Shown here piece after piece: positions 1 to 60,251 of a stretch of 60,251 bases of DNA. Under the pieces are notes generated by a model. That model had not been told where the DNA came from. It searched no databases and saw only the letters and a program-made list of their open reading frames with translations. Positions within the stretch are counted from its first letter, which is position 1. The number at the start of each line of letters is the position of its first letter. Position numbers and translations under genes: made by a program. Origin of the DNA: a bacterium (lineage in GTDB: Bacteria > SZUA-79 > Acidulodesulfobacterales > Acidulodesulfobacteraceae); NCBI GenBank assembly GCA_021818985.1, contig JAKASO010000009.1, forward strand, positions 1-60,251. Direction: 5' to 3'.

Positions 1-137
1 AATGGGACTGAAAAAGGTCATAAAAACATAAAAAAACATATTGACAACATTAGTATTTATGATAACTTATATATAAAAAAGGTAAATTATAATCAAAAAG
101 TGTCTTAATTTACTCCAACAATATGGGGGTTAGACTA

Positions 138-171
138 TTATTAATTCTTAAAAGGTTATTAATTCTTAAAA
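138..171. repeat. 16-bp tandem direct repeat upstream of glutamine amidotransferase
   Basis: The 16-mer TTATTAATTCTTAAAA occurs exactly at 138-153 and again at 156-171. It ends just before the AAGGAG ribosome-binding site of the gene starting at 185. It lies in the probable 5' untranslated region, so it may be a regulator half-site pair or a slippage duplication. The sequence is AT-rich, so function is uncertain. Confidence 0.5.
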
Positions 172-184
172 AAAGGAGTTTTTT

Positions 185-1048
185 GTGTGCAGAATGATAG
201 GTATTATGTCTAAAGAAAAGATGAATTACAATTATATTATTGAATCTCCGGAAAACGGCGGGGCATTTCACAGTCTTACGGTTCAATCTAAGGAGGCTTA
301 CGACGGTTGCCGTAATGGGGGACATAAAGACGGCTTTGGCATTTATTCTATGTCATTTTTGGGCGATGCCGGCGGCGATATGATGAAAAAAGAGCCTGAA
401 TATGAGGTTTTATTTAAAAGAGGTACGCCGATTTACAAAGATGGCGGGCTTTCGGAAAAATTAAAAAGTATTTCCGGAAATATTTTAATATCTCATATAA
501 GACTGGCTTCGAGCGGTAAGGGGGAGATAGACGACATACATGCACATCCATTTGTGGATCCTGAATTTTATAAGATTAAAGGCATCAAAGATACAACCGG
601 GTGGGATAATTCATCCAGACCGTTTTCCAGTTATGTTTTAGCTCATAACGGAACTATATATGGCATGGGCAATTCGTTCATGACCGATTCGGAAGCTCTT
701 CTTTTGGAAATTACTTCTACTTTTAAAGATAAAATAGACTTTGACGAATTTAAGGATTTTTTATCTAAATTTGTCGAAAAGCGTGATTTTACTGCAATTA
801 ATTTTCTTTTAAAAGACCCGCAAAACGATCTTTATGCGCTTCGGCTTGCAAAAGCTAAAAAGCCCGGAGAATATCCTGTAAAACAGCCGAGGCTTGCATA
901 TTATTCACTTTATTACTTAAAAGAAGACCATAAGGTAATTGTTGCCTCCGAGCCTATAGATTCGGATCGGAACTGGAAATGCATTAACAATTACTCCCTG
1001 CTTAAAATTGATAAGAATTTGAATGTTACGATGGCAGAAATACCTTGA
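185..1048 (+). CDS. Class II glutamine amidotransferase (YafJ-like)
   Basis: This is a predicted N-terminal-nucleophile amidotransferase that hydrolyses glutamine to supply ammonia; the acceptor is unknown for this family (COG0121). The protein starts MCRMIG, which puts Cys2 as the nucleophile once the start Met is removed. That decides the GTG start at 185: GTG-TGC sits about 7 bases after an AAGGAG site, and an AUG start further in would lose the cysteine. Other matching segments are SHIRLAS and LAHNGT, which line the glutamine site in class II amidotransferases. At 287 residues it is a normal length for a stand-alone domain, with no fused synthetase. It is a single gene, convergent with the ferritin-like gene downstream. 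Confidence 0.85.
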   Translation: MCRMIGIMSKEKMNYNYIIESPENGGAFHSLTVQSKEAYDGCRNGGHKDGFGIYSMSFLGDAGGDMMKKEPEYEVLFKRGTPIYKDGGLSEKLKSISGNILISHIRLASSGKGEIDDIHAHPFVDPEFYKIKGIKDTTGWDNSSRPFSSYVLAHNGTIYGMGNSFMTDSEALLLEITSTFKDKIDFDEFKDFLSKFVEKRDFTAINFLLKDPQNDLYALRLAKAKKPGEYPVKQPRLAYYSLYYLKEDHKVIVASEPIDSDRNWKCINNYSLLKIDKNLNVTMAEIP

Positions 1049-1091
1049 TCCATCTATTATACCTGTCTATTATGATTATTATAATATATAA

Positions 1092-1141
1092 ACCTTAATC
1101 CTTGTACCTGTATAGTACGGATATTATATAAGGATTAAGGT
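1092..1141. terminator. Inverted repeat between convergent genes, probable bidirectional terminator
   Basis: The 12-base arms ACCTTAATCCTT (1092-1103) and AAGGATTAAGGT (1130-1141) are perfect complements around a 26-base loop, which itself contains GTAC...GTAC. It lies between the ends of two convergent genes, where a shared terminator is expected. There is no clear T-run on either side, so the terminator role is inferred from position and structure. Confidence 0.5.
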
Positions 1142-1206
1142 AAATATAATGTATAAAAATTCCGGCAACTGGAAATATACCAGATATTCAGATGCTTGTC
1201 AGATGT

Positions 1207-1458
1207 TTAGTCGTGGTGTTTAAATTTTTCGTCCTGAACGGCGTCTTTTTTCATTATATATTCCATTAACATGGCGGCATGTTCTTTTTCTTCGTCCCTG
1301 TTGTGGGAGAGTATTTTTTTAAGCTCTTCGTCGCCAGTAAGTTCTATGCGTTCCTGATACCAGTTTATCGCTTGAAATTCCTCTATCAATGATTGCCTTG
1401 CCATTTCTAAATTTCGTGATTCTTCCGATAAGTATGAATTTTCATAACCATTACACAT
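1207..1458 (-). CDS. EncFtn-type (encapsulated-ferritin family) protein, orphan
   Basis: The 83-residue protein matches the short EncFtn fold, a half-ferritin whose subunits form a ferroxidase site at a dimer interface and oxidise Fe(II). Residues 24-67 hold the family pattern: LIEEFQAINWYQERI, then DEELKKIL and HNRDEEKEHAAMLMEYI. By analogy with Rhodospirillum EncFtn, Glu27, Glu57 and His60 are the iron ligands. The start is clear: a GGAG site precedes the ATG by 7 bases. Family members are usually encapsulin cargo carrying a C-terminal targeting peptide, or are fused to the shell. This one ends in a charged tail (DEKFKHHD) with no such peptide, and no encapsulin gene is next to it. It may act without a shell, or the shell gene lies elsewhere. 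Confidence 0.8.
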   Translation of the reverse strand: MCNGYENSYLSEESRNLEMARQSLIEEFQAINWYQERIELTGDEELKKILSHNRDEEKEHAAMLMEYIMKKDAVQDEKFKHHD

Positions 1459-1919
1459 AAGCTTCTCCTCTAAAGTTAAATAAAAAAGTTATTTATAAAC
1501 GATTATTGGATAAAAATTACTTCCGATAATTTTTTCTTTAATATATTTAATATATTTTAATATATTATGGTAAAAACATAAATAATTATTAATTAATCAA
1601 ATAATCAAAGTATTGCTATAATTATTATAATTATGAATATATTTAATCTGCAATAGAAAATAATTTTATTTCCATAACTCTCCCTGCGCTTGCGGGAGGG
1701 GACTTAAAAAAAGGGGAGGGGGGTAAACATGCACGGCCCTTTTTTCTTGAATTTTCGAATTATAGTATATAAATATGTATAAATAAACTACTATATATTA
1801 TAATAGTTATCTGTAGAGGATTAAGGAAGATATTATTTTTTGAATATTTATTAAATGTTTTATATAATATGAAATATGTAAGATGACGTATATTAAGATG
1901 AAATATATAAGATAAGGCT
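1459..1919. other. Intergenic region with G-rich hairpin
   Basis: No convincing gene is seen here. It must hold the promoter of the minus-strand ferritin-like gene and that of the plus-strand stress protein. A hairpin at 1680-1698 (CTCCC pairing with GGGAG around a GC-rich loop) is followed by two G-rich blocks (GGGGAGGGGGG at 1713-1723). This stands out sharply from the surrounding AT-rich DNA and looks like a short dispersed repeat. Confidence 0.45.
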
Positions 1920-2417
1920 ATGGAACCGGAAAAAAAGATACTTATCGGTATTAATTTGAATTTTGAAACTCCCTTTATCTTAAGTTCCGCCGTGTCTTTT
2001 TTTAGGGAATCTGCCGCGCGTTTTTATGTAATGCATGTTGTTGTCGCAAATCCCAACTATTCTTTGATAAAAAATAAAAGCGAACAGATAGAAGATAAAA
2101 AGCACGAGGCTTTTAATGATATTGAAAAGATATTGAAAGAAGGCGGATTATACTATTTAAAAAGCGAAATAGTAGTTTCAGCCGGTGTTCCTTATGCCGA
2201 GATCTTAAATTTTGCCCGAAAAAATGCTGTTGAAATGATAGTAATAGGCACCCATCAAAAAATTGGTTTAAAAGAACTTATCTCTGGTTCGACCTCATAT
2301 TCGGTTGCAAAAAATTCAAATTGTCCTGTTTTACTTATTCCGTTAAAGAATACCGCAAGGGTTAATGAGACCGAATTAGCCGAAGAAAGAGCTATTTCAT
2401 TCATTAAACCGGCTTGA
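1920..2417 (+). CDS. Universal stress protein (UspA family)
   Basis: This is a single-domain, 165-residue cytosolic Usp protein; the family binds ATP or AMP and is linked to stress survival. It shows the N-terminal strand KKILIGINL and the C-terminal nucleotide-binding pattern G-x2-G-x9-G-S/T in the segment starting GTHQKIGLKELISGSTSYSV, followed by the typical NCPVLLIP strand. Residues 144-165 are an extra acidic tail with no known role. The ATG at 1920 follows a weak AAGG site. It ends 12 bases before the flavoprotein gene, so the two are probably co-transcribed. Confidence 0.85.
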   Translation: MEPEKKILIGINLNFETPFILSSAVSFFRESAARFYVMHVVVANPNYSLIKNKSEQIEDKKHEAFNDIEKILKEGGLYYLKSEIVVSAGVPYAEILNFARKNAVEMIVIGTHQKIGLKELISGSTSYSVAKNSNCPVLLIPLKNTARVNETELAEERAISFIKPA

Positions 2418-2429
2418 TATGTTATATGT

Positions 2430-4421
2430 ATGATACTTGTTTATGATTTTAAACTTCCGCTGATGACGGTTCGCAGCCGGAAAGCCTTTAAAGAAAAACC
2501 TGCCAGTTTTCATTCCGCTACAAATACAAATACTGGTATTGACCGGAAAAATGCCGAGAAACGTTTTTATGACAGTATAAACAGCCTGCTTGTTAAAGGC
2601 GGTTTTGCAGAAGAAACTTCTTTCAATTTTAAAGTTAAAATAGTTAAACAATCGCTCGATCTAAGACAGAAAGAGCCTAAGGCTGCATTTACCGCCGTTA
2701 TCTATTGTTATCCGGGTACGGATACCGGTTACTTTAAAACGACTGTAGATGCCGGTGCGGCCGATACATTGAGATTTGAAGATGTTATCATCGGTCTTTT
2801 ACTGGATAGCGGGATAAAGGCAAGAAGGTTAAAAAAGAGTGAAGCAGATCTCTATTATTATAAGATCTGCGACGATTTTTGGATTAACCCCTCGATTGAA
2901 ATATCAACTAAAAGTGATAATGCCTGCGACAATAAATTAAAAAAACCGGCAAAAATATCGGTAAGAAAACCGGTTGTGATGATTGCCGGAATGGGACCGG
3001 CAGGGATCTTTGCGGCTTTGACGCTTTTACATAGTGGCATAAAGCTGGTTTTGATCGAAAAAGGAAAAAGAGTCGAGGAAAGAGAAAATGACGTTAATGC
3101 TTTTTTTAAAGATGCTGTTTTTAATGAAGCAAGTAATATCGTATTTGGTGAAGGGGGCGCCGGAACGTTTTCGGACGGGAAACTTACCACAAGGAAAAAC
3201 GACTATTATGTTGGATATGTTATGGATTTTTTAGTTAAAATGGGGGCAGAAAAGAGTATCCTGACGGAAAACAGGCCTCATCTTGGCAGTGACGTTCTTG
3301 TGCATATACTTAAAAATATCAGAAAGTGTTTGATTGATATGGGTTTGGAAATTCATTACGAAGAAGAACTTAACGATATCTTTCTGAGCAGCAAAGACGA
3401 TAGTAAAAACGGGAAGTTAAAATTAAGGAGCGTCCAGACTAATTTAAAAACTACCGCGGTGGATTATCTTATTCTTGCAATAGGTGAAAACAATTATAAA
3501 ACTTACGAAATACTGCACAAAAAGGGCTTATATATGGAAAAAAAGCCTTTTGCAGTGGGTTTCAGGATTGAACACAGCAGGGATTTTATTGATGGGCTTT
3601 TTTTAAAGAAAATTACAGGAGACGGCTTTTCTTCCAGTCCTTCGGGGAAGAAAGCCCGCATCAAAAATGGATACCCGCTTGGCACTGTCTTAAGTAGCGT
3701 AAGTTATAATTTAAGTTCAAAAAGTAGCGGCGGATACACCTTTTGTATGTGTCCGGGTGGGGTGGTCATAGGTGCAGGCTCAAAAACGGGTCATATTGCA
3801 GTTAACGGAATGAGCTATTCTAAAAGGGATTTTGGAAACTCCAATAGCGCGATAGTTGCGGTAGTGAAGCCGGAAACCATTGATCAGCTTGATCTCAGAT
3901 ACAGAGAGCCTCTTGGGGGTTTGGTTTTTAGAAGTGATCTTGAAAAGGCCGCATTTAAGGGCGGCGGCGGTTCTTATGCGGCGCCGTTTCAACCGACGAT
4001 ACAATATTTAGAAGATGTGGCGGAAATTTTTAAAAATGGTGGCATTCTGAATGATTTTTTTAAGAACATGACGCTCAAGAAGGGCAGTTATCCTGAACCG
4101 TCGTATAGGCCGAATGTTAACATATATAACCTTTCAAAGATTCTACCGTCTTTTTTGAACAGATTCATAGCGAGTTCTTTGATCGAGTTTGATCAAAGGT
4201 TCCGGGGTTTTGCTTTAAATTCTGTTTTAACCGGGGTTGAAACAGGGACATCGTCGCCAGTTCGGATAAAACGAAATGCCGATTATGAATCGGTTAGCAT
4301 CGAAGGAATTTTTCCCTGCGGTGAAGGCTCAGGTTATTCAGGAGGGATAATTACAAGCGCTATTGACGGAATAAAATGCGCCAGGGCAGTTATAGCTAAA
4401 ATTAGCAGCGTTAATGGTTAA
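2430..4421 (+). CDS. FAD-dependent oxidoreductase, COG2509 family
   Basis: This predicted cytosolic flavoprotein of unknown substrate belongs to the 'uncharacterised FAD-dependent dehydrogenase' family. The FAD-binding Rossmann motif MIAGMGPAGIFAALTLL lies near residues 185-201, with the acidic end at LIEKGKRVEER. The family hallmark FGEGGAGTFSDGKLTTR follows, and the C-terminal FAD motif is GIFPCGEGSGYSGGI. The first ~170 residues form the small N-terminal domain seen in this family (for example VKIVKQSLDLRQKEP). The total of 663 residues is somewhat long because of linkers. The ATG at 2430 has no clear ribosome-binding site, so the exact start is uncertain; a second Met is 11 codons in. Confidence 0.85.
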   Translation: MILVYDFKLPLMTVRSRKAFKEKPASFHSATNTNTGIDRKNAEKRFYDSINSLLVKGGFAEETSFNFKVKIVKQSLDLRQKEPKAAFTAVIYCYPGTDTGYFKTTVDAGAADTLRFEDVIIGLLLDSGIKARRLKKSEADLYYYKICDDFWINPSIEISTKSDNACDNKLKKPAKISVRKPVVMIAGMGPAGIFAALTLLHSGIKLVLIEKGKRVEERENDVNAFFKDAVFNEASNIVFGEGGAGTFSDGKLTTRKNDYYVGYVMDFLVKMGAEKSILTENRPHLGSDVLVHILKNIRKCLIDMGLEIHYEEELNDIFLSSKDDSKNGKLKLRSVQTNLKTTAVDYLILAIGENNYKTYEILHKKGLYMEKKPFAVGFRIEHSRDFIDGLFLKKITGDGFSSSPSGKKARIKNGYPLGTVLSSVSYNLSSKSSGGYTFCMCPGGVVIGAGSKTGHIAVNGMSYSKRDFGNSNSAIVAVVKPETIDQLDLRYREPLGGLVFRSDLEKAAFKGGGGSYAAPFQPTIQYLEDVAEIFKNGGILNDFFKNMTLKKGSYPEPSYRPNVNIYNLSKILPSFLNRFIASSLIEFDQRFRGFALNSVLTGVETGTSSPVRIKRNADYESVSIEGIFPCGEGSGYSGGIITSAIDGIKCARAVIAKISSVNG

Positions 4422-4584
4422 TAGTTCGTTTGATTTATTATCCGGTAAATACTAACATAAATATAATATATATATGTATATATGTAATTATATAATTAAA
4501 ATATGTTTTCTTGCTTAATGCAACTAATGCGGGTAATAAATGATTTTTAAGAGATGATTTTTTAAGAAGCTTAATTAAAGCGTT

Positions 4585-5715
4585 ATGATAAACATTAATA
4601 ATAAATTGGTTAACAAGATATATAAAATATATACATCCGAAAACTTAGATAAAGTTTTAGATAAGGCTATTTCTTCAAAGCGCTTAGATAAAGACGATCT
4701 TTCTACGCTTTTGGAGGATAAAATCAGAGCTAACGAGATTATTAATACTGCGGACATCGTTAACACCACCCTTAATTCGGATAAAGTATCTTATGTGGTG
4801 AACAGAAATATTAATTTTACCAATATTTGCCATTTGAACTGCAGGTTTTGCGGCTACAAAAGATCAGCAAAATCCAAAGACTCTTTTGTTCTGGATTATG
4901 ATGAAATACTTAAAAAAATAGAAGAAGGCTATTTGATAGGCATAAATGAGGTATGCATTACAGGCGGGATAAATTCTAAGCTTGATGCCGATTATTATTT
5001 TGATATGATAAAAATTATAAAGCGGAATTTTCCCGCATTGCATATTCATGCATTTTCACCGCAGGAGATATTTGAACTTGCAAATAAAACCGGTTTTTCA
5101 TACGAAAAAGTAATTGCCATCTTAATTGACAATGGACTTAATTCTATGCCGGGAACGGCTGCGGAAATACTGGCTCCTGCATTGCGAAAAAAAATATGTT
5201 CGGACAAAATAAATTCAAAACAGTGGACGAAAATAATAACGACAGCCCATAAAGCGGGCGTAAAAACCTCTGCCACCATATTATTTGGTCATATCGAGAC
5301 AAATCCGGATATTGCTTATCATTTAGATTTAATAAGAAATATTCAAGATGAGACTGGAGGATTTACCGAATTTATATCCCTGCCGTTCATTCCTTTTAAA
5401 ACATCTTTAAGAACCAGCGTCAAATCAAATCTCAAAGCAGACGATATTTTTAAATTCTATGCAATTTTCAGGTTATACCTGCATAATTTTAAAAATATTC
5501 AGGTAAGTTGGCCTAAAATCGGTATAGATGCTGCCGTAAGGTCGCTCGGCTGCGGTATTAACGATTTCGGAGGCACTCTTATGGAAGAAAATATTACTAA
5601 AAGCGCAGGCGGAAATTATGGAGAATACCTTTCAGAAAAAGATATAATTTCATTAATTAGATCGGCTGGAAAAATTCCAATAAGAAGGGATACCCTTTAT
5701 AATTATCTGTTTTGA
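4585..5715 (+). CDS. CofH-like radical SAM enzyme (FO synthase subunit 2 type)
   Basis: This radical SAM enzyme belongs to the CofH/MqnE/MqnC group. CofH couples tyrosine to a ribityl-uracil precursor on the way to the deazaflavin of coenzyme F420. The cluster cysteines are in CHLNCRFC (C82, C86, C89). CofH-type signatures are SMPGTAAEIL, the segment GGFTEFISLPFIP, and GGTLMEENITKSAGG near the C terminus. MqnC and MqnE instead carry a GGGAEI pattern, as the MqnC gene at 15598 does. The length, 376 residues, is normal. No CofG or other F420 genes are in the window, so true CofH function is inferred from motifs only; a divergent MqnE is the main alternative. Confidence 0.75.
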   Translation: MININNKLVNKIYKIYTSENLDKVLDKAISSKRLDKDDLSTLLEDKIRANEIINTADIVNTTLNSDKVSYVVNRNINFTNICHLNCRFCGYKRSAKSKDSFVLDYDEILKKIEEGYLIGINEVCITGGINSKLDADYYFDMIKIIKRNFPALHIHAFSPQEIFELANKTGFSYEKVIAILIDNGLNSMPGTAAEILAPALRKKICSDKINSKQWTKIITTAHKAGVKTSATILFGHIETNPDIAYHLDLIRNIQDETGGFTEFISLPFIPFKTSLRTSVKSNLKADDIFKFYAIFRLYLHNFKNIQVSWPKIGIDAAVRSLGCGINDFGGTLMEENITKSAGGNYGEYLSEKDIISLIRSAGKIPIRRDTLYNYLF

Positions 5716-5772
5716 TAAGCTCTATATTTTTCATCTTTCATCGTCTTTATCCGGATCGTCATCGGAGTTATC

Positions 5773-5982
5773 TTATTCAGAAGTCTTGTAGCCGGCATTT
5801 TCGATAGCTTTTTTGATATCTTCGTCAGAAACTATACCCTCATCAAAAGTAATGTCTGCCGATTTATTTTTCAGGCTTACATTAACCGAATTTACGCCTT
5901 TAAGAGAAGATAGTGCTTGAGTTACTGTTTTTACGCAATGTTCACATGACATGCCGTAAACGCCGATTTTTTCACTTTTCAT
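5773..5982 (-). CDS. Heavy-metal-associated (HMA) domain protein, copper chaperone-like
   Basis: This 69-residue single HMA domain resembles CopZ, which carries Cu(I) in the cytosol to efflux ATPases or regulators. The metal site is GMSCEHC near residues 10-16, with the normal GY at the C-terminal loop (ENAGYKTSE). The start is well supported by an AAAGGAGGTGA ribosome-binding site. There is no copper ATPase or regulator nearby. It is convergent with the CofH-like gene, 57 bases away. Confidence 0.9.
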   Translation of the reverse strand: MKSEKIGVYGMSCEHCVKTVTQALSSLKGVNSVNVSLKNKSADITFDEGIVSDEDIKKAIENAGYKTSE

Positions 5983-6305
5983 GGGTAATTCACCTCCTTT
6001 GTTTATATTTATATTATATTATTATATTTTATATTCTATCATGAAATAAGAGATTATGCCTAATAATATATAATATAATATAGATATTATAATATAGATA
6101 AATATAGATATATAGATAAATAAATAGATGATCTAAGATGATATAGGATGATATAAGATGATATAGACGGAAGAATCCGAGTACCCAATATTATTATTTT
6201 ATTATTTTCAAAAGTTTGAAATGTTTATATTTGTTTTCGGACGCCTTTATATGCCTTATAGAACAGAGTTTGAAATATCTGCTATTATTAATTATAATAC
6301 TATAG
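5983..6305. other. AT-rich intergenic region
   Basis: No gene is seen in these 323 bases between divergent genes. The DNA is low in complexity, with repeated ATAGATA units (about 6079-6127) and three near copies of GATGATATA at 6138-6165. Promoters for the HMA gene (minus) and scpB (plus) must lie here, but none stands out. Confidence 0.5.
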
Positions 6306-6980
6306 ATGGATAATTATTTTGAAAATTCAGATGAGCTTCAGGCGGCTATAGAGGCTATTTTTTTTACTTCCGGGGAGCCTGTTTCGTTATCGCGGCTTTA
6401 TGAGATATTTAGCGTTAAAGGAACTAAAAACGAGGCTTTTAGGAAAAAGACGATACAGAAAGCATTATATTCCATAAGGGACGAATATAATGAAAAGAGT
6501 ATCCACGGCATATATCTTTCGATAAACGGCGATTATTTTAGTTTCAAAACAAAATCAAACATTGCTCCCCTCATTTCCACATTTTTAAAAATAAAACCTC
6601 AAAAATTTACTAAAGCGCAATTAGAAACACTCTCTATAGTTGCTTATAAGCAGCCGGTGATAAGAAGCGAAATTGAACAAATAAGGGGGGTGGATTCCGA
6701 CAGCATATTAAAATTTCTTTTAGAAAAGAATCTGATACGAATTGCGGGAAGAAAAGAGATTATCGGCAGACCTCTAATTTACAAAACGACTAACTTTTTT
6801 CTTGAAGTGTTCGGGCTTAAAAATTTAGGCGACCTTCCTTCGATTAAAGAGATTGAAGATATTATAAATAAGCGTAATAAGGATTTTATAGCCGGTAATG
6901 CCGATGTCGATAAGGATACTAATCGGCATGCCGGAGAAAGCGCACCATCAAAAGAAGATCAAAATACCCTGTTATTTTAA
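6306..6980 (+). CDS. scpB: Segregation and condensation protein B
   Basis: ScpB is the kleisin-associated winged-helix subunit that works with ScpA and SMC in chromosome condensation. Two winged-helix domains are visible: residues about 8-80 (ELQAAIEAIFFTSGEPVSLSRL) and about 95-165. The second holds the conserved LETLSIVAYKQPVIRSEIEQIRG segment and the GRPLIYKTT strand. The last 45 residues are a polar tail. The length of 224 is typical. The matching scpA gene is 30 kb away at 36425 on the other strand, whereas the two are often adjacent in other bacteria. No clear ribosome-binding site precedes the ATG. Confidence 0.92.
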   Translation: MDNYFENSDELQAAIEAIFFTSGEPVSLSRLYEIFSVKGTKNEAFRKKTIQKALYSIRDEYNEKSIHGIYLSINGDYFSFKTKSNIAPLISTFLKIKPQKFTKAQLETLSIVAYKQPVIRSEIEQIRGVDSDSILKFLLEKNLIRIAGRKEIIGRPLIYKTTNFFLEVFGLKNLGDLPSIKEIEDIINKRNKDFIAGNADVDKDTNRHAGESAPSKEDQNTLLF

Positions 6981-7280
6981 CCCGTCTTTTTATCCAATTT
7001 ATCCAAATTTATGATATAATAATAAACATAATAATATTTTTAATTTGATAATTGAAAAATTATGCAATTTAATGCCAAATCATTTATAATTACCATAATT
7101 AATTATAATTGAAAATTAAAGTCAGAATTAAAATTATTAATATCTAAAAATATCTAAAATCCAAAATAAGCTTTAAAGATAAGCTTTACTTAATAAGCTT
7201 TACTTATATATTTATTATATATATAAAAAATAAAAATATAAAAATAATTTGCATAAAAAAGGGGGTAACAAACAAAAAAA
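6981..7280. other. AT-rich intergenic region before htpX
   Basis: No gene is seen in this 300-base stretch. It has short repeats (TAAGCTTTACTTA at about 7181-7206) and long A/T runs. An AAGGGGG ribosome-binding site lies near 7259, about 15 bases before the htpX start, which is a longer spacing than usual. Confidence 0.45.
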
Positions 7281-8141
7281 ATGAATTACTTTAAGACATT
7301 TCTTTTAATGACGATTCTTACATTGATCCTTATCGTTGCGGGAGGCGTTCTTGGCGGCCAGAACGGTATGATCATTGCTCTTATTTTTGCCGCCGTTATG
7401 AATTTCGGAACATACTGGTTTAGCGATAAAGTCGTTTTGTCGATGTATCATGCCGCTCCGGTTACCGAAGACGAGGAACCAGAGCTTTATTCAATAGTAA
7501 GAGATCTTTCCAACAGAGGTTCGATCCCAATGCCGAAAGTGTATATTGTGGACGAAGATACTCCTAATGCCTTTGCAACGGGCAGAAATCCTCAACATGC
7601 GGCTGTCTGCGTTACTACCGGTATTATGAAGATATTGAATAGAAACGAGCTCTCCGGAGTTATAGGACACGAACTTACGCATGTAAGAAATAGGGATATT
7701 TTAATAGGTTCGATTGCTGCAACAGTTGCCGGCGCCATAAGCATACTTGCATGGATGGCTGAATGGGGCGCTATGTTTACCGGTTTTGGCGGCAGAGGCG
7801 AAGACAGGGAAGGAAGTATCGTCGGTCTAATTATAATGGCTATATTGGCGCCTTTAGTAGCTACTATGATACAGCTTGCAATCTCAAGGCAGAGGGAATA
7901 CGCCGCTGATAAAGGCGGGGCCGGTTTAAGCGGCAATCCGCTGTATCTTGCAAGCGCTCTTAAGAAATTAGAAGCAGGAAACGAGCAAATGCCTATGGCC
8001 GCTAATCAGGTAACAAATGCCACTGCACATATGTTTATAATTAATCCTCTTCAGGGAGGGGTCTTTAAAAAATTATTTAGCACCCATCCCCCGACAGAGG
8101 CCAGGATAGCAAAGTTAGAATCTATGGCCCGCGGGCTATAA
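7281..8141 (+). CDS. htpX: HtpX-type membrane zinc metalloprotease (M48)
   Basis: HtpX is an inner-membrane protease that degrades misfolded membrane proteins, complementing FtsH. Two N-terminal membrane helices (residues about 6-48) precede the catalytic domain. The zinc site is GHELTHVRNRD, with HELTH at residues 130-134, and the third ligand is the Glu of REYAADKGG near residue 205. Further membrane segments lie between, at about 144-160 and 180-198. The length of 286 matches the family. It stands alone with its own intergenic region on both sides. Confidence 0.93.
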   Translation: MNYFKTFLLMTILTLILIVAGGVLGGQNGMIIALIFAAVMNFGTYWFSDKVVLSMYHAAPVTEDEEPELYSIVRDLSNRGSIPMPKVYIVDEDTPNAFATGRNPQHAAVCVTTGIMKILNRNELSGVIGHELTHVRNRDILIGSIAATVAGAISILAWMAEWGAMFTGFGGRGEDREGSIVGLIIMAILAPLVATMIQLAISRQREYAADKGGAGLSGNPLYLASALKKLEAGNEQMPMAANQVTNATAHMFIINPLQGGVFKKLFSTHPPTEARIAKLESMARGL

Positions 8142-8303
8142 GTTAAATCAACTTATCCGCAGGAAGTTATTTTTCATATCCATATAATATATATATAATA
8201 AATATAAATATATATAGCTTATTACGTTTTTTTTAATTAATTAATTTAACATTAATATTTATTAATATTTTCATTAACATTTTATTTTATTGGGAACCGA
8301 ATT

Positions 8304-8954
8304 TTGAAAAAAATTGCCCCTTCGATAATTTCGGCCGATCTATTAAATTTAGGAAATGAAATTGAATTAGTAGAAAAAGCCGGAGCGGAAATAATTCATA
8401 TTGATATAATGGACGGTATATTTGTTCCTAATATCACCGCGGGATGGAGTCTTGTCGAGGCAATCAAAGAAAAAACGACTCTTCCGCTTGACGTTCATTT
8501 AATGATAGACAAACCGGAAAGATATATCGAAGATTTTATCAAGAGTGGCGCTAATATATTAACCATTCATCAGGAGGCCTGCATCCATTTACATAGATTG
8601 GTAGAAAGGATTAGGGAATTGGGCGCAAGTCCGGGGGTTGCCGTTAATCCTGCAACACCCTTATCTTTTCTTGAAAACATTATTGATTATCTTGATATTG
8701 TTTTAATTATGTCGGTGAATCCCGGTTTTAGCGGTCAAGAGTTTATTTACTCCTCTTTATTTAAAATTGAGAAATTGCATCAGACCATATCCGAAAACGA
8801 TTTGGAGGTTCTTATAGAAGTGGATGGAGGCATTAAAATATCCAATATTGCCGAGGTTTCTAATTCTGGCTGCGATATATTTGTGAGCGGTTCAGGCATA
8901 TTTGGAACAGATGATTATGATAAAACTATTCGCCTCATGCTCGATAGATTATAA
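8304..8954 (+). CDS. rpe: Ribulose-phosphate 3-epimerase
   Basis: This enzyme interconverts ribulose 5-phosphate and xylulose 5-phosphate in the pentose phosphate or Calvin cycle. It is a TIM barrel of 216 residues. The conserved start KKIAPSIISADL supports the TTG codon at 8304, because no ATG exists close by and family members begin there. Other signatures are HIDIMDGIFVPNIT (metal ligands His and Asp), DVHLMIDKP, VNPGFSGQ and EVDGGI. There is no obvious operon partner. Confidence 0.92.
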   Translation: MKKIAPSIISADLLNLGNEIELVEKAGAEIIHIDIMDGIFVPNITAGWSLVEAIKEKTTLPLDVHLMIDKPERYIEDFIKSGANILTIHQEACIHLHRLVERIRELGASPGVAVNPATPLSFLENIIDYLDIVLIMSVNPGFSGQEFIYSSLFKIEKLHQTISENDLEVLIEVDGGIKISNIAEVSNSGCDIFVSGSGIFGTDDYDKTIRLMLDRL

Positions 8955-9132
8955 TAGATTATAAAAGAAAGCATACTTAAATGTCATTATCAGTATTATC
9001 ATGACAAAATTATGATTATTTTTTTATCTTATCTTTTAATTTAATCGGAAAGCTGTGTCTATACAGGCGGGTGTGGTAATTCACGCAAGGCGTAAAAAGT
9101 ATTATAGAAATTAAAACGATTTTTCGGGACTT

Positions 9133-9209
9133 CGGGACGTGGCGCAGCTCGGTAGCGCACTTGCTTCGGGAGCAAGGGGTCGCTGGTTCAAATCCAGTCG
9201 TCCCGACCA
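9133..9209 (+). tRNA. tRNA-Pro (anticodon CGG)
   Basis: The 77-base cloverleaf includes an encoded CCA. The acceptor stem CGGGACG pairs with CGTCCCG. The anticodon stem CTTGC/GCAAG holds the loop TTCGGGA with anticodon CGG. The T arm is CTGGTTCAAATCCAG. It lies 42 bases from the end of a lone VirD4-like gene, a common setting for integrated elements. Confidence 0.95.
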
Positions 9210-9251
9210 TTAAAAATCAGGGCTTTGCGGTAGGTTAAAAATAATTAATTT

Positions 9252-11033
9252 TTAGATATTCAATATAAACGGATTTGTGAATTTAGTGAATATCAAGACT
9301 TTATCCGTGTCCATATTTTTGATCTCGTCCGGGTTCATTAATGGATAAAGACCTGAAGAAACGGGGGTTTCATGCATCGTAACGTTTCCGGGGAAAATTC
9401 CTTCGTGATTGGCGGTATTCATTTTTTCCTTATGTAAGACGTACTTATTACCCATCTTTTTTGAGTATGTTTCGCATGTATCGTTGCTTGCATGTCCCAT
9501 TATAATATGAGTGCCTATGTTCGAATCTATCAAAGAGGCGTTGCCATATTTTTCCTCTAAAAAAGATATGTCCTGAACTGTTATTAAAACGCCTGTTTTT
9601 GTCTTTCTGAGGTTTGCAAGCTCTACGTCGAAATTATTAAGAGTTAAAGCGGGGAATTCATCCAAATATAAATAAATATCGGTGTCTTCTTTTACAGATG
9701 CTTCATTGTATAAATCATTTTTTATACCGGCATCGTAAAGATTGCCATTAATATCTTTATCTTTAACGTAATTGCCCGTAATCTTATTGTTATTGTCGTT
9801 ATTGTTATTACCAGCGGCATCAAGGGCAGCATCGGCATTTTTTAATCGTTTGCGCCTGTGTTCGTATATTTCTTTAATAACCATATCGGTTAAAAATGAC
9901 ATCATTTTTGCCCCACCTGCGCCTAATTTCTCCTTCGGGATGCCGGCTATTAAAAGGGTATCCCTTTCAAAAATATCTCCTAACGTGAAATTACTGTCTT
10001 TTTTATCCGATGTTTTAAAAGCGTTCGAAGTTGTTTCGTTCCTTAAAAAACTTAACTCGTTGATGATATCGGTTATGACCTTAGCTCTTTCATAGACGGG
10101 GAGTTCAAAAAGATTATTGAATCCCTCTTTTATAAGCTTATCGTTTAAGCCGTTATAGGAAGAGACTTCTTTTTCGATAAATTTAGCTCCCTTCTTTAAA
10201 AATCTGAAGACGGTAGAGAGATTAAAATATTTAACGCCATATTTATATTTTAGATAGAGCAAACAGGCGTAAAAAACATCGGATGCCCTCCTTGCATAAT
10301 ACCTGTAAGCATGCATGTCGCCTGTTTTTATATTATCCGCATCTGGATGGAAAAGGGCAGACGACAGTTCATATAATTTTTCGTTCGATATAATTTCGTT
10401 ATATTTATTTACTAATGGGTTAAAATGCGCAGTGTTTTCAAAATAAGGATCAAAATTTATAGCCGTTTTGCCTCTTTTTAGCCATTCGTGCTTTACATTC
10501 GTATAAAGATAGGGACTGTCTATATCAATAGCAAAAACACTGGTATTGGAATAGGATGCGTCGTTTTTAATGCCGGGAATAATATATTTTGAGGTTTTGC
10601 CGCCACCTGTCGGGGAAATGATCATGCAGTGTTCAAATCTCTTGTTCCTGTCAATGCCGATTATTGTTTTACTCAACATGCCAAGCTTAAAAAAGTTCCG
10701 AAAGCCGGCTTTTTTTATATTTTTCTTATTAAAAAAGTAGGGCAGAAATAAAAATAAAATGGCTATTAGAAAGATGACGCTTATAATGGCGCTAAAAATA
10801 TTAAACTGGACGGCGATATCAGAGGTTAATCGCTCCTGCAGGTAGAAAAAAGATGATAGCGAAATAATAAAAAAGATCAAAAAAAATATTCCGGTTAAAA
10901 TTTTTAAAACGCTTATTTTTTCTTTAAGGGGCGGACAGTTATAGAAATTGTCCGCTATTTCCTGATATGTGGCAAATCTGCCGGTTGCCGCCGAATGGTT
11001 CTTTTTCTTTGAAAAAAAATCAAATATATACAT
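9252..11033 (-). CDS. Stand-alone VirD4/TraG-type coupling ATPase
   Basis: This predicted inner-membrane hexameric ATPase resembles T4SS coupling proteins, which hand DNA or proteins to the secretion channel. Two membrane helices are seen at about residues 42-66 and 76-101. Walker A is SPTGGGKTS and Walker B is YLYLDEFPAL near residue 464; the TraD/TraG C-terminal segment follows (LITVQDISFLEEKYG, then GTHIIMG). An Asn- and Asp-rich insert sits at about residues 408-440 (AAGNNNNDNNNKITG), probably a surface loop. The 593 residues appear full length. It is far from the T4SS cluster at 43-56 kb, which has its own VirD4, and no relaxase is next to it. It could be the remnant of an integrated element beside tRNA-Pro, or a second coupling protein. 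Confidence 0.8.
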   Translation of the reverse strand: MYIFDFFSKKKNHSAATGRFATYQEIADNFYNCPPLKEKISVLKILTGIFFLIFFIISLSSFFYLQERLTSDIAVQFNIFSAIISVIFLIAILFLFLPYFFNKKNIKKAGFRNFFKLGMLSKTIIGIDRNKRFEHCMIISPTGGGKTSKYIIPGIKNDASYSNTSVFAIDIDSPYLYTNVKHEWLKRGKTAINFDPYFENTAHFNPLVNKYNEIISNEKLYELSSALFHPDADNIKTGDMHAYRYYARRASDVFYACLLYLKYKYGVKYFNLSTVFRFLKKGAKFIEKEVSSYNGLNDKLIKEGFNNLFELPVYERAKVITDIINELSFLRNETTSNAFKTSDKKDSNFTLGDIFERDTLLIAGIPKEKLGAGGAKMMSFLTDMVIKEIYEHRRKRLKNADAALDAAGNNNNDNNNKITGNYVKDKDINGNLYDAGIKNDLYNEASVKEDTDIYLYLDEFPALTLNNFDVELANLRKTKTGVLITVQDISFLEEKYGNASLIDSNIGTHIIMGHASNDTCETYSKKMGNKYVLHKEKMNTANHEGIFPGNVTMHETPVSSGLYPLMNPDEIKNMDTDKVLIFTKFTNPFILNI

Positions 11034-11076
11034 ACATTACAAGTAAAATTAAAATATTTTATTTTTATTGAAATTA

Positions 11077-11682
11077 TTATTTTAACGCCCTTTTTATATG
11101 AAAATATAAATATAATATTATCAGGATCAATGTAAAAATAGCCGCAGCCATGCCGAATTTATGAAAGTAGGGCATTAACAGCCTGATATTCCTGCCTAAT
11201 TCCAGTCCTAAATAAGTAACGATAAAATTGTATATAATAGAACCCAAAAAGGCAAATATTAAAAATTTTTTATAGTTCATCAGCGATGCTCCGGGTGGAA
11301 AGCCTATATATGTTTTTATAACGGGGAGCATCATGCCTGCGAACACGGCAGGACCGCCATATTTTTTAAACCATTTTTCCGCCCTTTCAAGATCGGTTTT
11401 ATTTATTAAAAGATATTTGCCGAATTTTATAAAAAGATACCTTCCGCCTTTTTTACCGATCAAATACAGGAGCGAACTACCCAAAACCGTTCCGGCCGTC
11501 GCAGAAAGAACGACGATATAAAAATTTAATTTTCCCTCGCCCGAAAGAAATCCTGCCGTCCCCAGAACGATTTCGGATGGGACAGGAAGAGCGCACGATT
11601 CAAGCGCCATAAGAAAAACGATTCCGGGATAACCGAGAGTAATACAAATGCTTATAAATAAGGTTAAATATTTTTTTATCAT
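11077..11682 (-). CDS. DedA family membrane protein
   Basis: DedA proteins are inner-membrane proteins linked to phospholipid (undecaprenyl-phosphate or PE) flipping and envelope homeostasis. At least four hydrophobic segments lie in 201 residues, with the family pattern ALPVPSEIVLGTAGFL near residue 32 and the re-entrant segment KTYIGFPPGASLMNYKKF near 124. The usual arginine in the 'RTF/PAG' motif is replaced by Lys (VIKTYIGFPPG). It ends 43 bases before the start of the VirD4-like gene on the same strand, so co-transcription is possible. Confidence 0.88.
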   Translation of the reverse strand: MIKKYLTLFISICITLGYPGIVFLMALESCALPVPSEIVLGTAGFLSGEGKLNFYIVVLSATAGTVLGSSLLYLIGKKGGRYLFIKFGKYLLINKTDLERAEKWFKKYGGPAVFAGMMLPVIKTYIGFPPGASLMNYKKFLIFAFLGSIIYNFIVTYLGLELGRNIRLLMPYFHKFGMAAAIFTLILIILYLYFHIKRALK

Positions 11683-11778
11683 GGGCGACTAGTGATTACT
11701 AATAATTAATTATATTTATTTATTTTATTATTTTATGTTTGACTACTATCGCCCATTTCTTTTATAATTTTAAGTATT

Positions 11779-12333
11779 ATGATTACGGTTATAATTGACG
11801 GCTATAATTTTATATTTAATTCTTATCCTAAGATAAACATCAAAGCGGAAAAGCTTCAAGAATTAAGAAATAAGACGATAAATTTATTATCGCAGTATTA
11901 TAATGTAAAAAAAAATAAAGTGGTAGTCGTTTTTGATGGTTATAAAACGGATGAGCCGTCCGAAGCAAGATATACCATAGATAATATAGAAATCGTTTAT
12001 TCAAAAAGAGGGGAAAAAGCCGACGAAGTTATTATGAGAATGGTTAGTATTGCTGAAAATGCGCTGGTTGTTACCAACGATAATGAAATTAAAAGATATG
12101 CAGAAAAGATCTATAACGTTTCTTGTATAAGCCCCGAGGAATTCAAATTATTGATATATGGCATTATTGAAGAAAGCAGAATTTCCGCCGGCAATACTGA
12201 TAACGCCCGCAATGAGGGATACGAAGAATTAGACGAAAAAGGCGATAGAAAAAATAGTGGCAAAAAACGAGGAAATCCGCATCGTTTATCTAAAAAAGAG
12301 CGATTAAAATTACAAAAGATAAGAAAATTATAA
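11779..12333 (+). CDS. YacP-like NYN domain protein (Rae1-type ribonuclease)
   Basis: This PIN-like NYN domain protein belongs to COG3688, whose Bacillus member Rae1/YacP is a ribosome-associated endoribonuclease. The nuclease motifs are IIDGYNFIF (first acidic residue), VVVFDGYKTDEP and KADEVIMRMV, followed by VVTNDNEIKRYA; these supply the acidic metal-binding residues. The last ~45 residues are a polar, basic tail (KKRGNPHRLSKKERLKLQKI) that could bind RNA. The length is 184. It is followed, 88 bases on, by the sigma-28 gene, with only short AT repeats between. Confidence 0.88.
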   Translation: MITVIIDGYNFIFNSYPKINIKAEKLQELRNKTINLLSQYYNVKKNKVVVVFDGYKTDEPSEARYTIDNIEIVYSKRGEKADEVIMRMVSIAENALVVTNDNEIKRYAEKIYNVSCISPEEFKLLIYGIIEESRISAGNTDNARNEGYEELDEKGDRKNSGKKRGNPHRLSKKERLKLQKIRKL

Positions 12334-12421
12334 CGCTATTATTACAATGCTACTATAATGTTGTTATTATAATAATGTTATTATTATAATGTTATAATGA
12401 TTTAATCTTATTAAATCTTAT

Positions 12422-13132
12422 ATGAACAAAATAGACGAAAAAGCAAAAAAACTGATAGAAGAAAATTTTAATATGATCAATAATGTTGCAGGTTTTATGA
12501 TGATCAAATTTCACGGGCTTGTTAATAAAGACGACATGCTTGAATTCGGCATTAGCGGGCTGATTGATGCGGCAATTAAATTTAACCCTTCTAAAAATGA
12601 AAATTTCAAAAAATATGCAATTACAAGAATCAAAGGTTCAATATTGGATGGCATCAGAAAACTTGACTATATGCCGAGAAATACCCGGGAGATATCAACT
12701 AAAATTGAAAGAGCCTATCTTAATCTTGAGCAAAAATTAAATAGAATGCCGGAGGATATTGAAGTAGCTCAGGAACTTGGTGTGAGCCTGAACGAATTTA
12801 ACTATATGCTTTATAAAATAAGGGGGGCTTCATTTTTATCCAAGATGGATTTTGTCGGCAAATCAAGTAATTTTGCGGAATCAGTAGAAAATATCGAAGG
12901 TAATGAGCCTGCACCGATAGACGATCTTGTTGGGGAAGAAAAAAAGCAAATACTTAGAAAGTATATTGATACTTTGGATGTTATCGAAAAAAACATATTG
13001 ATGATGTATTATTACGACGAACTGACGCTCAAAGAGATTGGCAGCATGCTTAATCTTACCGAATCGAGGATATGCCAAATTCATTCCAAGGCGATAATAA
13101 AATTAAGGGCAAAACTAAGATCTTACGAATAG
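12422..13132 (+). CDS. Sigma-28 family RNA polymerase sigma factor (FliA/WhiG type)
   Basis: This alternative sigma factor directs RNA polymerase to motility- or development-type promoters. Region 2 shows GLIDAAIKFNP and FKKYAITRIKGSILDGIRKLD (the -10 binding helix). Region 3 is at about 95-140 (LEQKLNRMPEDIEVAQELG). Region 4 holds the helix-turn-helix TLKEIGSMLNLTESRICQIHSKA. The length of 236 is normal. No flagellar genes are in the window, but a protein with a FlgM-like domain follows 609 bases downstream, which suggests a sigma and anti-sigma pair. There is no clear ribosome-binding site before the ATG. Confidence 0.92.
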   Translation: MNKIDEKAKKLIEENFNMINNVAGFMMIKFHGLVNKDDMLEFGISGLIDAAIKFNPSKNENFKKYAITRIKGSILDGIRKLDYMPRNTREISTKIERAYLNLEQKLNRMPEDIEVAQELGVSLNEFNYMLYKIRGASFLSKMDFVGKSSNFAESVENIEGNEPAPIDDLVGEEKKQILRKYIDTLDVIEKNILMMYYYDELTLKEIGSMLNLTESRICQIHSKAIIKLRAKLRSYE

Positions 13133-13179
13133 CTATGAATAGACAGAGGAAACGAAAAGAGGCAGGTATGGGGGGATAT

Positions 13180-13203
13180 AACGGAAAATAATTATTTTCC
13201 GTT
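13180..13203. terminator. Perfect 24-base palindrome after the sigma-28 gene
   Basis: The 12-base half AACGGAAAATAA is followed directly by its reverse complement, ending at 13203, 47 bases after the sigma factor stop codon. It could fold into a hairpin terminator, but no T-run follows and the stem has no loop. An operator for a dimeric regulator is an equal possibility. Confidence 0.45.
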
Positions 13204-13326
13204 AAAGATTAAAAAAATACTGATAAAATAGCTTTTCTTAAAAAATTGTGTAATTTGCTATACTTATACCAATAAATAAATAATTTACTTTTCAAATAGC
13301 GCTAAATTTAAGTTTAAAATAAAAAT

Positions 13327-13354
13327 TAAAGTTTTTACCGGATAGTTACGATTA
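13327..13354 (+). promoter_or_regulatory. Candidate sigma-28-type promoter
   Basis: An exact TAAAGTTT (13327-13334), the sigma-28 -35 consensus, is followed after 12 bases by TACGATTA (13347-13354), which matches 5 of 8 positions of the -10 consensus GCCGATAA. It lies between the sigma-28 gene and the FlgM-domain gene. The DNA is AT-rich, so chance is possible. The match is seen in the sequence; the role is inferred. Confidence 0.35.
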
Positions 13355-13545
13355 TGTTGTGTAAGGGTTAATCTCCCCGCTTTAAGAGTACTTCTTGATA
13401 ATTATTTTATAACTATTCAAAATTATAAGCATTATATAAGTTTTATAAGTATTTTTATATTTTTATTCAGGATATAATCGAAGATCCGGCAAATTATTGC
13501 AGATATTCCCCTTATAGAAAAGAGAAAAGGTAGCCGGCACTCCCC

Positions 13546-13677
13546 ATGCAGGCTCTGGCAGTAAATACCAGCGGTATTGTGCAAAAAAAGATCAACGATA
13601 CCACTGCAAAGCTTGAAGTTTCTAGAGGAAAAGTCTGTAAGGCATTAGAGGCCTTTATTTTGCATAATAACAAATAA
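13546..13677 (+). CDS. Small ORF, 43 residues, unknown
   Basis: The reading frame begins MQALAVNTSGIVQKK and ends ALEAFILHNNK. Its composition (few A/T-only codons, alternating hydrophobic and polar residues) is more gene-like than the AT-rich DNA around it. An AAAAGG lies about 16 bases before the ATG, which is far for a ribosome-binding site. It sits between the sigma-28 gene and the FlgM-domain gene, downstream of a candidate sigma-28 promoter. No family is recognised. It ends 64 bases before the next gene and could belong to the same transcript. Confidence 0.45.
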   Translation: MQALAVNTSGIVQKKINDTTAKLEVSRGKVCKALEAFILHNNK

Positions 13678-13741
13678 TACAGCTTCAGTATATATTATTC
13701 TATTTAACTTTTTAACTTTCCCATTTGGAGACCAATTTATT

Positions 13742-14629
13742 ATGGAACAGCAATTGAGCAATATTTCAGTTGAATTTAACATCACTTTTCCTCCCGATCA
13801 GATACCTAAAATTCTGATAAACAGGAATTTAGCCAGCCTTTTAGGTATAATAAAATTAAATGAAGTTGTTGATGCAAGCTTAGTTGACATCGAAGGACAT
13901 ACACCCTTTTTTACCGGTATTCTATCTTTTAATGGAAATTTATTTAAAGCCGCTATTCCCGAGGCTCTTTATTACGAATTTGAATCGTGCAGCGGTACCG
14001 GCAAAGGGTATTATATGCCGCTAAAACTTGCGGTAAGTTTTGTTTCCAATGACGCCGTTATCCTTAACGTCGTAAAGACCACAAGCACATCTTCGCGGGA
14101 AGGCCTGCTTAAGCTGATGAGCGCAGTAAACGAGAATTTTGTCAGAATTGCCGAAAGTACTTTTTTGAATGAGTTTAACAATAAATTAAGCTTAAACACC
14201 AATAACTTAAGTAACTTAAGTCCAACAATTAAAAATGATACTTTAGTTTTTAATTTTAATTTTAATTTAAACGCCTTGCCAATTGGCGATGCTTCCGTTG
14301 TGATGCCGGCCAAAAAAGAAGATATAGGTAAAGACAAAAATAAAGAGAGGGAAGATAAAGAGGAAAAAAATAAAGAGGATAAAGAGAGTGTGGGCGCGGG
14401 TAAAACAACCGGCGGCGACAAAGCCGTTTCCGGCGACATTTCGCCCGATTCCACAAATATATTAAGCGATGCCGAATTCATAAGGAGACTGAAAAACAGG
14501 ATTCTTTCATCCCTGCATTTAAAGGCAGACCGCCTTAGCGAAATAAAATCAAAAATTGAAATGGGAACATACGCCGACAGTTCAAAAATAGCCGACGGGA
14601 TATTAAAAGCCTCCGAAAATAAATTTTAA
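13742..14629 (+). CDS. Protein with unknown N-terminal domain and C-terminal FlgM-like anti-sigma-28 domain
   Basis: Residues about 240-291 match the C-terminal half of FlgM, the part that binds sigma-28: RLSEIKSKIEMGTYADSS followed by KIADGILKA, against the family pattern R-V-x-x-L-K-x-x-I-x-x-G and K-I-A-x-x-L. FlgM is normally about 70-100 residues, whereas this protein has 295. Residues 1-145 form a separate predicted globular domain of alternating strands that I do not recognise. Residues about 190-225 are a highly charged linker (KNKEREDKEEKNKEDKES). It has a GGAG ribosome-binding site (13724-13727, about 14 bases upstream). The sigma-28 gene upstream makes an anti-sigma role likely; the extra domain may sense a signal or partner. 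No secretion signal is seen. Confidence 0.7.
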   Translation: MEQQLSNISVEFNITFPPDQIPKILINRNLASLLGIIKLNEVVDASLVDIEGHTPFFTGILSFNGNLFKAAIPEALYYEFESCSGTGKGYYMPLKLAVSFVSNDAVILNVVKTTSTSSREGLLKLMSAVNENFVRIAESTFLNEFNNKLSLNTNNLSNLSPTIKNDTLVFNFNFNLNALPIGDASVVMPAKKEDIGKDKNKEREDKEEKNKEDKESVGAGKTTGGDKAVSGDISPDSTNILSDAEFIRRLKNRILSSLHLKADRLSEIKSKIEMGTYADSSKIADGILKASENKF

Positions 14630-14690
14630 TATATTTTAATATAAAATTTAATATTAATGTAAATAAAATATATCGCTAAAGGTTATCGGC

Positions 14691-15446
14691 ATGTCCATAT
14701 TTAAACGCAGAAAAGTTGTGATAATCCGCTTTTCCGGTGCGATTACATCGCAAAATGTAACACCTTATATAGATCTTTTAAAAAAAATAGAAAAGATAAA
14801 GTCCGTTAAGGGTGTTATGCTTGTAATTGACAGCCCCGGGGGCAGCGCTATACATTCCGAGCTTTTTTATTTTGCTCTTAAAAAGCTTGAAAAAAAGGGT
14901 AAAAAACTTTACGGTTATCTCGAAGTAGCCGCTTCAGGCGGTTATATGATAGCCTGCTCTTTAGAAAAGTTATACGCCCCTCCTTCGGCAATGGTTGGTT
15001 CGATAGGCGTCATAAGCATGAAACCAGTTTTAAAAGATGTCCTCGAAAAGTTAGGCATAGGATATGAAGTTCTTAAAAAAGGCAAGCATAAAGATATGTG
15101 GTTATTTACAAGAAAATATTCCGAGGAGGAGAGGGCAAGCATTGACGAGCTTCAGGAAGATGTTTATTTAAGATTTATAGATATAGTATCCAAAGGAAGA
15201 AAGATACCTGCCGAAGACGTTTTAAAGCTTGCGACCGGCGAACTGTTCTCTGCTGGAAAATCTCTGTCGAATAAGCTTATAGACGAAGTTTCTGATTTCG
15301 ATAAAGCTTTAGAAGACCTGTGCAGGGAAGTTAATGTCAAGCCGGAAAAGGCTGTTTACGCGGGCATAAAAAAGCCTTTTCTCCAAAGAATGATAGGCAA
15401 ATCAATCCTTAACGCGATAGAAGAAATATATTATAAAGTTATATAA
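14691..15446 (+). CDS. SppA-type serine protease (S49), short form
   Basis: This is a signal-peptide-peptidase-A-like protease with a Ser-Lys dyad. The serine is in EVAASGGYMIA (Ser82) and the lysine in VLKKGKHKDMW (about K130-132). The oxyanion/cap segment VMLVIDSPGGSAIHSELF and the strand MVGSIGVIS are typical. The 251 residues make a single-repeat form. There is no signal peptide or membrane anchor at the N terminus (MSIFKRRKVVIIRF), so it may act in the cytosol or at the membrane surface, unlike anchored SppA. An AAAGG site precedes the ATG. It starts 61 bases after the FlgM-domain gene. Confidence 0.85.
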   Translation: MSIFKRRKVVIIRFSGAITSQNVTPYIDLLKKIEKIKSVKGVMLVIDSPGGSAIHSELFYFALKKLEKKGKKLYGYLEVAASGGYMIACSLEKLYAPPSAMVGSIGVISMKPVLKDVLEKLGIGYEVLKKGKHKDMWLFTRKYSEEERASIDELQEDVYLRFIDIVSKGRKIPAEDVLKLATGELFSAGKSLSNKLIDEVSDFDKALEDLCREVNVKPEKAVYAGIKKPFLQRMIGKSILNAIEEIYYKVI

Positions 15447-15457
15447 AATTATGCCTT

Positions 15458-15474
15458 GCCGCAGGCCTTGCGGC
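15458..15474. terminator. Short GC hairpin after the S49 protease gene
   Basis: GCCGCA (15458-15463) pairs with TGCGGC (15469-15474) around a 5-base loop, 12 bases after the stop codon. No T-run follows, so it is a weak terminator candidate, but it is the only GC-rich block in this intergenic stretch. Confidence 0.35.
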
Positions 15475-15548
15475 TAAAGCCGCCCGATTTATCCCAGAAG
15501 TAAATCCCTTGCCTTTTCATATTTTCATAATAAAAGCAGGGGAGCGGT

Positions 15549-15614
15549 ATGCAAAGAATACACAAAATTTTTAACGTTGAAAATACGGAAAAAAAATATG
15601 TCAAGAATAAATAA
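15549..15614 (+). CDS. Possible 21-codon leader ORF overlapping mqnC start
   Basis: An ATG preceded by GGGGAG (about 4 bases away) opens a 21-codon frame (MQRIHKIFNVENTEKKY, then VKNK) that ends inside the mqnC start region. The mqnC ATG at 15598 has no good ribosome-binding site of its own, so translation coupling through this leader is possible. It may equally be a chance frame. Confidence 0.25.
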   Translation: MQRIHKIFNVENTEKKYVKNK

Positions 15615-16629
15615 AGCCGAGGCTCTAAAGCTTCTTAAAAACAGTAACATCATAGAACTTGGAAAGTTGGCCGATTCGGTGAGAAGAGAAAAGCATCCGG
15701 ACGGTATTGTTACTTTTATCATAGACAGAAATATAAATTATACCAATATTTGTTCTTCAAAATGCAGGTTTTGTGCCTTTTATCGCAATAGCGGCGAAGC
15801 AGACGCTTTTGTTTTAACTCAGGAAAGCCTTTTTAAAAAAGTGGAAGAAACCTTGCAGTTAGGCGGAACACAGATATTGATTCAGGGAGGATTGAACCCC
15901 GATCTTGATTTTGATTTTTATTTAAGGCTTTTATCTTCGATTAAAAACAGGTTTAATATTCATATCCACGGTTTTTCGCCTCCCGAAATATGTTTTTTTT
16001 CAGATAATTTTGATATAACCGTTAAAGAAACTATTTTGCTTTTAAAAGAAGCCGGCCTGGATTCTATCCCAGGCGGAGGCGCCGAGATCTTGGTTGACAG
16101 GGTTAGAGAAAAAATCAGTCCAAATAAAATAAGCGCCGAAAGATGGCTTGAAGTTATGGAAAAAGCCCATGATGCCGGACTAAATTCGTCCGCGACGATG
16201 ATGTTCGGCACTATAGAAACAGACGAAGAGATCATCGAGCATCTGTTTAAGCTTCGCAGTCTTCAGGATAAAACAGGTGGATTTCGCGCATTTATTCCAT
16301 GGAACTTTCAGAGTAAAAACACCAAATTGAACTCAAGAAATACCTACGGCCATTACTATCTTAAGATATTGGCCGTTTCAAGGATCGTCTTAGATAATTT
16401 CGATAATATACAAACGTCATGGGTAACTCAAGGTTCTAAAATGGCTCAGGCCGCCCTTGCTTTCGGTGCTAACGATTTTGGTTCTACAATGATCGAAGAA
16501 AATGTCGTAAAAGCGGCAGGCACTTGTTATTCAATGGTCAGCGAAAATGAAATGGTGAATTTGATCAGGGCAGCAGGATTTAAACCTGCTCAAAGGTTAA
16601 ATAATTATAATATTATAAAATTTTATTAA
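15598..16629 (+). CDS. mqnC: Cyclic dehypoxanthinyl futalosine synthase
   Basis: This radical SAM enzyme cyclises dehypoxanthinyl futalosine in the futalosine route to menaquinone. The cluster cysteines lie in CSSKCRFC (C52, C56, C59 from this start). Diagnostic segments are SIPGGGAEIL, HIHGFSPPE, FGTIETDEEI and GGFRAFIPWNFQS. The C-terminal part GSTMIEENVVKAAG is shared with CofH/MqnE relatives. I chose the ATG at 15598 (MSRINKAEALKLL) rather than the in-frame TTG at 15577, because family members start with the helix IxxxEALxLL; this gives 343 residues. No other mqn genes are in the window. The cell should therefore use menaquinone. Confidence 0.9.
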   Translation: MSRINKAEALKLLKNSNIIELGKLADSVRREKHPDGIVTFIIDRNINYTNICSSKCRFCAFYRNSGEADAFVLTQESLFKKVEETLQLGGTQILIQGGLNPDLDFDFYLRLLSSIKNRFNIHIHGFSPPEICFFSDNFDITVKETILLLKEAGLDSIPGGGAEILVDRVREKISPNKISAERWLEVMEKAHDAGLNSSATMMFGTIETDEEIIEHLFKLRSLQDKTGGFRAFIPWNFQSKNTKLNSRNTYGHYYLKILAVSRIVLDNFDNIQTSWVTQGSKMAQAALAFGANDFGSTMIEENVVKAAGTCYSMVSENEMVNLIRAAGFKPAQRLNNYNIIKFY

Positions 16630-16715
16630 TTACTTTTATGTTTTCTAAAAAATTATGGTATAATCGCTTTTAACCATTAATTAATCTAATCATAAATGAG
16701 TTATAAAGGAACTAT

Positions 16716-16748
16716 AAAGCTCATTAAAGCTCATTGACAAAGCTCATT
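16716..16748. repeat. Three copies of AAAGCTCATT upstream of dksA
   Basis: The 10-mer AAAGCTCATT occurs at 16716-16725, 16726-16735 and 16739-16748, about 90 bases before the dksA start. It could be a cluster of regulator sites or a slippage product. Confidence 0.45.
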
Positions 16749-16836
16749 GAGGGCGGAAAAGCAGTTTGCTAATCTAATTTGGATATTTATTTTATATTTT
16801 TATTTAAGTCTATTTAAGATAAGGTAATGACTGGTT

Positions 16837-17199
16837 ATGGATGCTGAACAGCTCCTGTATTTTAGGAACATACTTAATAAAAAATTAGATGCTATACTTA
16901 ACGAAGCTATAAAGACGGTTGATAGTATGGCTAAAGAAGATGAAACTTTTCCGGATCCGACGGACAGGGCGACTCTTGAATCCGACAGAAATTTTGAACT
17001 CAGGATCAGGGACAGGGAAAGGAAGCTTATTCCTAAAATAAAAGCAGCTCTTCAGCGGATAGATGACGGAACCTATGGAATATGTTCAAGCTGCGGCGGG
17101 GAAATCTCTGAAAAACGATTAGAATCTAGACCGGAGGCAACCCTATGTATCAAGTGTAAAACAAAAGAAGAAGAGTTTGAAAAAAAACATAATTTTTAA
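16837..17199 (+). CDS. dksA: DksA/TraR family zinc-finger transcription factor
   Basis: DksA binds the secondary channel of RNA polymerase and, with ppGpp, tunes transcription of ribosomal and amino-acid genes. The four-cysteine zinc finger is CSSC (C83, C86) and CIKC (C104, C107). The acidic coiled-coil tip is visible as ETFPDPTDRATLESD, which aligns with the FPDPxDRA segment of true DksA, supporting function rather than a TraR-like remnant. The 120 residues are shorter than E. coli DksA (151) but typical of many relatives. It ends 11 bases before glgA and probably shares its transcript. Confidence 0.88.
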   Translation: MDAEQLLYFRNILNKKLDAILNEAIKTVDSMAKEDETFPDPTDRATLESDRNFELRIRDRERKLIPKIKAALQRIDDGTYGICSSCGGEISEKRLESRPEATLCIKCKTKEEEFEKKHNF

Positions 17200-17210
17200 A
17201 AGGTTGCCGT

Positions 17211-18710
17211 ATGAATGTCCTGTTTATGACATCCGAATGTTTTCCGTTTGCCAAAACCGGCGGCCTTGCCGATGTTTCTGAAGCAATCTCCGTTAATCTC
17301 GTTAAAAAAGGGATAAATGTAACCCTTTGCCTTCCTTACTACAAACAGGTCAGCCATCAAAATTTCCGGATCGCAGGAAAGATCGAAAAATTAGAAATAG
17401 ACCCTCCTTTAGAATGTTTAAAAACTTTAGAGTTAACTAATACCGCCCAAAAAAATATAGCAAATCAATTGAAGTTTTTTGATATCTTACCGTATAAGTA
17501 TAAAGGCGTGAATGTTCTTTTTTTTAAAAATGATTTTTTATTTAACAGGGATGCTTTATATGGGTTAGACGATAAAGATTATAAAGATAATCTTTTGAGA
17601 TTTGCTCTTTTTTGTTCCGCATCCCTGACTTTTGTAACCGATAATAAATTTAAATTCGATATAATTCATTGCAACGATTGGCAGACCTCTTTAGTTCCGG
17701 CGTTTGCTAAATTTAAGTTCAAACTGCCTTCAAAAATACTTTTAACGATCCACAATTTAGGTTATCAGGGAATATTTCCAAAAGAACAGTTTTCCTGCGC
17801 ATCTTTAAATAGTTTATTATTTAACATCGACGGCTTTGAATATTACGGCAATATCAATCTACTTAAAGGCGGGATCGAATTTTCTGATGCGGTTAATACA
17901 GTAAGCAGAAAATATGCTGAAGAGATAAAGACAAAAGAATATGGTTTTGGACTTGACGGTGTCCTTGAAAACAAAAAAGATAAACTTTTTGGAATATTGA
18001 ACGGCGTTGATTACGACGAATGGAATCCCGAAATAGATAAGCATATAGTAAAAAATTATTCGATAAAAAATTTTAAAACAGGTAAAAAATCGTGTAAAAA
18101 AGATTTGCTTACGGTTTTTTTTGGCAAGCAATTTGACGGAGCTTTGATGGATAAACCTGTAATAAGTATAGTTTCAAGGCTTGAAGACCAGAAGGGTTTT
18201 CCGGTCTTTATGGACGCTATTCCGGAAATAATTAAAAGGGGAGGGGTGATCATCGTTCTTGGAACCGGCAATAAAGAAATAGAGAACGGATTTAAAAAAA
18301 TGGCGGAAACCTATCCTCAAAATATCTCCGTTAAAATAATGTATGACAATCAGATATCTCATAAAATAGAAGCCGGCAGCGATTTTTTCATAATGCCTTC
18401 AAAATACGAGCCATCCGGCCTTAATCAGATGTACAGTTTGAAATACGGTACTATTCCGATTGTGCATGGAACCGGCGGGTTGGACGATACGATCATAAAT
18501 TTCGACGGTACAAATATAAACGAGGCCGATGGATTTAAATTTTACGGATTTTCGGCAGAAGAACTGTTAAAATCTGTTAATAGCGCTTTGGATATTTATT
18601 TTAACGATAAAAATACTTTTAATAAACTTATAGAAAATGCAATGGAAAAAGACTTTTTATGGAGCAGGTCTATCGAAGAATATATTTCGCTTTATAATAA
18701 AATTCAATAA
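17211..18710 (+). CDS. glgA: Glycogen synthase (ADP-glucose type)
   Basis: This GT5 glycosyltransferase extends alpha-1,4-glucan from ADP-glucose (or UDP-glucose). The nucleotide-binding motif FAKTGGLADV is at residues 13-22. The C-terminal domain shows SIVSRLEDQKG, and the sugar-nucleotide site is MPSKYEPSGLNQMYSLKYG, followed by GTGGLDDTI. The length of 499 is normal. An AAAAGG site lies before the ATG. With the GH57 enzyme at 21133 it suggests alpha-glucan storage or turnover. No glgC or glgB gene is in the window. Confidence 0.93.
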   Translation: MNVLFMTSECFPFAKTGGLADVSEAISVNLVKKGINVTLCLPYYKQVSHQNFRIAGKIEKLEIDPPLECLKTLELTNTAQKNIANQLKFFDILPYKYKGVNVLFFKNDFLFNRDALYGLDDKDYKDNLLRFALFCSASLTFVTDNKFKFDIIHCNDWQTSLVPAFAKFKFKLPSKILLTIHNLGYQGIFPKEQFSCASLNSLLFNIDGFEYYGNINLLKGGIEFSDAVNTVSRKYAEEIKTKEYGFGLDGVLENKKDKLFGILNGVDYDEWNPEIDKHIVKNYSIKNFKTGKKSCKKDLLTVFFGKQFDGALMDKPVISIVSRLEDQKGFPVFMDAIPEIIKRGGVIIVLGTGNKEIENGFKKMAETYPQNISVKIMYDNQISHKIEAGSDFFIMPSKYEPSGLNQMYSLKYGTIPIVHGTGGLDDTIINFDGTNINEADGFKFYGFSAEELLKSVNSALDIYFNDKNTFNKLIENAMEKDFLWSRSIEEYISLYNKIQ

Positions 18711-18723
18711 ATTTTTTATATAA

Positions 18724-19194
18724 ATGCACAATAATTCTAATCACATTATGGATCTCCGGGAATTTAACTTTTGGACGGAACTCAGGGTTAGATATGAAGA
18801 GACGGATTCCATGTCGGTTGTTTATTACGGTAAATATTACGTGTTTTTTGAAGTTGCAAGAACAGAGTACCTTAAAAACATCGGGTATAATTATATTGAT
18901 ATAGAAGATAACGGTTACTATTTTGTGGTCGCCGAATCAAAGTGTAATTATATATCTCCGGCAAGATTTGAAGATGTTCTTAAAATTTATGCTAAAGTCA
19001 ATTATATAAAAAATACCAGTTTTAATTTTTTATATTATGTGACAAAAAAGGATAACGATAATCTGGAGCAAAATGTTGTTTTTGGGCATACCGTTTTAGT
19101 GTGCGTTGATAAAAACACTTTTAAGCCCGTAAAAATACCTGAATATTTAACAAAAGCCATTCAAAAATTTGAAGGTCATACTTTTATGCCATGA
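18724..19194 (+). CDS. YbgC/4HBT-type acyl-CoA thioesterase
   Basis: This is a hotdog-fold thioesterase of the YbgC group, 156 residues. The signature is VRYEETDSMSVVYYGKYYVFFEVARTEYL, here given in two parts: the catalytic region is YEETDSMSVVYYGKY (Asp-dependent thioesterase site) and FEVARTEYLKNIG follows. It probably hydrolyses acyl-CoA; the substrate is unknown. It overlaps the downstream DnaJ-like gene by 4 bases (ATGA), so the two are translationally coupled. It follows glgA by 13 bases. Confidence 0.85.
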   Translation: MHNNSNHIMDLREFNFWTELRVRYEETDSMSVVYYGKYYVFFEVARTEYLKNIGYNYIDIEDNGYYFVVAESKCNYISPARFEDVLKIYAKVNYIKNTSFNFLYYVTKKDNDNLEQNVVFGHTVLVCVDKNTFKPVKIPEYLTKAIQKFEGHTFMP

Positions 19195-20000
19195 AGGACT
19201 ATTATTTAATTTTAGAAATACCCAGAAACGCCAGCGATAGCCTGATAAAAAGCCATTTTAGAAAATTAGCCGTTTTATACCATCCAGATAAAAATAAAAA
19301 CAATTCGTCTTCCTCCGGCCTTTTATCACCATCGGAATCCGACTATTCATCTTCGGTTCTATTAGAAAAATTTATGGAAATTAATGAAGCATACAAGGTG
19401 CTTTCAAATCCCGATAAAAGAATATCATACGATATTTTACTTAAGGAAAAGGAAAAAGAAGGACTATCCGAAAAAAAATTTTCTCCGTATAGATCTCGAT
19501 TAAGGGATGGCGCTGATATCAACATGGAAATAAGTTTTTCTTCGGATGAAATTAATTCTTCCAATCAAAATATCATTAAAAAAAATATCATGCTCGAACG
19601 GTTTATAAAATGCCCGTCTTGCAACGGAACGGGAAAAGAAGAAGGAACTTTAATAGTGATATGTAAGCGGTGCGGCGGAACAGGAACTATTAAGAATTTA
19701 AGGACGGGGTTTTTAGATACTTGCGAACTATGCGACGGTTACGGGGATATAATATTGTATAAGTGCTCTAACTGCGGTGGAAACGGCAGGATCAGATCGT
19801 CTGAGGAGCTTACTTTGGATTTTAACAGCTCCGGTATAAATATAAAGAACGGAAATAAAGTCAGGTTTGCATCTAAAGGGGACGAAGGGGCATTTGGAGG
19901 GAAGACGGGGGGCCTGATAATTTTAGTAAATTTAATAGAAGAAGAGAAAAGCAAAAATAACTTTACCTTAAAAAGCATATTTAATAAAATTAAAAAATAA
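19191..20000 (+). CDS. Short DnaJ-like co-chaperone with zinc finger and truncated C-terminal domain
   Basis: This J-domain protein should stimulate an Hsp70 (DnaK) ATPase. The J domain has its HPD at residues 31-33 and ends near 85. A serine-rich insert of about 20 residues (NNSSSSGLLSPSESDYSSS) breaks the usual spacing between helices II and III. A full DnaJ-type zinc-finger region follows, with four CxxCxGxG-like repeats (C141/144, C158/161, C178/181, C192/195). After it there are only about 70 residues, so the second substrate-binding domain and dimerisation part of normal DnaJ (370 residues or more) are missing, and the Gly/Phe linker is absent. It is probably a specialised or second J protein rather than the main DnaJ. 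Confidence 0.8.
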   Translation: MKDYYLILEIPRNASDSLIKSHFRKLAVLYHPDKNKNNSSSSGLLSPSESDYSSSVLLEKFMEINEAYKVLSNPDKRISYDILLKEKEKEGLSEKKFSPYRSRLRDGADINMEISFSSDEINSSNQNIIKKNIMLERFIKCPSCNGTGKEEGTLIVICKRCGGTGTIKNLRTGFLDTCELCDGYGDIILYKCSNCGGNGRIRSSEELTLDFNSSGINIKNGNKVRFASKGDEGAFGGKTGGLIILVNLIEEEKSKNNFTLKSIFNKIKK

Positions 20001-20014
20001 AGTAAAAATTTAAA

Positions 20015-21007
20015 TTACAATATATAAGTTATTGATATTAAATAAATTATTATAGTATAGAAAATTATAAGCAGGATAGAAGTCAGTTCCATAATGCGAA
20101 TCGCTTCTATTATGTTTTCCTTATCCGCATTATCATAATAATTAAAACCGATTAAGGGTTTTTTGCTTTCCACTCCGCCGTAAAAATTTACGCCGCCTAA
20201 TTTTATTTTCAGCGCGCCTGCCATTACGGATTCAAGCTGAGCTGCATTTGGACTTGGATGGTCTTTTTTAAAGCTTTTCCAGGATTTAGCAGCATTTCTA
20301 AAATCGTATTTTTTGCCGCCTGTTATACTAAGCATAAAGACGGACAACAGCATAAAAAAAGCCGTTATCCTAAACGGTAGGTAATTTAAAATATCGTCTA
20401 ACCGCGCCGAAAACTTGCCGAATTTCTCATACTTCTTGTTTTTATAGCCGACCGTAGAGTCGAGAAGGTTAGCCGTTTTATAAATAACCGCTCCGGTTAT
20501 GCCCCCTAAGGCCAAGTAGAAAAGCACTGAGCCGATGCCGTCGCCGGTATTTTCCGCTATTGATTCTATCACGGCGCGCGCAATTTTAGAAGCGTCTAAT
20601 GTCATACTGTCTCGTCCGGCAAGAGATAGAAGGTTTTTTCTTGCATCAGCCGTATCGTCGTTTTTTAAATCCTTATAAATTTTAAAGCTTGTGGATGTTA
20701 AACCGCCTGTCGAAAGAAAAGAAGCAATTATATATACGAAAAATATGTAAAATAAAATAATTGAAACTTTAATAAATATAAAGTCCAAAATAGCGAAAAT
20801 AGCCGTGATTGTTAAAATGCTTATCAGATTAAAAAATAATCCCGATAAAAAACCGTTTGATATGTTATAAAATAGCTTTTCAAAAAACCCCGCGAGCTTG
20901 CCTATTAAATTGACGGGGTGCAGGCGGTAATGAAAGCCTCCTATGCAAAATTCCAATAAAAAAGCTAACGGGTAAAAGATAAAAATAAATACGGAATAGG
21001 GTGGCAT
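20015..21007 (-). CDS. cbiB: Adenosylcobinamide-phosphate synthase (CbiB/CobD)
   Basis: This integral membrane enzyme attaches aminopropanol phosphate to cobyric acid in cobalamin synthesis. The family patterns are HPVNLIGKLAGFFEK near residue 27, the central SIAENTGDGIGSVLFYLA, and the Asn/Pro-rich loop HPSPNAAQLESVMAGALKI with GGVNFYGG after it. Several membrane helices cover the 330 residues. No other cobalamin genes are in the window. The start ATG is at 21007; an inverted repeat lies about 80 bases upstream. It is convergent with the DnaJ-like gene. Confidence 0.9.
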   Translation of the reverse strand: MPPYSVFIFIFYPLAFLLEFCIGGFHYRLHPVNLIGKLAGFFEKLFYNISNGFLSGLFFNLISILTITAIFAILDFIFIKVSIILFYIFFVYIIASFLSTGGLTSTSFKIYKDLKNDDTADARKNLLSLAGRDSMTLDASKIARAVIESIAENTGDGIGSVLFYLALGGITGAVIYKTANLLDSTVGYKNKKYEKFGKFSARLDDILNYLPFRITAFFMLLSVFMLSITGGKKYDFRNAAKSWKSFKKDHPSPNAAQLESVMAGALKIKLGGVNFYGGVESKKPLIGFNYYDNADKENIIEAIRIMELTSILLIIFYTIIIYLISITYIL

Positions 21008-21086
21008 TTGATTTAATTTATGTAAGTTTATTCCTTATTTATAGGATTAATATTGTATAAATCGAAAATTTTGTTATTTCAGTTTA

Positions 21087-21102
21087 CATAATGTTCATTA
21101 TG
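21087..21102. promoter_or_regulatory. Perfect inverted repeat upstream of cbiB
   Basis: CATAATG and CATTATG are exact inverted copies separated by two T residues, 80 bases upstream of the cbiB start and 30 bases beyond the end of the GH57 gene. The shape fits an operator for a dimeric repressor; nothing else supports it. Confidence 0.35.
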
Positions 21103-21132
21103 GGACATCAATAACACTAAATATTATTCAAA

Positions 21133-23433
21133 TTAAACTAACCAATTAGAAAGTTCAAAGTTTTTATCCGGCACGGCGAATTCAAAATAGCCGCTGACCG
21201 GTATTCGTTCAATTTCAACCAGCATATTTTCTTTAAAGGTTAAAATAATAAAAAATTGTACAATATCGAGCGGTTTTAAGTTTAAAGAACTGACCGGCAA
21301 CGGCAATTCCAATACTTCTTTAAAACACCCGTTAATAGCGTAGCGATTACCGCGGCCATTCAATAGATAAGATACAACATCCCAATCCATCCGGGTATTT
21401 TTATAAAATTCGTTATGTATTTTATAATCCTCTGGTTCGATAAATCCGATCAAAAGGTCTTTATCTGTAAGATGTTTTATATTTTTTTTAAAAAAATCTA
21501 TTCTAAAAAAAATATTAGATTCATTAAATCCATAATGTATGGATCTTATAAATCTATCTGTATGCGCCATGGCTTTTCCGGATATAATGTTTGGAAAGTA
21601 AACGGCACTTCCAAGCCAGTCAAAGTAGTTGTCCACTACGCCGTTTATAGAGGGGTTTATATAGGACACAATATTAAATGCAGGCCTGACCGTTTGGAAG
21701 CTGGTTATTATGGGAATATAATACTCGTCCGGGACCGGCTCGTCCAGGAATTCGTAAACATTGGCAAGGTGAATCCTATATAACTCATCGTATTGTTCGT
21801 CAATGCCAGATGTTCTATCATCTCCATACCACCAGTTATAATCACTTCCTTCGGCAATATATATCTGCTCCCAGGCGTTTTTTAATTTTTGTTGGTCTTT
21901 AACCGGTTTTGTGTAATTTTCTAAATAGTTTCTGGTCTTTAATAACAAATCCCATGCTTTGTTGTCTTCTTCATCCCCGATCCATATATTAAAATTGTGG
22001 TTTATCCATGAACCCGGGTATATAAGGGGAATATTACGCACCTGCTCAAAGGGCAACCCCGTTTCACTTTTCCATTTAATATCTTCAAATTCATAAGATG
22101 AGGTTATTTTAAGATTTTCTTCTACCGGTTTTAAATGTTCGCTGACGGTTACTGTATTTATAAGCTCCTCTTTTGATATTCCTTCATAAAGATAATTAAA
22201 AAAATCCAGAGCGTTATTTTCATAATACTCCCAAGCATTTTCGCCGTCTAATATAATTGGCACCACTCCAACACCATTTTTATTGTCATTTCCAATACTT
22301 ATAGCTATGTTTTTAATGTTATTTATTAAGTCCGAAGCAGCATCCTTAGGGTCATAAGCAGAATACTTAAAACCGATTTGATCGGAAAGCCGGCGATCCC
22401 TGAAAATAATATATACATAATCATTTCCCCGTTTAAGAACGTAAGGTTTGTACAAGATCCTTCTGTTGTCCGGCAGGTTTAGGTCCACGCCGATAGAATT
22501 GCCTAGGATGTCCTCGTCCGAAGCTATCCATTTTATTTTATTTTTTATAACAAGACTTACTACCTTTTCGCTAACCGCTCCTTCGGACGGCCATAATCCT
22601 TGAATTTTGCAGTTTAACTTGTCTTTGAAAAAATCTATCGAGCTTTTTATCTGGCGATCGGCATCCTCCGGATGAATAAACGGTTTAGGCGGCAGGATTA
22701 TGTTAGGATTACTAAAATTTGCCACGCTTGTATCGCATAACAGGGGTAATATGGGATGATAGAATGGGCTTGCCGAGATTTCTATCTGTCCTTTATCTGT
22801 AAGTTCTTTAAAGACAGGAATTATCTTATTTATGATTTCGGATATTTTTTCATTTATAAAAATTGCCTTTTCTTTTTCGGTAAAATTAAGATCCTTTTTT
22901 TTTAAGTTAAAAAGGAATTGGTCATTTTCGATAGATAACGGATCTATCCATAGAAGATTGGATAAGACAATTATATCCAAGATATCCTGATCGCTGAATA
23001 GTCCAGCCTTTTCTTCTTCGGACATTATGGAAATGTTTTCGGCATTGGAAAGCCTGAGAAATAGGCTGTATAACCTCCGGCTTTTTTTAAAAAAATTGTT
23101 GCTGGATGCGCAGGAGTTAAAAAAATTATTGACGATAAATATCTTATCGTCTAACGAAAGTTTGGCGGCTTCCGTTTTTGAAAGCCTATAAAATTTATCT
23201 AACGGCTCCTTATCATAATTCAGAGCATAATCTTCTATTTGGATAAGCAGGGATGAAGAGATATTGAAGGTGCAATGGATCTGCGGAAAATTCTTTACGA
23301 GAGCAGGCATAAAATAATAATCTTTTGTTGCATGCAACCTTGCCCACGGCATTAAAAACTCGTTTGAATAGTTGTTTTTATAATAAGGCTGGTGAAAATG
23401 CCATATAAAAGCGACATTGATTGGATGGGCCAT
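21133..23433 (-). CDS. Glycoside hydrolase family 57 protein (alpha-amylase/amylopullulanase type)
   Basis: GH57 enzymes act on alpha-1,4 or alpha-1,6 glucans. The N-terminal motif is FIWHFHQPYY (residues 9-18), motif 2 is SASPFYHPILPL, the nucleophile region is LWPSEGAVSEKV (Glu), the acid/base region is ASDEDIL (Asp), and a late motif is VPIILDGENAWEYY. At 766 residues it includes a C-terminal beta domain after about residue 600. No signal peptide is seen, so it is probably cytosolic and works on glycogen made by GlgA (17211). It starts as the first gene in a minus-strand pair with cbiB. Confidence 0.85.
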   Translation of the reverse strand: MAHPINVAFIWHFHQPYYKNNYSNEFLMPWARLHATKDYYFMPALVKNFPQIHCTFNISSSLLIQIEDYALNYDKEPLDKFYRLSKTEAAKLSLDDKIFIVNNFFNSCASSNNFFKKSRRLYSLFLRLSNAENISIMSEEEKAGLFSDQDILDIIVLSNLLWIDPLSIENDQFLFNLKKKDLNFTEKEKAIFINEKISEIINKIIPVFKELTDKGQIEISASPFYHPILPLLCDTSVANFSNPNIILPPKPFIHPEDADRQIKSSIDFFKDKLNCKIQGLWPSEGAVSEKVVSLVIKNKIKWIASDEDILGNSIGVDLNLPDNRRILYKPYVLKRGNDYVYIIFRDRRLSDQIGFKYSAYDPKDAASDLINNIKNIAISIGNDNKNGVGVVPIILDGENAWEYYENNALDFFNYLYEGISKEELINTVTVSEHLKPVEENLKITSSYEFEDIKWKSETGLPFEQVRNIPLIYPGSWINHNFNIWIGDEEDNKAWDLLLKTRNYLENYTKPVKDQQKLKNAWEQIYIAEGSDYNWWYGDDRTSGIDEQYDELYRIHLANVYEFLDEPVPDEYYIPIITSFQTVRPAFNIVSYINPSINGVVDNYFDWLGSAVYFPNIISGKAMAHTDRFIRSIHYGFNESNIFFRIDFFKKNIKHLTDKDLLIGFIEPEDYKIHNEFYKNTRMDWDVVSYLLNGRGNRYAINGCFKEVLELPLPVSSLNLKPLDIVQFFIILTFKENMLVEIERIPVSGYFEFAVPDKNFELSNWLV

Positions 23434-23503
23434 TATTATTTAACTATTTATATTATAATTATATTATTATAATTATTTAATTATTTTTATTTTTGCCTGT
23501 TTT

Positions 23504-24145
23504 TTATTTTTTAATGGAATTAAGCTGGATCAGATTTTCTATATAACTGCGGTTTTTCGTCAAGGCATCGTTTTCGAGGATGCCTTTATAAATCGCAACG
23601 GCTCTTTTATGTTTGTTTAATCTTGCATATATAGATGCCTCTTCCAGCAAGACATATTCCCGAAGTTTGATATTGTTTATTTTTGCCATTTTTGCAAGAT
23701 ATTTTATCGCAGAATTATAGTCTTTTAAATTTATCTCATCTGTTGCAAGTTCACTATAAGCTAAATAGCTTAAATTGCTTGCATGGGGGACCGGATATAT
23801 TTTTACGTATCTTAACAAATAATGCGCGGATTTATTAAATCTTTTAAGATAAAGGTAATCCGATGCCATGTAAAAGTTTGCAATAGTGTGTGCTTTGGCA
23901 CCGGGGTATTTAGCCTTTAATTTTTTTAAGATACTTATAGAATCCGATAAGCTTTTTGTATTTTTACCATGATATGCAAGATAAAGCCTAACGGCTTTTC
24001 CAAGCATGAGCGAGGCATTTTCCTCTTTTATATAACCTTCATATTTAATAAAGCTTATTATGCCGATTGTTATAATAATTATCGCGGCTGCTGAAATAAA
24101 ATAAAGCTTGTTCTTTTTAAAAAAATCCATATCGATAATTGCCAT
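23504..24145 (-). CDS. Membrane-anchored TPR-like protein (YfgM-like layout)
   Basis: A single N-terminal membrane helix (residues about 13-31, FISAAAIIIITIGIISFI) is followed by a helical domain. TPR-like pairs can be seen, for example YKGILENDALTK and YASDYLY-type helices with AIKYLAKMAKI. The layout, a short cytosolic tail with one helix and periplasmic repeats, is like YfgM, an ancillary SecYEG partner. No family residue set is decisive, so a general scaffold role is all that can be claimed. An IS-type end lies 35 bases upstream of its start. Confidence 0.55.
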   Translation of the reverse strand: MAIIDMDFFKKNKLYFISAAAIIIITIGIISFIKYEGYIKEENASLMLGKAVRLYLAYHGKNTKSLSDSISILKKLKAKYPGAKAHTIANFYMASDYLYLKRFNKSAHYLLRYVKIYPVPHASNLSYLAYSELATDEINLKDYNSAIKYLAKMAKINNIKLREYVLLEEASIYARLNKHKRAVAIYKGILENDALTKNRSYIENLIQLNSIKK

Positions 24146-24180
24146 TTTTTTACATCCTCTATTTTTGCTTTTCTTTTGTT

Positions 24181-24216
24181 GTGAACTACCCTGCCCTTAC
24201 TGCTGGGCTTCTTACT
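24181..24216 (-). mobile_element. Solo right-end hairpin of IS200/IS605 type
   Basis: On the plus strand the block begins GTGAACTACCCTGCCC and ends GGGCTTC. On the minus strand this reads GAAGCCC ... GGGCAGGGTAGTTCAC, the form of the 3' hairpin of TnpB-type insertion elements. It matches the block at 42811 (GTGAACTACC then TGCCCT) at 18 of the first 20 bases. No transposase gene is attached, so it is a solo end or a mini-element. Confidence 0.5.
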
Positions 24217-24278
24217 TCAATGATTTCAATGATGAAGAAAAATTAAATTAAATGATATATTAAATAATATTAAGATGC

Positions 24279-24947
24279 TTACGGGTAATATTTATGGACA
24301 ATATTTAAAGCATTTGTTTTAATTTTCTCAAGTTCTCTATTGTTTAGTCCGGTTCCGTATGCTACGTTATTATAAATCTTTTCGTTCATGATATCGTTCG
24401 GACTATGGGCATCACTGGAGATTACAAGGTTTGCGCCGGTTTTTTTTGCTATACCAAAAACATGCCCGTTTGATAAACAATGTCCTTTTCTATATGAAAG
24501 CTCCAGATAAATACCGTTCTTTTTTGCGTCTAAGGTATCTTCTTCGGTAATTAAGCCCGGATGGGCAAGAATATCAATATCTTCTTTTAATGCGGCAGAA
24601 TTTGTGCCTTTTTCGACAGGTTCGTTTAAGGTTTCCCCATGTACTATTACTATAACTGCTCCGCTTTTTCTGGCAAGTGAAACAGCCCCGCCGATCAAAG
24701 AAGGAGGAACGTGCGTTATTTCGACCCCGGGCATAACCCTGAAATTATTACTTATATTTATATTTAAAGAATTTATCTTATCGCATATTTTAATAATATT
24801 TGAAAGGATGAACTCTATATTGGAAAAATCGGCGTGATCCGTTATGGCGAGCGTGCTTATACCGGAATAGGCAGCTCTTCTAATAAGTTCCGAAGGTACA
24901 AGCTCTCCATCGCTAAATATTGTATGCGTATGAAAGTCCGCAATCAC
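24279..24947 (-). CDS. PHP domain phosphoesterase
   Basis: This metal-dependent phosphoesterase of the PHP family (histidinol-phosphatase-like) has 222 residues. Its metal-binding motifs are DFHTHTIFSDGE, ITDHADFSN, GVEITHV, DILAHPGL and ISSDAHSPND. The substrate is unknown; the PHP family also includes polymerase editing domains and nucleotide phosphatases. The start is GTG at 24947, with GGAG 7 bases before it. It follows miaB by 51 bases on the same strand. Confidence 0.88.
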   Translation of the reverse strand: MIADFHTHTIFSDGELVPSELIRRAAYSGISTLAITDHADFSNIEFILSNIIKICDKINSLNINISNNFRVMPGVEITHVPPSLIGGAVSLARKSGAVIVIVHGETLNEPVEKGTNSAALKEDIDILAHPGLITEEDTLDAKKNGIYLELSYRKGHCLSNGHVFGIAKKTGANLVISSDAHSPNDIMNEKIYNNVAYGTGLNNRELEKIKTNALNIVHKYYP

Positions 24948-24998
24948 AAAAGTTCTCCGTAAAGCTTTATTATAACATCGTATTCTTTTCCTATCAAT

Positions 24999-26222
24999 CT
25001 ATTTCAGTCTATTCGGGGTGGAATTCGATATTTCTTTTTGAACCTCAAATACCCTGTTCAGCCTTGCTTTCTTAATACTTAAAGCTACGTTATCTTCCAT
25101 ACCATAAGCCTTTGTAAAAGGTCTGGGGGAATATTTAAATCCGAATATGAAATTAAATTCAACCTCTTTCATAAGCGAAAGCGTCATTTCAAAATCTTCG
25201 TCCGTTTCTCCGGGAAAACCGACTATTATATCGGTTGATAATACTATAGCTGGACAGCGCGATTTAAGCTTTTTTATGATATTTAAGTAGCGCGCTCTGG
25301 AATACTCCCTGTTCATAGCATTGAGTATTCTGTCGGATCCGGATTGAAACGGCAGATGCAGTTCCTTCGATATTTTATCACACTCGGCTATTAATTCAAT
25401 CACGCTATCGTTTATATCCTTAGGATGGGATGTTAAAAATTTTATTTTTCGTATCCCTTCGATTTCGGAGGCTTTTTTTAATAAAAAAACAAAATCATGA
25501 CTATTATCGTCAGGGGATCTATACGAATTAACATTTTGACCTAACAGCACTATTTCACCTACCCCTTTTTCCGCGTAATTTTTTATTGTTTTAAGAATAA
25601 TATCCGAAGGTGTGGATCTTTCCGTTCCTCTGACATACGGAACAATGCAATAACTGCAGTAATTATTGCAGCCTTCGGTGATTTTTATAAATTCAGATGA
25701 ATTTGGATGAGCATCTTTAAATTTATATTTATTATTAGATAAATTTTTTATTTTACTGTAATACAAATCGTTATTAGGTGCCGCTTCACAATATATCTTT
25801 TTGCCGCTATGGGTATAGCCGTTTGCCAAAACATCGGGTATTGAAAGAATATCCTCGGGACCGAACAGATAATTTACCGGAAGAGGCTTTTCATTTATAT
25901 TTTTTATATTTTCATTTATAGCGCCCGATGTGGCGGACATTATTTTCTGTTTTGCATAGCAACCGGCAAGTATTACCTTTTTACCATTTTTACCGTCTTT
26001 TTTTTCTTCACCGGTCTTTATTCTGCCGATATCCGAAAGCACCTTATGGTCGGCATGCTCTCTGACGCTGCATGTATTAAGGATTATAATATCGGCATCT
26101 ACACCGGATGAAGTTTTTTTAAACCCCTTTTGCAGCATTCCTTCTTCCAGCAGAGCCGAATCATGAAAATTCATCTGGCAACCGTAAGTTTTTATATAAA
26201 ATTTAAGCTTATTTTCCTGCAT
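24999..26222 (-). CDS. miaB: tRNA-2-methylthio-N6-dimethylallyladenosine synthase, without TRAM domain
   Basis: MiaB adds a methylthio group to A37 of tRNAs reading UNN codons. The N-terminal cluster cysteines are C15, C51 and C88 (YGCQMN, NTCSVREHA, AGCYA). The radical SAM cluster is GCNNYCSYC (C185, C189, C192). The MiaB signature VPYVRGTERS is also present. The protein stops at residue 407 right after the linker KARLNRVFEVQKEIS. The TRAM RNA-binding domain (about 60-70 residues, normal length ~440 or more) is absent, and the stop is a clear TAG followed by non-homologous sequence. It may be active with a substitute RNA-binding part, or be impaired. Confidence 0.88.
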   Translation of the reverse strand: MQENKLKFYIKTYGCQMNFHDSALLEEGMLQKGFKKTSSGVDADIIILNTCSVREHADHKVLSDIGRIKTGEEKKDGKNGKKVILAGCYAKQKIMSATSGAINENIKNINEKPLPVNYLFGPEDILSIPDVLANGYTHSGKKIYCEAAPNNDLYYSKIKNLSNNKYKFKDAHPNSSEFIKITEGCNNYCSYCIVPYVRGTERSTPSDIILKTIKNYAEKGVGEIVLLGQNVNSYRSPDDNSHDFVFLLKKASEIEGIRKIKFLTSHPKDINDSVIELIAECDKISKELHLPFQSGSDRILNAMNREYSRARYLNIIKKLKSRCPAIVLSTDIIVGFPGETDEDFEMTLSLMKEVEFNFIFGFKYSPRPFTKAYGMEDNVALSIKKARLNRVFEVQKEISNSTPNRLK

Positions 26223-26258
26223 GGAATGGATATTAATAATTTAAAGGGGAGTTTAGAT

Positions 26259-26546
26259 TTATTGGCTGTTTTCGTTAATGAGGCTGTTTTTGCAGGTTTT
26301 ACTCATCTTAAAAAATGGAGTTGATTTTTCTTTCACCACTATTTTTTCGCCCGTTTTTGGATTTCTGCCTGTATATGACTTGTACGATTTAATCTTAAAA
26401 CTGCCAAATCCCCGTATTTCGATCCTTCTTTTGTGAACCAGCGCCTCCTTCATGGCATTCACGATAGAATTGACAATTGCCTCGGACATTTTGACCGGAA
26501 TGTTATTTTTTTCCGCAAATAGACTTATGAAATCCGTTTTATTCAT
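26259..26546 (-). CDS. HU/IHF family DNA-binding protein
   Basis: This histone-like protein bends DNA as a dimer. The arm motif is RGFGSFKIKSYKSYTGRNPK, and the core is the typical SEAIVNSIVNAMKEAL helix pair. The 95 residues match IHF or HU. The arm is followed by TGEKIVVKEKSTPFFK as in IHF-type subunits. It starts with ATG at 26546, 35 bases after the end of priA. Confidence 0.9.
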   Translation of the reverse strand: MNKTDFISLFAEKNNIPVKMSEAIVNSIVNAMKEALVHKRRIEIRGFGSFKIKSYKSYTGRNPKTGEKIVVKEKSTPFFKMSKTCKNSLINENSQ

Positions 26547-26581
26547 AATAACCGATAACCTCGCAATTTTGATTTAGTTTA

Positions 26582-28798
26582 TCATATAAGTATATTAGGG
26601 TCAACATCAATAAGAAATTTTTTATTTAAAAAATACCGGTTTACCGACGGATGCCCCTTAATTATCTCGAGCGCTTTATGAAGCTTCGTCAGGCCATTTT
26701 TGGCGCCGTCTGGAAATTTTAAAATAATCTGGTACCGGAAATTATTTTTTAATTTGGGAATTGGGCAGGGAGAAGGACCAAGAATGGAAATTTTTGAAAA
26801 TCCGGAATTAGGAACAACTATACTGTCTATTACCGTTCTTAATAGATAAGCATTTTTTTCCAATCTTTCAAGATTTTTATCAAATAATTTAATGGCTATA
26901 ATTTTTGAATACGGCGGATAACCGTATTCTTTCCTTAAATTTAATTCTTTTTCATAAAAGCTCTCGATATTATGACTACCTGAATACGCAAGTACGTAAT
27001 TATTGCTATTGAATGTCTGAAAAATAACTTTACCAGGCGTATCGCCTCTTCCCGCCCTGCCGGAAACCTGGGTAAGTATCTGAAATGTTCTTTCCCCGCT
27101 TCTAAAATCTGGGATGTTTAGCAGGCTATCGGCAAAAACCACGATGACAAGAGCTATGTTTGGAAAATCGTGTCCTTTGGCGACGATTTGGGTCCCTATT
27201 AATATATCTATTTCACCTCTTTTCATTTTATTGAATATATTAAGACCCGCCTTTTTTTGTCCGGCAATATCCGAATCTATTCTTGCGACGATCGCCGCTT
27301 CTCCAAAAATTTCTTTGATTTTGTTCTCAAGTTTCTGTATCCCTATTCCATAGGGTTCTATATTGTCGCTTAAACATTCCGGGCAAACCTTTGGCACTTT
27401 TTCTGTATGACTACAATAATGGCATTTTAACATTCCGCCTTCAGAATCTTTTCCTTTATGATATACTAATGAAATCGCACAGTTTTTACATAAAAACTGG
27501 TGTCCGCATGATTTACATATAATAAATGTCGAAAACCCCCTTCTGTTTAAAAATATAAGGGTCTGGCTTTTTTGTTCAAGGTTTTTAGTAATAGCCTGTC
27601 GGGAAACTTCAGAAAGCATTTCGTTGCTGAACCTGTTTTTTGGCGAATCGTTGTCTTTCTTAAATTCATTTTTCAGATCTATGAGTTTTATTTCAGGCAT
27701 AGGTTTTTCACCCACTCTCATCTTAATAAAAATATATTCGTATTTTTTAAGCTCTTTTGCGTTATAGTAAGATTCAAGGGACGGGGTTGCGGAACCAAGA
27801 ACGGCTACGGAAGAGGTTTTTTTTGCTATCATAACTGCAACATCTCTGGCATTATATAAGAGCCCCGATCCCTGTTTATATGAACTGTCATGTTCTTCGT
27901 CCACGACGATAAGTCCTGCATTGGTCAAAGGGGCAAATATAGCTGATCTTGTTCCAAGAACTATCTTTATATCTCCGTGAAGTATCTTGAACCAGTTGAT
28001 CAATTTTTCCCTTTTTGAGATCCTGCTGTGAAAAACGGCAAACTCATGGGGCTTTATCATTTTAGAAAACCTTTTTGTCATTACATAGATGAATTGATTT
28101 GTTATGAATATTTCTGGAACTATTATAATAACCTGCTTATTTAAATTTAAAGTAAATTCTAATAAATTCAGGTAGATTTCTGTTTTGCCACTTGCCGTAA
28201 CCCCATGCAATAAAAATGTTTTGTAGAAATTTTCCTGAATAAACTTTTTTATCCTGCTTACTGCACCGGATTGATCTTCGGTTAGGTCATAGCCAGGATT
28301 ATTATTTTGACTTTGTCTTTGATCTTGCGTTAATCCGGCAAAATTGGTGTTATACACATTCTCCTGATTTTCCCTGCTCGCATCATTAAGATTAATCTTC
28401 GGATTAATCTTTGAATCAGATTTTGCATTTATTTTGTTTATTTTTATGTAGCGATCTAATAAATGAAATTTTTTTACGTCTATGGACGGCAAAGTGGTTT
28501 CCAAAACCCTTGAAATGCTTTCGTGATAATACATAGATAACCAGTTGTAGAGACTTAGATGAACTTCGTTAAAAAAATTGCATTGGGAAATATCTATAAT
28601 TTCTTTTAATTTAATATTATTGGATGAAAATTCAGATGTTGCATTAAAGATGAAGCCATAAGTAAGCCTGTTTTTAAATGGAATAACGACGGCAGAGCCG
28701 ATCTGTAAAAATTTTTTAAATCTATCGGGTATTATATAGGTAAATGGTATATTAGCGCTGCTTTTTGGAACTATTATTTCGGCCTTTAATCCTTCCAT
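26582..28798 (-). CDS. priA: Primosomal replication restart helicase PriA
   Basis: PriA recognises stalled forks and loads the replicative helicase. The N-terminal 3'-end-binding domain is at residues 1-100. The helicase core has Walker A HGVTASGKTE and the DEEH box IVVDEEHDSSYKQ. The zinc-binding insert follows with CKSCGHQFLCKNCAISL and CHYCSHTEKVPKVCPEC. Motifs GTQIVAKGHDFPN and RAGRGDTPG complete it. A 60-residue Asn- and Gln-rich insert sits at about 115-175 (FAGLTQDQRQSQNNNPGYD), so 738 residues is within the normal range. It heads the run priA, hup, miaB, php. Confidence 0.94.
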   Translation of the reverse strand: MEGLKAEIIVPKSSANIPFTYIIPDRFKKFLQIGSAVVIPFKNRLTYGFIFNATSEFSSNNIKLKEIIDISQCNFFNEVHLSLYNWLSMYYHESISRVLETTLPSIDVKKFHLLDRYIKINKINAKSDSKINPKINLNDASRENQENVYNTNFAGLTQDQRQSQNNNPGYDLTEDQSGAVSRIKKFIQENFYKTFLLHGVTASGKTEIYLNLLEFTLNLNKQVIIIVPEIFITNQFIYVMTKRFSKMIKPHEFAVFHSRISKREKLINWFKILHGDIKIVLGTRSAIFAPLTNAGLIVVDEEHDSSYKQGSGLLYNARDVAVMIAKKTSSVAVLGSATPSLESYYNAKELKKYEYIFIKMRVGEKPMPEIKLIDLKNEFKKDNDSPKNRFSNEMLSEVSRQAITKNLEQKSQTLIFLNRRGFSTFIICKSCGHQFLCKNCAISLVYHKGKDSEGGMLKCHYCSHTEKVPKVCPECLSDNIEPYGIGIQKLENKIKEIFGEAAIVARIDSDIAGQKKAGLNIFNKMKRGEIDILIGTQIVAKGHDFPNIALVIVVFADSLLNIPDFRSGERTFQILTQVSGRAGRGDTPGKVIFQTFNSNNYVLAYSGSHNIESFYEKELNLRKEYGYPPYSKIIAIKLFDKNLERLEKNAYLLRTVIDSIVVPNSGFSKISILGPSPCPIPKLKNNFRYQIILKFPDGAKNGLTKLHKALEIIKGHPSVNRYFLNKKFLIDVDPNILI

Positions 28799-28840
28799 TA
28801 TATTTATTATATTATACCTGTTTTATTGATTTATCGTTAT

Positions 28841-28888
28841 GAAAAAATAAACAAACGGCGCTATTGATAAGTATCAATAAGCGCCGTT
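28841..28888 (-). terminator. Intrinsic terminator of the radical SAM/SPASM gene
   Basis: On the minus strand, AACGGCGCTTATTGATA pairs with the arm ending in GCGCCGTT (28854-28888, with one bulge), and a T-rich run (TTTGTTTATTTTTTC) follows. It lies 76 bases after the stop codon of the minus-strand radical SAM gene, so it should end that transcript. Confidence 0.85.
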
Positions 28889-28913
28889 CTATTGTTTAAA
28901 TTAATTTACGAAT

Positions 28914-28943
28914 TACAGGTTATTACAGGTTATTACAGGTTAT
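28914..28943. repeat. Three copies of a 10-base unit (TTACAGGTTA)
   Basis: TTACAGGTTA occurs three times in a row (28914-28943) in the 75 bases between the terminator and the radical SAM gene. It is a short tandem array, probably slippage. Confidence 0.5.
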
Positions 28944-28963
28944 TGTTTAGCTCAATTCTTAAT

Positions 28964-30442
28964 TTATTTACTTAGTTGTTGCTCTTTTTCTTTTTTTTTG
29001 TCTTTACCGCCCTCTAATGGATAAAATGACCTTCTGTAGTAATCCTCCTCCTCCAGTTCAAGTTTTTTTCCGTCATAGGTATAGAAAAACTTCCCATTCC
29101 CATATTCATCTTTCCATACTTTATCGGCTATCTTTCCATAGCTTTCAGAATATTTGTCCATATCGCTGCTTAAGGTTGTGATAATCGAATCGCCGCCCTC
29201 CTGAGTAGCTTTGGCATTACCTTCAGCAACAACTTTTCGTAAGATCTTAGGATGATCTATTATCATGCATGGACGCAACCTGTTTCTAACGCCTATTTGC
29301 TCTTTCCTGATGGATTTAAAATACATGGAGTTAAGAATCTCTTCCATTGACTTGTCGAAGATGTTGTCTGCGGCGAACTGTGCAAAAACACATGGTTCAA
29401 CCCCGCCGTTAGCATTTACGTGCAAATAAACCCTGCCACCGGATAGGCATCCATGGGAAAGAACGCCGTCATTCCAGAAGTCTGCTACAACTATTGGCTT
29501 CGTTTCTCTAATCTCTACGACCCTTTTTCTCCGATAATTCCTCTGTTCCGGGGTAGGCATTAAGGAAGTATCGGGTTCGCGCCCTATCGGGATGTAGTTA
29601 AAATACCAGCCGAGAAAACAGCCCTGTTTGATATAAAAGTCTATAAATTCGTCGCTTACGATAACATCGTTGTTATAACGCGTAGCTGTAGCAGAAAATC
29701 CAAACAGCATTCCGTTATCTTTTAAATTATTCATTGCCGAAACAACCTTTTTAAAATGCCCTTTCCCCCTTCTTTCGTCGGTTTCGTCTTCAAAGCCTTC
29801 GATGCTTATGCATGGAAATACGTTACCGAGGTTTGCAAGCCTTTCAGCCATCTTTCCGTCTATGAGGGATCCGTTGGTATAAACCTGAAAATAACAGTTG
29901 CTGTTTCTTTCGAATAAGTCTATAAGATCTTTTCTTATAAATGGTTCGCCGCCTGAAAAGGTATAAAAAAAGATACCGAAGGTTTTTCCTTCGTCTATTA
30001 TCTGATTTATTTTTTCGTAAGACAGTTTGTCTTTTCTGTCGTAATTGGCAGAATAACAGCCGTAGCATTTAAGGTTGCAGTGCATCGAGGGGCTTATTAC
30101 ATAAAAAAGGGGCGGATAAAACCCGTTTCTTTCTATAAATAATTTTCTTCTTTCGGCGCTTAAAAGAAGAAAGTTTGCGATAAAATTGTTAATTATCCCT
30201 TTTTTGACGTTTTTTGAAAGATACGGAAGCTTTTTTTTAAGATTAATGAAAATATGATCGAAAAATATTTTGCCTACCGGCGCTTTAAAGTTGTTTAATT
30301 TATCTGATAATTTAACTATTGTTTCGTCGCTTAATTTTGGGAAAATGTAATTACTTGCGGCATAAAGAATATTTTTTACGGCATAGCTCTTAAATTCCCG
30401 CCTTACCTTAGGAATAAAGTTATTTATTGTATCTTGCCTCAT
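28964..30442 (-). CDS. Radical SAM/SPASM-type protein, unknown substrate
   Basis: The radical SAM cluster is CNLKCYGCYSANY near residue 135, with the SAM-binding FTYSGGEPFIRKD-type segment shortly after (FSGGEPFIRKDLIDLF). A C-terminal part contains CLSGGRVYLHVNANGGVEPC and later Cys in RPCMIID, like a SPASM auxiliary-cluster region. The first ~120 residues are an unusual helical N-terminal extension, and the total of 492 is long for the family. It stands alone with its own terminator. The substrate could be a peptide or a small molecule; no precursor peptide gene is seen on either side. Confidence 0.7.
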   Translation of the reverse strand: MRQDTINNFIPKVRREFKSYAVKNILYAASNYIFPKLSDETIVKLSDKLNNFKAPVGKIFFDHIFINLKKKLPYLSKNVKKGIINNFIANFLLLSAERRKLFIERNGFYPPLFYVISPSMHCNLKCYGCYSANYDRKDKLSYEKINQIIDEGKTFGIFFYTFSGGEPFIRKDLIDLFERNSNCYFQVYTNGSLIDGKMAERLANLGNVFPCISIEGFEDETDERRGKGHFKKVVSAMNNLKDNGMLFGFSATATRYNNDVIVSDEFIDFYIKQGCFLGWYFNYIPIGREPDTSLMPTPEQRNYRRKRVVEIRETKPIVVADFWNDGVLSHGCLSGGRVYLHVNANGGVEPCVFAQFAADNIFDKSMEEILNSMYFKSIRKEQIGVRNRLRPCMIIDHPKILRKVVAEGNAKATQEGGDSIITTLSSDMDKYSESYGKIADKVWKDEYGNGKFFYTYDGKKLELEEEDYYRRSFYPLEGGKDKKKEKEQQLSK

Positions 30443-30635
30443 ATAAATTATTCCTCCTTTTAAAAAAACTAAAAATTAATGGTTAGAAGTAATATTAAAA
30501 GTCAATATATGTCACAGGCAATTTTATTATTTTAGATCATGATATTTTAGGATTATAATTTATATAAATAATATATTACGATATGCAAAAAGTCAAGTTC
30601 CGCCTCAAAATTTTTTTACTTTCAAAAATTAAAAA

Positions 30636-30759
30636 TTGTCCCGACTTAACGCCTGCTAAGTATGCTCCTGTGGATGAACGCAATAGCTTTTGTTATATCT
30701 AAAAAGCAGTCATACATTGAAACGTATAAGCCTTTTAATTTATTAAGGGGGTAGTTCAT
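30636..30759 (+). mobile_element. Probable relic of tnpB tail and right end (IS200/IS605-IS1341 type)
   Basis: The segment ends GGGGGTAGTTCATG, close to the reverse complement of the GTGAACTACC ends at 24181 and 42811. Upstream, one frame reads TPAKYAPVDERNSFCY before a stop, and another frame continues SYIETYKPFNLLRG up to the end, as if a reading frame had been broken by frameshifts. This resembles the C-terminal tail of TnpB-family proteins. The identification rests on motif memory and is uncertain. Confidence 0.4.
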
Positions 30760-30841
30760 GATACCTGTATTTGCTTGTTTTATAGGAATTATTCTTAGTT
30801 TAGGCTGCTTAAAAACATCCTGTTATCAGCGGGTAATTTAA
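30758..30841 (+). CDS. 27-codon frame with good ribosome-binding site, uncertain
   Basis: An ATG follows AAGGGGG by about 6 bases and opens a short hydrophobic frame (MIPVFACFIGIILSLGCL). It could be a tiny membrane peptide, but its start is inside the transposon-like right end, so it may be a chance product of that sequence. Confidence 0.2.
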   Translation: MIPVFACFIGIILSLGCLKTSCYQRVI

Positions 30842-30905
30842 AAATAAATATTGCAATAAGACCTTTTTTTATATTATATTTATTGTAAATAAGTTATATG
30901 TGGGG

Positions 30906-30981
30906 GGGGGGTTAGCTCAGTTGGCAGAGCGATGCTTTCGCATGGCATAGGTCGTGGGTTCGACTCCCATACCCTCCACCA
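30906..30981 (+). tRNA. tRNA-Ala (anticodon CGC)
   Basis: The 76-base tRNA has an encoded CCA. The acceptor stem GGGGGGT pairs with ACCCTCC and contains the G3:U70 pair that identifies alanine tRNAs. The anticodon stem ATGCT/GGCAT holds TTCGCAT, giving CGC. The T arm is GTGGGTTCGACTCCCAT. It is preceded by a run of Gs. It stands between the relic and rtcB. Confidence 0.9.
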
Positions 30982-31032
30982 CTTCAAAACGACCCGCAAA
31001 AATGCCGGACTAAAGGACTTAAATAACTTTTA

Positions 31033-32481
31033 CTATCCTTTAATAACTCCGATAGGTCTTAATTTTGCAACCTTTTTTGAAAGCCCGCTCTTATGAACGA
31101 CTTCGACAACGTTTGAAATGTCTTTATAAGCCTCCGGCATCTCTTCGGCAAGGGTTTCCCTTCCGCTTGATTTAACAATTACGCCTTTCTCTTCAAGCTC
31201 TTTTTTGATTGATCTGCCCTTTGCTTCTTTAATCGCTTTATTTCTGGAAAGAATTCTTCCTGCGCCGTGGCAGGTCGAACCGAAAGTTTCCTCCATTGCT
31301 TTTTCGGTTCCGACTAAAACAAAAGATGCCCTTCCCATATCACCCGGTATTAAAACAGGCTGGCCGGTATCTTTATATATTTCAGGCAGATCGGGATGGC
31401 CCTTCATAAAAGCCCTTGTCGCACCTTTTCTATGAACAAGAAGCTTCATCTTTTTGCCATCAACAATATGATCTTCAAACTTGGCAATATTATGGGACAC
31501 ATCATAGACAAGCTCGATTTCTAAATGATCCTTTATATTTCCGAAAAAGCCGGTTAAAGCCTCTTTAGCTAAATATTGCAAAAATTGCCTGTTTACCCAT
31601 GCATAATTTGCCGCACCATTCATTGCTTTTAAATAATTTTTAGCTTCTTTGGAATCTAAAGGGGCCGAACTAAGTTCTTTATCCGGAATAAACATATTGT
31701 ATTTTTTAACCATTTCTTCCATAATAGCCAAATAGTCGGTGCAAACCTGATGTCCAAAGCCTCTTGAACCGCAATGTATCATTATCGTCACCTGACCTTT
31801 AAATAAACCTAACTTTTTAGCGGCAGTCTCATCAAATATATCATCCACATATTGAACCTCAATAAAATGGTTTCCCGAACCTAAAGTGCCGATCTGATCC
31901 AGTCCTCTAATATAAGCCCTACTGCTTATTAAAGCCGGATCAACATCTTTTATAAATCCGTTTGATTCAATTTTTTCGGAATCTTTTTTATCGCCGAACC
32001 CTTTTTCGATGGCAAAATTTACTCCTTTACAGACAATACCATCTAAATCAGACCTGTCAAATCCAATTTTTCCTTTAGAACCAACGCCTGCGGGAATCTG
32101 TTTATATAAGACTTCGATTAGATCTTTAATACCGGGAATAACCTCTTCTTTCGTCAGGTTTGTCTTGAGAAGCCTTACTCCACAGTTGATATCATACCCC
32201 ACGCCTCCCGGAGATACCACCCCGTCAAGCGAAACAGCGGCTACCCCACCTATCGGAAAACCATACCCTGTGTGAATATCGGGCATACCCAAAGAAGCCT
32301 TAACAATTCCTTTAAGCATGGCAACATTGGCAAGTTGTTCGATTGATCTTTCATCTACACTGCCGATGATAGATTCATCGGCATATATTACGCCTTTGAC
32401 TAACATGCCTTCCTTAAAAGTGGCTGGTAGTTCCCATTTTGTTTCATTAATCCTGATTAAACCCTTAAAAATTTTTTCCAT
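31033..32481 (-). CDS. rtcB: RNA-splicing ligase RtcB
   Basis: RtcB joins RNA 2',3'-cyclic phosphate or 3'-phosphate ends to 5'-OH ends with GTP and Mn(II), in tRNA splicing or RNA repair. Conserved segments are PDIHTGYGFPIGGVAA, GGVGYDINCGVRLL, GSGNHFIEVQ, IHCGSRGFGHQ, VSHNIAKFE, and HGAGRILSR near the C terminus (the guanylylated His). I chose the ATG at 32481 over the in-frame TTG at 32493; this gives 482 residues and a 19-base gap from the archease stop. The tight link with archease supports the call. Confidence 0.95.
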   Translation of the reverse strand: MEKIFKGLIRINETKWELPATFKEGMLVKGVIYADESIIGSVDERSIEQLANVAMLKGIVKASLGMPDIHTGYGFPIGGVAAVSLDGVVSPGGVGYDINCGVRLLKTNLTKEEVIPGIKDLIEVLYKQIPAGVGSKGKIGFDRSDLDGIVCKGVNFAIEKGFGDKKDSEKIESNGFIKDVDPALISSRAYIRGLDQIGTLGSGNHFIEVQYVDDIFDETAAKKLGLFKGQVTIMIHCGSRGFGHQVCTDYLAIMEEMVKKYNMFIPDKELSSAPLDSKEAKNYLKAMNGAANYAWVNRQFLQYLAKEALTGFFGNIKDHLEIELVYDVSHNIAKFEDHIVDGKKMKLLVHRKGATRAFMKGHPDLPEIYKDTGQPVLIPGDMGRASFVLVGTEKAMEETFGSTCHGAGRILSRNKAIKEAKGRSIKKELEEKGVIVKSSGRETLAEEMPEAYKDISNVVEVVHKSGLSKKVAKLRPIGVIKG

Positions 32482-32499
32482 TTTAAATATCAAATATAA

Positions 32500-32928
32500 T
32501 TAAATATCGAATATAACCTTTAATTTCCATTTACCGGAATTGATTTTTTTAACAAAGATATCATGATACGTTGCTGCTTTAATCAAAAGCCTTTTTTCCG
32601 ATTTGGAAGAATCGAATTTACCGCCGTAAGCCTTTACTTTTACTGTATTTTCCGTTAACTCAATAAAATCGAATCTTTTTGGTATAAATCCGTAAGCGTC
32701 AAACATAAAAATAAGTTCATTCAAATAAGCAATAATAAGGCCGTCTAAACTATTTGATTTAACCGAAATTTCTTGCATAATGCTTTCCTTAATGCCAGTT
32801 GTATCCGTAATTAAGTTGAACATGGCCAGCGCGGAATCAGAAAAAAGTTCGGACAGGTTTGAAGCATAAACCTCCAATCCTGCATCGCCTCCTGCGGCAA
32901 TTATTTTTATCATTTGTGCAGCGCTCAT
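32500..32928 (-). CDS. Archease (RtcB activator)
   Basis: Archease speeds the guanylylation and turnover of RtcB. The 142-residue protein has the acidic N-terminal region (AGGDAGLEVYASNL) and the conserved C-terminal segment LLIKAATYHDIFV, with the metal-binding aspartate. It overlaps the upstream flavoprotein gene by 4 bases (ATGA) and is followed by rtcB, so the three form one operon. Confidence 0.9.
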   Translation of the reverse strand: MSAAQMIKIIAAGGDAGLEVYASNLSELFSDSALAMFNLITDTTGIKESIMQEISVKSNSLDGLIIAYLNELIFMFDAYGFIPKRFDFIELTENTVKVKAYGGKFDSSKSEKRLLIKAATYHDIFVKKINSGKWKLKVIFDI

Positions 32929-34016
32929 ACGGTTTTTATAAAATTTAATTCTTCCGAAAAAACAATAAACTTTCTTTCATACTTTCTTTTTGCAAGGGGT
33001 AAAAGAAGGTGTTTAAAAAAAGAGCGATTATAATTGCGCTTAAGAAAACCGCACGAGTCGCCTTCTGCAAATTTCTTTGCCATGTATCTGTATCCGGTAT
33101 GACCTAATTTTTCGTATAAATACCTGTTAATAAGGGATGTTTCCAACATCGGTTTTAGTTCTTTTTTCCAAAGCGCATCATAATCCGAACCAGTGATGAT
33201 GCTCATAGCAGCCATATAACCAGAGACAATCGCATATCTCATTCCGAGCCCCCAAAGGCAGTCCTGAAATCCAGCCGATTCTCCTATATAAATTTTTTTA
33301 TGATATATCTGCGTGTCTCTTATAAAGAAATTTCCGTAATTACCAAATCTCTTCTCGTTTTCAATGTTAAGCTCTACATTCTTTTTGAAAAATTTCAGCG
33401 TTCTTTCAAAATATTTTTCTCCGTTCCTGTAATCCCTGTAAAGGACGGTAGCCATCGTTCCACGACCTTCATTTACAAGAAGGTAGGCATATCCTTTCGG
33501 CGCTACCATATCGTTAAAAACCACAGCCGCCCGATCTTTTGCCTGTGTATCAAATGTTATGCCAATTGCAATTATATCGGCCCTTTTTGGACCGGTGCCA
33601 ACGATAACTTTGCCCTCGGCGGCGCCCAAATGGCTGTTAAAAAGTATTTCAACTCCCAGTAAAAGAGCCTGTTCCTTCAGTCCCGCATCGAGCGAACCGG
33701 CCACAGCGCCTCTTTTTACAAGAAAAAAGATAGGTCTGTCCGATTTTATTTCCATGGGGCTAATTTCAGGAGCATATATGGTACCCCCGTAATAAGGAAC
33801 GCATAGAAAATTGATATCTATGCCTATATCCTTTAAAAGAGCGGTAATATTTTCGCCGGAACTCCAATTCTCAAGTCCTTGAAAATCACCTTTCATGCGA
33901 TGGCCAACATCGGGGGATATTTCATAAACTCTTGCCTTATAGCCATGTTTTGCAAGGACGATGGCTGCTGTTAAACCGGCCGGTCCGGCTCCGACGATAC
34001 TGACCACTTCGCTCAT
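32925..34016 (-). CDS. FAD-dependent oxidoreductase, geranylgeranyl-reductase-like (COG0644)
   Basis: The Rossmann FAD motif VSIVGAGPAGLTAAIVLAKHG starts at residue 5 (split here: GAGPAGLTAAIVLAKHG), with the acidic end VYEISPDVG. The second FAD motif, KKIYIGESAGFQDCLWGLG, includes the family's GD/GES-AG pattern. Related proteins reduce isoprenoid double bonds or act as flavin monooxygenases. The substrate here is unknown. It is the first gene of the operon with archease and rtcB, an unusual partner for RNA repair. Confidence 0.75.
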   Translation of the reverse strand: MSEVVSIVGAGPAGLTAAIVLAKHGYKARVYEISPDVGHRMKGDFQGLENWSSGENITALLKDIGIDINFLCVPYYGGTIYAPEISPMEIKSDRPIFFLVKRGAVAGSLDAGLKEQALLLGVEILFNSHLGAAEGKVIVGTGPKRADIIAIGITFDTQAKDRAAVVFNDMVAPKGYAYLLVNEGRGTMATVLYRDYRNGEKYFERTLKFFKKNVELNIENEKRFGNYGNFFIRDTQIYHKKIYIGESAGFQDCLWGLGMRYAIVSGYMAAMSIITGSDYDALWKKELKPMLETSLINRYLYEKLGHTGYRYMAKKFAEGDSCGFLKRNYNRSFFKHLLLPLAKRKYERKFIVFSEELNFIKTV

Positions 34017-34051
34017 ACACTTTTCCTATGCAGGCTTATTAATATTAAATA

Positions 34052-34894
34052 CTATTTTTTGCTCCGTAAAACCAACCAGATATCTTTCAGCGGCAGGCTA
34101 AAGCCCGCCGCATGCTTATGCCCTCCTCCGCCCATTTTTGATGCAAATTCTGCGCAATTTAACGCGTCTTTGTTTTCCTTGTCGCTGTGGACGCTGCATA
34201 TAACCCTATTTTTTCTGATGTAATATGTAAGGGAGCCTTTGGTTTTTTTCGAAAGATAATTCCCCACCTCCGAGGTTATTTCCGAAGTTACATTAGAGGC
34301 AAGGAGTTCAACGCCGTTCAAATTTACGGGATATGCATTTCTGCCGGCAACTTTAACTAAAACATTTTTATATTTGATTATTACCCTTCCCTCCGCTTTT
34401 AGGGCATCTATTTTTTCTGCGGCGGTAAGAACGTTCCAAACCTTAAAGTCCATCGGATAAATAGATAAAGCTGAATTTATTTCATCGGAATAGGGGATGG
34501 TTTTTTTCCATATATCTATATCCTCGATATAAGTCAATAAAGAAGGAACGGGTTTATCAGGATGAAAGTATCGCCATGAAATAACGCATCCGCTGTGATC
34601 GTTATCAAATATGCCGTATTTTTTAATAACGCTGGCAAGACTGATATGGTGGTCTAAAACCTTTAAGTTTTTAACCGACAGATTAAGTTTATTCATCGTT
34701 TTTTCGTCGTAGCAATAATCCAATATATAAAGATCTGCCGCTTTAAACGCTTTTTTGGGAGGCGGGGAATCGTGATAAACGGGAATATATACGGCTGTTT
34801 CCGCAAATTTTTTCCATGCCGCATAAGCTGCGCCGAAACCGTCATTGCACTCGGCATGATAAAGTATTACTATATTATTTGGATTAGAAGGCAT
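34052..34894 (-). CDS. DHH/DHHA1 family phosphoesterase (NrnB-like)
   Basis: This is an oligoribonuclease- or cyclic-nucleotide-type phosphodiesterase. The motifs are HAECNDGFGAAYAAW (first metal site), LYILDYCYDE, the name-giving LDHHIS, and the DHHA1 C-terminal GGGGHKHAAGFSL. The 280 residues are consistent with COG2404-type NrnB. It is cytosolic. It follows hemL by 77 bases on the same strand, and the flavoprotein operon starts 36 bases after it. Confidence 0.85.
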   Translation of the reverse strand: MPSNPNNIVILYHAECNDGFGAAYAAWKKFAETAVYIPVYHDSPPPKKAFKAADLYILDYCYDEKTMNKLNLSVKNLKVLDHHISLASVIKKYGIFDNDHSGCVISWRYFHPDKPVPSLLTYIEDIDIWKKTIPYSDEINSALSIYPMDFKVWNVLTAAEKIDALKAEGRVIIKYKNVLVKVAGRNAYPVNLNGVELLASNVTSEITSEVGNYLSKKTKGSLTYYIRKNRVICSVHSDKENKDALNCAEFASKMGGGGHKHAAGFSLPLKDIWLVLRSKK

Positions 34895-34971
34895 AAACCG
34901 CCACTATTTATTAATTACATAAATTATTACATAATTATATTATATAATCATTATATAAATTCATAAGCTTT

Positions 34972-36264
34972 TTATTCAAAAATTTCCTTAAATGCCTTTT
35001 TAAATGCCGCGGCCGTTTTATCTATATCTCCTTTAGAGTGGGCACTGCTTATAAATAACGCTTCATACTGCGAAGGAGGTGCAAATATCCCTTCTTTTAA
35101 GATTAAACCGAAAAATTTTTTAAAGGTTTTCAAATCCGATCCTATTACGTCTTTAAAGCATGTTACCGGAGGTTTCTTAAAAAACACGGTAAATAATGAA
35201 GAAATCGAATTTATAGTAATTTTATCGTTATATTTTTTTAATTGTTCTTCCAAGCTCGACACTAAATATTCGGTCATACTGTTTGCTTTATCGAGCGCGT
35301 TGTCATCCTCTACGGCTTTAATGGTTGCTATGCCGGCAGATACGCATACCGGATTTCCCGAAAGCGTTCCAGCTTGATATACAGGTCCTTCCGGAGAGAG
35401 ATATGACATTATGTTTTTCTTCCCGCCAAAAGCTCCTATCGGAAGGCCCCCTCCAATGATTTTTCCAAGACATGTCAAATCCGGAGCCAATTTATACAAT
35501 CCCTGCGCGCCGCCCTTAGAAACTCTAAAGCCAGTGATTACTTCGTCGAAGATTATTAAAGCGTTATTTTCATGAGTTACGGCTATCAATTCTTTTAAAA
35601 AATTATATTCGGGTACGACTACCCCCATATTTGCCGCTATGGGTTCTATTATGACGGCCGCTATTTCATTTTTATTATTTAAAAATATGCTCTTTACGGA
35701 GTTGATATCGTTATAATCCGCAACAAATGTGTCTTTTGAAAGGTTAAGAGGTATGCCTGCGCTCGACGGGACGGATGTGGTCAAAGATCCCGAACCTGCT
35801 TTAACGAGCATTGAGTCGGAGTGTCCGTGATAGCACCCCTCGAATTTGATTACTTTATCTTTACCCGTAAAACCCCTTGCAAGCCTTAAAGCGCTCATTA
35901 CGGCTTCGGTACCGGAGTTGACAAGCCTGATCATTTCTACGGAAGGAAAATATTTGACGATCAGCCTTGCCAGTTCGATTTCTTTTTCCGTTGTTGCACC
36001 GTAACTAAAACCATTCCCGGCTGATTCCTTAATGGCGTTTACTACTCTTTTATCTGCATGCCCAAGTATCATCGGACCGTAAGACATAACATAATCAATA
36101 TATTCATTGTTATCAACATCATAGATTTTACTGCCCCCCGCTTTTTTCACTATAATAGGGGGATTATTTACGGATTTAAAAGCCCTTACGGGGCTATTTA
36201 CCCCTCCTGGCATAAATAAGACGGCCTGCTCAAATATTGCTTTTGAATTATAAAAAGAACTCAC
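34972..36264 (-). CDS. hemL: Glutamate-1-semialdehyde 2,1-aminomutase
   Basis: This PLP enzyme makes 5-aminolevulinate in the C5 route to haem and cobalamin. Typical segments are MPGGVNSPVRAFKSV at the N terminus, FEGCYHGHSD, ITGFRVSKGGAQ with the PLP-binding Asp/Glu region, the PLP lysine in LTCLGKIIGGGLPIGAFGG, and AGTLSGNPVC. The length of 430 is normal. It supports tetrapyrrole synthesis in the same cell that has CbiB. Confidence 0.95.
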   Translation of the reverse strand: MSSFYNSKAIFEQAVLFMPGGVNSPVRAFKSVNNPPIIVKKAGGSKIYDVDNNEYIDYVMSYGPMILGHADKRVVNAIKESAGNGFSYGATTEKEIELARLIVKYFPSVEMIRLVNSGTEAVMSALRLARGFTGKDKVIKFEGCYHGHSDSMLVKAGSGSLTTSVPSSAGIPLNLSKDTFVADYNDINSVKSIFLNNKNEIAAVIIEPIAANMGVVVPEYNFLKELIAVTHENNALIIFDEVITGFRVSKGGAQGLYKLAPDLTCLGKIIGGGLPIGAFGGKKNIMSYLSPEGPVYQAGTLSGNPVCVSAGIATIKAVEDDNALDKANSMTEYLVSSLEEQLKKYNDKITINSISSLFTVFFKKPPVTCFKDVIGSDLKTFKKFFGLILKEGIFAPPSQYEALFISSAHSKGDIDKTAAAFKKAFKEIFE

Positions 36265-36322
36265 TTGCTTCTTTCCTTTATTTTATGTATATGTATATAT
36301 ATTTTATGTAAAAAATGCCCAG

Positions 36323-36436
36323 GGACAGGTTTTTCTTTTTCTATTTCATCAGGTTATATTATTATTTACAATTTGTCATAATAATAATTGTCGCAGACTA
36401 CGAGGACAGGTTTTTTCTATTTCATCAGGTTATATT
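36323..36436. repeat. Direct repeat including the scpA stop codon
   Basis: Two copies of a block running GGACAGG ... TTTCATCAGGTTATATT lie at about 36323-36360 and 36404-36436. They differ by a 5-base insertion (CTTTT) and minor changes. The second copy reaches into the 3' end of scpA (minus strand), including its TGA stop. It looks like a short insertion or duplication next to the gene; a dispersed repeat is possible. Confidence 0.55.
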
Positions 36437-37294
36437 GGCTATCTTTGTGTTATAGGATATAGTCCTGTTTTTATTTGCTAAAGACAAATATATCTCTCCA
36501 AAATCCTCTAACTGCTCTAAATTGATTATTATTAAACGCGACATTTCGAGAATTGCCAAAAAGCTGGCCGCAGACTCTTCTTTGCTGACATATTTGGATG
36601 TTAACTCCGAAAATGTGGTAACCCGAACGGTTTTCAGCAGGTTTACTATTTCAATTATCTTTTCTCTGATTGAAAAATTTTGTTTTTTAAGTTCGTAAGA
36701 TTCGTTCCTTTTTTTCGATTCTACAAAAATAGAATAAAAATTTTCGGCCAAAACAAAGATATTGGCGTTATATAAAAAATCGCCATCAGTTTTATATTTA
36801 TACGCAACGATTTCAGATGTTTCTTCGTCTAAATTTCCAAAATCCCGCACATTCACATTATTAATATCAATATTGATGTTAAAAACATCCCGCCCTAAAA
36901 TAGGCTTATTTTCTAAAAATAGCGAAAATTCTTTGACCTTCTGATACTCGATAAGCCTATTAACCAATTCGCTTCTTGGATCGTCATTTTCTCTAATTTC
37001 GTTCCCGTCTAAAATATCTTGTGGCAGAAGCATGAGCGATTTAATGTAGATAAGATTGGCAGCCATAACGATAAATTCACCGCCCAATTCAATGTTGACG
37101 GAACGATTCGGATCAAATCCGTTTATGCCGGTCGCCTTTAAATATTCTTCCGTGATCTTGTTTATAGGGATATCATAAATATTTATGCGGTTTTTTTTTA
37201 TAAGGGTTAAAAGAAGGTCCAATGGTCCTTCAAAAACCGGAAGTTTAATATTATGCTGATAAACTAGAACTTCGTTCCTATTATAAATATCCAT
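36425..37294 (-). CDS. scpA: Segregation and condensation protein A
   Basis: ScpA is the kleisin subunit bridging the SMC heads. The signature start FEGPLDLLLTLIKKNRINIYD and the segment IPINKITEEYLKA are clear; the first is given here in part (FEGPLDLLLTLIKKNR). The C-terminal winged helix includes TFSELTSKYVSKEESAASFLAILEM (part: YVSKEESAASFLAILEM). The length of 289 is normal. The stop codon lies inside a duplicated sequence, so the last few residues may be a recent change. It is followed upstream by an M50 protease gene. Confidence 0.93.
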   Translation of the reverse strand: MDIYNRNEVLVYQHNIKLPVFEGPLDLLLTLIKKNRINIYDIPINKITEEYLKATGINGFDPNRSVNIELGGEFIVMAANLIYIKSLMLLPQDILDGNEIRENDDPRSELVNRLIEYQKVKEFSLFLENKPILGRDVFNINIDINNVNVRDFGNLDEETSEIVAYKYKTDGDFLYNANIFVLAENFYSIFVESKKRNESYELKKQNFSIREKIIEIVNLLKTVRVTTFSELTSKYVSKEESAASFLAILEMSRLIIINLEQLEDFGEIYLSLANKNRTISYNTKIANIT

Positions 37295-37320
37295 TATATA
37301 TTAATTATAATATATAAATT

Positions 37321-38034
37321 TTATAAATGTCCTAAGATTATTTTGTTAACTATAAAATTAAAGCCTACTATGAAGAAATTATAAGGGTCTAAAAGTAACA
37401 AAATAAGTATAATAAATATTCCGAACGGCTCCAACCTGCTTAAAAATCCTGAAAACGGTTCAGGAAGTATGCTTACTGCAATCCTGCCGCCGTCTAAAGG
37501 CGGTATAGGGATAAGATTGAATAGTCCAAGGACAATATTTATCATAATACCTATAAAAAGCATAAATGAAGCCGGATAGATAAAATATTGAAAAAACGAG
37601 CCGTTTCCACTTACGTTCTGAAACTTAAAAGAGTGAATAAAATTAAAGAGATAAATATTCATGACGGGATAAGCGGTAAAAATAAGTTTCAAAAAAATAA
37701 AGGAAACCGCTGCAAGAAGGAAATTTGTAGTTGGACCGGCCGCCGCCACGAAAGCCGTATCCCTTTTTGGGTTCTTTAGCGCATTAAAATTGACCGGAAC
37801 AGGTTTTGCATAGCCAAATAAAAACGGAGAACCTATGACGATCAACAGTAAAGGAAGCAGAATAGTTCCAAACGGGTCTATATGTTTTATGGGATTAAGC
37901 GTAAGCCTTCCCGCGTTTTTTGCCGTATCGTCTCCGAATTTATGGGCAACATAACCGTGCGATATTTCATGTAAAATTATTGCAAACAGAACTGGAATAG
38001 CCGCAATGGCAATAAGCTGAATAGTATTATTCAT
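37321..38034 (-). CDS. Site-2-type membrane metalloprotease (M50)
   Basis: This polytopic membrane protease has its zinc motif HEISHG at residues 22-27 in the first helix, followed by AHKFGDDTAKNAGRLT and the family loop NPIKHIDPFGTILLP. The third ligand is Asp in LFNLIPIPPLDGGRI. At 237 residues it belongs to the short prokaryotic form without a PDZ domain. Its substrate is unknown. It starts 27 bases before scpA on the same strand. Confidence 0.9.
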   Translation of the reverse strand: MNNTIQLIAIAAIPVLFAIILHEISHGYVAHKFGDDTAKNAGRLTLNPIKHIDPFGTILLPLLLIVIGSPFLFGYAKPVPVNFNALKNPKRDTAFVAAAGPTTNFLLAAVSFIFLKLIFTAYPVMNIYLFNFIHSFKFQNVSGNGSFFQYFIYPASFMLFIGIMINIVLGLFNLIPIPPLDGGRIAVSILPEPFSGFLSRLEPFGIFIILILLLLDPYNFFIVGFNFIVNKIILGHL

Positions 38035-38182
38035 TAAGATATTTTGATTGCGTATATATGCAAACGTAAAAAAATTTAATTATTCAATAAAATTTTATAG
38101 TAGTATATAATAAAAAAATGCATTTAATCAAATAAAATCATTAATCCCGTAATGAAAATTATTTAGGAGTTTTTTTTATGTC

Positions 38183-40579
38183 ATGATCCTTAAAAAATTA
38201 TTAAACGATAAAATCTTTCCTTATGTTCAAAAACCCTCAAGATATATAGGAATGGAACAGGGGGCGGTAAAAAAAGAACTTTCCGGTATTCCTCTTAAAT
38301 TCGCCCTTGCCTTTCCTGATTTTTATGAACTTGGAATGAGTCATATCGGTATGGGTATAATCTACGACATCCTTAATTCCGAAAAAGATATTGCATGTGA
38401 AAGGGTGTATCTTCCTTATCCGGATATGGTATCTAAACTTAAAGAAAATAAGATTCCGCTTTTTTCGCTTGAGTCGTCCGAAGAAATAAAAAAATTCGAT
38501 ATAGTTGGATTTTCACTGCAATATGAACTTTCTTATACTAATATCCTGCTTATGCTTGAAATGTCCGGCATCCCCGTCATGTCCAATAAAAGGGAATACG
38601 AAGACCCGCTAATAGGCGCCGGAGGCCCGTGCACCTTTAATCCGCTTCCATTATATGACTTTATAGATTTTTTCATAATCGGGGACGGGGAAAAAACGAC
38701 CGTCGAAGTATGCAAAACGGTTTTAAAAACAAAGGACGAGTTTTTTAGAAAAAGAAGCGGACAAGAAGACTTAAAAGACTACCGGAGGCATATTAAAAAA
38801 CTGCTCTCCTCCATTGACGGAATCTATGTTCCTGAAATTTCTAAATATGTTAAAAAATCAATAGTTTATGACCTTAATTCCATAAATTACATTCAAAAAC
38901 CTATTGTGCCTCTTATCGAAATAGTACATAACAGGCTCCCAGTGGAAATTGCAAGGGGATGCGCCGCAGGCTGCAGATTCTGTCAAGCAGGGTATATATA
39001 TAGACCAGTCAGGGAACGGAACAGGAAAAATATAATGGAGACAATAAAAAACGGGATCGAAAATACCGGCTTTGAGGAAATTTCACTATCTTCGCTTTCT
39101 ACCGGCGATTATTCGGAAATAGACTCGTTAGTGAACGATGCATGCGAATTTACTTCCGAGAAAATGGTCTCGATGTCATTTCCATCAATGAGAATAGGCA
39201 GCTTAAGCGAAAATATCCTGCAAAGGACTGCAGAAGTTAAAAAAACCAATTTTACCCTTGCTCCCGAAACAGGCACCGAACGGTTAAGAAAGATAATAAA
39301 TAAAAATATTTCGCAGGAAACTTTATTAGATGAAGTGAAAACATTAGTTATTAAAGGTTTTAAAAACCTTAAGCTTTATTTTATGATCGGGCTTCCGTAT
39401 GAAAAAATTTCAGATCTTGATGGAATAAAAAAATTAATTCTGAAAATAAAGAATATTTCTAAAAAATTAAATATAACCGTTAACGTAAATAATTTTGTTC
39501 CAAAACCCCATACTCCTTTCCAGTGGCATCCTATGGCTGCCCAAGACGAACTTAATTTTAAAATTGGCTATCTTAAGTTTATTTTAAAGCCGTTAAATGT
39601 CAATTTCAGGTATCAGAACCCCAAAATTAGTCTTATAGAGGGTTTAATTTCAAGAGGAGACGTTTTTACTTCTAAAATTATACATAAAGCTTACTATTTT
39701 GGCGCAGCATTCGACAGCGAAAGCAAATTATTTAAGTATGATTCATGGACGGCTGCTCTGAATTCTTTTAAAAACACAGGTTTAACCGCAGGCGAAATTA
39801 TAGATAAATACCTGTATCGCGAAATGAGCATAGATAAGCCACTGCCGTGGGATTTTATTGACACGCGCGTAGATAAAGAATATTTAAAAAACGAATATAA
39901 AAAGACGGCCGCCCTTAACAGATTATTAATATACGATCCCGATTTAAACGATTTAAATAATATCGTGGTAAGCCGCCTTGCAACGGAAAACTGCAGAAAA
40001 GTTTGTCATTTATGTGGCGTATGTGACTTTAAAGAGATTGAACCGGTATATTCATCAGGATCGGAAAACATAAAAAAACATAAAAAAGACGCCGAATCCG
40101 GCAAAAATATCAAAACGGCTATAAATAAAACGGCAGCTCAGGTTCAAAAGGGGATCAAAGGGGAACTAAAAAACAGCCCTTCAAAAATGCCTTCAAAACT
40201 GCTCGTAAGATATTCTAAAAAAGGCGAACTGAGATATTTGGGACATATCGAAACAGTAAAAGTTTTATTAAGGGCATTCAAAGTTTCGGGAGCAGAACCA
40301 GTTTATGGTGATTCAAAATTCAGCCCGAAACCAAAGGTGAGCTATTCCGATCCGATACCCTTTATGTCCGAAAGTAATGAGCTTTATATGCTAATCACGG
40401 TAAAAAATTATGCAGAACATGAAAGCGATATAACGATGCTTAAGATGCTTAAAAACCTTAAAAACAAGGTAAATTCAATAATACCTGAAGGACTTGAGAT
40501 TAAAGACATTTATAAAGTAGCGGCCGGTTTTAAGATCAAAGATGCAAAAACCTTCAATTTTAATAAAGTTTTCAATTAA
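38183..40579 (+). CDS. Radical SAM protein of TIGR03960 type fused to a TIGR03936 (DUF2344) domain
   Basis: The first ~550 residues form a B12-binding-like plus radical SAM protein: the cluster motif is RGCAAGCRFCQAGYIYRP, near residue 258. The C-terminal ~200 residues (from LLVRYSKKGELRYLGHIE) are a DUF2344 domain, and the two are joined by a charged linker. The function is unknown for this family. An AGGAG site precedes the ATG at 38183; a nearer ATG five bases upstream stops after two codons. At 798 residues the fused length is usual. It converges with rluB, overlapping it by 8 bases at the 3' ends. Confidence 0.85.
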   Translation: MILKKLLNDKIFPYVQKPSRYIGMEQGAVKKELSGIPLKFALAFPDFYELGMSHIGMGIIYDILNSEKDIACERVYLPYPDMVSKLKENKIPLFSLESSEEIKKFDIVGFSLQYELSYTNILLMLEMSGIPVMSNKREYEDPLIGAGGPCTFNPLPLYDFIDFFIIGDGEKTTVEVCKTVLKTKDEFFRKRSGQEDLKDYRRHIKKLLSSIDGIYVPEISKYVKKSIVYDLNSINYIQKPIVPLIEIVHNRLPVEIARGCAAGCRFCQAGYIYRPVRERNRKNIMETIKNGIENTGFEEISLSSLSTGDYSEIDSLVNDACEFTSEKMVSMSFPSMRIGSLSENILQRTAEVKKTNFTLAPETGTERLRKIINKNISQETLLDEVKTLVIKGFKNLKLYFMIGLPYEKISDLDGIKKLILKIKNISKKLNITVNVNNFVPKPHTPFQWHPMAAQDELNFKIGYLKFILKPLNVNFRYQNPKISLIEGLISRGDVFTSKIIHKAYYFGAAFDSESKLFKYDSWTAALNSFKNTGLTAGEIIDKYLYREMSIDKPLPWDFIDTRVDKEYLKNEYKKTAALNRLLIYDPDLNDLNNIVVSRLATENCRKVCHLCGVCDFKEIEPVYSSGSENIKKHKKDAESGKNIKTAINKTAAQVQKGIKGELKNSPSKMPSKLLVRYSKKGELRYLGHIETVKVLLRAFKVSGAEPVYGDSKFSPKPKVSYSDPIPFMSESNELYMLITVKNYAEHESDITMLKMLKNLKNKVNSIIPEGLEIKDIYKVAAGFKIKDAKTFNFNKVFN

Positions 40580-41369
40580 GCCTACCTGAATTAAAGGCTT
40601 TTATTAAAGGCTTTTTATCAAAAGATTTTGAATTACCTGTCTTATTCTTAAATACTAGCTCCGCTGTGCTTTTTTTCAGCATAGTATATTCGCCTGAGAG
40701 CAGGTTTCCGAGAGAAAGCTCTCCTATGGCTGCCCTTCTTAAAAAAACAATTTCCAAGCCAAAAAATTCAAGTATTTTTCTTATTTCACGATTTTTTCCA
40801 TTCTTTAATTCGATAAAAAGAAGATGCTTATTTAAGCTTTTTTTGATTATATTTACGCTATGGGGTTTAAGCAGTCCTTCATCTTTTAAATAAATACCAT
40901 TTTTTATTTTATTGAATGTATCTGAATTAATTTCACCTTTTACCATAGCGATGTACGACTTTATTACGTTAAATTTAGGATGTGTTACCCTGTAGGCAAA
41001 GTCTCCGTCATTTGTTAGTAAGAGCAAACCTTCGCTCATCAGGTCTAATCTTCCGACGGGATAAATATCCCGATTATATTCACGCGTTTTTAACAGGTCC
41101 ATCACGGTTCTGCGTCCTTTTTCGTCGCTTCTTGAGGTAACATATCCTTTTGGCTTATTCATCATGATATATATTAATTTTTTTTCTTTTTTTGACAATA
41201 TTTTTCCGTCAACCGTAACGGAATCGCCGTCTTCTATAAATGTAGCCAAGTTACTTGCTTTATTACCGTTTATAACTACCCTGCCCTCTTTTATACAGCT
41301 GTCAGCAGATCTTCTGGAAATTCCGGTATTCAGGGCAATAAACTTATTTAATCTTAATTTTAGACTCAA
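40572..41369 (-). CDS. rluB: Pseudouridine synthase, RluB/RsuA type
   Basis: This enzyme isomerises uridine in 23S (or 16S) rRNA. An S4 RNA-binding domain is at residues 5-60 ([17 protein letters not shown]). The catalytic Asp is in [19 protein letters not shown], and the C-terminal segment is [20 protein letters not shown]. The length of 265 is normal. It overlaps thiG by 4 bases (ATGA) and probably shares the thiSG transcript. Confidence 0.92.
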
Positions 41370-42229
41370 AATACTATACCCTCCATACTGGTTGAAGCCT
41401 GAGCATAAAGTTTCATCGGCATGCGGCCTGCCAAGTAAGCAAGCCTTCCTGCTTTAACCGCATATTTCATTGCAAGAGCCATTTTTAAGGGATCTTTGGC
41501 GGCGGCTATAGCGGTATTCATCAGTATTCCGTCAACGCCGATCTCCATGGTTTTACTTGCATCGGACGCTGTGCCAACGCCTGCATCAACAATAACGGGA
41601 ATAGATACGGTTTCTTTTATTATCATTAAATTATAAGGATTTCTGATACCTAAACCGGAGCCTATGGGAGAGGCAAGAGGCATTACCACTGGACAGCCGG
41701 TATCTTCAAGCTTTTTGGCGGCAACCGGATCGTCCATCATATATGGCATAACAGTAAAACCTTCCTTTACAAGGATTTTTGCGGCTTTAATCAGTTCTTC
41801 GTTGTTGGGATAAAGCGTTTTTTTATCGCCGATAACTTCTAATTTAACAAGGCTGGTTTTAAAAACATCGAGTTCTCTTGCAAGGCGAAGGGTGTTAACG
41901 GCGTCTTCTGCCGTATAACACCCTGCCGTATTAGGTAAAAGCGTATATTTACTCTGGTCTATATAGCTTAACATGTTTTCACCGGCGTTAAAATCAATCC
42001 GGCGAACGGCAACGGTAATTATTTCAGCGCCGGATAGCTCAATTGCATCCCTCATTGTCTTAAAATCTGGATATTTACCGGTGCCTACTATTAGCCGTGA
42101 TTTAAATGTGTATTTTCCGATTTTTAGAAGATCGTCTTTATAACCGGAATCCAAATTTTCTTCTCTATCAATATTTGCAACATTTGCAACATTTGCATTT
42201 ACATCCACCGTCATTTCCATCTCCGTCAC
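41366..42229 (-). CDS. thiG: Thiazole synthase ThiG
   Basis: ThiG forms the thiazole ring of thiamine from 1-deoxyxylulose 5-phosphate, ThiS-thiocarboxylate and a glycine imine. Motifs are [37 protein letters not shown] (Schiff-base Lys), and [17 protein letters not shown]. The first 37 residues ([20 protein letters not shown]) are an unusual extension coded by a 9-base repeat (about 42174-42203), so the true start may be downstream. It works with ThiS, 80 bases upstream, and follows it in the operon. Confidence 0.93.
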
Positions 42230-42309
42230 CCCAAACCTATAAAAACATAATAGAATATGGCCATTCTCGTAATAATTTTAGCCGTTTTCTATGTTTGTCT
42301 TAACCGTAT

Positions 42310-42510
42310 TTAACCGCCCGGAACAATCGTAACAAGGTCTATCCTGTCATTTTCTTTTAATATAACTTCAGAAAACCTGCCCTTGGGAATTATAGCCCTG
42401 TTAAGCGCAACCGCAGCGCTTCTTATATCAAGTTCAAGCGTATCAATTAGACCTTGTATTGTAAGGCTTTCATTAAGTTCGAATTCCTTTTCGTTTATGT
42501 TAATACGCAC
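42310..42510 (-). CDS. thiS: Sulfur carrier protein ThiS
   Basis: This 66-residue ubiquitin-like carrier ends in the essential Gly-Gly (VTIVPGG), where sulfur is loaded as a thiocarboxylate for thiazole formation. The typical start MRININEKEFELNES and the core LVTIVPGG are clear. It is the first gene after the TPP riboswitch and its terminator. Confidence 0.93.
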   Translation of the reverse strand: MRININEKEFELNESLTIQGLIDTLELDIRSAAVALNRAIIPKGRFSEVILKENDRIDLVTIVPGG

Positions 42511-42527
42511 GGCTTAAGATCTCTAAA

Positions 42528-42573
42528 AAATAAAAAAGCTCTCAAATACCTAAATACAAAGGAATCTGAGAGC
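42528..42573 (-). terminator. Intrinsic terminator between TPP riboswitch and thiS
   Basis: On the minus strand, GCTCTCA (42573-42567) pairs with TGAGAGC (42544-42538), and a T-run (TTTTTTATTTTTTA) follows. It lies between the aptamer and thiS, so it can stop transcription when TPP is bound. Its 5' arm CTCTCAG can instead pair with CTGAGAG in the aptamer, giving an antiterminator. Confidence 0.8.
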
Positions 42574-42628
42574 GTGAACGTGAATTTAATATAGGTCTTT
42601 ATAATAATATCAGCTAATACTATACCGA

Positions 42629-42747
42629 TTAAGCTTTCCTACGACGGCATTACCCGTATTCAGGTTCAAAGGGTTACTGACTTATCTAATTGCGCATGCG
42701 CATTAGATCAGACTCTCAGCCTTTTATTAGGCACCCCCAGCACTTAA
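42629..42747 (-). promoter_or_regulatory. TPP riboswitch (THI element)
   Basis: On the minus strand the conserved parts appear in order: GGGGGTGCC, GGCTGAGAG, a long P3 stem (about 42681-42711, pairing ATCTAAT with ATTAGAT), ACCCTTTGAACCTG, ACGGGTAATGCCG and GTAGGAAAGC. The closing P1 is TTAAG with CTTAA. It precedes thiS and a terminator, so it should reduce thiSG expression when thiamine pyrophosphate is plentiful. Confidence 0.92.
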
Positions 42748-42810
42748 AAATATTATAGCATTTTAAATAATGTTTTAAAACTATTTTTTTATGTGTATAG
42801 TTTCTCTTTC

Positions 42811-42860
42811 GTGAACTACCTTGCCCTCACGGACGGGAACTTCCCGGCGGAGGAGTTAAA
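42811..42860 (-). mobile_element. Solo right-end hairpin of IS200/IS605 type
   Basis: The block begins GTGAACTACC then TTGCCC, with GGG pairing after a short loop (CCCTCACGGACGGG) and a second GGGAA...TTCCC palindrome (42837-42845). It shares 18 of its first 20 bases with the block at 24181. On the minus strand it is the form of a TnpB-type 3' end, with no transposase gene present. It lies between the TPP riboswitch and the last gene of the T4SS region. Confidence 0.5.
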
Positions 42861-42967
42861 CTGCTATAACATAAGTCAGATAGTTAACTTCTAACAACCG
42901 ACTTGTTTAATACAAGCTGTCACTTTTATTGAATGGTGGCGTTAACCTAGTTGACTTAAATGTTGAC

Positions 42968-43702
42968 TTAAATACTTCCAAGTAAAAAGCTTTTATGTTT
43001 ATTATTGTATACAAAAAGTCTGATAATTTTTACGGTAAGCACGCCTTTTGACGCCTTTATAGGTTTATAATAATAAACAAGAAAAATATTTCTTCTAACG
43101 TGGCCAAAAGTTCCGGTCCTTGAATTAAGGAATTTTTCCGCCATTTTGGGATTAACCCTAATAAAATTAAAATTTCCAGAATTCTCGTGAACTATCGTCA
43201 GGTTGTGGAACATATAATAAATATTCCCGTTCTCGGTCTTAATGAAGTTAATGTCCCTGTGCGTTCTCATCCCATTTTTTATAATTCTTTTCGACCTGTA
43301 ATATCTTAAATAAAAGCCGTTCTTTTCGTGGTTATAATGTCCTAAACGCGCATTAATATATCCTTCGAAGTATTGAACGGAGCTCACGTAGTTCAAAAGC
43401 TTTTTAAACCTTGCTTTGTCTTTTGTATAAAGATTATGCCAAAGAAATGAATTAAAACGGTCGTGCGCATATTTTGCAGGATTTACTATTTTAATATAAG
43501 TGATAACGGCCCGTTTTGTTAAAGGCTTTTTTTGAAGGTTAATATAGATTGCATATACAATCGGATTTGAGGCATAAACCGTGCCGCGCGCTTGTTTAAT
43601 ACCACCGGCATAAGCATTTTCAACGAAAAATAAAGTTAAAATAAACGAAGAGACAAATAAAATACAGCGAGCCGGCAAAAGCCGCTTATTTTTATTATTC
43701 AT
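42968..43702 (-). CDS. Secreted or periplasmic protein of unknown function, T4SS-associated
   Basis: A signal peptide is clear: basic N terminus (NKNKRLLPAR), hydrophobic core (CILFVSSFILTLFFV), and a cleavage-like AYA-GG near residue 33. The rest of the 244 residues is rich in Tyr and Lys (for example YLRYYRSKRIIKNG and YYYKPIKASKG) and has no family I recognise. It is the last gene of the T4SS-region run, 218 bases after the transglycosylase, with a 9-bp repeat array in front of it. Position suggests a periplasmic accessory or secreted substrate; this is inference. Confidence 0.6.
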   Translation of the reverse strand: MNNKNKRLLPARCILFVSSFILTLFFVENAYAGGIKQARGTVYASNPIVYAIYINLQKKPLTKRAVITYIKIVNPAKYAHDRFNSFLWHNLYTKDKARFKKLLNYVSSVQYFEGYINARLGHYNHEKNGFYLRYYRSKRIIKNGMRTHRDINFIKTENGNIYYMFHNLTIVHENSGNFNFIRVNPKMAEKFLNSRTGTFGHVRRNIFLVYYYKPIKASKGVLTVKIIRLFVYNNKHKSFLLGSI

Positions 43703-43766
43703 ACAAAATCACCTCATCTGTTATAATATAAGTTATAATTAGAAGCAGTTTACTATGTATCTATTT

Positions 43767-43829
43767 ATGAACGTTATGAACGTTATGAACGTTATGAACG
43801 TTATGAACGTTATGAACGTTATGAACGTT
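43767..43829. repeat. Seven tandem copies of ATGAACGTT
   Basis: The 9-mer ATGAACGTT is repeated exactly seven times without a break. Each unit holds the palindrome AACGTT, so the array presents seven evenly spaced palindromes. It lies in the 218-base gap before the last T4SS-region gene, 65 bases upstream of its start. It may bind a regulator or act as an iteron-like site. It is too short per unit and has no spacers, so it is not a CRISPR array. Confidence 0.85.
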
Positions 43830-43920
43830 CTTGATCTGAATATTTGATCGTCTGTTCAGATAAACTTAATATAATTTATTGCTTTTAAATTGTCAACAAA
43901 AGAATTTATAGTTGTAAAAT

Positions 43921-44694
43921 CTAATTAAGTAATTTATTGTAAAGACTGTAATATTTATGGACTATTAAAATGTAGTGTAAAGTGGCATTATAATCAGGGA
44001 TGGCCTCATACTTTTTACCGTCAAAAGCGCTGGTAGTTTTTACAGAGCCGGGGCCGGCATTATAACATGCCAGGGCAAAGACCGGCTTATCGTGAAATTT
44101 ATTCAGGCAGTAACGCAGATACTTTGCTCCGCCAAGAACATTCATAACGGGATCATAAGGATTTATACCAAGCTCTTTTGCGGTTTGCGGCATAATCTGC
44201 ATTAATCCGACGGCGCCCTTTGAACTAACGGCGTTTACATTAAAATCGCTTTCTACCCTGATTACGGCCAAAAGGAACGGGAGCGGAAAATTATATTGAA
44301 AAGAGGCGTTTATTATAGCTTCGTTTATAGCTTCATTTATCCCGTTTTGACTTATTCCGGGTTGATATATTCCAAAAATATAAGAACCGAAAGATAGATT
44401 TTTTACGGTAGTTTGGATCATGCCGGGTGATATATACGGAGCAGCGGCTTTCTCCGAGTCTGCTTTCCTGCCCGTTTTTTGAATGTTGGGATAGATCTTC
44501 TTTATAGTTTTTGGTCTTATACCGGATAATTTTAGATATAATACTGACATTTTCTCCTGTACGGCAGGATTCACCTTTATCTTTTGGGAATTGGCTAAAA
44601 GAGGCGCCTGAACACAACCGGACAGGAAAAGAAAGCATGTATTAAAAACTATAAACAGTACAATAACCAGATATTTTTTATGACAGGTTTTCAT
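43921..44694 (-). CDS. Lipoprotein lytic transglycosylase (SLT domain), T4SS-associated
   Basis: A VirB1-like enzyme that opens peptidoglycan for the secretion channel is the likely role. The lipobox is LSGC near residues 24-27, so it should be anchored to a membrane by lipid. The SLT domain has AVIRVESDFNVNAVSSKGA (catalytic Glu in IRVES), GLMQIMPQTAKELGI, and CYNAGPGSV. The length is 257. It follows the VirB9-like gene by 34 bases, in the same strand and order as the other T4SS genes. Confidence 0.88.
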   Translation of the reverse strand: MKTCHKKYLVIVLFIVFNTCFLFLSGCVQAPLLANSQKIKVNPAVQEKMSVLYLKLSGIRPKTIKKIYPNIQKTGRKADSEKAAAPYISPGMIQTTVKNLSFGSYIFGIYQPGISQNGINEAINEAIINASFQYNFPLPFLLAVIRVESDFNVNAVSSKGAVGLMQIMPQTAKELGINPYDPVMNVLGGAKYLRYCLNKFHDKPVFALACYNAGPGSVKTTSAFDGKKYEAIPDYNATLHYILIVHKYYSLYNKLLN

Positions 44695-44728
44695 ACAGTT
44701 TTTATATATTTATATATTTATAGCGATT

Positions 44729-45709
44729 TTATTTTAATATATTCCCGATATGTAATTTAACAAGCTTGCCATTGATTAAAATATGGACCGAAAATTTTAA
44801 ATTGCCGCCATTTTTTAAATCCGGTTTTTTAAAGATCACGACATTTTTAAAGATTTGATACGGCATATATTTTTTATTATGCGGAGTTTTGTTTATCAAA
44901 TAAATTTCTTCTGTGGAAGACGGCCTATAACCATTAAAAAAATTTTCCCCTTTTTCAATGTAGAGATATATATTCCTGATAAAAAAATAAGAATTCTTTG
45001 TATTGGTTATCTGATAACGGATATAATAAAGTTTGCCGATATGGCTTATAAAATCGGTAGTCAAAGTTATTCCGTCTTTTGTAATGCTTTTGCCTATTTT
45101 TAATTTGTTGATCGTAAGTATCAGATCCATGACCTTATGTTTTTCCTTTGTCAGTTCTTTCCTCTCTTTGTTCAACAAATCGTATTTTTCACGATATTTT
45201 ATTTCTAAAAGACTGTTTTCTTTTTGCACCATTGCCGCAATATAATTCTTTATAAAGCCGTTATTTCCCGGATTGGCAAGATCGAGATTATATGTAACGT
45301 CTTTGGGGCTTTTAATCCTTACAAGCACGTTTATTATTCCGTATTTTGTCAATATCTCAAGGTTCGTCGTCGTTTTGCGGTCGTAAGTCAGCGGTTTGAT
45401 AAATATCTGCTTTCCAAGGACTTCTTCCGAAAAGGCCGATGAGTTTCCAATAGCCACGTTTAACGGAATGTCCGGCAAAGTTATTATGCTCACATAACCC
45501 AAAGCGGTATTAAGCTTATAGATTATGCCGCTTTTTATTAAAAGCTTATGGATAAATATATTCTTTTTGAAGCTGAATTTTTTAAGATTTGAAAGAAGCA
45601 TTGCTTTTGCACTATGGTGAACAAAAAAGGTAAAAACGAGCATGATAATCAAAGATACAATAAACTTGAATACCAGTTTTAACCTGTTTTTTTTAATTAT
45701 TTTTTTCAT
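44729..45709 (-). CDS. VirB9/CagX-like T4SS outer-channel protein (divergent)
   Basis: The protein begins with a membrane or signal segment (FKFIVSLIIMLVFTFFV at about 15-30). Residues about 62-145 resemble the N-terminal VirB9 domain: IYKLNTALGYVSIITLPDI, then KQIFIKPLTYDRKTTTNLEI, where the family has 'iKP ... TNLxv'. A coiled-coil-like stretch is at about 150-190. The C-terminal half (LYYIRYQITNTKNSYFFI and NVVIFKKPDL) fits the VirB9 C-terminal beta domain. The overall similarity is weak, so the call relies on these segments and on the locus otherwise lacking VirB9. Confidence 0.55.
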   Translation of the reverse strand: MKKIIKKNRLKLVFKFIVSLIIMLVFTFFVHHSAKAMLLSNLKKFSFKKNIFIHKLLIKSGIIYKLNTALGYVSIITLPDIPLNVAIGNSSAFSEEVLGKQIFIKPLTYDRKTTTNLEILTKYGIINVLVRIKSPKDVTYNLDLANPGNNGFIKNYIAAMVQKENSLLEIKYREKYDLLNKERKELTKEKHKVMDLILTINKLKIGKSITKDGITLTTDFISHIGKLYYIRYQITNTKNSYFFIRNIYLYIEKGENFFNGYRPSSTEEIYLINKTPHNKKYMPYQIFKNVVIFKKPDLKNGGNLKFSVHILINGKLVKLHIGNILK

Positions 45710-45829
45710 GTTTTTAAATATGATTTAATTAAATTATTAGTTTTTTAGTTTTTTAGTTTAAGGACATTATGATAATTAATTATACTAAATTAAGTGTTAC
45801 AATTTTATGAACCTTTTGTTTCAATTTAA

Positions 45830-46156
45830 TTAATTTTTATAAATATTGTCGGAATTTTTTATTTTTTCAAGCTTATTATGCATTTTTAATTTTGCGCCTG
45901 TTAATCTTATTTCAAAAAATCGTACGTATGTTCCATGAACGCCTATTAAAAAAAGAAATACATTAAATAAATATAAAGCTATAACAACCTTATAATAATT
46001 AAAGGCATATCCTATAAACAGGTAGAAAGCATTGATAGAATATTTAAACTCTGCGTTTGTAAAATAAAATAACAAAAATAAGCCTGTAAGCGCCAGAAAA
46101 GCTATTTCTAATATATCTAAATCATTTCGGCCGTTATAATTTTCGCCGTTTTTCAT
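45830..46156 (-). CDS. Small membrane protein of unknown function in T4SS locus
   Basis: The 108-residue protein has two or three hydrophobic segments (IAFLALTGLFLLFYF, INAFYLFIGYAF, VIALYLFNVFLFLI) and a basic C-terminal tail (KLKMHNKLEKIKN). It starts 4 bases after VirD4 ends, so it is surely in the same operon. No family is recognised. A VirD4-binding or channel-linked role is only a guess from position. Confidence 0.6.
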   Translation of the reverse strand: MKNGENYNGRNDLDILEIAFLALTGLFLLFYFTNAEFKYSINAFYLFIGYAFNYYKVVIALYLFNVFLFLIGVHGTYVRFFEIRLTGAKLKMHNKLEKIKNSDNIYKN

Positions 46157-46160
46157 CTAA

Positions 46161-47942
46161 TCAGGATACCTCCCGATCAAAATAACTCTTATATTTCGAC
46201 CTGTAAAAAGGGTGTAAATAAACAATGCCGGGCCCTTCAACCGTTTTACCTGAATATATTCTGTAAATTGCCTGATTCAATTTAAGATTGGCAAAATCAT
46301 CGGTATCAAAAGCAGGCATCTTTTCCATTGTTTTTGTGGTTCCCTGAGATATTGTATTGTCGTCGGAAAGAAGACCGCCGATATTAACGTTGAACCTTGC
46401 TCCTTCATCCTGTTCCGTTATGTTTTCGGTAATCTTAACCTTAAACTCTTTGTCGCATATTTTTGATGCCTTTTCGCGGGAGTAATCGTCGCTTAAAGAT
46501 AGCCATATCGTAGATCTTATATTCCCTATGAGCGAATTTAGTTTTTCTTCGGAGCCCAATTTTAGTTTTAACGAACTATAACTTTGGGTCAGCATGATAT
46601 TTACCGCCTTTGACTGTCTGCACCTTGCAAAAAATTCGCTGTCCGATTCGATCTCTCCCGAAGTAACATAATTCTGGTATTCATCACATATAAAAAGCAC
46701 CGGTCTTTTCATGTTGATACTTCTGTCTGTAACAGCATTGTAAACCCTGTTCAGGACAGTCCTGAAATAGTCCAATTTAAGCATGATCCCGACGGCTCTT
46801 CCCGTTAAACCGTATTTTGATTCGTGCATCCTTAATATGACGATTTTCCCTTTATTAACGATCTCCTGAAATCCTGGAAAATTTAATTTTTCTTTTGGAA
46901 CGCAAAAAGTATTTTTATATACCGGATTAACAAAATCCGAACAGACCCTTAACGATTCGCTTTTAATTATTGCTTTCGTTCTTTCATCGAGTCCAGCATA
47001 ATCACTGCCTCTAAAATAGCCGGTATGAATTTTTAAATTATCAATATCATGAGCGTTTAAATCATTACCCGAAGCTATACTTTCGGCATAAAGAAGAATG
47101 TCTTCAAGCTTATTTTCATCGGAAATAATTTCGTATATCCCGTCTAAAGTAACATAATTAAAACATATTCTTAAAAGATCGAGACAGTGAGATAAGAGAT
47201 TTATAGATTTATCTTTCCAGTAGCTATCCTGTCTAGCATCATTTGACCGGACCTGCTCCATGGCGCTATACAATCTTTCCGCAATTACTTTAGCATCTAA
47301 AGAGGGATAATGGATTGGATTATAGAAATATCCGGAATCCGGTTCTATTATAATAATATCGTCAAGACGGCCATGCTTTGTAATTATATCCATGGCGGCT
47401 TTCCAAAAATCGCCCTTAACATCCAATATAAGCCCGCCGATTTTTTCATCAGCACTATTTTTTTTGCAGCTTATAAGCTGATCGAGAAAAGGATAGGCGC
47501 AGGCACTTGTTTTACCTGTCCCTGTTGAACCCACTACGAGTAAGCTGGTATAAAGCCCGTTTTTATCTATAATAAGCCACTCCGGTTTTCCAGCCATATT
47601 TCCATCCTTATTATGCAGTTCTCCCACGACTAACATAAAATCGTCCGTTGCCGGCCACGGCGGCATGCCGACGCTGCTCGGGCTCTTGATGATTTCGGTC
47701 TTTACAGGTTTAAAATAGAGATATTTGTTATAGATTATATTAAAAAACGCCCATGAAGAAAAAAACCATGTAATTACCGGCAGAAAAATAAAAAATGGTT
47801 TTACTGACCCAAAATAATAAAAATAATAATTTACCCTGCTATCGGAAAAAAAGCCCGAAAATACAAAAAGATATAAAAGCTCAGAAATAAATAAAAAACC
47901 AGCCCCCGCAAATTTTAAAATGAACCCTTTATTATTTTTCAT
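46161..47942 (-). CDS. VirD4-type coupling protein of the T4SS
   Basis: This inner-membrane ATPase brings substrates to the T4SS channel. Two N-terminal membrane helices lie at about 11-32 and 46-68. Walker A is GSTGTGKTS and Walker B is VLFICDEYQNY near residue 405, followed by the arginine/coupling segment RQSKAVNIMLTQSYSSLKLKLG. The GGLILDVKGDFWKAA segment after Walker A is typical of TraD/TraG/VirD4. The 593 residues are full length. It directly follows the MoxR-type ATPase and precedes the small membrane protein. Confidence 0.88.
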   Translation of the reverse strand: MKNNKGFILKFAGAGFLFISELLYLFVFSGFFSDSRVNYYFYYFGSVKPFFIFLPVITWFFSSWAFFNIIYNKYLYFKPVKTEIIKSPSSVGMPPWPATDDFMLVVGELHNKDGNMAGKPEWLIIDKNGLYTSLLVVGSTGTGKTSACAYPFLDQLISCKKNSADEKIGGLILDVKGDFWKAAMDIITKHGRLDDIIIIEPDSGYFYNPIHYPSLDAKVIAERLYSAMEQVRSNDARQDSYWKDKSINLLSHCLDLLRICFNYVTLDGIYEIISDENKLEDILLYAESIASGNDLNAHDIDNLKIHTGYFRGSDYAGLDERTKAIIKSESLRVCSDFVNPVYKNTFCVPKEKLNFPGFQEIVNKGKIVILRMHESKYGLTGRAVGIMLKLDYFRTVLNRVYNAVTDRSINMKRPVLFICDEYQNYVTSGEIESDSEFFARCRQSKAVNIMLTQSYSSLKLKLGSEEKLNSLIGNIRSTIWLSLSDDYSREKASKICDKEFKVKITENITEQDEGARFNVNIGGLLSDDNTISQGTTKTMEKMPAFDTDDFANLKLNQAIYRIYSGKTVEGPGIVYLHPFYRSKYKSYFDREVS

Positions 47943-47974
47943 TGGTATTTTTTAAAGGCAAGCCGTAAACGAAA

Positions 47975-48862
47975 TCAGGTTATTAATTTTTTGATCACGC
48001 TCTTTACGCTTCTTATGTCGGAATAAAACGTCCATAAAGACGATTCGATTGATTTAATATCTTCCATGCTTATCTCGTCCCTGCAATTAAGAAATGCATT
48101 AACCTGCATGATTCTGATGGTTTCGCGCCACCTTCTGTCGGAGACCGTTACCTGTTTATTTAGTAACTCCTCTCTGATATGATGCATGATATTGTAAATT
48201 TTCTCAGGAACCTTTATAAAAGCGGAGCTCTGTCCAATTAAATCGAGATCGCCGATGTTAATCTCGATGCCGCCATAACTATATTCTTCGGCTATATTTA
48301 AAAGTTTCGTAAAATTTTTAGGATCTTTTACGGGGGACACTTCATTTCGCAGTAAAAATCTGTCATATAACGGTAAAAGTGCAGCGCCGGAGGATTTATC
48401 AGGTTTTTCATTGGAAGTTGCAAACAAGCTTATTAAAGGAATTGCAGCTGGCTGGGGCGCATAAATTATTCTTTCGTTCATTATAGAAAGCAGCGAATTT
48501 AATGTCGGCGAAGGCCCCTTAAAAAATTCGTCTATCAAAGCTATCTCGCATTTATCTATACCCTGCCCCATGTTTGCCTTATTTTTTGAAAGGAGGCTAT
48601 CTATTTCCGTTAGAGGGGTCATTTGATAATCAAAAAACCGGAGCCCTTTAATATGTTTTGAAAACGCTTTTAAGACCCCTGTTTTTGCCAGTCCTGGATC
48701 GCCAACTAATATCATGTGCTTTCTTGAGGCTATCGAAAGAATTATAGTTTCGATAATTTCGGACCTTTCGATGAAATACGAATTAAGCTTTTTCTTTATT
48801 GTAATGAGTTTCTCTCTAATAAAGCCGGCTTTTTTCGGTTCTTTTTCTTTAACGCTATTCAT
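47975..48862 (-). CDS. MoxR/RavA-type AAA+ ATPase in the T4SS operon
   Basis: This AAA+ ATPase of the MoxR superclass has Walker A GDPGLAKT (residues 54-61), Walker B IALIDE (107-112), sensor 1 LFATSNEKPD (Asn151) and the RavA-like LLPLYDRFLLRNEV segment. The lid domain with sensor 2 (VSDRRWRETIRIMQ) matches RavA-type members, and the 295 residues are a single ATPase domain. RavA-type proteins work with VWA partners as metal-loading or complex-assembly chaperones; no VWA protein is seen here. The gene lies between virB10 and virD4, where other T4SS have VirB11. Whether it replaces VirB11 or helps assemble the machine is unknown. Confidence 0.85.
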   Translation of the reverse strand: MNSVKEKEPKKAGFIREKLITIKKKLNSYFIERSEIIETIILSIASRKHMILVGDPGLAKTGVLKAFSKHIKGLRFFDYQMTPLTEIDSLLSKNKANMGQGIDKCEIALIDEFFKGPSPTLNSLLSIMNERIIYAPQPAAIPLISLFATSNEKPDKSSGAALLPLYDRFLLRNEVSPVKDPKNFTKLLNIAEEYSYGGIEINIGDLDLIGQSSAFIKVPEKIYNIMHHIREELLNKQVTVSDRRWRETIRIMQVNAFLNCRDEISMEDIKSIESSLWTFYSDIRSVKSVIKKLIT

Positions 48863-48941
48863 CTTATTTTTGTCTTATAAACTAAAGGAAATTTTAGGAA
48901 ATTTTGCAATTAATATTATGTTAATTATATTAATTTTAATA

Positions 48942-50138
48942 TCATTTTAAGTGAATAGAGCGGAGAAAGATTATTTTAATAGGTGTATCCTTCGGCAGTG
49001 TAATTGTCGTCCTTCGCATGGAGCTGCTAAAGGAGTTTATACTGTTTTGCGCCTGACCAATTTCGTTTTGAGCCACATTTTGCCGTAATTGATCCTGAAA
49101 TGTATAAGGATTGGATGAATTAACCGCTGAACCTCCGCCTGCAAGCAAAGCGGCCGCCCCGATGACCCCTTCTACGGCGGATGTCAGAATATTGCCAGTA
49201 TAATGATGATGCACATTTCCTTTTACTCCGCCGGAACCGTCAGCCGTCATGGCTATTGCATCAATATTCAGACTTTTTCCATCGGATTTGATTATTTTAT
49301 TAAAGTTCATATTAAGCCTGTTTAACGAATGCTTTATGCTGACCATACCAAAGAATTTATCCCCTTTTTTCAGCACCGCTTTTTTATTGCGGTAAAAGCT
49401 GTGCAAAAGGATAGCTATAACCGGAACCTCTGTATTATAAGAAAAAATCTTATATTTAGTATAAGCATCCATAACCGTGCCTATGGGTATCGTAAAACCG
49501 TTTTCATTTGTTTTATCTGCCGCAGGGGTGAAGATGCCCGTTTTATATGCATAGTGGACCATTTTATTTTTTTTATCACCCTCTTCCTCTTTTGCTACCT
49601 TTCTTTCATAACTTAATTTAATAAATACAATCATTTTTTTTGCTATCGCCGGTTTTTGCATGTTTATTGCAGTTTCATAACTGGCAATATCTTTATTTTT
49701 ATTTTGCTGGACATTAATTTTCTTTAGCGTCATCATTTCTTTGTTAAATTTATTGTTAAAATTCTTACCGGCTTTTGAATTATCCATGATATTTGCCGGC
49801 GTTCTATTAATGTTATCAAAAGTGGACGAAGAGAATCTTCTTTTATAGCTTATAATCTTGTTTTTTATTATCTTAGGTTTTCCGGCAGTTTGGTTTTTCT
49901 CTCTATATATTTTGGAAAAGATAAGTTTAAAGGCTATAAAAGATAAAAATAATAAAATTAAAATAAAAAGAGGCAAGCGGTAGGATTTTAAAATACTGTT
50001 TTTTGCCTTAGTATTAGCAGGCATGGAATTATAAATATCGTTCTTTTTATCCACTCCAGTACCATCGCTATTATTTTGTCCCTCTGTTATTATATGACGA
50101 CCTAATCCGCTACTTTCCGAAAATGGATTAAATTTCAT
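48942..50138 (-). CDS. VirB10/TrbI-like T4SS channel protein
   Basis: VirB10 spans both membranes and forms the outer channel. One membrane helix (residues about 51-70, LPLFILILLFLSFIAFKLI) is preceded by a short cytosolic part and followed by a charged periplasmic linker (about 75-180). The C-terminal beta domain has the family pattern PIGTVMDAYTKYKIFS, KKGDKFFG, LNIDAIAMTADG and GAAALLAGGGS, and ends with ITLPKDTPIKIIFL. The length is 398. Its ATG overlaps the stop of the VirB8 gene by one base. Confidence 0.82.
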   Translation of the reverse strand: MKFNPFSESSGLGRHIITEGQNNSDGTGVDKKNDIYNSMPANTKAKNSILKSYRLPLFILILLFLSFIAFKLIFSKIYREKNQTAGKPKIIKNKIISYKRRFSSSTFDNINRTPANIMDNSKAGKNFNNKFNKEMMTLKKINVQQNKNKDIASYETAINMQKPAIAKKMIVFIKLSYERKVAKEEEGDKKNKMVHYAYKTGIFTPAADKTNENGFTIPIGTVMDAYTKYKIFSYNTEVPVIAILLHSFYRNKKAVLKKGDKFFGMVSIKHSLNRLNMNFNKIIKSDGKSLNIDAIAMTADGSGGVKGNVHHHYTGNILTSAVEGVIGAAALLAGGGSAVNSSNPYTFQDQLRQNVAQNEIGQAQNSINSFSSSMRRTTITLPKDTPIKIIFLRSIHLK

Positions 50139-50797
50139 TAAGCACCACCTAATTTTAATGTATTAAAATATTCGACTTCCAATCCAAACGGGTATTCCAA
50201 GCTTCTTTTTACCCTCTTTAAAATCAGTTTGTCTTCAAAAGCCTTGCTGTCTTCAATTTTTGAATCGGCATTGGAAATTACCTTTCTTATTATGTAAAAT
50301 TTTAAAACATCATGGTTGACCGTCTGTCTGACAAGCTTTATTTTCCTGAATTTTATTCTCGAAGATATATTGGCTCTTTCCATTTTTTGAATGAAGTTAT
50401 CTTTTAAAATCGTTTTAAGGGTGTTATTCCCGTATGAAGGAGCCATTTTATTAAGAGCCCGTGAAAGCTGGGTTTTGATCGTTAATGAATTAAAGCCGGT
50501 AAATTCTCTTATAAAGCTTTTAGAAAAATACAAGATCTCTCCTATTCCAACTTTATTGTTTAACGGTAAATTCCTTAATATTTTTGCATTACCCGCCTTA
50601 GATACCCTTATGACTATAGGAACCCTGTTTATTTTGTAAGTATAAAAAGAGGTAAAAAGGGCGGTTACCGTTATTACCGCCATTAGCAGGATCACGACTT
50701 TAAGCGTTGCGTTCTGAGCGTTTAAATCCCCCCAGATTTCATAGAAAAATCTTTTATTATTTTTTTTACCGTCTTTTATATTAAAAAAATTAAACAT
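50138..50797 (-). CDS. VirB8/TraE-like T4SS protein
   Basis: This bitopic inner-membrane protein, 219 residues, has one helix at about 32-52 (LKVVILLMAVITVTALFTSF) and a periplasmic domain rich in beta and helix. The size and layout fit VirB8 or TraE of conjugation systems; the sequence is divergent, so family assignment uses position between VirB6 and VirB10. It shares one base with the virB10 start. Confidence 0.65.
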   Translation of the reverse strand: MFNFFNIKDGKKNNKRFFYEIWGDLNAQNATLKVVILLMAVITVTALFTSFYTYKINRVPIVIRVSKAGNAKILRNLPLNNKVGIGEILYFSKSFIREFTGFNSLTIKTQLSRALNKMAPSYGNNTLKTILKDNFIQKMERANISSRIKFRKIKLVRQTVNHDVLKFYIIRKVISNADSKIEDSKAFEDKLILKRVKRSLEYPFGLEVEYFNTLKLGGA

Positions 50798-50871
50798 ATA
50801 AGATATAAGAAATAAGAAAGAAAGACTGTATTAACCATTAATTAATTTGTTTGCGTTATATTGCCGGATGA

Positions 50872-51951
50872 TTATTTCTTTTCCCCAATAAAGTTTCTTG
50901 CGATCCCTTTATGCGGATTTTCATAAACGCTGTCAAAAAGTTTTCCTACGATAAAAGGTACCGTTATTGATAAAAATGCCATGCAGATAAAAATAACAAC
51001 ATCTTCGGCAAAAGTCAGCGCACCAAGGAATTGGCCGAATCCGTAGCCGGATGACGAGAAATCCACGGATGCGATCTTCACAAGTATAGTAAAAAAAACA
51101 AGTTGTTCAAGGGCTACCACTATTCCCCAGCATGATACTTCTATAAATATTTTAAGCCACTTCCCGAAAACCTTTCTTGTGTACGGAATCGTCTCAAATC
51201 CAAGAATGATTGGACATATTGCTACCAATATGCCTAAAATTATAAGCTGCACAAATGCCATTCCTAACTGAATTACCAGATAAAAAAGGTTAAATAAGAA
51301 CCAAATAATGCTTAAGAGGATCCTTCCAGTTAAAGCATGAACCGCTCCAGCAAACCATGAAAACGGGTTTAAATTCCAGCCGCTTTTAACGGACGAGGTG
51401 CCATTGGTTGAAACAGTCGGCAAAGACAGATGTCTCAGTTCGGACAGTATTGACGCATTGATCTGCGAGATACTGCCGTAATCAAATACATTTATTTTTA
51501 AAAGATACAGCTGAAGTTTATCGGCGATCGTAAGAATATCCTCCGTAAAGTTAGAGGTGCCGGCCGATTTCCATGATAAAAAACCCACTGCAATTAATAC
51601 GGTTCTTAAAAACAAGTCGTAATAATTAAAAGATTGCCCCGTAAGCTCCAGCCTATAGCCCTCCCACAACGAAAAGATTATTCCCGCAGCGAACAAAAAA
51701 TAAAACATATATGTTGTAAAATTCACTAAATTTGAATACCGGTTTAATGCAGGCGGCAGGGAATCTATAGAAAGGATCGTAAGATCCTGGCCCGATCCAA
51801 ACTTTGAAATAGAAAGGACGGACGAATTCATATTAGCCGGCGAAGTTGAGCTGGAGGCGGAGTTAGTTAAAGCATAAGAGTTTTCTGACGGCACTAAAAA
51901 ATAAATTATCAAAAAAGCAGCGAGCATAAATTTTAATGTTGCAAGCTTCAT
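50872..51951 (-). CDS. VirB6/TrbL-like polytopic T4SS protein
   Basis: This membrane protein of 359 residues has an N-terminal signal-like segment (MLAAFLIIYFLVPSENSYA), then an exported Ser-rich part, and at least five hydrophobic segments, including MFYFLFAAGIIFSLWEG, ILLSIIWFLFNLFYLVIQLG and FAEDVVIFICMAFLSITVPF. This layout matches VirB6/TrbL, the inner-membrane channel part. It stands between VirB5 and VirB8, the usual place. Confidence 0.75.
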   Translation of the reverse strand: MKLATLKFMLAAFLIIYFLVPSENSYALTNSASSSTSPANMNSSVLSISKFGSGQDLTILSIDSLPPALNRYSNLVNFTTYMFYFLFAAGIIFSLWEGYRLELTGQSFNYYDLFLRTVLIAVGFLSWKSAGTSNFTEDILTIADKLQLYLLKINVFDYGSISQINASILSELRHLSLPTVSTNGTSSVKSGWNLNPFSWFAGAVHALTGRILLSIIWFLFNLFYLVIQLGMAFVQLIILGILVAICPIILGFETIPYTRKVFGKWLKIFIEVSCWGIVVALEQLVFFTILVKIASVDFSSSGYGFGQFLGALTFAEDVVIFICMAFLSITVPFIVGKLFDSVYENPHKGIARNFIGEKK

Positions 51952-51996
51952 TTTGTTTCTATAATGCTGTTATAATGCTATTATATTATTATAATG

Positions 51997-53160
51997 CTAT
52001 AATGTTGTTTGAGAATAAAAAGCTATGCCGTTATCCTGTGGATTTCGATCGTTTGGTGGTAATAAAGACGAACCTACATGCTCTTTTCTGATCTCGTTTG
52101 CGGAATCGGTCATTTCAAGCTGCTTCAACTGGCTTTCTATATAACCCATATTTTTTAAGTTAGCCGCATTTTCTTCGGCTATCACAGATAAAACCGAACT
52201 TTGATAAGTATAATAATTTGAACTTTTACCGGAAATACCGGCAATCTGGTTTTCAAATTCATCGCCTTCAAATTCGGCTTTATGCGCCCTTGCCTCGGAG
52301 ATCCCTGCATTGTCAAGGTTCATTGCAGACATATTATTGATAAAGCTGCTTACATAATCGGTGCACCCTTGAACAAATTCCCCGCCGTTATATAAACAAT
52401 TATCATTAGGTCCCTTTCCAAAAGCGTTGATGCCGTTATTACCCGCAGGATCAAACACCATTGAATCCACAAAGTTATTTGAATCGCCCCAAAGATTATC
52501 TTTATCTTGCGCAATGCCCGAAATAATATTCTCGATTCCTGAAAAGCTACCGTTGCCGTTACCATCCTGCAAAAGAGGACCAAACTGGCTTTTTATTTCA
52601 TTAATTTCGGAGCTAAGCGAGTTTATCAAGGCATTGATGTTTGATACCCCTTGAAGGTCGCTTTGCGTCAATCCGTTCGCCGTAATGCCGTTAACCCCCT
52701 GTCCTCCGGTATAATCCTGATTTGAAAGTATCTTGCCCGCAAAAACATTATTTAATGTATTATTCAGGTTATTGATATTGCCAAATGCATTATTGACAGC
52801 ATTTACAAGATGCAGTAATTTGGCATAATTTATTTCTATTCCTTGATATATTTCTTCCATTTTTGAAATATCGGCAGTTAATGCTTCAAATGATTGAAGC
52901 CCCTGGCCTATCCCTATACCTGGGGTTGCTACCGGTAGTCCTGCAGCCTGCGCCGACGAAGCAACCGCCCCAACGGCTGTCATTGCACCGCTTGCAGCTG
53001 TCGAAACAGTCTGTATTTCGTTTAGAATATTGCTTATATCCGGTAGACTGCCGGCTTTTACCGGATAACTGCCAATATAGAAAACCATAATAAAAATTGT
53101 AAAGACTGCAATAAAGCCTCGTATAAAATAAGAAATATTCTTAAATATTTTATTTAACAT
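51997..53160 (-). CDS. VirB5/TrbJ-like T4SS protein
   Basis: This is probably a periplasmic, pilus-tip or channel protein. A signal peptide (FIRGFIAVFTIFIMVFYIG) is followed by a cleavage-like VKAGS, then a long helical region with Ala- and Asn-rich stretches (for example NNAFGNINNLNNTLNNVF), as in VirB5/TrbJ. I chose the ATG at 53160 (MLNKIF) over the one at 53172, because GGAGAG lies 5 bases before it. This gives 387 residues and overlaps the virB4 end by 11 bases. Assignment rests on layout and position. Confidence 0.6.
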   Translation of the reverse strand: MLNKIFKNISYFIRGFIAVFTIFIMVFYIGSYPVKAGSLPDISNILNEIQTVSTAASGAMTAVGAVASSAQAAGLPVATPGIGIGQGLQSFEALTADISKMEEIYQGIEINYAKLLHLVNAVNNAFGNINNLNNTLNNVFAGKILSNQDYTGGQGVNGITANGLTQSDLQGVSNINALINSLSSEINEIKSQFGPLLQDGNGNGSFSGIENIISGIAQDKDNLWGDSNNFVDSMVFDPAGNNGINAFGKGPNDNCLYNGGEFVQGCTDYVSSFINNMSAMNLDNAGISEARAHKAEFEGDEFENQIAGISGKSSNYYTYQSSVLSVIAEENAANLKNMGYIESQLKQLEMTDSANEIRKEHVGSSLLPPNDRNPQDNGIAFYSQTTL

Positions 53161-55735
53161 CTTTCTCTCCATTTTTTTTAATCCCGTAAGGACCGTTAGG
53201 AAATTTTTCAGCTAATATCTCAAGTCTCTGTTTAAGGTCAATATCCGGATACGTCATGGCAATGCCGTTTTCCAGCTCTTCATCCTCCAACGACTTACAA
53301 CACAGCCAATATTCAAAAGGATCTGGTTCATTTTTAATCACGGCAGAGTCTTTTCCGAACTTTAAAAAATACTCCGCAAAATGTCCTTTTACAACCTTCA
53401 AGTTTTTTACGACGGCAATCTCTTTATCGTTTAATCCGCAAAATTTAAGATCCTCCGATGAAACATCACCGTCCATTTGACAAAATATCTTTATCGTAGA
53501 ATTTTCAATAATGCTTTTTCCCAAGTTTCCGGTTTTTAAAAGATCCGCCGGTTCCTGCGTTATACTCCATACTAAGGATCCCCATTTTGCGGATGTTTTA
53601 TAAAGATGGATTATCAGGTCGGCGATCTTCGGATCGGTCATAAATTCCCAGCATTCGTCATAAAAAAAGAACACTTTTGCTGTCCTATCATACATTTTTT
53701 TAAACGACAGATTTTTAATTATCGCAAATACAATCTTTTGCAATTCCTCATGTCCTTTTAGTTTCTGCAGGTCAAATATAACAATCTTGTTATGCAGGTT
53801 AATGCCGCCTTTTCTGTTAAGCAACATGCTATACGGCGATGTAATATCCGTCCACCTGAAAAGATTCTTCCCCATCTCCATCGCTCTTTTTTTATCATCA
53901 ATATCCCTGCCTTCAGTATAATTAAATAAAACATTGTTAATATCCGAGATTGTGGGCATATTGGCATCGCCTACTATTGCATCGTAAGAAGATTGAATCG
54001 CCCTTGCTATAATGATCCTGTCATTGGGAGATAACTGCTTTTCCGGCTCTACCATAAGGCCTATGATGCCTATTAAAAAAACCATGACGTCGGGATCGTA
54101 TATCTCTTCTCCGTCGATCGTCTTAATAATGTCCGTTTTTGGCGGAAATGGATTTAGGCAATAAGTTCCGTCCATATCTATCTCTATATAATCCCCGCTA
54201 AATATCTTGCAAAATTTTCTGTAAGTTCCGCCAATATCAACACCAATAATATGGTAGTTCTCTCCCGACAGAAAAAAGTTTGTAAGAAACCCGTTAAGCA
54301 TAAAACCCTTTCCGCTTCTTGTCTTGCCGAAAACTATTCCATGTTTGGAAGGGAGTTTGTTATTATAAAGATCAAGGCTTACACATTCGTGCCTGTTATT
54401 TTTAAGCGGTATCGGGCAGTTGTCCGTTCCGCTCCAGCCTTTATGAAGCGGAAAAAAAGGGGCGGCGGACGACGAGACAAGCGTTTTAAATCTTCTGTTA
54501 AAATACGCCTGTCCCGGAAGAAACGAAAGAAAAAGATTTTTATGCTCCATGTTATCGTTTATCCCTTCCATGAAGTTAAAATTTTTAAACGACTGAATAA
54601 CCTTTGAAACTCGATCATTCAATATCTCTAATGTTTTTGACCTTAACCTTACGCAAAAAGACATGTTGATCGCTTTTTTCTGAAGTCCTGAAACAACAGC
54701 CAAAAAATCGTCCATCTGGGATGTAATCGTTTCACCCCTGTAATCTTTATACCCACCATTTACCGCATCTGTCAGGCTTGCCTTAATATTTCTCTGCGAC
54801 TGGATCTTGTTGATTATTTTCTCCTGCTCCGGTATATTAAATGCAACTTGGACATCATAAGGAAAAAAGCTCTCTGGAAAACCTATATCTAAAAGAGGCG
54901 TGATGCCAAAAGAATCAGTTCCCGACGGAAGCCTGTGCATATTAATAAATTTGTGATAATAGCCGTCAATAAAAAAATGATCGGTCTTTGTCGTGGCGGG
55001 AGAAAAGATCAAAGAACTTCTTAAAATACCCTCCGCCAAAATGTTCTCATATAACGGAGGGGTTGTAAAATTTGATCTTTCGGGATTTAACTCTTCGTAA
55101 TAGTAATTAATCAATTCCTGATCCGACATGCGTTTTATCTCGATATTTAATCTTGAAGAAAAAAAACTCAAGTTGCTTTGAAGGTTTTCCACCTTTCTTA
55201 AAATTATCTCGAATTCATTTTTAGCCTTTACACCCGCGTTTGAACCCGAAACATCGCCTATATTCAATTTGAATAATTTTGCCGTAAAATCACTAATTTT
55301 GGAAAATAAGCCGACCTCATGTATTTTTTTGGGGTTAAACCCGTAAACCGTATAAAAGAGAAAAATCGTGATTTTCTTGGCAGGTTTTATTCTTAACGAT
55401 CTTAGCCTTTTTTCTTTAATAAACAGATATTTTTCTGAAGGTTTTGATGATTTAGAATAGTTTTCGATGAATTCATCATCATGGTCCGATATTTTATATA
55501 CCCATTGAATACCAATATTTTCGCTAAGCATGTTAAGAAAAAGATCATTAATATAAGCGGCGTCATCAATTATTTCATCTGCGGCAAGCAAATAATCAAA
55601 GCCTTTAACCTTAAAACCAACCGTAAAAGAACCGTCAACCCCGATAATAATATTATTAAAAACGGTTAAAAGGTTAATAAAATTATTAAGAGAGTCAAAT
55701 CGTTCCTGTTTTTTTAAAATCGAGGTCGTCAACAT
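53150..55735 (-). CDS. VirB4/TrbE-type T4SS ATPase
   Basis: This large ATPase powers assembly of the T4SS and is its most conserved part. Walker A is IVFGKTRSGKGFMLNG near residue 464 and Walker B is FFFYDECWEFM near 684, with the VirB4 motif SITQEPADLLK shortly after. The N-terminal CagE/TrbE-like domain covers about 30-400. The 861 residues are full length. It overlaps virB3 at its start by 41 bases and virB5 at its end, so the operon is tightly packed. Confidence 0.92.
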   Translation of the reverse strand: MLTTSILKKQERFDSLNNFINLLTVFNNIIIGVDGSFTVGFKVKGFDYLLAADEIIDDAAYINDLFLNMLSENIGIQWVYKISDHDDEFIENYSKSSKPSEKYLFIKEKRLRSLRIKPAKKITIFLFYTVYGFNPKKIHEVGLFSKISDFTAKLFKLNIGDVSGSNAGVKAKNEFEIILRKVENLQSNLSFFSSRLNIEIKRMSDQELINYYYEELNPERSNFTTPPLYENILAEGILRSSLIFSPATTKTDHFFIDGYYHKFINMHRLPSGTDSFGITPLLDIGFPESFFPYDVQVAFNIPEQEKIINKIQSQRNIKASLTDAVNGGYKDYRGETITSQMDDFLAVVSGLQKKAINMSFCVRLRSKTLEILNDRVSKVIQSFKNFNFMEGINDNMEHKNLFLSFLPGQAYFNRRFKTLVSSSAAPFFPLHKGWSGTDNCPIPLKNNRHECVSLDLYNNKLPSKHGIVFGKTRSGKGFMLNGFLTNFFLSGENYHIIGVDIGGTYRKFCKIFSGDYIEIDMDGTYCLNPFPPKTDIIKTIDGEEIYDPDVMVFLIGIIGLMVEPEKQLSPNDRIIIARAIQSSYDAIVGDANMPTISDINNVLFNYTEGRDIDDKKRAMEMGKNLFRWTDITSPYSMLLNRKGGINLHNKIVIFDLQKLKGHEELQKIVFAIIKNLSFKKMYDRTAKVFFFYDECWEFMTDPKIADLIIHLYKTSAKWGSLVWSITQEPADLLKTGNLGKSIIENSTIKIFCQMDGDVSSEDLKFCGLNDKEIAVVKNLKVVKGHFAEYFLKFGKDSAVIKNEPDPFEYWLCCKSLEDEELENGIAMTYPDIDLKQRLEILAEKFPNGPYGIKKNGEKDVK

Positions 55736-56075
55736 TTTTCAGGTTCCTTAAATTTTCAATAATGTCCGAAAGTTCCTTTAAATTTTCATTTTCGCTTACA
55801 AGATCCCTTCCCGGTTCAAGAACTGTAAGATCTTTTACGGAAAAAAAATAATTTATCAGCGTTGTGGTATAAAATTCGGGTTTCCCTTTTTTATAATTCC
55901 TTAAAAATATTAAAAATAACAGATCGGAAAGAAGCGCAATTATGATCTGATCTTTAAAAACAAGTATTACGGCCATTGTGAAAAATATATATAGTCCCCA
56001 ATCGTAAATCTCAAGACCGAATTTTGTCAGCCTGTCATGAATTTCCCGATGTATTTTGAACTTTTTTAAACTCAT
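55695..56075 (-). CDS. VirB3/TraL-like T4SS protein
   Basis: This small inner-membrane protein of 126 residues has two hydrophobic segments (WGLYIFFTMAVILVF and IIIALLSDLLFLIFL). The N terminus and the segment KKGKPEFYTTTLINYFF resemble VirB3/TraL family members. It overlaps virB4 by 41 bases, the standard VirB3-VirB4 order. The polar C-terminal tail is longer than usual. Confidence 0.7.
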   Translation of the reverse strand: MSLKKFKIHREIHDRLTKFGLEIYDWGLYIFFTMAVILVFKDQIIIALLSDLLFLIFLRNYKKGKPEFYTTTLINYFFSVKDLTVLEPGRDLVSENENLKELSDIIENLRNLKNVDDLDFKKTGTI

Positions 56076-56194
56076 TTTTTGAATTTATTTCATATTTCTT
56101 AAATAATTTCATATGCCTTAAATATCAATCGCGGTTGCTAAATCCTGAATACGGTAACTGTTTTATCTTAAGCGAGAAAGGTTTCGTCAATTTT

Positions 56195-56716
56195 TTAAGG
56201 CTGACCTACGGTCGTTGCTCCGTTTCCGCTACCGATGCTAATTCCGCCGGCAGCGCCGCCGGCGCTTTGAACTATGCCGAGAACCGCATTGGTTATTGTC
56301 GGCGCAAGCATTACCCCCGTTCCCGCCGCCGCTGTTATAAAAGCCTTTCTCGCTGCATCCGGCTTATGTTGTTTTATATCGTAAAAGCCTTTTATAAGCC
56401 CTATGCTCAATGTAGCAGGGGCAAGCCGGTAGCAAATCCAAGTAGTCGCTTCACTTAAAATTCCCGAGGCTCCTATGCCGAGCGAACCCTGATTAAGATT
56501 TATCGTCCCAAAGGCTTTAGAAGATTCGGACAAAATTGAAACAAATAGAAAAAGCCCGACAAAACCTGTCCTCATAAATCGCAATTTATCGAAATTTATA
56601 GTTTTCTTCGGTAATGTCAGGCGTAATTTTTTTAAAAAATCGTCTCGAACAATACCTGACAATAGACTTGCCGAGAGCTTTCTGAAAAAATCTTCATAAA
56701 AAGTGGTAATTTTCAT
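56195..56716 (-). CDS. VirB2/TrbC-like major pilin candidate
   Basis: The C-terminal half holds two hydrophobic helices separated by a short polar loop: ICYRLAPATLSIGLIKGFYD and AAAGTGVMLAPTITNAVLGI, the layout of VirB2/TrbC pilins, followed by a Gly-rich end (GGAAGGISIGSGNG). The precursor has a long N-terminal part of about 70 residues including a signal-like helix (FVGLFLFVSILSESSKAFG), so the mature pilin would start near residue 70. An AAGGAG site lies 9 bases before the ATG, so the start is sure. It is the first gene of the T4SS operon. Confidence 0.65.
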   Translation of the reverse strand: MKITTFYEDFFRKLSASLLSGIVRDDFLKKLRLTLPKKTINFDKLRFMRTGFVGLFLFVSILSESSKAFGTINLNQGSLGIGASGILSEATTWICYRLAPATLSIGLIKGFYDIKQHKPDAARKAFITAAAGTGVMLAPTITNAVLGIVQSAGGAAGGISIGSGNGATTVGQP

Positions 56717-57048
56717 CTTTAATCTCCTTTTTTAAGTTTGATTTATAAATAAAAATAACTATAAGACTTTATATCATATTAATATTTCAGGATTATGAAG
56801 ATTTTATTAAAAATTAGTTAAATAATTATTTCAATTTCATTAAAATTTTTTAATAAATCCCTAATTTTATTGATAATTTAGTAATTTTTCTCGACTTTCG
56901 ATGCGAAAAAAATCATAAAAATTGTCATAAAACTGTAACATTAAAATGCTATTATTGTATCCTCAAAAATCAATGCTATCTATTTAACTTGTTTAATTTA
57001 TTTGATTTATCAATTTAAAAAATCAAATTTCAATTTCAAAAGGAGTCC
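56717..57048. other. Divergent intergenic region at the head of the T4SS operon
   Basis: No gene is seen in these 332 AT-rich bases. Promoters for the T4SS operon (minus) and for the small charged protein (plus) must be here. A TTGTCA at 56922-56927 and a TATTAT at 56950-56955 point to the plus side, but the spacing (22 bases) is too long for a standard promoter, so I do not call one. Confidence 0.45.
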
Positions 57049-57279
57049 ATGATAATGAAGATGAAGGGAAAGGGGGAGGAAAAGAGGAGAAATCAACCTA
57101 AACACAAACGCAAAGGTTATCAACAATTTATTGACGAGATTACCAAAACATTAGAAAAAAGAAAGGAGGTCGAAGAATTATTTAAACGCGTTATAATATT
57201 GGACGCGGAAACTATCCTAAAAGAGCTGGAAATTAAAGAAAGAAATATGAAGGCTTTAAAAAAACTGCAGGAAAAATGA
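57049..57279 (+). CDS. Small charged coiled-coil protein of unknown function
   Basis: The 76-residue protein is rich in Lys and Glu (for example MKGKGEEKRRNQPKHKRKG, then KTLEKRKEVEELFKRVI), with a likely helical or coiled-coil C-terminal half. A strong AAAAGGAG site lies 4 bases before the ATG. It is divergent from the T4SS operon. The basic N-terminal part could bind nucleic acid. No family is recognised. Confidence 0.65.
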   Translation: MIMKMKGKGEEKRRNQPKHKRKGYQQFIDEITKTLEKRKEVEELFKRVIILDAETILKELEIKERNMKALKKLQEK

Positions 57280-57495
57280 GGATCTTCGGCAAAATATTGA
57301 TATTATATTTGCCGGACTTAAATACTATATAATTTAAACACTATATAGACGGCATTAAAACGGCATTAGAGAAAAAGGCTTAAGTGCCAGTAAAATGGAT
57401 GAATGTTCTAACGCATCTTAAAGGAAGTGTTAGATATTAAGAGCATTAGATATTTCTGTGTCAGCCAGATTTTTGATTAATTAATTTAATAAAAA

Positions 57496-58419
57496 TTATG
57501 CCCTGCCCGAAGAACCAAGTACTTTCATTCTTTCTTTGATAACTTCAACAACATATTCTTTAGCAGGTCCAAATATCTTTCGCGGATCGATCTGCGACTT
57601 ATCTAAAGCAACGCTTTCCCTAATCTTTGCAAGAAATGCAATCCGCAGGTCGGTATCAGTGTTTACTTTATTAATCCCACATTTAATAGCTTCTTTTAAG
57701 ACCTCAAACGGCACTCCTTTAGCGCCTTTTAAGTTCCCCCCGAATTCTTCGAATTTCTTGGAAGCTTCTTCGGGAACGGATGAAGCGCCATGAAGGACAA
57801 GAGGTATCCCTGTAAGTTCTTTTACCTTTTTTAGCCTCTCGAAGTCCAACTTAGGTTCGCCTTTAAATTTAAATGCGCCGTGAGATGTTCCGATAGCCGG
57901 AGCAAGAAAATCAATCCCCGAACTGCCGACAAAGTCTTTAGCTTCAGTAGGATTAACCAAAACGGCATCCCTTTCGGCAACAGAGATATTGTCTTCGACG
58001 CCTTTAAGCCTTCCTAATTCCGCTTCGACGGAAATTCCGAGAGGATGGCAAATATTAACTATCTGCTTGGTTATTTTTAAGTTTTCTTCGTATGGAAAAT
58101 GTGAGGCGTCAATCATAACGGAAGTAAACCCGGCTTTAATTGCTATTAAGACCGCATTGAGATTGGAGCCGTGATCCAAATGCAGGGCTACCGGAAGTTT
58201 AGAGTTTTGCGCAAGCGTCCTTGTCATGGCAACGAGCATTTCTGCTCCCGCATATTTTATAGCGCCTTCGCTGGCGGCGATAATAATAGGAGAGTTTTCT
58301 GACTGCGCCGCTTCAAAAATTGCCTGTAAAAACTCCATATTATTGATATTAAAAGCCCCTACGGCATACCTTTTTTTATTGGCATCTTCAAGAATATCTT
58401 TTGCTGAAATTAAAGACAT
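57496..58419 (-). CDS. fba: Class II fructose-bisphosphate aldolase
   Basis: This zinc enzyme splits or forms fructose 1,6-bisphosphate in glycolysis and gluconeogenesis. The zinc and active-site segments are LPVALHLDHGSN, SVMIDASHFPYEEN, SVEAELGRLKG, GTSHGAFKF and LVLHGASSVPEE. I chose the ATG at 58419 (MSLISAKDIL), preceded by AGGAGG 5 bases upstream; a longer frame begins 17 codons before and would lack a ribosome-binding site. This gives 307 residues, a normal length. It is upstream of tRNA-Sec on the same strand in gene order. Confidence 0.94.
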   Translation of the reverse strand: MSLISAKDILEDANKKRYAVGAFNINNMEFLQAIFEAAQSENSPIIIAASEGAIKYAGAEMLVAMTRTLAQNSKLPVALHLDHGSNLNAVLIAIKAGFTSVMIDASHFPYEENLKITKQIVNICHPLGISVEAELGRLKGVEDNISVAERDAVLVNPTEAKDFVGSSGIDFLAPAIGTSHGAFKFKGEPKLDFERLKKVKELTGIPLVLHGASSVPEEASKKFEEFGGNLKGAKGVPFEVLKEAIKCGINKVNTDTDLRIAFLAKIRESVALDKSQIDPRKIFGPAKEYVVEVIKERMKVLGSSGRA

Positions 58420-58579
58420 TATAACCTCCTCTCCGTTAAAAAATTGATAAAGAGATAAGAAAACTTCCAATGCTCGTAGAATAAGGAATGTTTTCTAATC
58501 CTCTTTTTACTTAATCGTTCTTTATATCTTTATATAATAAATGACCGTTATCATCGCGCATTTATTTTGTGAAATATAA

Positions 58580-58675
58580 TGGCGGAAGCGTATGGGAATC
58601 GAACCCACCGCGCCCCTTTTGAGAGCGCCTGTTGATTTGAAGTCAAAGAGGAGCACCAGCTCTCTGTTCGCTTCC
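58580..58675 (-). tRNA. selC: tRNA-Sec (anticodon TCA)
   Basis: On the minus strand the tRNA begins GGAAGCGA and ends CGCTTCCGCCA. The anticodon loop CTTCAAA carries TCA (plus-strand 58638-58640) in a stem TTGA/TCAA. The long D stem and the long variable arm (GGCGCTCTC ... then GCGCGG) are typical of bacterial selenocysteine tRNA; the T arm is GGTGGGTTCGATTCCCATA-like. The length is 96 with CCA. It shows that the cell makes selenoproteins, but none is seen in this window. Confidence 0.9.
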
Positions 58676-58939
58676 TTATTTAATTTTTATAGTAATATAG
58701 CATATTTCTACCTTATTTTCAATTTAATTTAATAGACAAATATTATCATTTTGGCATCGCATTCAATTTATAATGCTTTGATCTTTGGTTTTCTAACCAG
58801 TTTAATAAAATCTTTATTTCATATTTTTTATATTTTCTAATTAAGTATAGATATATTATAATATATAATATAAAAGAAATTTAACCCCTTTAAGATTACT
58901 TTAAGATTAATCTTTTAAAAAATAACTCAATAAAATAAA

Positions 58940-59647
58940 ATGGACCGCCGGATATCAGAAAAAGATAACTATTCCGATGAGAATTGGAAGGATGGTTTTA
59001 GTCTCGGAAATTTAGATCGCGGGTTAGATGATAAAGCCGAAAATATAGAGGAAAAAAAGGTAAAAAGCCCGAATCAAAGACCGCCTAAAAAAGAATTGAA
59101 AAACAGGGGTTCGAACTTCGCTAATCCTAAAAGCTCACTGCAGAAAAGGGCTTTTTTTGCGCTTTTAACGGCGGCTGCCCTGATCTCGGCATATTACATA
59201 TACAAAACCTTCGAGCCAAAGAATTATCACATCAAAACATTTAATCTTAAGATGATGATGTATAAGTCTAAAATCCTGCCCGGAAATAATCTTTTAATCA
59301 GAGGATATTTATCCAATAACAATAAATACCCCATTAGTTTTGTAAAACTTCGATGCAGGCTCTACAGTTCCAAAAATATAATATTAGTTACCAAGCACGT
59401 ATATGCCGGGAATTTTATAAATATGAAAAAGTTAAAAAATATGTCGAATGTCGCTATAAATGCCGCGCTACAAAACAGGCTCGGAAAAGATATGTCCGAT
59501 GTAGAAATTTTACCCCAACATCCGGTAAAATTTATGGTCGTCTTTTTTAACGTTCCCTCTAATATCAAAAACTACTCTATCGCAGTTAGCCATTTTTTTA
59601 GAATAAATACACGGGAAAATATTACACCAGGGGAAACCAAAACTTAA
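58940..59647 (+). CDS. Membrane-anchored protein, DUF3426-like
   Basis: A polar N-terminal part of about 65 residues precedes one membrane helix (FFALLTAAALISAYYIY, about 72-88). The C-terminal ~140 residues form a domain like DUF3426 (for example IRGYLSNNNKYPISFVKLRC and FNVPSNIKNYSIAV), a fold often found in proteins with a zinc-ribbon start. The zinc ribbon is missing here. The function is unknown. It converges with tatA. Confidence 0.6.
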   Translation: MDRRISEKDNYSDENWKDGFSLGNLDRGLDDKAENIEEKKVKSPNQRPPKKELKNRGSNFANPKSSLQKRAFFALLTAAALISAYYIYKTFEPKNYHIKTFNLKMMMYKSKILPGNNLLIRGYLSNNNKYPISFVKLRCRLYSSKNIILVTKHVYAGNFINMKKLKNMSNVAINAALQNRLGKDMSDVEILPQHPVKFMVVFFNVPSNIKNYSIAVSHFFRINTRENITPGETKT

Positions 59648-59692
59648 TAATACGGTCAAATGCTGAATTTGCTATTACCCGGCATTATGGCA

Positions 59693-59962
59693 TTATGCTT
59701 TTTTCGCATTGCGGGATTTTGAAGCATCCTTACGAGAAACTTTTTGAGAGCCTTTAGCTTGAGAATTTCCGCTTATCTGCTTTTTCTTAGCTTCATGCTC
59801 CGCAGGGGTAACATCTATTTCATCTTTACCTGAAAGGCCCTTTTTAAAGTTTTTTATAGCCTTTCCGATACCACTGCCCAGTTCCGGAAGTTTTCCCGCG
59901 CCAAAAATCAAAAAGATAATCACAAGTATCACTATAATAGCAATTGGAGAAAAACCAAACAT
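59693..59962 (-). CDS. tatA: Twin-arginine translocase subunit TatA
   Basis: TatA forms the pore of the Tat pathway for folded proteins. One membrane helix ([16 protein letters not shown]) is followed by the hinge [20 protein letters not shown] and a charged tail rich in Lys and Ser, 89 residues in total. An AGGAGG site lies 7 bases before the ATG. No tatBC gene is visible. Confidence 0.93.
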
Positions 59963-60081
59963 TTATAACCTCCTGTTATCGATATATCGTATCAATATCA
60001 TTATCAGTATATCATAAATCCTCTAATTCCACACTAAAAAAAATAATTATTTCCGTAACCAGTAATTATTTAATTATTTTA

Positions 60082-60251
60082 ACTGGCGGAGAGGGAGGGA
60101 TTGCCTTCCCTTCGGGAAGTCTAAACCCTTGCGAACTTCCTCTTGCGGGCTATCGCCCTTCTCGAGGGTTCGAATCCCTCTTTAGTCCTACCTTAATTGT
60201 GCAGTATGCTAAAATTACTTTTATATAATGACTGGCGGAGAGAGAGGGATT
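60082..60251. repeat. tRNA-3'-end-like direct repeat with T-arm-like segment
   Basis: The block ACTGGCGGAGAGGGAGGGATT at 60082-60102 recurs at 60231-60251 (one base different) at the window edge. It reads on the minus strand as the last bases of a tRNA-Ser acceptor/T arm with CCA (AATCCCTCCCTCTCCGCCA). Between them, 60164-60180 forms a perfect T-arm-like hairpin GAGGG-TTCGAAT-CCCTC on the plus strand. No complete tRNA fold is seen in the first copy. The second copy may be the 3' end of a real tRNA-Ser that continues beyond the window. Confidence 0.5.

Follow-up and report, generated by a model that had tools for sequence, protein, structure and literature searches.

We found that a 295-aa open reading frame (ORF) in the genome of a bacterium whose named relatives come from acid mine drainage joins the N-terminal region of a FliK-like protein of the flagellar cluster to the sigma-28-binding domain of FlgM, and the gene order of its relatives makes it near certain that this fusion arose by a deletion between the two parental genes. 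The fusion ORF, delimited from the ORF list and by genome comparison, occupies positions 13742 to 14629 (plus strand) of the window, by which we mean the whole stretch of 60,251 nucleotides that was analyzed. It lies behind an intact fliA, in a genome in which searches for five flagellar and chemotaxis families found none. We favor, with a probability of about 0.6, the reading that FliA and the fusion are an anti-sigma pair that may still work and was retained without flagella.

The FlgM domain lies at positions 14447 to 14608 (plus strand). The Pfam model PF04316 covers residues 236 to 289 of the fusion with all of its positions (1 to 55 of 55). By hmmscan the match scores 22.3 bits (E 1.5e-4), under the 25-bit cut-off, and in the genome search 25.6 bits, above it. 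Such a borderline score is normal for the family, since the FlgM matches of 4 of the 22 other matching genomes also fall below the cut-off; in three of these (G001, G015, and G017) flgM is nevertheless an ordinary separate gene, and in the fourth (G003) the match is a remnant. Comparison of the fusion with the FlgM proteins of nine relatives by hhalign gave a probability of 97.8% (E 1.1e-12), and the C-terminal FlgM block GTYADSSKIA is retained in the alignment. A sequence search of the PDB returned a single weak match, 9wsf_B, "negative regulator of flagellin synthesis" (E 0.3). The initial annotation, made from the DNA alone, had placed a FlgM domain at the C terminus of an unusually long protein, and these data bear it out. 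Indeed, the fusion is the sole PF04316 match in the genome, with no separate, normal flgM elsewhere.

The annotation had also placed a sigma-28 gene close by, which is correct, although its heading, a sigma-28 factor with a FlgM domain, runs together two separate ORFs that are 609 bp apart. The gene upstream of the fusion, fliA (12422 to 13132, plus strand), is intact and encodes a 236-aa protein that reaches 202.2 bits against the NCBIfam model TIGR02479 (FliA_WhiG; cut-off, 189.6) and thus belongs to the FliA/WhiG proteins by sequence. Sigma-70 regions 2, 3, and 4 are all present (Pfam PF04542, PF04539, and PF04545). This FliA is 62 to 69% identical to 19 FliA proteins of the family and matches 101 of 108 family-invariant columns.

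The genome itself (1.62 Mb in 89 contigs, with a listed completeness of 100%) gave no match in profile searches for FlhA (PF00771), flagellin (PF00669), the rod/hook domain Flg_bbr_C (PF06429), FliG (PF01706), or CheW (PF01584), while the same runs matched all five families in flagellated relatives. The earlier claim that flagellar genes are missing is therefore upheld, and release of FlgM by flagellar export is impossible in this organism, which nonetheless keeps an intact fliA and a FlgM domain. The named members of the family belong to "Ca. Acidulodesulfobacterales," bacteria of acid mine drainage that include "Ca. Acididesulfobacter diazotrophicus" AP1 (PMC6776010). According to the available text of that study, fliC, fliD, and flgE are among the most transcribed genes of this order (PMC6776010); flagella are thus expressed in the relatives and were lost in the lineage of the window.

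We searched the fusion protein against 99 genomes, 30 of them from the window's own family. It matched 24 genomes, all within these 30, and none of the 69 from other families. Of these 24, 16 encode the halves separately on one contig, as genes of the same orientation about 7 kb apart, and 4 carry them on different contigs; 2 genomes have the FlgM part only, 1 has the N-terminal part only, and the remaining one is the window's own. In the relatives, some 6 kb, with flgFGAHI, separate the gene matching the N-terminal part (here called X) from an ordinary flgM of about 96 aa. Three genomes (G006, G004, and G002) have the order che genes, parA, cheW, a small gene of 92 to 106 aa, X, a gene resembling the C-terminal part of FlhB, and a PilZ-like gene on the opposite strand, and the cluster continues with flgF, flgG, flgA, flgH, flgI, flgM, flgN, flgK, and flgL, followed by csrA and fliW. 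Most of these names are presumptive assignments that we made by inspecting the sequences, and the profile score of FlgN was below the cut-off.

The fusion aligns to X from its start to about residue 198 (13742 to 14335, plus strand; tblastn E values of 5e-30 to 1e-7 against X of the relatives) and to FlgM from about residue 220. Between the two parts, positions 14336 to 14446 (plus strand) hold a charged linker and the deletion junction, which can be placed only to an interval: homology to X stops at 14335, and homology to FlgM sets in somewhere from 14399 to 14441, varying with the relative used for comparison. The N-terminal domain is 41 to 44% identical to X of a sister genus (g2) and covers the N-terminal two-thirds of that protein. 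X itself, 285 to 295 aa long in G006, G004, and G002, is likely a FliK-like protein. We so name it because its C terminus matches the FliK hook-length control domain (PF02120, Flg_hook), below the cut-off in all three proteins tested (E 0.0042, 0.065, and 3e-4), and because it stands ahead of the FlhB C-terminal-like gene (flhX; PF01312, E 6.6e-24 in G006). A Pfam scan of the fusion found no PF02120 domain. The N-terminal domain, which the annotation had regarded as new, is thus by homology an old flagellar piece rather than an invention, given that in the relatives each half is a gene of its own within a single flagellar cluster.

The ancestral order would have been fliA - che genes - parA - small gene - X - flhX - flgFGAHI - flgM - flgN - flgK - flgL - csrA - fliW ... 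sppA ... mqnC. Most of the flagellar and chemotaxis cluster was deleted in this lineage, and the comparison strongly supports a single deletion of about 6 kb (6.0 kb measured on G004, 6.4 kb on G006) that began within X, ended around codon 20 of flgM, and fused the two genes in frame. An assembly artefact was considered as the source of the fusion and is unlikely, because the flanks are collinear with those of the relatives and the five flagellar and chemotaxis families are absent from the rest of the genome. We found no second X-flgM fusion among the 12 loci of a wider contig search, which may leave out records of the window's own genome; X was an ORF of its own (283 to 331 aa) in all 12. Likewise, within the searchable open-license PMC papers, no FlgM-FliK fusion was found by title or the start of the abstract.

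The surroundings of the fusion retain traces of what was lost. Positions 13175 to 13404 (plus strand; clearest from 13290 to 13396) hold a broken remnant, with in-frame stops, of the parA/soj-like gene of the flagellar and chemotaxis cluster, detected by tblastn (30.8 bits versus 21.6 for the best of 200 shuffles) and by DNA alignment (score, 91 versus 71 for the best of 100 shuffles). The small gene ahead of X, which encodes 92 to 125 aa in the relatives, survives as a frameshifted remnant at positions 13471 to 13612 (plus strand); here, tblastn found two pieces in different frames (23.1 bits versus 18.9 for the best of 200 shuffles), and the DNA score was 72 versus 48 for the best of 100 shuffles. 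The two remnants keep their ancestral order directly ahead of the X part, and the 609 bp between fliA and the fusion compare with 8.9 to 10.1 kb from fliA to the small gene alone in the relatives. On the right, sppA, an mqnC-like gene, dksA, and glgA (14691 to 18710, plus strand) correspond by gene order to the conserved flank of the relatives' flagellar cluster. The same order is found in G006 (locus L059), with mqnC-dksA-glgA at locus L058 and mqnC-dksA at loci L060 and L061; G004, G002, and G008 have the flank in part, with no sppA within the stretches read. Given the remnants in ancestral order and these conserved neighbors, the locus is, as judged by comparison, the collapsed remainder of a flagellar and chemotaxis cluster.

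On the left, a YacP/NYN-domain gene (11779 to 12333, plus strand; PF05991, E 3.6e-25) stands just upstream of fliA, and in G003 the same gene stands ahead of a short flhF-like ORF, flhG, and fliA (locus L036). Just left of the locus lies, on its own, a gene for a VirD4/TraG-like protein of 593 aa (9252 to 11033, minus strand), the same length as another VirD4-like protein in the window; a homologue (46% identical) adjoins the NYN gene in G003 (L036, 2 to 787). The window also holds a partial conjugation or type IV secretion cluster (46161 to 55735, minus strand; VirD4-like, TrbI-like, and VirB4/TraG-like), with a tRNA-SeC (58580 to 58675) a few kilobases away, possibly an integrated element. 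Two CofH/MqnC-type radical SAM proteins (4585 to 5715 and 15577 to 16629) flank the collapsed locus.

Two other genomes of the family have lost flagella. In G003 (99% complete), profile searches found none of FlhA, flagellin, rod/hook, FliG, or CheW, and its locus consists of the NYN gene, the short flhF-like ORF, flhG, a fliA that is intact, and a remnant of flgM that lacks an ATG, followed by mqnC. Just ahead of this remnant stands a site of sigma-28 type that departs from the family consensus at one position (L036, 5126 to 5532). The FliA tree groups the window with the flagellated genus g2 (support, 0.985) and leaves G003 outside, and the MqnC tree, with six taxa, also places g2 with the window (0.831). 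A loss shared with G003 was therefore rejected; the two losses look separate on these trees, and FliA would have outlived both. G018 (96% complete) lacks FlhA, flagellin, rod/hook, and FliG and keeps CheW (four matches), and its fliA is decayed, with four in-frame stops (G018:C78:13632-13841). About 2 kb from this pseudogene lies a long CheW-domain ORF (a 724-aa open frame, the size of CheA), so that chemotaxis genes outlived flagella there. Together with the flgM of G003, the fliA of G018 indicates that decay does occur in the family.

We also looked for promoters that FliA might use. In the family, the motif TTAAAG-N15-GNCGATTR precedes flgM (e.g., in G006) and a flagellin gene (e.g., in G005). 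At least one exact site was found in 22 of the 30 family genomes and none in the window's genome, a zero that bears on the use of FliA and not on its membership in FliA/WhiG by sequence; drifted sites are possible. Allowing one mismatch gave 11 sites, versus 2 with a reversed-pattern control. One of the 11 belongs to the parA relic; of the 10 beyond this locus, 9 lie within coding ORFs, for which reason they were rejected as a sigma-28 regulon. The exact and one-mismatch searches thus found no clear regulon in this genome. The relic site, TTAAAG-N15-TACGATTA (13326 to 13354, plus strand), resembles the flagellin promoter of a relative and was considered as a promoter of the fusion, but the same sequence lies inside the parA coding DNA of relatives (LKFLP..YDY); being inherited coding sequence, it is no evidence of a promoter. 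The conserved sigma-28 promoter of flgM itself is, by comparison with the relatives, lost in the deletion.

To see how the two retained genes have evolved, we fitted a branch codon model (own script; 11 taxa for X and 12 for FliA, with the same outcome in a smaller first run). On the window branch, omega was well below 1, and omega = 1 was rejected against a free omega (dlnL of 8.3 for X and 7.6 for FliA). Adding a final neutral phase never improved the fit, and a phase above roughly 0.3 (X) or 0.2 (FliA) changes per codon cost about 2 units of lnL. When changes were counted in relative-rate comparisons with the flagellated sister genus, nine for each gene, the window showed no excess; the smallest P value for X was 0.16, and the only one below 0.05 for FliA had the window evolving more slowly. 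The FlgM part is mildly accelerated (P < 0.05 in two of nine comparisons), and the codon test has no power on it. Because synonymous sites are saturated, all of these tests are blind to a short, recent neutral phase. In a simulation of neutral decay (600 runs each, ignoring indels), each ORF was still free of stops in 53% of the runs when 0.02 changes per site were allowed, but in about 5% at 0.1. Besides the FliA columns given above, the window matches 10 of 12 family-invariant columns of X and, of those of FlgM, 10 of 14; leave-one-out values of single relatives are higher (e.g., for G002, 108 of 111 in FliA, 26 of 28 in X, and 14 of 15 in FlgM), which hints at some relaxation, the window being also a long branch.

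As neither FliA nor the FliK-derived part is accelerated, the pair may have stayed functional in the absence of flagella. The genome comparison shows a deletion origin, a lost export route, a lost FlgM N terminus, and an intact FliA and FlgM core. The FlgM part most likely still binds FliA and would keep it inactive. Export could not relieve this inhibition, since FlgM has lost its original N terminus, which is its export part, and the genome has lost the apparatus. If FliA is released at all, proteolysis or turnover, or altered amounts of FliA and the fusion, might achieve it, as proposed for Legionella oakridgensis, and the domain taken over from X would act as passive cargo or as a determinant of stability rather than as a dedicated sensor.

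The two genes could instead be functionless, unbroken leftovers of a recent flagellar loss, a reading that we hold to be possible, if short of even odds. It draws on the neighboring parA and small-gene pieces, which are already broken, on the loss of the flgM promoter and the lack of a clear sigma-28 regulon, on the decayed genes of G018 and G003, and on the simulation, in which about half of the runs left each ORF open at the lower divergence. What speaks against it is that, of a region spanning tens of kilobases in the relatives, only fliA and the fusion are whole, that neither FliA nor X is accelerated, and that the codon model caps any neutral phase as given above. The initial annotation had proposed that another signal might act through the N-terminal domain, which would then serve as a sensor governing the release of FliA. 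The fusion is indeed a single open, unaccelerated ORF, and some other release route would be needed if there is no export; however, the domain is an ordinary FliK-like piece cut at the deletion, no sigma-28 targets were identified in the genome, and structure prediction revealed no ligand or sensor fold. The AlphaFold model of the domain (pLDDT 60.4, pTM 0.41) had no Foldseek match to the PDB at an E value of 0.001 or less (best E 0.02), a result that by itself speaks neither for nor against the proposal. Having found no evidence of signal input, we consider such a sensor very improbable. Rewiring of FliA/FlgM to a nonflagellar regulon, with the FliK N-terminal domain as a handle through which FlgM would be controlled, by its stability or by a partner protein, is improbable as well; if true, the pair would be an export-free anti-sigma switch with a domain gained by deletion.

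The origin of the fusion carries some general implications. A regulator can gain a large extra domain merely through the loss of intervening genes, and "novel domain fusions" in reduced genomes therefore need to be checked against the gene order of relatives. Furthermore, if the pair works, it offers a minimal system for testing how FlgM releases FliA when there is no export. Retention of FliA by itself is common, as the available text of a 2025 survey reports FliA matches in 41% of nonmotile genomes (PMC12199754).

Compared with known systems, the fusion resembles canonical FlgM (PF04316) in its full-model sigma-28-binding C-terminal domain and in the nearby fliA. It differs in that FlgM is short (about 100 aa), has its own N terminus, and is exported via the flagellum, whereas the fusion has 295 aa and a replaced N terminus, in a genome that has no FlhA and no export apparatus. 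With the FliK-like hook-length protein of the relatives, encoded ahead of FlhX, it shares the N-terminal 200 or so residues; the C-terminal Flg_hook-like domain is deleted in the fusion, and the genome has neither hook nor export apparatus. The closest parallel is the FliA/FlgM pair of the nonflagellated L. oakridgensis, for which the study cited is reportedly that of Tlapak et al. 2017. According to the available text of a review, the flagellar regulon of L. oakridgensis was lost and only FliA and FlgM homologues are left, both functional, with FlgM acting as a negative regulator that is seemingly degraded instead of secreted (PMC5655016). A pair surviving without flagella is thus not the new kind of anti-sigma switch that the annotation had suggested, the Legionella case having been reported already. 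As in the window, flagella are gone, FliA and FlgM are kept, and export of FlgM is impossible; the FlgM of L. oakridgensis, however, is sigma-28 dependent and, in that text, is not described as fused, whereas the one in the window, from a distant lineage, carries a FliK-like part at its N terminus and has its promoter deleted. Legionella is thus joined by another lineage in which the flagellum is gone and sigma-28 persists together with its inhibitor.

Follow-up and report, generated by a model that had tools for sequence, protein, structure and literature searches.

A MoxR-type AAA+ ATPase gene is linked to a VirB11-less type IV secretion system in Candidatus Acidulodesulfobacterales

In classical type IV secretion systems (T4SSs), the gene order runs virB10-virB11-virD4, and chromosomal T4SSs that kill other bacteria retain VirD4 and carry VirB11 while having no conjugation relaxase. 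MoxR ATPases, for their part, usually work with VWA proteins. According to PMC12624023, VirB11 normally lies beneath the VirB4 hexamer, and a table in that paper lists F-type T4SSs without VirB11; the bacteria-killing systems, an example of chromosomal T4SSs that have no relaxase, are covered by a review (PMC6536674). Pairing of MoxR with a VWA protein is described in PMC4858521 and PMC5898192, the former placing archaeal MoxR/GvpN-vWA pairs beside type IV pili. Among open-licence papers, we found no relevant one that joins MoxR with a T4SS, VirB4 or conjugation. The locus analyzed here resides in a genome (1.62 Mb in 89 contigs, rated 100% complete) of Ca. Acidulodesulfobacterales (SZUA-79), an order described in PMC6776010.

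Within the window, i.e. the whole stretch of 60,251 nucleotides that we analyzed, the T4SS locus occupies positions 42968-56716 on the minus strand, to which all coordinates below refer. A sequence-only reading of this DNA had proposed 13 T4SS genes in a VirB-like order; all 13 ORFs were confirmed in position and strand. Three core components are recognized by sequence: the VirB4/TraC ATPase (861 aa, 53150..55735; TIGR02746, 2.5e-59; TIGR00929, 1.3e-37; PF19044, 4e-28), VirB10 (398 aa, 48942..50138; PF03743, 2.9e-16; pKM101 TraF structure, 3.8e-4) and the VirD4 coupling ATPase (593 aa, 46161..47942; PF02534, 1.3e-10; PF12696 (TraG-D_C), 2.5e-6; NF045973, 2.7e-14). VirB8 (219 aa, 50138..50797), with no sequence match, is recognized by fold only, its AlphaFold model (pLDDT 71) matching the R388, Bartonella and Brucella VirB8 structures at Foldseek values of 8e-6 to 4e-4, while VirB9 (326 aa, 44729..45709) is recognized by profile and fold (R388 TrwF hmmsearch, 8.6e-4; TIGR02781, 1.1e-3; fold, 1.1e-8), its predicted model showing a long helix between the N-terminal and C-terminal domains; these models are monomers built from shallow alignments. 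Assignment is weaker for the VirB6/TrbL-like membrane protein (359 aa, 50872..51951; PF04610 at a sub-threshold E=0.01; conserved throughout classes A, B and C, defined below) and the VirB3/TraL-like protein (126 aa, 55695..56075; TraL PF07178, E=0.008, below the Pfam cut-off; conserved before VirB4), where weak matches are combined with position, and likewise for two candidates judged by position, size and look: a VirB2-like pilin (173 aa, 56195..56716), first in the operon, with hydrophobic segments, conservation across classes A and B and no Pfam match, and a VirB5-like protein (391 aa, 51997..53172), conserved in position between VirB4 and VirB6 with no Pfam match above cut-off. The VirB1-like lytic transglycosylase (43921..44694; SLT PF01464, 5.6e-26) bears a lipobox, LSGC, as read from its sequence, and its N-terminus may be a VirB7 substitute. 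Other genera have a separate lipoprotein gene followed by a shorter SLT gene, and genus g2 has neither at that place. Two further genes next to this core encode a small conserved membrane protein (108 aa, 45830..46156) after VirD4, seen in class A only and with no family match, and an exported DUF4852 protein (244 aa, 42968..43702; PF16144, 7e-6), which is the last gene in most class A loci and for which a plasmid search returned no relative.

The locus resembles VirB/Trw systems (MPF_T) in its VirB2-B10/VirD4 order and in the likeness of VirB8, VirB9 and VirB10 to R388/pKM101 parts, but it has no VirB11, its VirB8 and VirB9 are too diverged for the Pfam models, and a MoxR gene takes the place after virB10. 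The VirB-like label fits the gene order but gives only part of the picture, since the closest VirB4 model is that of F-type TraC. The better score with TraC, a VirB3 resembling TraL and the lack of VirB11 are shared with F-type systems (MPF_F); the F-specific TraU, TraN, TraH, TraW and TrbC were found neither among the 13 proteins with Pfam nor among the ten scanned with NCBIfam. In contrast to the window locus, F-type T4SS stretches of the same family (L235-L241) contain no MoxR; three of them, L235, L236 and L237, were recognized as F-like from the arrangement of their genes together with a weak match to VirB4.

The gene between virB10 and virD4 (47975..48862, 295 aa) does encode a MoxR-type AAA+ ATPase, as the sequence-only reading had it. 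Its product matches bpMoxR (PF20030, 1.2e-26), AAA_lid_8, AAA_5, PF17868 (8e-16) and RavA (1e-30), comprising an AAA+ core with Walker A/B, sensors and Arg finger together with a MoxR lid; Walker A, Walker B, sensor 1, Arg finger and sensor 2 are intact in 33/33 relatives. RavA is the closest solved relative (crystal structure match, 1.2e-49; entries 6q7l and 6sza), and these entries we take to be hexamer-based complexes of a ring ATPase. The MoxR proteins of two genomes (L086:6895-7980 and L087:7175-8278) harbor long Gly/Ala/Glu-rich insertions, reaching 361-367 aa in all. Although the window MoxR has the same core and lid domains and intact ATPase motifs as RavA and bpMoxR, it is shorter than RavA, has no VWA partner gene and has the T4SS as its genetic partner. 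The absence of a VWA partner, noted earlier for the window, extends beyond it: Pfam and NCBIfam scans found no VWA gene in the locus, the single VWA_2 gene of the genome lies on another contig beside a kinase-like gene, and eight class A-bearing relatives (G002, G003, G004, G006, G007, G009, G011 and G014) have no VWA_2 gene at all. We surmise from these results that the partner of MoxR is probably a T4SS subunit. The archaeal MoxR/GvpN-vWA pairs are comparable in that a MoxR-type ATPase is linked to a secretion-like machine, but those machines (PMC4858521) are archaeal type IV pili and the ATPase comes with a vWA partner.

MoxR and VirB4 relatives occur in nearly every family member, and upon reading 34 stretches of relatives, with genera given as codes (g2, g5 etc.), we distinguished three classes of loci. 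Class A, including the window, consists of chromosomal orthologues in six genus-level groups with the order B2-B3-B4-B5-B6-B8-B10-MoxR-D4-g108-B9-(lipoprotein)-(SLT)-DUF4852, and in 23/23 loci (22 relatives and the window) moxR is flanked by virB10 and virD4, all three genes sharing one strand. Class B follows the same order up to MoxR and continues with B9, virD4 not adjoining, with MoxR directly after virB10 on the same strand in all five loci. Class C has the order B8-B9-B10-(DUF192-like)-B4-B5-B6-SLT-MoxR, followed in several copies by an excisionase-like gene and an integrase, and here MoxR comes after the SLT gene on the same strand, the ORFs overlapping, in 6 of 6 loci. Both class B and class C reside on integrase-bearing elements, with a TrwC (MOBF) relaxase, ParB and a tyrosine integrase as neighbors in class B, and a short VirD4, ParA/ParB and a weak Replic_Relax match in class C copies; judging from this gene content, they look like integrated conjugative elements. 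In the class B elements (L089-L092, L109, L110 and L112), the T4SS is followed by secretin, PilB-type ATPase, pilin-like and GGDEF genes, making up a T4SS plus type IV pilus element.

MoxR is thus found inside the T4SS cluster in 11/11 class B and C loci despite their different gene order and despite VirB4 identities to class A down to ~31%. The expectation that moxR would always lie between virB10 and virD4 held in class A but not in class B or C, while the alternative outcome, a locus without moxR in close relatives, was not encountered. In the MoxR tree, the MoxRs of T4SS loci group together, apart from their nearest counterparts elsewhere (100/99), with A+B split from C (100/99), and VirB4 branches likewise into A+B, then C; long branches were flagged, making the exact rooting unsure. 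This constant linkage and co-inheritance with VirB4 through three lineages, which bears out moxR as part of the T4SS, is functional coupling, even if linkage does not tell which step MoxR serves. That moxR follows the machine in this way suggests that its product takes part in the working of the T4SS. Genes of the MoxR type occur widely, often in the vicinity of other gene sets, and a passenger gene, placed by chance or serving an unrelated housekeeping job, would be in keeping with that habit; we rejected the chance neighbor and consider any passenger role extremely unlikely, given that moxR has stayed with this T4SS in all three lineages despite differing gene orders and yet does not accompany the other T4SSs of these genomes. 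MoxR might also act on substrates and not on the machine, unfolding effectors or stripping a DNA-protein complex. AAA+ proteins do remodel substrates, and moxR adjoins virD4 in class A, but in class B it is positioned between virB10 and virB9 with virD4 not beside it, and it is kept both with a relaxase (class B) and where none was found (class A), leaving a substrate role improbable.

Ca. Acidulodesulfobacterales is an uncultured order with acid mine drainage as its habitat; the genome was placed in it by named relatives in a scan of GTDB species genomes, among them Ca. Acididesulfobacter diazotrophicus and the MAG SZUA-79. All MoxRs with at least 35% identity in that scan came from this order, and every neighborhood read was a T4SS locus; near the nearest 51 MoxRs from elsewhere (at most 34% identity), no T4SS genes were seen in the stretches examined. 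The nearest MoxR outside the order is a 383-aa protein whose gene closes type II secretion (gsp) operons, following the gene in the GspK position (L144-L154, L166, L175 and L177; Dadabacteria, Thermodesulfobacteria and other deltaproteobacterial MAGs), and among open-licence papers we found none describing it. Among the matches listed in the plasmid search, identity reached no more than ~32% for MoxR and ~25% for VirB4, the best listed VirB4 match being Myxococcus plasmid pYRE with no MoxR nearby; an IMG/VR scan yielded nothing with VirB4 and only 24-31% relatives with MoxR. The stretches examined around more distant VirB4 loci (G061, G121, G259 and pYRE) also had no MoxR, in a thin sampling of T4SSs outside the order that comprised 386 genomes with one VirB4 profile and one contig scan of at least 80 loci. 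MoxR is accordingly not a general T4SS need, as VirB11-less T4SSs exist without it (F-type; the G061 and pYRE loci).

The position of MoxR invites the reading that it is a non-orthologous replacement of VirB11, a second ring ATPase that would dock under VirB4 and power or switch pilus assembly and substrate transfer. VirB11 is indeed missing from the locus, as previously noted, and from the rest of the genome, where the best TIGR02788 score was 64 bits against a cut-off of 250 and came from ATPases of PilT/PilB size. We rejected the ATPases on contigs C27 and C30 as VirB11 on account of their far better scores with the general T2SSE model, their PilT/PilB sizes and, for C27, neighbors resembling recA and recX. 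Profile searches likewise found no VirB11 in 14/18 family genomes carrying class A, the other four (G008, G012, G013 and G015) having VirB11-like genes (~164 bits) that are always on contigs other than that of the class A locus. A replacement would also agree with the match between virB10-moxR-virD4 and the classical virB10-virB11-virD4 order, with the ring formation of RavA relatives, and with the place beneath the VirB4 hexamer that VirB11 normally takes (PMC12624023). However, the gap is not odd in itself, since F-type T4SSs are also without VirB11 and no VirB11 motif was seen near those related MoxR-less VirB4 loci that were checked; as VirB11-less T4SSs without MoxR exist, MoxR is not needed to explain the gap, and absence of VirB11 alone is ordinary. 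Nothing, in other words, needed replacing. In addition, class C moxR does not adjoin virB10, and MoxR and VirB11 are different ATPase folds. We regard a replacement as possible though doubtful.

As for the relaxase, none of the five families covered by our searches was found in the locus or in its own genome, in agreement with the sequence-only reading: TrwC (PF08751), Relaxase (PF03432), MobA_MobL (PF03389) and Replic_Relax (PF13814) gave no match, and TraI_2 (PF07514) matched only ~35 residues in a protein of 350 aa that is matched in almost every relative. We rejected this fragment as a MOBH relaxase; to us it looks like an HD motif belonging to an unrelated HD-domain protein. As to the earlier suggestion that a relaxase may lie outside the window, the relaxase-free copy looks like a fixed chromosomal system and not like a conjugation system truncated by the window edge. 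This is exemplified by: 1) common flanks across genera, with an fba or thioesterase gene on one side and thiH/thiG/rsuA on the other; 2) VirB4 and VirD4 trees of class A that recover genera g2, g5 and the g6+g3 group, so that, together with the shared flanks, class A looks vertically inherited; 3) none of the ParA/ParB, relaxase and integrase features of the class B and C elements in class A, and no integrase seen beside class A loci. Across the class A T4SS genes, dN/dS in six pairs was 0.05-0.35 (0.07-0.26 for MoxR), indicating purifying selection. Two ORFs make up virD4 at L100:8691-10471 in one genome (G006, Ca. Acididesulfobacter AP1), owing either to an assembly error or to a break in the gene. 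The missing relaxase and the vertical inheritance together argue that class A has probably been domesticated as a secretion system. Like the bacteria-killing T4SSs, class A keeps VirD4 and has no conjugation relaxase found, but those systems carry VirB11 and class A does not. Class A could mobilize an element through a relaxase family outside these five, and retention of VirD4 and a sister class B that is a MOBF integrative element would fit an ordinary conjugation system with its relaxase and oriT elsewhere or its relaxase of another family; given the own-genome searches, the vertical and syntenic inheritance and the lack of a neighboring integrase, this is unlikely.

Taking these data together, we favor, at a probability of roughly 60%, that class A belongs to a VirB11-less T4SS lineage in which a MoxR AAA+ ATPase is dedicated to assembly or remodeling. 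We postulate that such a lineage of Ca. Acidulodesulfobacterales took up MoxR as this dedicated component, and that MoxR, by analogy with RavA, would form a hexameric ring assembling or remodeling the inner-membrane complex (VirB4/VirB10/VirD4) at its cytoplasmic face. Because no VWA partner goes with it, MoxR would act directly on a T4SS subunit. Class A may have been domesticated for moving proteins, or for relaxase-independent movement of DNA, and VirD4 presumably still chooses the substrate.

The energy parts of T4SSs are thought to be VirB4, VirD4 and often VirB11, and a T4SS-tied MoxR would add a fourth type; with the clients of MoxR proteins mostly unknown, it would also supply a defined multi-protein client. 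If replacement of VirB11 were true, this would be a T4SS type with a MoxR hexamer as cytoplasmic motor or switch. That the nearest outside MoxRs close type II secretion operons is a hint that one branch of MoxR proteins may serve envelope-spanning secretion machines. For the organisms themselves, the locus points to a T4SS that is fixed, and probably domesticated, throughout this uncultured order of acid mine drainage.
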